Source: a virus. Taken from it: a DNA stretch of 21,715 bases. The notes beneath the pieces are model-generated. The model was not told the origin of the DNA, ran no database searches, and saw nothing but the letters and a program-made list of their open reading frames with translations. The stretch lies in the IMG/VR virus record IMGVR_UViG_3300042691_012247, positions 1 through 21,715 of that record; one strand, written 5' to 3'. Both the position numbers and the translations under genes were made by a program. Of this stretch, positions 1-21,715 are shown piece after piece; within the stretch, counting starts at the first letter, position 1; the number at the start of each line of letters is the position of its first letter.

Positions 1-29
1 CTCTCAATTGTTCCTTTTTTAGTAACCAT
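1..29 (-). CDS. Possible start of the next gene, overlapping the zinc-ribbon frame
   Basis: An ATG at 29 is preceded by a strong Shine-Dalgarno (AGGAGG, 4 nt spacing) and opens a frame reading MVTKKGTIE. The frame differs from that of the zinc-ribbon protein, which is still open here, so the two genes would overlap by at least 29 nt. Only nine codons are visible and no function can be proposed. The quality of the ribosome binding site is the only support. Confidence 0.35.
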
Positions 30-166
30 TGGCCCTCCTGAGAATTACTTGGTGGATGAAAAAATCTTCTATCTCCGCAGAGAATACAGTAAATTTCTAT
101 ATTGTTAATTTCTGTATACTGCCTATCTACAAACATTCTTCCTCTACATTTAGCACACTTTATCAT
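1..166 (-). CDS. Small zinc-ribbon protein (3' end outside window)
   Basis: The visible part is 55 codons beginning MIKCAKCRGRMF and running off the left edge without a stop. It has two CxxC knuckles, C4-x2-C7 and C27-x2-C30, separated by 19 residues, which is the spacing of a zinc ribbon. A basic and aromatic tail follows. The ATG at 166 overlaps the TAA of the upstream gene by one base (TAATG), so it is probably translated by coupling. Such small treble-clef or zinc-ribbon proteins are common in phage genomes and usually of unknown role; DNA or RNA binding is possible but not shown. It is the first gene after the structural block that does not look like a virion protein. The total length is unknown. 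Confidence 0.7.
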   Translation of the reverse strand, partial: MIKCAKCRGRMFVDRQYTEINNIEIYCILCGDRRFFHPPSNSQEGQWLLKKEQLR

Positions 167-609
167 TAATTTGGTATTCCAATAATTACTAGGTTAATAC
201 CAATACTTGTGTCGCCTCCAGCATTAAACTTTACTACTCCCTCAACTTTTGAGGTTGAAATACTCTTCAGTGTAACTGTTACATCTTTACCAGCATCCGT
301 ATTTCCGACGTTAACTGGTGTTGCTGTTACAACTGGAGCAAACTTAAATTCACTTGGAAAGTCATATGAGAATGCCTGAGATGATCCAGCAGTCTGTGTT
401 GCACTTGTTGTTACCTGAACATACCCACCAATAATTCTAGCCTCAGATGCTTTTATACTTTGTTTTCCAGCATTGGGTGTGTCAACTGTTACATACTTAT
501 ATGTTGATGGAGATATCTGGGTCGACAAATCATTAATAGCCTTAACAATCTGATATATATATGTTACGTCTAGTGGCTGACCACGCTCAGGAATAGGTAA
601 AATTGCCAT
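166..609 (-). CDS. Small tail-associated protein, beta-rich, possible fibre or tip component
   Basis: This 147-residue protein begins MAILPIPERGQPLD, followed by a short helical stretch (about residues 15-32). The rest is Ser/Thr/Val-rich alternating beta sequence, with a C-terminal half (about 85-147) reading like a beta-sandwich. It vaguely recalls H-type-lectin or tail-fibre head domains, but I cannot place it in a family. It lies at the end of the tail-tip genes, after the FN3-like protein, which makes an accessory tail-tip or fibre role the best guess. There is no Shine-Dalgarno before the ATG. Instead TGGTATAAT ends 6 nt before the start codon, the arrangement of a leaderless transcript. 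The gap to the upstream stop is only 7 nt. Confidence 0.6.
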   Translation of the reverse strand: MAILPIPERGQPLDVTYIYQIVKAINDLSTQISPSTYKYVTVDTPNAGKQSIKASEARIIGGYVQVTTSATQTAGSSQAFSYDFPSEFKFAPVVTATPVNVGNTDAGKDVTVTLKSISTSKVEGVVKFNAGGDTSIGINLVIIGIPN

Positions 610-615
610 ATACTA

Positions 616-624
616 ATTATACCA
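616..624 (-). promoter_or_regulatory. Candidate extended -10 promoter (TGGTATAAT)
   Basis: The minus strand reads TGGTATAAT, a perfect TATAAT with an upstream TGn extension, overlapping the last codons of the preceding gene. The ATG at 609 lies 6 nt after the hexamer, so a transcript would start at or next to the start codon. No recognisable -35 box is present. Similar motifs occur upstream of four other genes in this window. Confidence 0.4.
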
Positions 625-1045
625 GACTAAAGATTCCAGAATCATAAACCTTCATGGCAGAGTTTAACTCTGGTTTTATTGAAGATATTTGAACAATAAC
701 CCTTACAGAACTCGTTCCACTTTTTAAGAATGAATAACTAGTATTTCCAGAAACTCCAATAAACTTAAAATCTCCACCATCAAAGGATGCAAAAACATCA
801 TAAGTTATTTGAATAGAGACCTCTCCAGTAGACCAGTTAACTAGAATTGTATTTCCTACAACATTTATATCTCCAGGAAGAACCACGTTTGGCTGAGAGT
901 CAACAATAAATATTTGAGACCAAGCAGACTTTCTATTCTTATCTTCTGTAATTATTCTAAATCTTGCAATTCTTCCATTAGAGGATGTCACTTTTCCAAG
1001 AAGATCTTTTTTTATAATTACGTTTTTAATTCCTTTGTCTGCCAT
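617..1045 (-). CDS. Tail protein with a fibronectin type III-like domain
   Basis: This 142-residue protein begins MADKGIKNVIIKKD. Residues about 20-48 form a basic beta-rich segment containing SAWSQIF. Residues about 52-120 read as one FN3/Ig-like beta-sandwich: a VNW core strand near residue 70, a Y-D-V-F strand near 82, then a glycine-bearing turn and further strands. Such domains decorate many siphovirus tail tips and tubes, where weak carbohydrate binding to the host surface is proposed. It starts with a TAATG overlap after the 383-residue protein, so translation is probably coupled. The neighbourhood supports a virion tail component; the exact role is unknown. Confidence 0.6.
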   Translation of the reverse strand: MADKGIKNVIIKKDLLGKVTSSNGRIARFRIITEDKNRKSAWSQIFIVDSQPNVVLPGDINVVGNTILVNWSTGEVSIQITYDVFASFDGGDFKFIGVSGNTSYSFLKSGTSSVRVIVQISSIKPELNSAMKVYDSGIFSLV

Positions 1046-2196
1046 TATCCAACATCCAATGCAAACCTAAACTCGATATAGTTTGTTGTGTTCGCTGATT
1101 TAATTATTGGTCTAGACCCAACGTTTTTAATTACCGAGTATCCTGTAAGTCCATACAAAGAGTTAGTAGATGTAACATTCTCTATCCTTAGTCCATCTAG
1201 ACAAACATAAAAAAGATTAGATGGAGCATTATTTTCTGTAACACAAGCATAAATTTTTGCTACAGCAACCTGTCTCCAGTCAAAGTTGTCTGTTTTGTTT
1301 AAATCCTTTAGGGCTTTCTTTGCAACAAGATATCTATTTATAGCAAGGTTTCTTTTGTCTGTAGATGTGCCAGCAAGGTACCCCTGATCGTCAATGTTTA
1401 CTTCAAATCTTGCATACTCTTGAGAACTATTCACACCAGGATGAGAAAATTCTATTAATACTTTAACATTATCTGGTACTGTGTTGGAGTTAGCAACCTT
1501 GTTAACAACAGAAAAGGCAAACCTTAGTTCATCCAATGGGCTATTCTTTGTAAAATCTACAACTGTTTCGTTTAAGGATATATGCTTAGAACCTTGACCA
1601 ATCTGTATTTTACCTGACGAATCTGTTGTAAGTGTTGAGTCATTTCCAACTATAGCAATAATATTGTTTAAAAATCTACATCTTTCATTTCTTGCTACTC
1701 TATCTGTTTGAGTAAATATTCTATTGTCTGCATTTGTTGCAAAAACATTTGATGTCTGATTTATAATTCCATTATCAGCATCTCCATCCAGTGGGGTATA
1801 GACAGAAGGTATTTGAATAGCAGAAGCACCAAAAGGTTCATAAACCCAAGCATCTGTATTGGCAAAAGAATAAATGTTTCTACTATCAAAAGATCCAGCG
1901 ACTGGGTTTGAAGCAGCAGAGAAGATTCCAACCTCAGTAATTTCATATCTTTCTTCTGTTGGTAGTTCTGCTGTTAGGACTACCTTGTCTATCCCGTCCT
2001 CATTTACAAAGCCTCTAGATACAATCGGAACACGAAACATCTCAAAGTCCAAAGACTCTTTCAGTGAGTAGTCTCCAAACACCCCGTCAGAAGCCACTGG
2101 AGTGGGTCCACAGCCTACGGCAATGTGAGAGGCATATGATTGCGTCTGCCCCACAAGATACTTGGCTAAAAGATTTTTACCTATATTAGTTATCAT
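1045..2196 (-). CDS. Minor tail / baseplate-fibre protein
   Basis: This protein has 383 residues. The N-terminal part (1 to about 120) begins MITNIGKNLLAKYL and contains ASHIAVGCG and EITEVGIFSA, a pattern seen at the N-terminus of phage tail-fibre or collar-type proteins that attach to the tail tip. Residues about 130-383 are beta-rich, with strands such as LDELRFAFSVVNK and VKVLIEFSHPG, and end in EFRFALDVG. This could be a jelly-roll or lectin-like receptor-binding part. It follows the 184-residue gene with a TAATG overlap and a GGGAG Shine-Dalgarno. It is a good candidate for a host-contact protein, but no catalytic motif is visible. Confidence 0.6.
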   Translation of the reverse strand: MITNIGKNLLAKYLVGQTQSYASHIAVGCGPTPVASDGVFGDYSLKESLDFEMFRVPIVSRGFVNEDGIDKVVLTAELPTEERYEITEVGIFSAASNPVAGSFDSRNIYSFANTDAWVYEPFGASAIQIPSVYTPLDGDADNGIINQTSNVFATNADNRIFTQTDRVARNERCRFLNNIIAIVGNDSTLTTDSSGKIQIGQGSKHISLNETVVDFTKNSPLDELRFAFSVVNKVANSNTVPDNVKVLIEFSHPGVNSSQEYARFEVNIDDQGYLAGTSTDKRNLAINRYLVAKKALKDLNKTDNFDWRQVAVAKIYACVTENNAPSNLFYVCLDGLRIENVTSTNSLYGLTGYSVIKNVGSRPIIKSANTTNYIEFRFALDVG

Positions 2197-2750
2197 TAAT
2201 TGCTCCCATTGTATATTGTATCATCAAAAACGTTACCACTAGTTAATATTTGAACTTCGACCTGCTCGTCATCATGAATATTAATTAGATTAATAACAAG
2301 ATCTCCTGTAATTGGGTCTATATAGATAGACTTGCAATTAGGGGTTTTTATCCATTTATTCTTATCTTCTTCATTTGGATTACTAGGTGGTGGGGATATA
2401 TCATATCCAGTACCGCAGATTGGCAGGTTGTTAAATATTGACAATGGCAAGGATTTAAAAAATGAATCAGACGACTGAAGACTTAAAATATTGTTGGGGT
2501 TGTATTGCAAATACAGGTCTGTTAAATTTTTAATTGGAGTATAGATAACCTTTTGACCATTTACCAAATCATGTCTAGAAATAGTTGCAAGTTCATAACC
2601 ACCAATATCCTCAAATATAAGGTCTGTCATTATTTCAATAGACATTACTTCTTCATTTTGTAATATTAGGTCTGGTGTTGCAATCTTTATATCGTTGCTA
2701 TTATTAGTTCCTGATGGATCTGGAATATTTGCTGTTGCTCTGGTTGTCAT
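2196..2750 (-). CDS. Uncharacterised tail-region protein
   Basis: I do not recognise this 184-residue protein. It begins MTTRATANIPDPSG, has an acidic N-terminal third, a Pro/Asn-rich loop near residues 118-130 (PPPSNPNEEDKN), and a beta-rich C-terminus with YIDPITGDLVINL. There is no signal peptide, membrane segment or catalytic motif. It is joined to both neighbours by TAATG overlaps and has a GAGG Shine-Dalgarno, so it is co-translated with the hub-like and fibre-like proteins. A small structural part of the tail tip is the simplest reading, based on position only. Confidence 0.5.
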   Translation of the reverse strand: MTTRATANIPDPSGTNNSNDIKIATPDLILQNEEVMSIEIMTDLIFEDIGGYELATISRHDLVNGQKVIYTPIKNLTDLYLQYNPNNILSLQSSDSFFKSLPLSIFNNLPICGTGYDISPPPSNPNEEDKNKWIKTPNCKSIYIDPITGDLVINLINIHDDEQVEVQILTSGNVFDDTIYNGSN

Positions 2751-5700
2751 TATACTACCTCACTTAAAAATAATGTCATTTCTGGCCCATCTGAATTTCT
2801 TGAAAACTCAATATTGTATACAACAAATCTATTTTTTGGATCTGAAACCATGCTTGAACCATTTTCTGTGTAATCTAGAGTCACGATATCCCCCAACTGT
2901 ATGGTCGGTATAGCAAAGATTTTAACTCCTGCTGATTTTCTAGGCTTTGTAATTTTTTCCACTAACCATTTCATAAGTCCTGAAGCCTCATCTTGTGATT
3001 GAATATAAGGAGTGTCAAGGGCAAAGTCTTTTTTTCCATAAGTCATTCTGCTAAGTTTTATATCTTGGTAGTCTTGCTTAAACTTGTATGGGTTTGAAAT
3101 AAGCCTGTCTGCAACAAACTGTGGATTTGATTCAGTGCTGTTTTTACTAAAGTATTCATCAACTGTTAGGTTATTGTCTGACTCTTGAGTAAATGTTATT
3201 CCTTGAATTCTAAGATAGTTTCCACTTGTTTCATCTAAAGTAATTGCTGTATCTGTAGCATTAAATATCATAAATTCTGCTCCATAAGATCCTGCCCTAA
3301 AACCAGAAACAACATAACCCTTTATCTTATTAAATGTTGGAGATATCTTGGCAGTAAGGGCTGGGTATGCTTTATCATATTTAAAATTAAATGATGCTGC
3401 TTCTCTCATGATGCTTCCAAACTCTTCAAAGTAAATGTTATATTTTGGTGGCTCTGAAGATCCAATTCCAGATAAATATGTGTTTTGAATTAGACCACTT
3501 ATTGCATACTTTCTAAATGATTCATTTGCATCAATTTCTGTATCTCCAAACACAGAGTTAACTGGCGCACCCAAAGAGAATGTTGTGTTCTGAGAGTAAT
3601 TGTTGCATAGGGCATATACATTTTCAAACATGGCTCTTGAGGACCCTCTTGTAAATAATGCTAAATTAGAGTATGCTGGAAGTGGATCATTATCATCTAC
3701 AGTCTTTATTAGTCTTCCATTCATGTATAGATAGAATCTTCTTGTCTTTCCTATGTCTTCATACTCTACTGCTAAATCATATACCGTTGGATTTTCCTCA
3801 GCAAACATTCTTGACTGACCAGTAAACTTACCATCATCGACAGTGATCTCAGCAATTCCGTCCCATAGACCTACTGGGATGGCCTTTCCATCACTAGACT
3901 TTACTTTATAGAAGAATACATTGCTAACAGTTTCTCTATCCTTTTCTGACAAATTTCCTAACCCAAGCGCTGCAATTTCAAAATAATACCCTACGTTTGT
4001 TGTTGGGTTAAGCATAACTGCTAGTCCAGCAGAGCCTCCAGCAATATTAATGTTTTTATCTGGTGTAGAACCATTTACAACGTAATAAGTTGAAGAACCG
4101 TTAGATGTTTGTCCACGATCCTCATTGCCTTCTATCTTGCCAATAATTCTCATCCTAGTCCCAAAGTGCTTATATTTTTTATCCTGTAGAGGTTTGTGGA
4201 CATATGAAATAAAGTTTCTTGGCTTTTCTTTTGTTGTAAAATTTGGACCAGTTAAAGAAAGTGCTGATGACTGAATAGATCCTGGAAGTTGCTGAGTCTT
4301 TGTTGTTATTTCTCCAACAATTGCAGTTGACATAAAGTTTTTGATAATTCCAGTTCTGGATGCTGTTCTTGCTAAAGCATCTGAAGATATGTTAGTATCG
4401 GTTAGTTTTCCTGCTGAAAGAACTCCTGTTGTAGCAGGAAGCGTTGCCTTTTCAAAAAGATACTCAGATGCCATGTAACATCCTTTTATGTTTTCATCTG
4501 ATTTCCAATAATCTGATATTCCAGCAGAATGTTCAACAACTTCAGTGCCAAACTGACCACGACCATGTTTTACTACTGGACCATTTTGAAGTCTGACGAC
4601 TCCAGACTGCTCAAAGTATTTTGGTTCTGAATAAATTCTTACGAGCCCTGTAGGATATATCTTTCCATTAAATGGAAGTTTAGCAAAATAGTTTTGATAA
4701 TCTTCTACAGATGTAATCCACACATTTCCAAATCCAGTGACATTGTACTGAACTGCATCATATTTAATAATTTCTCCTTGTGAATAGAAGTATCCGTTAT
4801 ATCTTGTGATCCAGTACGCTGCTTCTCCAAGACTAAAAGTATTATTAATAACAATGTTATTTTTTACAGTTGGAACATCTGCTGAAAGAGTTGAGTTAAG
4901 TGGTATTGCGCTTAGAACATAAGCAGACTGTGTGCCAACCTCATTATTGATAGACTTTGTGTTTTCAGTTCCAGATACTTCCCATAGCAGGACAGGCTTG
5001 TATGTATAGAGTCTTTCTTCATCTAATAGGCTGGCTTGACGCAAAGACCCTATAGATCTTTGTATGTGTCTTGTTGTATAGTTTATTACACCATCATTGT
5101 ATAAGTTATTTGGCTGAACAGTAACCGAGATTATGTTAGAAAGTTTTGTGTTTTGATTTGTTTTATTAGAAACTACTTCATTTCTATCAAAATCTTTTGT
5201 TCCTTTTAGTTCAAAATTTGTTGCTCTTTGATCTTGTGTTGGCATAAAATAGTCTTTACTCATCATTACGAAGTTGTTGTATTCATCAAAGAACATTGCT
5301 GTTTGTGTTGATACCGCTAAGTCCTGCAAAACTTCTGCAACACTTTTATCTGGTCCAACAAAAAAGTATGGAATTATTATTTCTTTTTCATTGGCCACTC
5401 TTTTAAAGGTATAGTTAGAAAACCCTATGTGGTCTAACAAAAGAGAGACTGCAGAACTAACAGAAACCTCTGTCATCAATATTTGTGGGGCAGTCAAAGA
5501 CTCTAGGTACCAATACAGATCCCTTAAAGAAACAGATACAGTCTTTCCCATAAGATCTCTCTTTGGAAATGTATCTGAGTATAATGTTTTGATTGGAACG
5601 TAATAGTCCCAACCTTTTACATTAACAATGACTTCGTAAAACTTAAACTTAACATGTCTGTCTATATACTTTGCTATAATGCTTTCTTTATTGTTTTCAT

Positions 5701-7042
5701 TAAATGCCTGGTCATAATCAAATATTTCTATTGAGCCGTTTGAGGCAATCAACTGTCCAACTGGTAATCCACTTAGGCCAAGATCAGATGCGCTCTTGTT
5801 TACAGAGTAGTTCAAGGTCTTCTCAGAAATATTCATAACTAATCTTGGAGAAATCTCTATTAAGTCAAAAGTTGAGTCTTTTACATTCATAGTGTCTACA
5901 ACAATTCTAATGCCAGACAAATACTCAAACTCTCTATACTGCAATTTACCATCTGATGATTTAAGAAATAAATCTGGAGATGTTGCGTCTGTAACAAGAT
6001 TTGTTAACCTATTTACAGTTTCATCTTCAATATACCATCCGTACTTTGGAGTTATTTCTGTATAGTTTATTCCGTTCCAAATGTGAAAAACACCTAAATC
6101 ATTACTGCTTGATTTTATTAAATAAGCATAACCAACAACAGACTTGTCAGGAAGAAGAGAATCTGTTGAGTATGTTTCTGCAAATACAAAAGTTGATCTC
6201 CATTCTTCTGGAACTATTAATCCATATGCTATTTCAACATATCCATCACTTTTAACAATAGATGATCCATCAGACCTTCTTGTTGATGAATTAAAAGAAA
6301 CTATATCTTGCCAGTTGCCATCCTTTAGCAATTGTATTTTCCATTTGCTAGGAACTTTTTGGTTTAACTCTCCAAAGAATGGGTCTGAGAACGATCCTGT
6401 AGAGGAAGAGAACGGACCTAGATCTTCTGTTCCAGTATGCGTTTGCATTTTTACTACAACCCTGTTTGCTGGAACTTTTTCTTTATAAACCACAAAAGGG
6501 CAGGCATCTTCTATTGAGTTCTGTGGCCCCCTTACTTTTGAAGCAATTCCATATTCCTGTCCAGACTCTGTTCTATATGATGTCCAATACTTAAACTTAT
6601 CATTTTTATCTGCCATATAGTATCTTGGTCTGTCTGCCATAAAAAGGTTTGGATGATGTAGTTTTCCATTTTCAAAAAACACAGCCTTGTTGATTCCAGA
6701 TCTTGGTCGATGCTGCTCGAAGCATGCCTCTAAAGAATAAAGTGTCTGAAGTTTGTCTTTTTTAGGAAAGAATACGCTTGGAGACCCATCATCCTTAAAT
6801 GTTCCATCTACTAAAACATCTGCATCTGTTGCTCCAGTATAGTAGTTTCCAGAATCGTTAATGTCAAAACTTGTGGGAAGTGAAGCATATACAGAAGAAG
6901 TCTGTGTTGGTCTATACCTATAGTTACCAATATGTTTTATATTGGTTGGTATGTTCATGTTCCATTCTGCTAAGATTATTGACTTATTCCGTACCGTCGG
7001 AGAAGTCTCTAAAAATGTTTGCAGGTCTTTATCTTCAAACAT
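2750..7042 (-). CDS. Large tail hub / minor tail protein with carbohydrate-binding-type domains
   Basis: This protein has 1430 residues. Residues about 190-275 resemble a discoidin (F5/8 type C) or galactose-binding fold, with ANRVVVKMQTHTG followed by KWKIQLLKDGNWQDI. Residues about 430-640 look like a gp27-type hub domain, including the segment VAEVLQDLAVSTQTAMFFDE. Residues about 957-1146 read as a concanavalin/LamG-like sandwich with GYYFEIA, FYLYMNGRLIKTV and a closing MFENVYAL strand. The C-terminus (about 1330-1430) has IQLGDIVTLDY and VVYNIEFSRN, typical of hub C-termini. The hub would therefore be interrupted by sugar-binding modules. It lies directly after the Dit-like gene (TAATG overlap), where siphoviruses place their Tal/hub gene. 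Fold assignments are by eye; the hub role is probable. No peptidase or lysozyme motif was seen. Confidence 0.65.
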   Translation of the reverse strand: MFEDKDLQTFLETSPTVRNKSIILAEWNMNIPTNIKHIGNYRYRPTQTSSVYASLPTSFDINDSGNYYTGATDADVLVDGTFKDDGSPSVFFPKKDKLQTLYSLEACFEQHRPRSGINKAVFFENGKLHHPNLFMADRPRYYMADKNDKFKYWTSYRTESGQEYGIASKVRGPQNSIEDACPFVVYKEKVPANRVVVKMQTHTGTEDLGPFSSSTGSFSDPFFGELNQKVPSKWKIQLLKDGNWQDIVSFNSSTRRSDGSSIVKSDGYVEIAYGLIVPEEWRSTFVFAETYSTDSLLPDKSVVGYAYLIKSSSNDLGVFHIWNGINYTEITPKYGWYIEDETVNRLTNLVTDATSPDLFLKSSDGKLQYREFEYLSGIRIVVDTMNVKDSTFDLIEISPRLVMNISEKTLNYSVNKSASDLGLSGLPVGQLIASNGSIEIFDYDQAFNENNKESIIAKYIDRHVKFKFYEVIVNVKGWDYYVPIKTLYSDTFPKRDLMGKTVSVSLRDLYWYLESLTAPQILMTEVSVSSAVSLLLDHIGFSNYTFKRVANEKEIIIPYFFVGPDKSVAEVLQDLAVSTQTAMFFDEYNNFVMMSKDYFMPTQDQRATNFELKGTKDFDRNEVVSNKTNQNTKLSNIISVTVQPNNLYNDGVINYTTRHIQRSIGSLRQASLLDEERLYTYKPVLLWEVSGTENTKSINNEVGTQSAYVLSAIPLNSTLSADVPTVKNNIVINNTFSLGEAAYWITRYNGYFYSQGEIIKYDAVQYNVTGFGNVWITSVEDYQNYFAKLPFNGKIYPTGLVRIYSEPKYFEQSGVVRLQNGPVVKHGRGQFGTEVVEHSAGISDYWKSDENIKGCYMASEYLFEKATLPATTGVLSAGKLTDTNISSDALARTASRTGIIKNFMSTAIVGEITTKTQQLPGSIQSSALSLTGPNFTTKEKPRNFISYVHKPLQDKKYKHFGTRMRIIGKIEGNEDRGQTSNGSSTYYVVNGSTPDKNINIAGGSAGLAVMLNPTTNVGYYFEIAALGLGNLSEKDRETVSNVFFYKVKSSDGKAIPVGLWDGIAEITVDDGKFTGQSRMFAEENPTVYDLAVEYEDIGKTRRFYLYMNGRLIKTVDDNDPLPAYSNLALFTRGSSRAMFENVYALCNNYSQNTTFSLGAPVNSVFGDTEIDANESFRKYAISGLIQNTYLSGIGSSEPPKYNIYFEEFGSIMREAASFNFKYDKAYPALTAKISPTFNKIKGYVVSGFRAGSYGAEFMIFNATDTAITLDETSGNYLRIQGITFTQESDNNLTVDEYFSKNSTESNPQFVADRLISNPYKFKQDYQDIKLSRMTYGKKDFALDTPYIQSQDEASGLMKWLVEKITKPRKSAGVKIFAIPTIQLGDIVTLDYTENGSSMVSDPKNRFVVYNIEFSRNSDGPEMTLFLSEVV

Positions 7043-7674
7043 TAGACCTCTTCCAGACTTACAGAAACATTCCAGTAGTCAAAGTTACTTCCTCTTTTTT
7101 CAACAGAGTATGAGAAATCACTAATAAACATTTCTACTATCTGATTATACTCTTGTAGGTGCTTATATGGCTCTTCTTTATTCTTAAAGTTACCCTTTTT
7201 ATCATAGGAAAGAAATACCCAGAAAGACCCCTTGTGAGACTCATACCACTCAAGCATATCTCCTCCACCTGCTCCGCCATCTGTTGTGTATGGCTTGTAG
7301 AGTGGGACTCCAGTCTGTGTGTCAAAAGTTGGAAAGTCTGCATGAGATCTTGATGGAATCATATTCCAACTTGTGCTTATTGTAAGTTTGTCTGCAATGT
7401 GATACGATCTCATACGACCATTAATCATTCTTTCACGCTTTTCAATTCTTTCTTCTGAGAACTCTAGTGGGTCTCTATTATCATCTGTTATTAGTAAGAA
7501 TTGATTTAGGAGTGTATCGTCTTCAACTGCATCTGGATCTACACCAATTTCATACCCATAGGGTATGTAAAAACTGTTCTCAAGAGTCCCAGAGTTTTCA
7601 GACCACAACATTCCACTTGGTCTGTTGTATTTTTTACGTCCCTGCATATATAACGCTCTAGACTCATCTGCCAT
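7042..7674 (-). CDS. Distal tail (Dit-like) minor tail protein
   Basis: This 210-residue protein is encoded immediately after the tape measure gene, where the distal tail protein normally lies in siphoviruses. It begins MADESRALYMQGRKKY. It has a mixed alpha/beta body with ADKLTISTSWNMIPS (about residues 93-108), an aromatic strand pair around KGSFWVFLSYDKKGNF, and a C-terminus of strands ending YWNVSVSLEEV, similar in style to Dit or baseplate-hub belt domains. The start codon overlaps the tape measure end by 11 nt, with GGGGAG about 9 nt upstream inside the tape measure gene. The next gene overlaps its stop as TAATG. It would link the tail tube to the hub. The Dit name rests mainly on position. 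Confidence 0.6.
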   Translation of the reverse strand: MADESRALYMQGRKKYNRPSGMLWSENSGTLENSFYIPYGYEIGVDPDAVEDDTLLNQFLLITDDNRDPLEFSEERIEKRERMINGRMRSYHIADKLTISTSWNMIPSRSHADFPTFDTQTGVPLYKPYTTDGGAGGGDMLEWYESHKGSFWVFLSYDKKGNFKNKEEPYKHLQEYNQIVEMFISDFSYSVEKRGSNFDYWNVSVSLEEV

Positions 7675-10600
7675 TTAGTGACACTCCCCTAATTCTTCTG
7701 TCGTCAACCTTTTTAATTGTTGACATAACTGCTTGTGCAATATCATTTGGATTTGCATTTGTCTTAGCATTTACAGTTAATGTATATGTATTATTATACA
7801 CTGTTCCACCAACAGGATCTCCGTTATTTATTTTGTTCATATTGTCTACTCCATAAGTATCTACTGCATACTTACTCATAACAAATTCTCCTGGAGTCAA
7901 CATCGCTGGGATTGTATCAGTGCCCCTTGCAAAACCACCAAGGGCAAACATCTTTGGAATAATTCCACCCTTAGCCTTATATTGAGGAGGAATAAACATA
8001 CTTCCGTTATAAACACCAGTTCCTGGAACAAGTGTCTTCTTTTGTGTTGGTGGGACTAATACTGGTAGCAGTGGTTTTGGCGTAGCCTTTGGTGTAGCCT
8101 TTGGTGCCTGAATATTATCTGGAATTCCATTTTTGTCTAAATCTTTTGGTGCTGGTACTGGTGTTGGATTGCGCTTAAAACCATTTGGGTCTGCGATATA
8201 AACAAATCCAGGGACCTTTCCACTTGGTGCTGGTGTAGGCTTTGGCGTAGGCTTTGGCGTAGCAGTTGGCTTTGCTGTCGGAGTTGGTGCGCCACTGGCC
8301 TTAAGAATTCCTTCAAGGGTAGTTGTATTTACGGTTCCGCTTGGAGTAGGGGTAGGAGTAGGTGTTGGAGTAGGTGTTGGTTCCTCGGTAGCATTTACAA
8401 TTGGCTCTGTGTTTGCTTTATCATTGTTGTAGGCATTTATTAGAGTTGGGAAAATATCTAAGGCATCTTGCATAGACTTTAAGAATTTTTCACTATTAAC
8501 CCTTGCAAGATCTACTAGGTTTTTAATTCCCTCCCAAGCCTCTCTTGTTTTTCCAAGCACGGTTAAGTTTTCAATATCTGTTTCAAGTTTGAGTTGTCTT
8601 AGTCTTAGCAACTCTGCTGCTGGCTCTAATTGTTTTTCTTCTATTTCAAAAATTTTATCTTGAAGGTCTTTAATTTCTTTTTCAAGTTCTTTTCTTGACT
8701 TTCCATCCTTTGATCTTAAATTTGATAGTTCTAGTTCTCTTGATTTTTCTACTGCCTCTTTTTCTTTTGTTACGGCATCTGCTGCTTGCTGTGCTCTCAT
8801 TTCCTGGGCAGCCCTTGCAGCAGCAGCGATATCTCCAGAGGTTAGTGCTTCAGCAAGTGTCAGTTGACCCTTTTGCTGAGCAGATATTGAGGCGTTAGCC
8901 TTTTCAACTTCATCTAAAGCCTTAATTCTTTCATCATACTTTTCATTAATCTTTTCTTCTTGGTCTGCTATTCTCTTAAGGTCTGCGTCTTTGTCATCTA
9001 TTTCAAACTGTATAAGAGAAATTTGATTTTCTGCATCTTTAATTTCTTGATTAATTTTCTTGGTGTCAATATTAAACTGAAGTTGTAGTTTAGTTTCTTG
9101 AACATCAAAAGATTCCATTGCATTGCTAAATCCTTGATCAAAAATATCTTGCATTCCAGGAATAGTAAGTTTTTTAAATTTAAGTTCTACGTTTGCCTTG
9201 TCAGTAGTTTTTTGTAATAGGTTTTTAAATCTATCATTATCTATTCCAAATTCAATCATGACTGCCTGCAGTGCTGGGCTATCAAGTATTGCACTTATTT
9301 GGTCCTTGGAGAATTGAGAAAGATTCTTTGTCATTCCTGTCAAGAGTTTTACTCTGTCATCTAGTTCTGTAGTTTCTCCAGTTGCCAAATCTATAGCAGC
9401 CATTCTTCTTTTTGCTATTGTTGCAGCATCTGCTGCCTTTACAATCTTCTTTAGTTCTTTATCTGTTAGTTTTTTATTTGCAATTGCTGCAGCAAAGGTG
9501 GCATCTGCAACTGCTTCTAGCGCAACAGACCCTTCAACGCCAGCAGCCTGTAACCTTTGTAGGGCTGTAACCTGGCTACCAATTTGTTTTGACATCTTTT
9601 CTTGATCACTGACAAAAGTTCCAAGAGCAATTGACTGTAGAGCATCTCCAATACTTTTTGCTCCATCCTTTAACTTTTTAATATTATCCTTTTCGTCAAA
9701 CTCAAATAATTTCTTCTTATGCTTTTCATATTCTTTTGGATCCATGCCAACGATAAGTTCAATTAGGTCTTCTCCTGCCCCTAGTTTTCTCATGTCATTT
9801 TCTATACCGCTATAGATATCAATTGTTTTGTTACCACCAAAAAGTTTATTTAAAGATTTAAATGATGCGTCAAAACCTTCTGTAACCTTAATTTGGTTTT
9901 TACGAACATCTCTTAGTCTTTTTAAAAGATCGTCTAAAGGTGAAGACTGAATCTTTGACCCTTCGCCTGATGGAGTCTTTGGTGGTGCTAATGCTGCAAG
10001 TCGTATTGACTCTTCCGTTACAGTATAAGGCTGGAACTGTCTGTATGCTGCAACCTGCTCGCCAATAGGTTTACCTGCATAAGATAATTTGTTATACATT
10101 GCACCATTTTGTTGCCAAAGTTTAAAATCTGGAGATGCAATGATTTCTGGGTCTGGAATATTTACTATTGTTGCAATTTCTTTTAAGTAAGTAAGTTTGT
10201 CTGTTTCACCAAGTTTGTTAAAATAGTCTGCATCAATTGCGCCCATAACATTTTCTGGTAAGAAGGTAGTCATAACCTTTATGTCTAGTCTGTCTTTGTT
10301 CTTTTCAATAGTGTCTAAAAGTCCCTGTGTTGTTGCTGCAACTGTTGGATTTTTAATATAGTAACTTATTATAGCGTTCATGTCAAATACTCCATTTGTG
10401 TTCGCTACTTCAGCAAAGAACCCTATGTATTTTGCTGCTTCTTGATCATTTGCTTTTTTAGAAACATTGGCAATAAAATCTGTTTGTAGTTTGGTGTTTG
10501 GTGTCCCATCTGGGTTTGAAAACATACCCATAACTCTTGTTGCTTCGTCTCCAGTTCTTGCACTAAAGTTAGCAATTATATCCATGTACTGCTCTTTTAC

Positions 10601-13600
10601 TTTTTTGTTATCTCCAAAATTTGTAAACAAAAATACTTGCTGGCTTGGAGTCAGTTCTCCTGTAGACATCTTAACTCTAATTAAATGCTGCTGTTCTGAT
10701 GTTAAACCAGATTCAGAAATTTGCAACTTGGCAGCATCTAGGTATTGCATCTCATCTGTGCCCTTGTATCTTTGTGTAAGTAGTTTATCTAAACCAGTAT
10801 CGATAGCCTCCCTTACGTTGCCCTTTGTTTGTCCATACTGAGTCATGATCTGTGTATTTATATCTTTTCCCTTTGTTGCTAAGGCAAGTCTATCATCATC
10901 ATAATCCTTTTGCATTTCTTTCATTTTTGTAATCTTGCCCTCAACCTCAAGTTCTTTTAACTTTTTCTGATAGTAAAGATCTAAAGAATCCATCAACTCT
11001 TGTTGCTGCTCTAGTTGCGACCTTTGAGAACCAACGTATGCACCAGACATTGCTGCTTGTTTCTTGTTTGAGTTTCTTTGGGCCATATACCCTATTCCAG
11101 CGCCAGCGATTGTTCCGATGCCTGCTCCGATAAGAGCGCCCTTTGGTCCAAGGAATGCACCTATTGTACCTCCAGCCCTAGCCCCAGCCATGGCACCTGC
11201 TCTCATTCCTAGTGCTCCCACTGCTGCTGCAGGAAGTGCTATTCCTGCTTTAGGATTCATTGCTCCAAGACCTGAAGATACAAACCCTGACTGCTGTTGC
11301 ATAGTATTAAATACGTCTGTGTTTTGTTTTGTTTTTTCATTTATCAAATCCACTCTAATCTGAAGCGGATCTTTTTCTAGGTTCTCTCCATTTGGACCTA
11401 TAATCTCATTTATATTGGCTGTAACAGAAAATCCTAACCCATAGTTTCCAGTCTTTTGCCCTATGTTTAACGCTATAGACTTTGCTTGTGATGCATCAAT
11501 GGCTCCAGACAAAACACTAGTCATTAACTGATTAGTTAGATCTGAAACTGCTCCCTTTTGATCTCCTGCTTTTAATCTTGTATTTGCTGAACTCATTAAG
11601 GCTTTACCAGTTTTGCTTTCTACAAAAGATTGTCCAAATGTTGTTTTGCCAGGCTTTGCTCCAACAAGACCAAATTTTTCTTGGCTTCTTCTTTGCATAA
11701 TTTCTCCAGCACTAACATTGCCAGCAAACTCTGCATAACCCTTTATGGCATCTTTTCCAGACCCCATATTGGTTGATAACTTTATAGCCTCATCTTGTGC
11801 TTTATCAAATTCCATTCTTAACTTTACAATAGCACCAACTACAGCCATCGCAGCAACTGCCACTAATCCCATTTTACTTCCTAGCATTGGAAGGATCATT
11901 CCAAGACCCATGAGTGGCATCATTAGTTTTTGCGACATCTCTCCTATTGCACCTGGCATCATAGAGCCCATCATTGCAATACCACCTGCTGCCATAGCCA
12001 TACCACCAAGACCCATTTTTTGAGTCTTTTGTCCATTTGCTTTTGCTTCTGCTCTCTTTGCTGCATTTTTTTCTCGTGCTGCTTTAATTGCATTTGCTAC
12101 GGTATTTTTATTAAGAACCTTTGTTGCGTTTTTCATACTTCTTGTAAAAACATTTGCCGATGCTGACATATCTTTTGTTAAACTAATTAGAGGCATACCC
12201 TTTGCTACTCTTTTTTCATTTTGCTTTCTAATTGATTTTTCTATAGCAGAAGGTGCTTCAGTTCCATACATTCTTGTTGAATTTGCTAATGCCCTTGCTT
12301 GAGACTCTACAGCCTTCTTTTCTATATTTCTTGCTACACGCTCTTGTAGGTCTGGATTAAGAATAGGCGCAGGTTTTGGAGTTGCTACAGCAATAGGTGC
12401 AGTAGGTATTAGTGGTGTCCCTGCTGCTGCTCTTTTTTCATTTTGTCTTCTAATTGATCTATCTACAGCAGATGGATTTTGATTTCCATACATTTGCATT
12501 GAGTTTTGTGCTGCTAATGATTGAGCCTTTGCAGCATCTTCTGCCATTTTCTTTGCTAAACGTTTTTGTAGGTCTGGATGAAGAATAGTTGGAGCATCTG
12601 ATTTTCCTGGAATTCTTTGTACATTACGAACTTGTGGAGCAACTTCTGCTGGAACTGTTCTGCTATCTTTACTTCTTTTCTTGGTTTTGGTTGTTCCCAT
12701 AGGGCCAGACTTTGGCTTTTTTTGTTTTCCTTTTTCATCAACGACAACTTCATTTGGTGCTATAGCAACCTTTTTACCTTTTGTATGAATTTCCCAAAGT
12801 TCTTTCCAGTCTAGGCCTCTTGCTGCTTCTAATCTTTCAATCATTGCGTTATAAGGCTTTGCTTGTGCAGCATCTAATCCAAAACCTTTTACTGTTTCTT
12901 TAAGTGCTGGAAGAACTCTTTCTATTTCAGCATTTACTGCTCTAGTATATTCCTCTGCAGTCATGCTTGATGCTATATCTTTGGTTGCTTCAAGGAAAAA
13001 AGTTTTTGCTCCTGATCCTGTAACGCCACCCAAGTTAATCTTTGCTTGGTCTGCAAAAGATCTTAGACTGTTGCTAACAACTCTTGCTTCTCCCTTTTTT
13101 GCATTGTATTGTGAGGCTTCGTCATAAATACCAGCAGGTCCTACATCTGCTAATGCATTACCACCTAGATTTCCCCTTGTAAGATCTTTGTCTCCACGAA
13201 GTGCCGAAGCAACTAACTGCCTAAAATATTGCTTACGACCTTCTTCCCCATCAGCGAACTCTGGCAAGTTAGCAAACTTTGGATCAAACGGAGACTCAAG
13301 AGCATAAGATCTTTTGCCAGTGTTAGGGTTTTCAATAACTACTATTCTTTGATCTGGAGCATCTAGTCCATGTGCTTTTCTTGCTATGATAGTTGCTCTT
13401 TGTTCTGCAAGAGCATTATCTAGATCTATCATTGGCTTTACAAATACTTGCTTGCCATCTTTTGTTTTGTACAGACCAGATACATCACGGTCAACAATAT
13501 TGCTATATCCAGTTCCCTTAGCGACATGCTCTCTGTATTCTGTTACTGGAACACTGGGATCCGCATTTCCATATAGAACAGCCCTAGCCTTTTCCAATAA

Positions 13601-16600
13601 CTTCTTTGGTGCTTTAAGTTTTGGTCCAAGACCTCCAGAGTCTGGAGTTGATCGCATTGGCTTAAACTTATTTTCTTTTTCATCAAAATATGCTGCATTT
13701 CTTTTATCTGTGAATTTCCATTCACTCATAGGTCTAATTCTTCCAGTGCCCTGCTCTGGTCTTGGACCGCTTAATTCTGGTCTATTGTAACCAACTATTC
13801 GTTTCTTTTCGTCTACCTCTACCTCAATCAGTTTGCCTGGTTCAAACTTTGCAATGTTTTCAAATGCTTTTATTACTGCAGCATTAGTCTTGGTTTCTTT
13901 TAATCTTTTTATAATATCTTCTACTGATCTAGTCTGTGAATAGGTTTTATTTGCAGTTCCCTGACCACTTACTCCCTGAGCCTCAAGAAGAGTTTTAATC
14001 GCTGAGGATGTAGTTCCCTTTTTCTCTGACAAAGCACCAAGAATACCTGATTTAGCATCTCCCATTCTTGAGTAGATTGTTTTATCATTTACAAGGGTTC
14101 CTTCTGGAAGCATTCTTAATTCTGAAAGAAGTTCTGTTCTTATTCTGTTTGTTACCATCGCTGCTTGGTTTGCACTAAGACTGGTTGGTGGCTTCATTAA
14201 GTTTCCAGTCATTGTTTCTACAGCACGTGGCTTCTGTAACTCTTCAATGTATAACTCTACAGGAGCGCCCTGCTTTTTAATTAAGTTACCTTCTTTATCT
14301 AAAATATCTTCTGCACTAATTAATTTATGTATATTTTTATCTATGTCAAAACCAATACCCGTGTATAGGTTTGCTTTTTCTTTTCCAATTCCCTTAATTC
14401 TTTCAGCATCTGAAGCAAATCTTTCAGGAACATCTTCAACATTTACAATTGTTTTATCTACTGCGTGTGCAAACTGTGTTTCTCCTGATAGCGCAACCTT
14501 TGTAGCGCCACCATTAAATCCTTGTACAGTTTGTCCTGCAATCATTCTTGCAATTACTGGTCTGTTTGATGGATCCTGTGCTGCCTTTGCTGGAATAACT
14601 GCTTCTCCAGGAGTAAGCATTGCTGGAACAGTGTCTTGGTTTCCTTGCCCTGGAACTCTTCTTGTTCCTGTTGAGTACTTTGCGCTTTGTGGTCCACCTC
14701 TTGGCATACCTCTACCAACTGGTCCAGTAAATCCAACCTGTGCTGCAATGGCTCTTCTGTATGCATTTGCAAGCATGTTTACTGCTGCTGTTTCAGATGT
14801 AAAGGTTTGTCTTAATTTTTGATGAACCTGATCAAGTGATGCTGCAACTGCAGAGGCTTCAAGTTGTTCTTTTGTTAAATAGTCTGTTTGTTGTCCTAGA
14901 ATCTGACTTGAAGAGCCTACCCTATTAAATGTAGACTTCATTGTTGCAAATAGTTTAATTATGTTTGCAACACCGTTAGCAAGCAAACCAAAAGACATGA
15001 GTGCTACTGGACCTATGGCTCCAAGTGCTACTGTTAAAATAGTTACAAACTTTTTGCTTCCATCGCTTAAGCCATTAAACTTTTCTAAAATTTTTCCTAC
15101 AAACTCAACAATAGGGGTTAGGGCTTTTAGGAACTGCTCTCCTACTGGAGCAAGGCTTACCTTTAAATCTTCTACTGCTTTCTTAAACTTATAGGAAGTT
15201 GACTCTTCAATTCTTCCCAATTCTCGCTCAGACAAAATTGCTAGTTCTTCAGTTGTAGCCTGTGTAAGTTTTAAAACTCTTGACGCTTGTGTTCCTTCTT
15301 TTGTTACGTTTTGGAACAAAGTAGATAGTCTTGAAAACTGAAACTTTCCAAACAACTGCTCGATTGCTCGTGCACGATTAAGTGGATCTAGTGTATCTAA
15401 GGCTGCTGCAAAGTCGATTACTGTTGACTTTACATCTCCAGCATTTGCTTCTACGATACCCTTGATATTTACGCCAAGGCCCATGAGCATCTTTGATGCT
15501 TTTTCAGATGGGTTAATTAAAGAAGCAAGACCAGACTTAAGGGCGTTAGCACCTTCTGATGCGTTAATTCCACCTTCCTTCATTGCTGTTAGGAAGAATG
15601 CAAGATCTTCTACATCTCCACCAAGTTGTTGAACAACTGGTCCAGCCTTTGGAATTGCAATCGTTAAATCTTCAATAGAAACAACAGTTTGGTTTTCAAC
15701 TGCGTTTAAGAAGTCAATTTTCTTTGCTAAATCTTCTGTGGCAACACCGAATGCATTTGTTACGGAGATAGTTGTTTCTAGTGCTTGCTCCTGCTCAACT
15801 CCACCAAGGACAGCAAGACGAGTTGCTTCATTGACCTGTGCAAGTAAATCTGCACCCATCTTACCCATTGCTGCTGCGTTGGCAGCCATCTCCATAGTTT
15901 TTTCTACTGCAACTCCATACTTTGTATACTCTTTTGCAAGTAACTGAATGTTTTTAACCATCTTGTCAGTTTCTTCTTGAGTGGTAAACATTTCACCATA
16001 GACACGCTTAAACCTAATTGCCTGCTCTTCAAGTTTCATAAATGTCTTAGCAGCGGTTGAGCCAAGCATTACGAGAGGTATTGTAAAACCAACCATCAAC
16101 TGGCGACCAGCCCACTGGGTGTTCTTACCAAAGTTTAGAAGATTAGTTGAGCCTTGCTTTAGCAACTGATTTAAAAGTTGTTGCTTTTGTGCTGCCATGG
16201 CAGTTTGTGTACCAAGGTTTTGCATATCTAAAGTGAGAGGTCTTACTGCGATAGACTGTAGAGCACCATTGGCTCCACGACCCAACTTAATATACTGAGT
16301 CTGAATATCTTTTACACGCTCACGGACTACTTTATTTATAGTCTCAAATTCAGACCTAAAAAGTCTACCAAAAGTTTTTGTTGCTGCACCCGTGTATCTA
16401 AAGTACTCTCTGGATGTTAGTTTATTTTTTTCTAGTGAATCAGTAAACGCTTCTGTACTTGATCGTACTGTACGCATAGATGCCTGGAACTGTCCAGTGG
16501 CATTTATTGCGTTCATCAAGTTTTGTGCTTGATTTGCTGCTACCGCATTTGCTGCAGTACCAGACTTTGCCATTTGTGTATGGAAGGCTGATATTTGACG

Positions 16601-16675
16601 CTGTAGCAGTTTTAAACTTGCTAGAGCATCCGACGTATCAATATTTACATGAATATTGGATTGAACATCAGCCAT
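7664..16675 (-). CDS. Tail tape measure protein (3003 aa) with internal kinase-like domain
   Basis: It sets tail length and is expected to be ejected into the cell during infection. Residues about 190-520 match the PhageMin_Tail/TP901 type tape measure core, with AMGKMGADLLAQVNEAT and AFFLTAMKEGGINASEG. Hydrophobic stretches lie at 543-576, 1555-1618 and 1810-1864; the last is a Gly/Ala zipper. The motif PAMLTPGE occurs twice (near 685 and 2923). A kinase-like domain lies at about 1040-1300, two related 60-residue repeats at 1364-1423 and 1438-1497, coiled coils at about 2530-2710, and Pro-Thr-rich linkers at 2765-2870. The start at 16675 has AAGAGGTG 7 nt upstream; an ATG 4 bases earlier opens only a three-codon frame. 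It follows the chaperones as expected. No lytic transglycosylase or peptidase motif was recognised. Confidence 0.93.
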   Translation of the reverse strand: MADVQSNIHVNIDTSDALASLKLLQRQISAFHTQMAKSGTAANAVAANQAQNLMNAINATGQFQASMRTVRSSTEAFTDSLEKNKLTSREYFRYTGAATKTFGRLFRSEFETINKVVRERVKDIQTQYIKLGRGANGALQSIAVRPLTLDMQNLGTQTAMAAQKQQLLNQLLKQGSTNLLNFGKNTQWAGRQLMVGFTIPLVMLGSTAAKTFMKLEEQAIRFKRVYGEMFTTQEETDKMVKNIQLLAKEYTKYGVAVEKTMEMAANAAAMGKMGADLLAQVNEATRLAVLGGVEQEQALETTISVTNAFGVATEDLAKKIDFLNAVENQTVVSIEDLTIAIPKAGPVVQQLGGDVEDLAFFLTAMKEGGINASEGANALKSGLASLINPSEKASKMLMGLGVNIKGIVEANAGDVKSTVIDFAAALDTLDPLNRARAIEQLFGKFQFSRLSTLFQNVTKEGTQASRVLKLTQATTEELAILSERELGRIEESTSYKFKKAVEDLKVSLAPVGEQFLKALTPIVEFVGKILEKFNGLSDGSKKFVTILTVALGAIGPVALMSFGLLANGVANIIKLFATMKSTFNRVGSSSQILGQQTDYLTKEQLEASAVAASLDQVHQKLRQTFTSETAAVNMLANAYRRAIAAQVGFTGPVGRGMPRGGPQSAKYSTGTRRVPGQGNQDTVPAMLTPGEAVIPAKAAQDPSNRPVIARMIAGQTVQGFNGGATKVALSGETQFAHAVDKTIVNVEDVPERFASDAERIKGIGKEKANLYTGIGFDIDKNIHKLISAEDILDKEGNLIKKQGAPVELYIEELQKPRAVETMTGNLMKPPTSLSANQAAMVTNRIRTELLSELRMLPEGTLVNDKTIYSRMGDAKSGILGALSEKKGTTSSAIKTLLEAQGVSGQGTANKTYSQTRSVEDIIKRLKETKTNAAVIKAFENIAKFEPGKLIEVEVDEKKRIVGYNRPELSGPRPEQGTGRIRPMSEWKFTDKRNAAYFDEKENKFKPMRSTPDSGGLGPKLKAPKKLLEKARAVLYGNADPSVPVTEYREHVAKGTGYSNIVDRDVSGLYKTKDGKQVFVKPMIDLDNALAEQRATIIARKAHGLDAPDQRIVVIENPNTGKRSYALESPFDPKFANLPEFADGEEGRKQYFRQLVASALRGDKDLTRGNLGGNALADVGPAGIYDEASQYNAKKGEARVVSNSLRSFADQAKINLGGVTGSGAKTFFLEATKDIASSMTAEEYTRAVNAEIERVLPALKETVKGFGLDAAQAKPYNAMIERLEAARGLDWKELWEIHTKGKKVAIAPNEVVVDEKGKQKKPKSGPMGTTKTKKRSKDSRTVPAEVAPQVRNVQRIPGKSDAPTILHPDLQKRLAKKMAEDAAKAQSLAAQNSMQMYGNQNPSAVDRSIRRQNEKRAAAGTPLIPTAPIAVATPKPAPILNPDLQERVARNIEKKAVESQARALANSTRMYGTEAPSAIEKSIRKQNEKRVAKGMPLISLTKDMSASANVFTRSMKNATKVLNKNTVANAIKAAREKNAAKRAEAKANGQKTQKMGLGGMAMAAGGIAMMGSMMPGAIGEMSQKLMMPLMGLGMILPMLGSKMGLVAVAAMAVVGAIVKLRMEFDKAQDEAIKLSTNMGSGKDAIKGYAEFAGNVSAGEIMQRRSQEKFGLVGAKPGKTTFGQSFVESKTGKALMSSANTRLKAGDQKGAVSDLTNQLMTSVLSGAIDASQAKSIALNIGQKTGNYGLGFSVTANINEIIGPNGENLEKDPLQIRVDLINEKTKQNTDVFNTMQQQSGFVSSGLGAMNPKAGIALPAAAVGALGMRAGAMAGARAGGTIGAFLGPKGALIGAGIGTIAGAGIGYMAQRNSNKKQAAMSGAYVGSQRSQLEQQQELMDSLDLYYQKKLKELEVEGKITKMKEMQKDYDDDRLALATKGKDINTQIMTQYGQTKGNVREAIDTGLDKLLTQRYKGTDEMQYLDAAKLQISESGLTSEQQHLIRVKMSTGELTPSQQVFLFTNFGDNKKVKEQYMDIIANFSARTGDEATRVMGMFSNPDGTPNTKLQTDFIANVSKKANDQEAAKYIGFFAEVANTNGVFDMNAIISYYIKNPTVAATTQGLLDTIEKNKDRLDIKVMTTFLPENVMGAIDADYFNKLGETDKLTYLKEIATIVNIPDPEIIASPDFKLWQQNGAMYNKLSYAGKPIGEQVAAYRQFQPYTVTEESIRLAALAPPKTPSGEGSKIQSSPLDDLLKRLRDVRKNQIKVTEGFDASFKSLNKLFGGNKTIDIYSGIENDMRKLGAGEDLIELIVGMDPKEYEKHKKKLFEFDEKDNIKKLKDGAKSIGDALQSIALGTFVSDQEKMSKQIGSQVTALQRLQAAGVEGSVALEAVADATFAAAIANKKLTDKELKKIVKAADAATIAKRRMAAIDLATGETTELDDRVKLLTGMTKNLSQFSKDQISAILDSPALQAVMIEFGIDNDRFKNLLQKTTDKANVELKFKKLTIPGMQDIFDQGFSNAMESFDVQETKLQLQFNIDTKKINQEIKDAENQISLIQFEIDDKDADLKRIADQEEKINEKYDERIKALDEVEKANASISAQQKGQLTLAEALTSGDIAAAARAAQEMRAQQAADAVTKEKEAVEKSRELELSNLRSKDGKSRKELEKEIKDLQDKIFEIEEKQLEPAAELLRLRQLKLETDIENLTVLGKTREAWEGIKNLVDLARVNSEKFLKSMQDALDIFPTLINAYNNDKANTEPIVNATEEPTPTPTPTPTPTPSGTVNTTTLEGILKASGAPTPTAKPTATPKPTPKPTPAPSGKVPGFVYIADPNGFKRNPTPVPAPKDLDKNGIPDNIQAPKATPKATPKPLLPVLVPPTQKKTLVPGTGVYNGSMFIPPQYKAKGGIIPKMFALGGFARGTDTIPAMLTPGEFVMSKYAVDTYGVDNMNKINNGDPVGGTVYNNTYTLTVNAKTNANPNDIAQAVMSTIKKVDDRRIRGVSLNGR
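7877..7918 (-). other. Second PAMLTPGE motif in the tape measure (residues 2920-2933)
   Basis: The reading is DTIPAMLTPGEFVM, preceded by GGFARG. This is the common phage tape measure motif of the form G-x-D-x-(V/I)-P-A-M-L-x-P-G-E. It sits between the Pro-rich linkers and a short beta-like C-terminus, and matches the copy near residue 681. Confidence 0.7.
8066..8383 (-). repeat. Pro-Thr/Lys-Pro-rich linker region encoded by short repeats
   Basis: Residues 2765-2870 of the tape measure contain an alternating Pro-Thr run (about 2766-2777), then TPKPTPKPTP-type repeats (about 2798-2816) and KATPKATPKP (2859-2868). The DNA shows 6-base periodicity (GGTGTT/GGAGTA-like on the plus strand). Between the repeats, DLDKNGIPDNI (2845-2855) resembles a calcium-binding thrombospondin type 3 or EF-loop sequence. 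Such linkers are extended and flexible, and repeats of this kind can change length by slippage. Confidence 0.75.
11084..11248 (-). other. Gly/Ala-zipper hydrophobic segment of the tape measure (residues 1810-1864)
   Basis: About 55 residues are made almost wholly of Gly, Ala, Ile, Leu and Met with GxxxG spacing, e.g. GAGIGTIAGAGIG. This pattern forms tightly packed membrane helices. In tape measure proteins such segments are thought to enter the host inner membrane during DNA entry. The function is inferred from composition. Confidence 0.6.
12185..12586 (-). repeat. Imperfect tandem duplication inside the tape measure
   Basis: Copy 1 is residues 1364-1423 (12407-12586) and copy 2 is residues 1438-1497 (12185-12364), 74 residues apart. 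By eye 32 of 60 positions are identical. Both begin I-L-x-P-D-L-Q-x-R, contain M-Y-G-x-x-x-P-S-A, and end S-I-R-x-Q-N-E-K-R-x-A-x-G-x-P-L-I. The spacer is Pro/Ala-rich. The unit is charged and probably helical. Confidence 0.85.
12776..13558 (-). other. Kinase-like domain within the tape measure (about residues 1040-1300)
   Basis: The N-lobe candidate contains SGLYKTKDGKQVFVKP (1066-1081), which resembles a glycine-containing strand pair ending in the ATP-anchoring lysine (K1080). AEQRATIIARKAHGL follows, with E1091 as a candidate for the helix-C glutamate. A hinge-like strand RSYALESPF (1122-1130) comes next. GDKDLTRGNLGG (1161-1172) has D1164 and N1169 at the same spacing as the DLKPEN catalytic loop of protein kinases and the D-x-H-x-x-N loop of PI3/4-kinases. 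GIYDEAS (1182-1188) gives a candidate metal-binding D1185, as in HipA-type kinases. The remaining part is helical. The family call is mine by pattern; activity is unproven. Confidence 0.5.
14591..14635 (-). other. First PAMLTPGE motif in the tape measure (residues 681-695)
   Basis: The reading is DTVPAMLTPGEAVIP, preceded by a Gly/Arg/Pro-rich stretch (about 650-680). It is the same motif as at residues 2920-2933. It marks the end of the N-terminal tape measure core and the start of the accessory insert carrying the kinase-like domain. Confidence 0.7.
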
Positions 16676-16692
16676 CCATTAACACCTCTTAT

Positions 16693-17016
16693 TTAGTTAT
16701 TTGCAAGGTTGCCAAGTAGTGATGCGTCAGAAAGTTTAATTCCTGATGCCTCTTCGACAATCTTGTATACTGTAGGAAGATCTAGGTTTTCTTCTAGGGC
16801 TTCCTTGTCTTCTGCCAATTCTGGCTTGTATTGCTTCATTGCGATTAATACACATTCCATGAGAAGATCCATGGACTTTTCGTTATCTTCTGCGACCTTT
16901 GCAATATCTTCAAACTTCTTCATGAATGGACGAAGTAGAGAAATCTTGAGTGGTCGTACTTTGATCTTTGTACCATCAATAAGTGTTACTGTTTTTTCTT
17001 CAGTGGCCGTTGCCAT
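16693..17016 (-). CDS. Short tail assembly chaperone (G-like)
   Basis: This 107-residue protein is encoded just before the tape measure gene, the position of the lambda gpG-type chaperone that coats the tape measure during tail assembly. Nearly its whole length aligns with the N-terminal domain of the next gene upstream: shared PLKI-x-x-LR, KFE-x-I, LIAM-x-QY-x-P, LDLPT-(V/I)-Y and A/S-GIK. It stops after GNLANN and has no T-like extension. The gap to the tape measure is 17 nt, too short to hold one, and I see no slippery heptamer near its end. The start at 17016 has a perfect AGGAGG 5 nt upstream. It probably acts as the abundant short chaperone form. Confidence 0.75.
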   Translation of the reverse strand: MATATEEKTVTLIDGTKIKVRPLKISLLRPFMKKFEDIAKVAEDNEKSMDLLMECVLIAMKQYKPELAEDKEALEENLDLPTVYKIVEEASGIKLSDASLLGNLANN

Positions 17017-17021
17017 TTATT

Positions 17022-17027
17022 CCTCCT
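17022..17027 (-). promoter_or_regulatory. Strong Shine-Dalgarno of the short chaperone
   Basis: AGGAGG on the minus strand lies 5 nt before the ATG at 17016. It contrasts with the long chaperone gene, which has no Shine-Dalgarno, and so may help set the ratio of the two proteins. Confidence 0.8.
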
Positions 17028-17042
17028 TATAAGGTTAGATCA

Positions 17043-17051
17043 ATTATACCA
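17043..17051 (-). promoter_or_regulatory. Candidate extended -10 promoter (TGGTATAAT) of the short chaperone
   Basis: TGGTATAAT lies in the 58-nt gap between the two chaperone genes. A start site about 7 nt downstream (near 17036) would give a leader of about 20 nt carrying the AGGAGG. There is no consensus -35 box at 16-18 nt; a TTGATA lies 20 nt away, which is too far for a standard promoter. Confidence 0.45.
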
Positions 17052-17074
17052 TAAAGCAGGCTTATTTTTATCAA

Positions 17075-17752
17075 TTAATATGACTCATAGTCAAGGCCCA
17101 TACCAATTCCAAACCCTGCCTTTTCAGCATTTCTTCCCTGAAGGGCAAGTATGTCATTTCCATTACTTGTCGCTCCCTTACTAAATACCCTGGCTTTCAT
17201 ATCTTCCCAGGCGTTATTATTTCCAGAGTTTTTATCTAAATCTACACCCTGCATTGCAGCAGCAAATTTTTTATCACTATAATCAAGTTCTCTTTTTATT
17301 GTAATTGTTGCAGTTAGTTCTGGCATTGATAAAGACTTTTCTAGTTCTTCATAGTCTTTCCATATGCCTATTAAAAATGCTTCTGATTCTAGTTTTGCTA
17401 AATCTAATGTCTCCCAGGATGAACCGCTATCAACTGCTTGAGACTTTACTGTGTCCTCAGATTTTTCATTAATCTTAATTCCTGCTGCAACATCTATGAC
17501 ATCATATATTGTTGGAAGGTCTAGACTGTCTTCTAGATCATCAATAGTTTTGATTGATGGGCAATACTGCTGCATTGCAATAAGGGCGCAATGTGCTAAA
17601 ACAGATATTGACTCATCGTCAGTTTTTGCCTGTTTAATTTCTTCAAATTTTTCTAGAAATTCTCTGAGATACTTTATCTTTAAGGGTGCAGCAATAATAA
17701 CTCTATCATCTACTAATGATATTTTTTTACTTTTATAGACTTGTGTTGCCAT
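17075..17752 (-). CDS. Long tail assembly chaperone (GT-like)
   Basis: This protein has 225 residues from the ATG at 17752 (MATQVYKSKKISLVDD). A longer reading from 17782 would add ten residues encoded inside the preceding hairpin and is rejected. Residues 1 to about 95 are homologous to the short chaperone. Residues about 115-225 form a second domain with IWKDYEELEKSLSMPEL, KKFAAAMQGVDLD, AWEDMKARVF and a GFGIGMGLDYESY end, resembling the T part of G-T chaperones. In most siphoviruses this long form is made by frameshifting at the end of a short gene; here it is a self-contained gene. No Shine-Dalgarno is present; TGGTATACT ends 6 nt before the ATG, suggesting a leaderless start. Confidence 0.75.
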   Translation of the reverse strand: MATQVYKSKKISLVDDRVIIAAPLKIKYLREFLEKFEEIKQAKTDDESISVLAHCALIAMQQYCPSIKTIDDLEDSLDLPTIYDVIDVAAGIKINEKSEDTVKSQAVDSGSSWETLDLAKLESEAFLIGIWKDYEELEKSLSMPELTATITIKRELDYSDKKFAAAMQGVDLDKNSGNNNAWEDMKARVFSKGATSNGNDILALQGRNAEKAGFGIGMGLDYESY

Positions 17753-17758
17753 TATACA

Positions 17759-17767
17759 AGTATACCA
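17759..17767 (-). promoter_or_regulatory. Candidate extended -10 promoter (TGGTATACT), leaderless arrangement
   Basis: The hexamer TATACT has one mismatch from TATAAT and carries a TGG extension. The ATG at 17752 follows after 6 nt, the same distance as before the ATG at 609. The motif lies between the cUUCGg hairpin and the long chaperone, so it could restart transcription after termination. No -35 box was seen. Confidence 0.4.
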
Positions 17768-17774
17768 AACAGAA

Positions 17775-17800
17775 AGGCCCAACCCCGAAGGATTGAGCCT
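17775..17800 (-). terminator. Stem-loop with cUUCGg tetraloop after the major tail protein gene
   Basis: The transcript folds as an 11-bp stem, AGGCTCAATCC and GGGTTGGGCCT, with two G-U pairs and a loop TTCG closed by C-G, an unusually stable tetraloop. TTCTGTTT follows, which is only a weak U-tract. It starts 19 nt after the major tail protein stop. It could be a partial terminator or a 3' stabiliser for the abundant tail-tube mRNA. Confidence 0.7.
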
Positions 17801-17818
17801 CTCATATATTAAGTTGTA

Positions 17819-18475
17819 TTATGCTTCTAGGGAACGATCTACGATCTTTCCGTATGATGCATTGTCGTTTGGAAGAAGACGGAATGACACTTCAAACATT
17901 GAAGCCTCATCACGCTTTGCTGATACTGTAACATTCTCAATTGAGAGTGCACGATATGCAACATAGATTCTTTCCTTTGGCTCTAGAGAAGAACCAGAAC
18001 CTGGTCCTACTGCTACGAGTCCACGCTCTAGTGGAACGTCGCCGATATCTCCAGCAGACATCTTGAGTGTTGAAACTCCTGATGCTGTTGTTAGATCTTC
18101 GTCGTCTGCTGCAATTGCAACTAGAAGGTTCTCTAGTGTTGCTTCTGCGAAAGCAGTGTTTAGATTAACTGTCATACCTTGCTTGAATAAACGAGCAACG
18201 TCGAGAAGTTGATCTACCGCTACTTCACCGAAATCTGGCTGGAATGCGAGTTCCAAACCATTTGTTGTGTATCCTACGTTTGTGAATGCATTGTCTGCTG
18301 ACAATGTGTCCTTGTAAGATGTTGCGGATGCTGTGAATGCTGGAAGATCTGTACCTGCTTGGGTATCAGTGATCGCTCCAGTTACTGAGTCGTATCCGAT
18401 TGGACCTGCATCATGCGTAAAAAGTGCTGCTGCACCTACGATGATGTTACTACTTGAACCACGGCTGTATGCCAT
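17819..18475 (-). CDS. Major tail (tube) protein
   Basis: This protein has 218 residues from the ATG at 18475 (MAYSRGSSSNIIVG). An in-frame ATG at 18493 exists, but its first codons are the Shine-Dalgarno itself (GAGGTGAG, 18480-18487), so 18475 is chosen. The sequence is Ala/Gly/Thr/Asp-rich and alternates beta strands with one clear helix (VDQLLDVARLF, then a long acidic helix LENLLVAIAADDEDL), as in tail tube subunits. Its C-terminal strands read ASMFEVSFRLLPND. It lies after the neck genes and before the chaperones and tape measure, exactly the tube-protein slot. Its DNA looks less AT-rich than its neighbours, as for a highly expressed gene. It has its own candidate promoter and a strong hairpin after it. 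Confidence 0.82.
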   Translation of the reverse strand: MAYSRGSSSNIIVGAAALFTHDAGPIGYDSVTGAITDTQAGTDLPAFTASATSYKDTLSADNAFTNVGYTTNGLELAFQPDFGEVAVDQLLDVARLFKQGMTVNLNTAFAEATLENLLVAIAADDEDLTTASGVSTLKMSAGDIGDVPLERGLVAVGPGSGSSLEPKERIYVAYRALSIENVTVSAKRDEASMFEVSFRLLPNDNASYGKIVDRSLEA

Positions 18476-18479
18476 ATTT

Positions 18480-18487
18480 CTCACCTC
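18480..18487 (-). promoter_or_regulatory. Shine-Dalgarno deciding the major tail protein start
   Basis: GAGGTGAG on the minus strand precedes the ATG at 18475, with its core 6 nt away. It lies inside the six codons that a start at 18493 would translate, which argues for the downstream start. Confidence 0.75.
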
Positions 18488-18492
18488 TTTCA

Positions 18493-18504
18493 TTTTATTA
18501 AAAG
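18493..18504. repeat. TTTTATTAAAAG repeat, copy 1
   Basis: This 12-bp element on the plus strand recurs exactly at 18535-18546, 42 bp away. It lies between the candidate promoter and the Shine-Dalgarno of the major tail protein. It is part of a near-palindrome and may be an operator half of a pair. Confidence 0.5.
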
Positions 18505-18523
18505 GGCTTGTTTCCTCAAGTTA

Positions 18524-18532
18524 ATTATAACA
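18524..18532 (-). promoter_or_regulatory. Candidate extended -10 promoter (TGTTATAAT) of the major tail protein
   Basis: There is a perfect TATAAT with TGn extension in the 72-nt gap before the tail tube gene. The start site would be near 18517, giving a leader of about 40 nt that includes the Shine-Dalgarno. No -35 box was found at 16-18 nt. Exact repeats of TTTTATTAAAAG flank it on both sides. Confidence 0.5.
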
Positions 18533-18533
18533 C

Positions 18534-18546
18534 CTTTTATTAAAAG
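18534..18546. repeat. CTTTTATTAAAAG palindrome, copy 2
   Basis: This 13-bp perfect palindrome (6 bp each side of a central base) lies immediately upstream of the candidate -10 element, where a -35 box or activator site would be. Twelve of its bases repeat exactly at 18493-18504. Confidence 0.5.
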
Positions 18547-18547
18547 A

Positions 18548-19069
18548 CTATCCTTGGTGCCAGTCGTAATCTATAATTATCTTGTTACCCGCATAGGTTC
18601 GTGCTGTGCCAAAGTCTACTATATCTCTGGTTTCTTCTAGTTGGTATATTTTAAAGTTATGGAAGAAGCATGGTCTAGACTCTTCTGACCAAAGACCCTC
18701 ATTTGCTGCAGCCCATTCATTAATGTCTTTTGCTGAATCATCTCCATTGTCAAGAAGATCACTGACCATTTGCTGGATATGAACCATTTGCTCTGTAGGT
18801 CCCCAGCCTTTTGCTGAGTCTCCAGTAGCATAGAAATAATATAAAACCTGTTCACACTTAATGTATGGAAATGGAGTTCTTCTCATTTTAAACATTCTGT
18901 CGTATACCCCAAAGAGACCGTTGGACTGAGGAAATGTTTGTGTTAAAGAATCAATATCTGTTGGAAGTGTTGGGAAGAAATATGTTGTTCCAGAGTTAAA
19001 GCGCTCATCAACCATTGATCCAAGGTACTTGTTTATTATTGAAGGTGGGTGATGAATTGTTGCAGTCAT
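18548..19069 (-). CDS. Tail terminator / tail completion-like protein
   Basis: This 173-residue protein is encoded last among the neck genes and directly before the major tail protein, the usual position of the tail terminator that caps the tube and joins it to the head. It begins MTATIHHPPSIINKYL. It has an alpha/beta body with a Trp/Gly-containing helix region (GWGPTEQMVHIQQMVSDLL), then strands around FFHNFKIYQLEE and a C-terminal strand KIIIDYDWHQG, compatible with the small alpha/beta fold of gpU/gp17-type terminators. The TAATG overlap with the upstream gene has an AGGTG Shine-Dalgarno. The assignment rests mainly on order and size. Confidence 0.55.
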   Translation of the reverse strand: MTATIHHPPSIINKYLGSMVDERFNSGTTYFFPTLPTDIDSLTQTFPQSNGLFGVYDRMFKMRRTPFPYIKCEQVLYYFYATGDSAKGWGPTEQMVHIQQMVSDLLDNGDDSAKDINEWAAANEGLWSEESRPCFFHNFKIYQLEETRDIVDFGTARTYAGNKIIIDYDWHQG

Positions 19070-19743
19070 TATGCACCTACCCCTGCATTAGCAATCCATC
19101 TGTATCCTGTAGAAAGTCCTTTTGTTTTGCCCATCTTTTTCCCTGCTGCTATATCTTTTTTATAGACTACTGGATTTTCTAAATATTTTGCAACACCGCT
19201 TACTCTTAAGAATGCTTGTGAAAAATATTTATTAAAAAACATATCGAATACTTTTTCAAAACCACCCTCAACTTCTGTTCCTCCAGGGTTATCGACCCTA
19301 ACCTCTTTCTTGGTAAACACTGTTTCTCCATTTTCTTCAAATACTAAAGCCTGTGCGACTCTTGGTCTAATTTTTACAGGAATTCCTTCTTCCATAATTC
19401 TGGCCTTATCATAAAATGGTGTTCTAGAACCATTCTTAATTGATGTTGACTGACTAAAAGAAGATCTAAAAGAAAGGCCTAGGTTACTTGTTGTATACGA
19501 TATATCATAAAGTCTTGCACTTGGGCTACCAGTCTGGTTCCATTCATAAATATGGTGTAGCATGTCTGGATTAACTCTTGCATTTGAGTCTATAAACTCT
19601 TTCATAAGTTCTACTGTTTCTAATCCTACAACCTTTAGAAAGGCTGTTTTTCCTTTATGAACCCCTTCTAAAAATCCAACTGAGTATTGGACGATGTTGT
19701 TCATTTCTTTCTTAAACTGATTAGAATTAAATACTGCTCTCAT
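19069..19743 (-). CDS. Neck protein, HK97 gp10-like
   Basis: This 224-residue protein begins MRAVFNSNQFKKEM, with a long N-terminal helix region containing FLKVVGLETVELMKEFIDSNARVNP. The middle has FYDKARIMEEGIPVKIRPR, a loop and strand pattern similar to HK97 gp10/neck proteins in which M-E-x-G-T/I-x-x-x-x-P recurs. The C-terminal third holds a helix around EKVFDMFFNKYFSQAFLRV and a basic tail. Its position between the stopper-like gene and the terminator-like gene supports this. The start overlaps the preceding stop as ATGA, with an AGGTG Shine-Dalgarno upstream. It likely sits at the head-tail junction. Confidence 0.6.
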   Translation of the reverse strand: MRAVFNSNQFKKEMNNIVQYSVGFLEGVHKGKTAFLKVVGLETVELMKEFIDSNARVNPDMLHHIYEWNQTGSPSARLYDISYTTSNLGLSFRSSFSQSTSIKNGSRTPFYDKARIMEEGIPVKIRPRVAQALVFEENGETVFTKKEVRVDNPGGTEVEGGFEKVFDMFFNKYFSQAFLRVSGVAKYLENPVVYKKDIAAGKKMGKTKGLSTGYRWIANAGVGA

Positions 19744-20189
19744 ACATCACCTGTCTGATTTTCTGATCTTCTAATAATAATATTGTATGACTCTATGCTT
19801 CCAAACGGTCCAGTAAAAGGCTCATATGTCGCTATCTCAAACAAAGTTCCTCTTCCAGACCTTGGGCCAGAGGTCTCCATGTAAATCAGATTTCCTTCTT
19901 GGTCTCTAATATCTGTTATAAGTATATTTGTTAGAGCATTCTTACTATCAATAGAAGAAATTCTAATATCAGACTTTGCTCTTCCGATAAGAATAGAGTG
20001 CTGAGTTATATTAACATTTGGCTTAACTTCTTCTTTAAATGCTGAACCTCCAGAAGTAAAACTGCATGCAAAAATTCTGTCTAGAACCCATTGCTTTTTT
20101 ATTGCTCCGTATTGTCCTTGTTCAATTATAGGATGATAAACAGATGCTTGCATCGGAAACATGAAGTCGGGAGTCTCACAAACTGTCAT
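19740..20189 (-). CDS. Head closure / stopper-like neck protein
   Basis: This 149-residue protein is encoded second in the neck cluster. It begins MTVCETPDFMFPMQASVYHP and continues with small beta-barrel-type sequence: strands around WVLDRIFACSFT, HSILIGRAKSDI and NILITDIRDQEGN, then LFEIATYEPFTGPFGSIESYNIIIRR. Head-completion stopper proteins of SPP1 gp16 type are short beta-barrels encoded after the adaptor, which fits. It starts with a TAATG overlap with the adaptor and ends with an ATGA overlap with the gp10-like gene, so the neck proteins are probably made in matched amounts. Confidence comes from size, strand pattern and order. Confidence 0.55.
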   Translation of the reverse strand: MTVCETPDFMFPMQASVYHPIIEQGQYGAIKKQWVLDRIFACSFTSGGSAFKEEVKPNVNITQHSILIGRAKSDIRISSIDSKNALTNILITDIRDQEGNLIYMETSGPRSGRGTLFEIATYEPFTGPFGSIESYNIIIRRSENQTGDV

Positions 20190-21085
20190 TACAGTACCCC
20201 AATTGTTGTAATAGACTTAGTATACTTTGAAAGTATTTTGTCTACAAGTATATTTCCTGTTCCTTCGAAAAGACCCTTGTCAAACTGGATCCTATATTGA
20301 TCTGTGTTATAAGAAGAAATAAATCTCTTGTAATAGTCCAATTTTCCACACTCAAGATCGTGAACAAGTATTTCTGTTGCTCTAACAATATCTGATGGAA
20401 CTGATGTGTATCCACATTCGACTGTTATTCTATAGTCCCAAGTCTTTCCAAAGCCTCTATAAATAAATTGTGGGTCAAGTGAGTCAGAGGATGCTGCTGG
20501 CAAAACTAGTGGAGCAGACTCTGCACGATTAATGTTGTCTATAGACTTTTCAACAATTGCTGTTTTGTCAGATGTTACTTCATACTGTCTATCTTCTACT
20601 AACTTGTTATTTTCGTATACAGATAAAACCTTTTTTACATCATCCCAGATAGGCAAATAGTCTGACCCTGTTCCTGTAAAGTTCAAAACTTTCTTTTTAT
20701 AGTAAAATCCACCTGACACTATTGAGTCAATAATTGCTCTTGCAATTTCTTCATTTATAGCATATGCTGCAATGTCTGATGTTGTTGTTGCTTTTGTTGA
20801 TGGGTCAACGTATGGTCTAACTATCTCGTAAGTTTCATCTTGCAAAAATTGTTCATCTGATGTGCCAAGATCTTTAGTAATCTCAACTCTATATGAGGAG
20901 TCATACTTGCCTGGCAAAGAAATTTGTAACATTTCTCCAGAAGATGATTCTGAGAATGTGGATGTTGAAATTGAAAGGTCCGCCATATCCGTTATGGTAA
21001 CAGTTATGTCTGCATCTATAATTCCCGAAGGAATTACAAAATTAACAGGTATTTCTGCATATGGCGAAACTCTCAATATCTCCAT
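20189..21085 (-). CDS. Head-tail connector (adaptor) protein
   Basis: This protein has 298 residues from the ATG at 21085 (MEILRVSPYAEIPVNF). A start at 21151 is possible but would overlap 64 nt of the previous gene, and its 22 extra residues are that gene's C-terminus in another frame. Residues 1 to about 95 look like an Ig-like beta domain. Residues about 105-298 are mostly helical with TSDIAAYAINEEIARAIID, then SVPSDIVRATEILVHDLEC, YYKRFISSYNTDQYRIQFD and GNILVDKIL, the pattern of gp6/gp15-type adaptors that bind the portal. Two bases separate it from the upstream stop, with only weak Shine-Dalgarno match, so coupling is likely. Confidence 0.65.
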   Translation of the reverse strand: MEILRVSPYAEIPVNFVIPSGIIDADITVTITDMADLSISTSTFSESSSGEMLQISLPGKYDSSYRVEITKDLGTSDEQFLQDETYEIVRPYVDPSTKATTTSDIAAYAINEEIARAIIDSIVSGGFYYKKKVLNFTGTGSDYLPIWDDVKKVLSVYENNKLVEDRQYEVTSDKTAIVEKSIDNINRAESAPLVLPAASSDSLDPQFIYRGFGKTWDYRITVECGYTSVPSDIVRATEILVHDLECGKLDYYKRFISSYNTDQYRIQFDKGLFEGTGNILVDKILSKYTKSITTIGVL

Positions 21086-21087
21086 AA

Positions 21088-21543
21088 TTATCCAAAAGCC
21101 TTCTGGACTTCTTCTGGTGTGGCAAGTCGTACATGTGATCTTGTAAGCCACTTGTCTGCTTGTGCCTTTGTGACAATATTGTAACCCTTAGAAATTGAAC
21201 CAACCTCTTCCCAACGAACGCTCTTTGTTGAGTGGACTGCTACCTTTTCTGAAAGATCTACTTCTGCCTTAACCTTCTTGCTTGGGCCGTCTGCTGCCAT
21301 TGATCCAATAGCGCCTGTCTCTGTAAATCCTAGTGACTGAACTGGCTCTTCTGCTGCTGGTGCTTCTACTACTGCTTCAGCAACTGGTGCTTCTACAACT
21401 GCTTCGACTACTGGCTCTGCTGCTGGTTCAACTACTGGCTCTGCTACTGGCTCTGCTGGTGTCTCTACCACTGGGGCTTCAACATGTGCATGCTCTTCTT
21501 CATTGTTTGATGAAAACGGCTTATTATAATTGTTATTTTCCAT
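21088..21543 (-). CDS. Low-complexity Ala/Glu/Pro/Val protein with conserved-looking C-terminal domain
   Basis: This protein has 151 residues. Residues 1-20 are Asn/Glu/His-rich. Residues 21-68 are an acidic, probably disordered stretch built from units such as EPVVEAP. Residues about 96-151 form a compact domain: VAVHSTKSVRWEEVGSISKG, then YNIVTKAQADKWLTRSHVRL and a short helix TPEEVQKAFG. I do not recognise the family. Its place between the capsid gene and the adaptor suggests a head-associated role such as a decoration or head-fibre part, but this is positional. The ATG at 21543 has AAGGAGG 5 nt upstream and its own candidate promoter after the capsid-gene hairpin. Confidence 0.6.
   Translation of the reverse strand: MENNNYNKPFSSNNEEEHAHVEAPVVETPAEPVAEPVVEPAAEPVVEAVVEAPVAEAVVEAPAAEEPVQSLGFTETGAIGSMAADGPSKKVKAEVDLSEKVAVHSTKSVRWEEVGSISKGYNIVTKAQADKWLTRSHVRLATPEEVQKAFG
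21340..21483 (-). repeat. Degenerate in-frame repeats encoding Ala/Glu/Pro/Val units
   Basis: The DNA consists of imperfect copies of short units (plus-strand GCTTCTACTACTG / GGCTCTGCTACTG types), encoding residues 21-68 of the 151-residue protein. Such repeats commonly vary in number between relatives. Confidence 0.65.
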
Positions 21544-21561
21544 TGTATCCTCCTTGTTTGT

Positions 21562-21570
21562 ATTATATCA
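21562..21570 (-). promoter_or_regulatory. Candidate extended -10 promoter (TGATATAAT)
   Basis: There is a perfect TATAAT with TGn extension, lying between the capsid-gene hairpin and the 151-residue gene. The start site would be near 21555, immediately at the AAGGAGG Shine-Dalgarno. A -35 box would fall in the hairpin arm, and none is visible. Confidence 0.45.
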
Positions 21571-21582
21571 TTAAAGTATTAA

Positions 21583-21612
21583 GGGGGACAGGAGAGTGAA
21601 CTCCCGCCCCCC
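21583..21612 (-). terminator. Strong stem-loop after the probable capsid gene
   Basis: The transcript forms a 12-bp stem, GGGGGGCGGGAG with CTCCTGTCCCCC (two G-U pairs), and a loop of six bases, TTCACT. It begins 21 nt after the capsid stop. TTAATACTTTAAT follows, AT-rich but without a U-run, so termination may be partial, or the stem may protect the 3' end of the capsid mRNA. Confidence 0.75.
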
Positions 21613-21633
21613 ATTAAAGGTACTGTTTACAGA

Positions 21634-21715
21634 TTATGCATCTGCAGCAGCGTCAGCGAATGCAATTGCATCCTCTTCTTCCCACTGAATACCAAAGCGG
21701 ACGAATACTGTGTAC
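21634..21715 (-). CDS. C-terminus of probable major capsid protein (5' end outside window)
   Basis: The last 26 full codons are visible, reading YTVFVRFGIQWEEEDAIAF and ending in an Ala/Asp-rich tail before TAA at 21634-21636. The frame enters from the right edge. The call rests on three points: the position immediately before the 151-residue protein and the neck genes, the strong hairpin placed after it, and the less AT-rich DNA typical of a highly expressed gene. A basic-hydrophobic strand followed by an acidic helix is compatible with an HK97-fold C-terminus, but too little is present to be certain. Confidence 0.5.
   Translation of the reverse strand, partial: YTVFVRFGIQWEEEDAIAFADAAADA

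Follow-up and report, generated by a model that had tools for sequence, protein, structure and literature searches.

The structural region and its repeated word

The window analysed here comprises an entire IMG/VR fragment of 21.7 kb, in which every gene lies on the minus strand. Its content is that of the structural part of a tailed-phage genome (major tail protein, two chaperone-like genes, tape measure and minor tail proteins), and its gaps amount to ~313 nt of non-coding DNA. The tape measure protein (7664-16675, minus strand) has 3003 aa, from which a very long tail is predicted. The window was compared with ~150 environmental loci of close relatives, including contigs of 118 kb; gene calls in these relatives were made by a simple script and are approximate.

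The tube protein of the window is 47% identical to the major tail protein of Annadreamy (Stanwilliamsviridae, Streptomyces phages), and Rhodococcus is the host of some relatives. A WhiB-like protein is encoded in all three of the 118-kb relatives, and matches to the WhiB family in the control set were confined to the actinobacterium. Because the relatives include Streptomyces and Rhodococcus phages and three of them carry a WhiB gene, the host is most likely an actinobacterium. A megablast search against cultured phages gave no match, and no prophage turned up when genome contigs were scanned with the short chaperone. Stanwilliamsviridae such as Annadreamy resemble the window in gene order, in homologous tube, G and T proteins and in terminator-promoter pairs in the matching gaps, where Annadreamy has hairpin-like and -10-like sequences as judged by eye.

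The first-pass annotation of this DNA had reported five TGnTATAMT words on the coding strand and had read them as a family of extended -10 late promoters, perhaps used with a phage-encoded factor, that would allow separate tuning of head, tube, chaperone and tip genes. All five words are present at the positions given below, together with the genes and hairpins that surround them.

21579-21617, minus strand: hairpin upstream of the 21562 promoter (-26.4 kcal/mol, z -5.6; weak U tract), probably the terminator of the head genes
21562-21570, minus strand: extended -10 TGATATAAT before gene 21543; predicted RNA start 21555, with a 12-nt leader containing AAGGAGG
21088-21543, minus strand: opening gene of the connector block, predicted to be transcribed from the 21562 promoter
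18524-18532, minus strand: -10 element TGTTATAAT before the tail-tube gene; predicted RNA start 18517, with a 42-nt leader
17819-18475, minus strand: major tail (tube) protein gene (phrog_2175)
17772-17803, minus strand: terminator hairpin separating the tube gene from the long chaperone gene (-23.4 kcal/mol, z -5.1)
17759-17767, minus strand: extended -10 TGGTATACT, leaderless arrangement (hexamer, 6 nt, ATG 17752)
17075-17752, minus strand: long tail assembly chaperone, in-frame G-T fusion, 225 aa (phrog_10504 + phrog_10474)
17043-17051, minus strand: extended -10 TGGTATAAT between the chaperone genes; predicted RNA start 17036, with a 20-nt leader containing AAGGAGG
16693-17016, minus strand: short tail assembly chaperone of 107 aa, a second G-domain copy (phrog_10504)
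616-624, minus strand: extended -10 TGGTATAAT, leaderless arrangement (hexamer, 6 nt, ATG 609)
166-609, minus strand: gene of the tail-tip region, predicted to be driven by the 616-624 leaderless promoter

The start of the tail-tube gene is most likely ATG 18475, which has a good Shine-Dalgarno site. For the gene after 17767, TTG 17782, which gives a longer ORF, was replaced as the start by ATG 17752.

As had been claimed, each gap longer than 20 nt holds one word, and the word at 616-624 spans a 7-nt gap, where its TATAAT takes in the upstream gene's stop codon; no word lies in the 17-nt gap that precedes the tape-measure gene. A sixth copy lies inside a gene on the plus strand (5672-5680). 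Shuffled sequences lead one to expect 2.5 copies in the window on both strands, and four of the five minus-strand words fall wholly within the ~313 nt of non-coding DNA, where the shuffle density predicts ~0.02 on the coding strand. The reported lack of a -35 box also holds, none of the five words having more than 3 of 6 matches at 15-19 nt. A promoter scan of the window found promoter-like sites no more commonly than in shuffles, because the scan requires a -35 hexamer.

Conservation and placement in related genomes

Upstream DNA was compared gene by gene across the relatives, and the words proved to be retained at the same genes. The word before 21543 is kept in 17 of 17 distinct relative sequences, the word before 609 in 30 of 30 relatives, always at 6 nt, and the word before 17752 in 57 of 58, with a spacing to the start codon that is likewise always 6 nt. 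Before 17016 it stands 25-27 nt from the start codon in 61 of 65 relatives; the remaining four rows show 6 nt, as the paralogue does, and are most simply read as matches to that paralogue. At the tube gene TATAAT is found in 72 of 72 relatives and TGN in only 16, so the TG is optional there. A TGn followed by a TATAAT-like hexamer is thus present at all five sites of the window and kept by the relatives at four, and no other window gene with relatives to compare has the word upstream.

In pairwise comparison, identity at the fourfold-degenerate sites of gene 17752 is 54.5%, as against 100% at positions -6 to -17, where the motif lies. This conservation shows selection on the word before 17752. 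The relatives of gene 21543 are mostly too close for a fourfold test (98.6%), and two with different flanks retain the word.

The first-pass annotation would have been contradicted by a genome-wide scan in which the word was equally frequent inside genes. In the three 118-kb relatives, 33 of 49, 32 of 46 and 35 of 48 copies are intergenic and directed at the next gene, as compared with 0 to 8 such copies for permuted words in the same genomes, a result that speaks for promoters. Conservation, placement and the absent -35 support the idea that these words are extended -10 promoters lacking a -35 box, a family that divides the structural region into separate units. The label 'late' is not supported, since the motif is spread genome-wide and also precedes glycosyltransferase, glutathione-peroxidase-like and 2OG-oxygenase genes.

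Two side observations concern the wider genome. In one relative, a gene with a leaderless promoter (L163:4765-5439, minus strand) has as its product a 2OG-Fe(II) oxygenase that matches Tet/JBP weakly, so that DNA-base modification is possible. In another (L174, minus strand, ~5790-5931 and 6548), serial tiny ORFs of 28-83 aa each have their own leaderless promoter, apparently forming an early-type region of monocistronic small genes.

Leaderless spacing and proposed transcription units

At 17752 and 609 the -10 hexamer ends 6 nt before the start codon, a leaderless spacing, and the few bases before the ATG contain no Shine-Dalgarno site; 21543, 18475 and 17016 have leaders. An RNA start 7 nt after the hexamer would place the first base of the predicted RNA on the A of the ATG. 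The first-pass annotation overlooked this geometry at two of its five sites, as well as the duplicated chaperone gene. In the three 118-kb genomes an ATG stands at offset 6 after the word at 39 of 143 sites and at every other offset at 10 or fewer, and after permuted words at offset 6 in 7 of 240. The three genomes share sites and their counts are partly non-independent; 32 distinct leaderless sites are left after removal of near-copies. At these 32 sites the -35 signal is not above that of shuffles. Of the other intergenic sites, 13 of 49 match a -35 at 5 or 6 of 6 positions (1.4 expected).

TGnTATAAT is the ordinary sigma-70/sigma-A extended -10 consensus, with which a -35 box is dispensable. 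The phage words share the sequence and the missing -35 box with such promoters, and differ in that two of the five double as leaderless start signals. In Actinobacteria about one fifth of genes are leaderless, with a TANNNT signal ~12 bp before the start codon (PMC3160421), and in M. tuberculosis TGN occurs in only 7% of TANNNT promoters, which are the strongest (PMC3898074). The actinobacterial leaderless sigma-A promoters described there have, like the phage sites, a -10 placed 6-7 nt before the ATG, no leader and no -35, whereas the phage has the near-full consensus TATAMT plus TG. Small actinobacterial genomes share the spacing of the phage sites for the looser TANNNT, which was found at 6 nt in 12 of 133 ORFs and at 7 nt in 6. 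The full form TGnTATAMT-N6-ATG hardly occurs in 395 genomes of the class (15 matches in total), although the true host may not be among them. This near-absence of the full form means that the phage sites are not simply typical host promoters, and the notion of a copied typical host promoter was dropped, the exact form being nearly absent from the 395 class genomes and from twelve small ones. A literature search for leaderless promoters in actinophages found no direct report; such reports may still exist.

The TGnTATAMT words are very likely real promoters, and we hold with high confidence to the following account. The words would most likely be recognised by the housekeeping RNA polymerase of the host (sigma-A type), with no -35 box involved, and would be of two kinds. 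The first has a start codon exactly 6 nt past the hexamer, so that the RNA would begin with AUG and the mRNA be leaderless (609, 17752). In the second, a short leader bears a Shine-Dalgarno site (21543, 18475, 17016). Together with terminator hairpins, the promoters would split the structural region into units that are dosed separately. These units would be the head genes with a terminator; a promoter with 21543 and the connector genes; a promoter with the tube gene and a terminator; a promoter with the long chaperone; a promoter with the short chaperone, the tape measure and following genes; and a promoter with 609 and following genes. The 17767 promoter would thus serve the long G-T chaperone and the 17051 promoter the short G chaperone, as two genes. 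Readthrough across unit borders may occur. Among the hairpins, that at 21579-21617 is conserved with changes in two relatives (L124, L105), and that at 17772-17803 is present in relatives with differing stem sequences.

Several other readings of the words can be weighed against these tests. Chance occurrence of TATAAT-like words in AT-rich gaps might be argued from the finding that, with one mismatch allowed, the word is as frequent as in shuffles, but placement, conservation and spacing all oppose it, and the conservation measured against fourfold sites refutes it, so that we regard it as barely credible. It is also conceivable that the words are promoters and the ATG at 6 nt is incidental, the RNA coming from an upstream promoter and a longer leader being used. 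Such a reading fits the place of gene 609 at an operon's end, where readthrough RNA reaches it. The concentration of the ATG at exactly offset 6, the invariant spacing at 17752 (57 of 57) and 609 (30 of 30), the terminator hairpin that separates the tube gene from 17752 and the missing Shine-Dalgarno sites at both genes nevertheless make it quite improbable.

A phage regulon controlled by a phage-specified factor, either an unrecognised phage sigma or a phage WhiB that shifts host sigma-A off its -35 contacts, draws on more of the data. The WhiB-like gene is present in all three 118-kb genomes, the leaderless sites are without a -35 signal, and the phage carries the exact motif at leaderless spacing at some hundred times the density seen in actinobacterial genomes; moreover, isolated Nanopelagicales phages encode both whiB and a sigma-70 factor (PMC10202952). 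Against it, matches to Sigma70 region 2 and region 4 domains were all below the cut-off in the three 118-kb relatives (one fragmentary match, in one of them), ordinary -35 boxes accompany part of the remaining intergenic sites, and a word identical to the general sigma-70/sigma-A consensus requires no special factor. We therefore consider a phage factor, which had also been suggested in the first-pass annotation, unlikely, and favour reading by the host polymerase, with the WhiB-like protein as a conceivable phage co-factor.

With ~13 sites per 118-kb genome and no room for a Shine-Dalgarno site, TGnTATAMT-N6-ATG offers a simple, testable way of locating transcription units and the correct starts of genes in uncultured actinobacterial phages.

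The tube-gene leader (18476-18517, minus strand) contains two blocks, GAGGAAACAA and CCCTTTTAATAAAATGAAAGAGGTGA, that are near-invariant in 72 relatives and perhaps form an expression or stability element; it also contains a second in-frame ATG, at 18493. A second TATAAT lies across the start codon of the long chaperone (17751-17759, minus strand; TTGTATAATGG) and is separate from the leaderless signal.

Two chaperone genes between tube and tape measure

The products of the two chaperone genes share an N-terminal G domain, with 43% identity between the second G and the corresponding part of the long chaperone, and both are encoded between the tube and tape-measure genes. Fused and short genes occur together in this position in 144 loci. 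Annadreamy has a G gene (gp34) and a T gene (gp35) in the -1 frame, and the G-T junction of the long chaperone (SGSSWETLDLAKLESEAF) is the same as that of gp34/gp35 (GGSWEELDLASLEAELF). Outgroup contigs found with the Annadreamy T protein all (80 of 80) have a single G and a T in the -1 frame, with no second G within the stretch examined, and thus appear to be arranged as for programmed frameshifting. In these frameshift-type relatives the overlap did not fix a slippery site. Stanwilliamsviridae such as Annadreamy have one G with T in the -1 frame, whereas the window and its close relatives have an in-frame G-T fusion, and a second G with its own promoter.

A G-domain tree places the fused G as sister to the second G, with good support for both groups, and puts one split-type phage beside them. 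The tree fits a single duplication, with long branches that leave the exact position of that outgroup unsure. The single G gene of split-type phages has the word in 33 of 45 distinct upstream sequences and the leaderless spacing in 0; it commonly has TGnTATAAT and a Shine-Dalgarno leader, like the short gene here, and the leaderless promoter belongs to the fused gene.

In lambda G outnumbers G-T by 30:1 (PMC5009743), and one would accordingly expect little of the long form to be made and much of the short one. Two-gene solutions have precedents: T4-like phages are described, in work by Vladimirov et al. (2022) as cited in PMC10885494, as having short and fused chaperone genes, and in some Microbacterium phages the chaperone ORFs are expressed separately (PMC7302621). 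According to that citation, the T4-like case has the same short gene and fused long gene without a frameshift, a likeness in gene arrangement; the phages described here differ in lineage, in their separate promoters and in having leaderless versus Shine-Dalgarno starts. Two chaperone genes are thus a known principle, and the novelty lies in how the promoters are arranged and in the lineage.

We see roughly even chances that a widespread lineage of uncultured actinobacterial phages has swapped the ratio-setting frameshift for a gene duplication with two promoters, the long form being leaderless and the short form led by a Shine-Dalgarno site. On this reading, the protein ratio would be set at initiation and not by slippage. 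Alternatively, the dosage of the pair might have nothing to do with frameshifting in other phages, and the second G might have taken on another role, as the identity of only 43% between the two G domains could suggest. Such a role is doubtful, given that the long protein shares its domain junction with the presumed frameshift product of relatives, that both genes keep company between the tube and tape-measure genes in 144 loci, and that unfused relatives encode just one G, with T in the -1 frame. If promoters do set the dose, one group of related phages would provide a natural comparison of frameshift and promoter control of the same tail-assembly ratio.

The long protein varies little in length, 70 of 72 distinct versions having 225 or 226 aa, and in one relative (L067/L143) it is 153 aa long, with an in-frame deletion in the T part.
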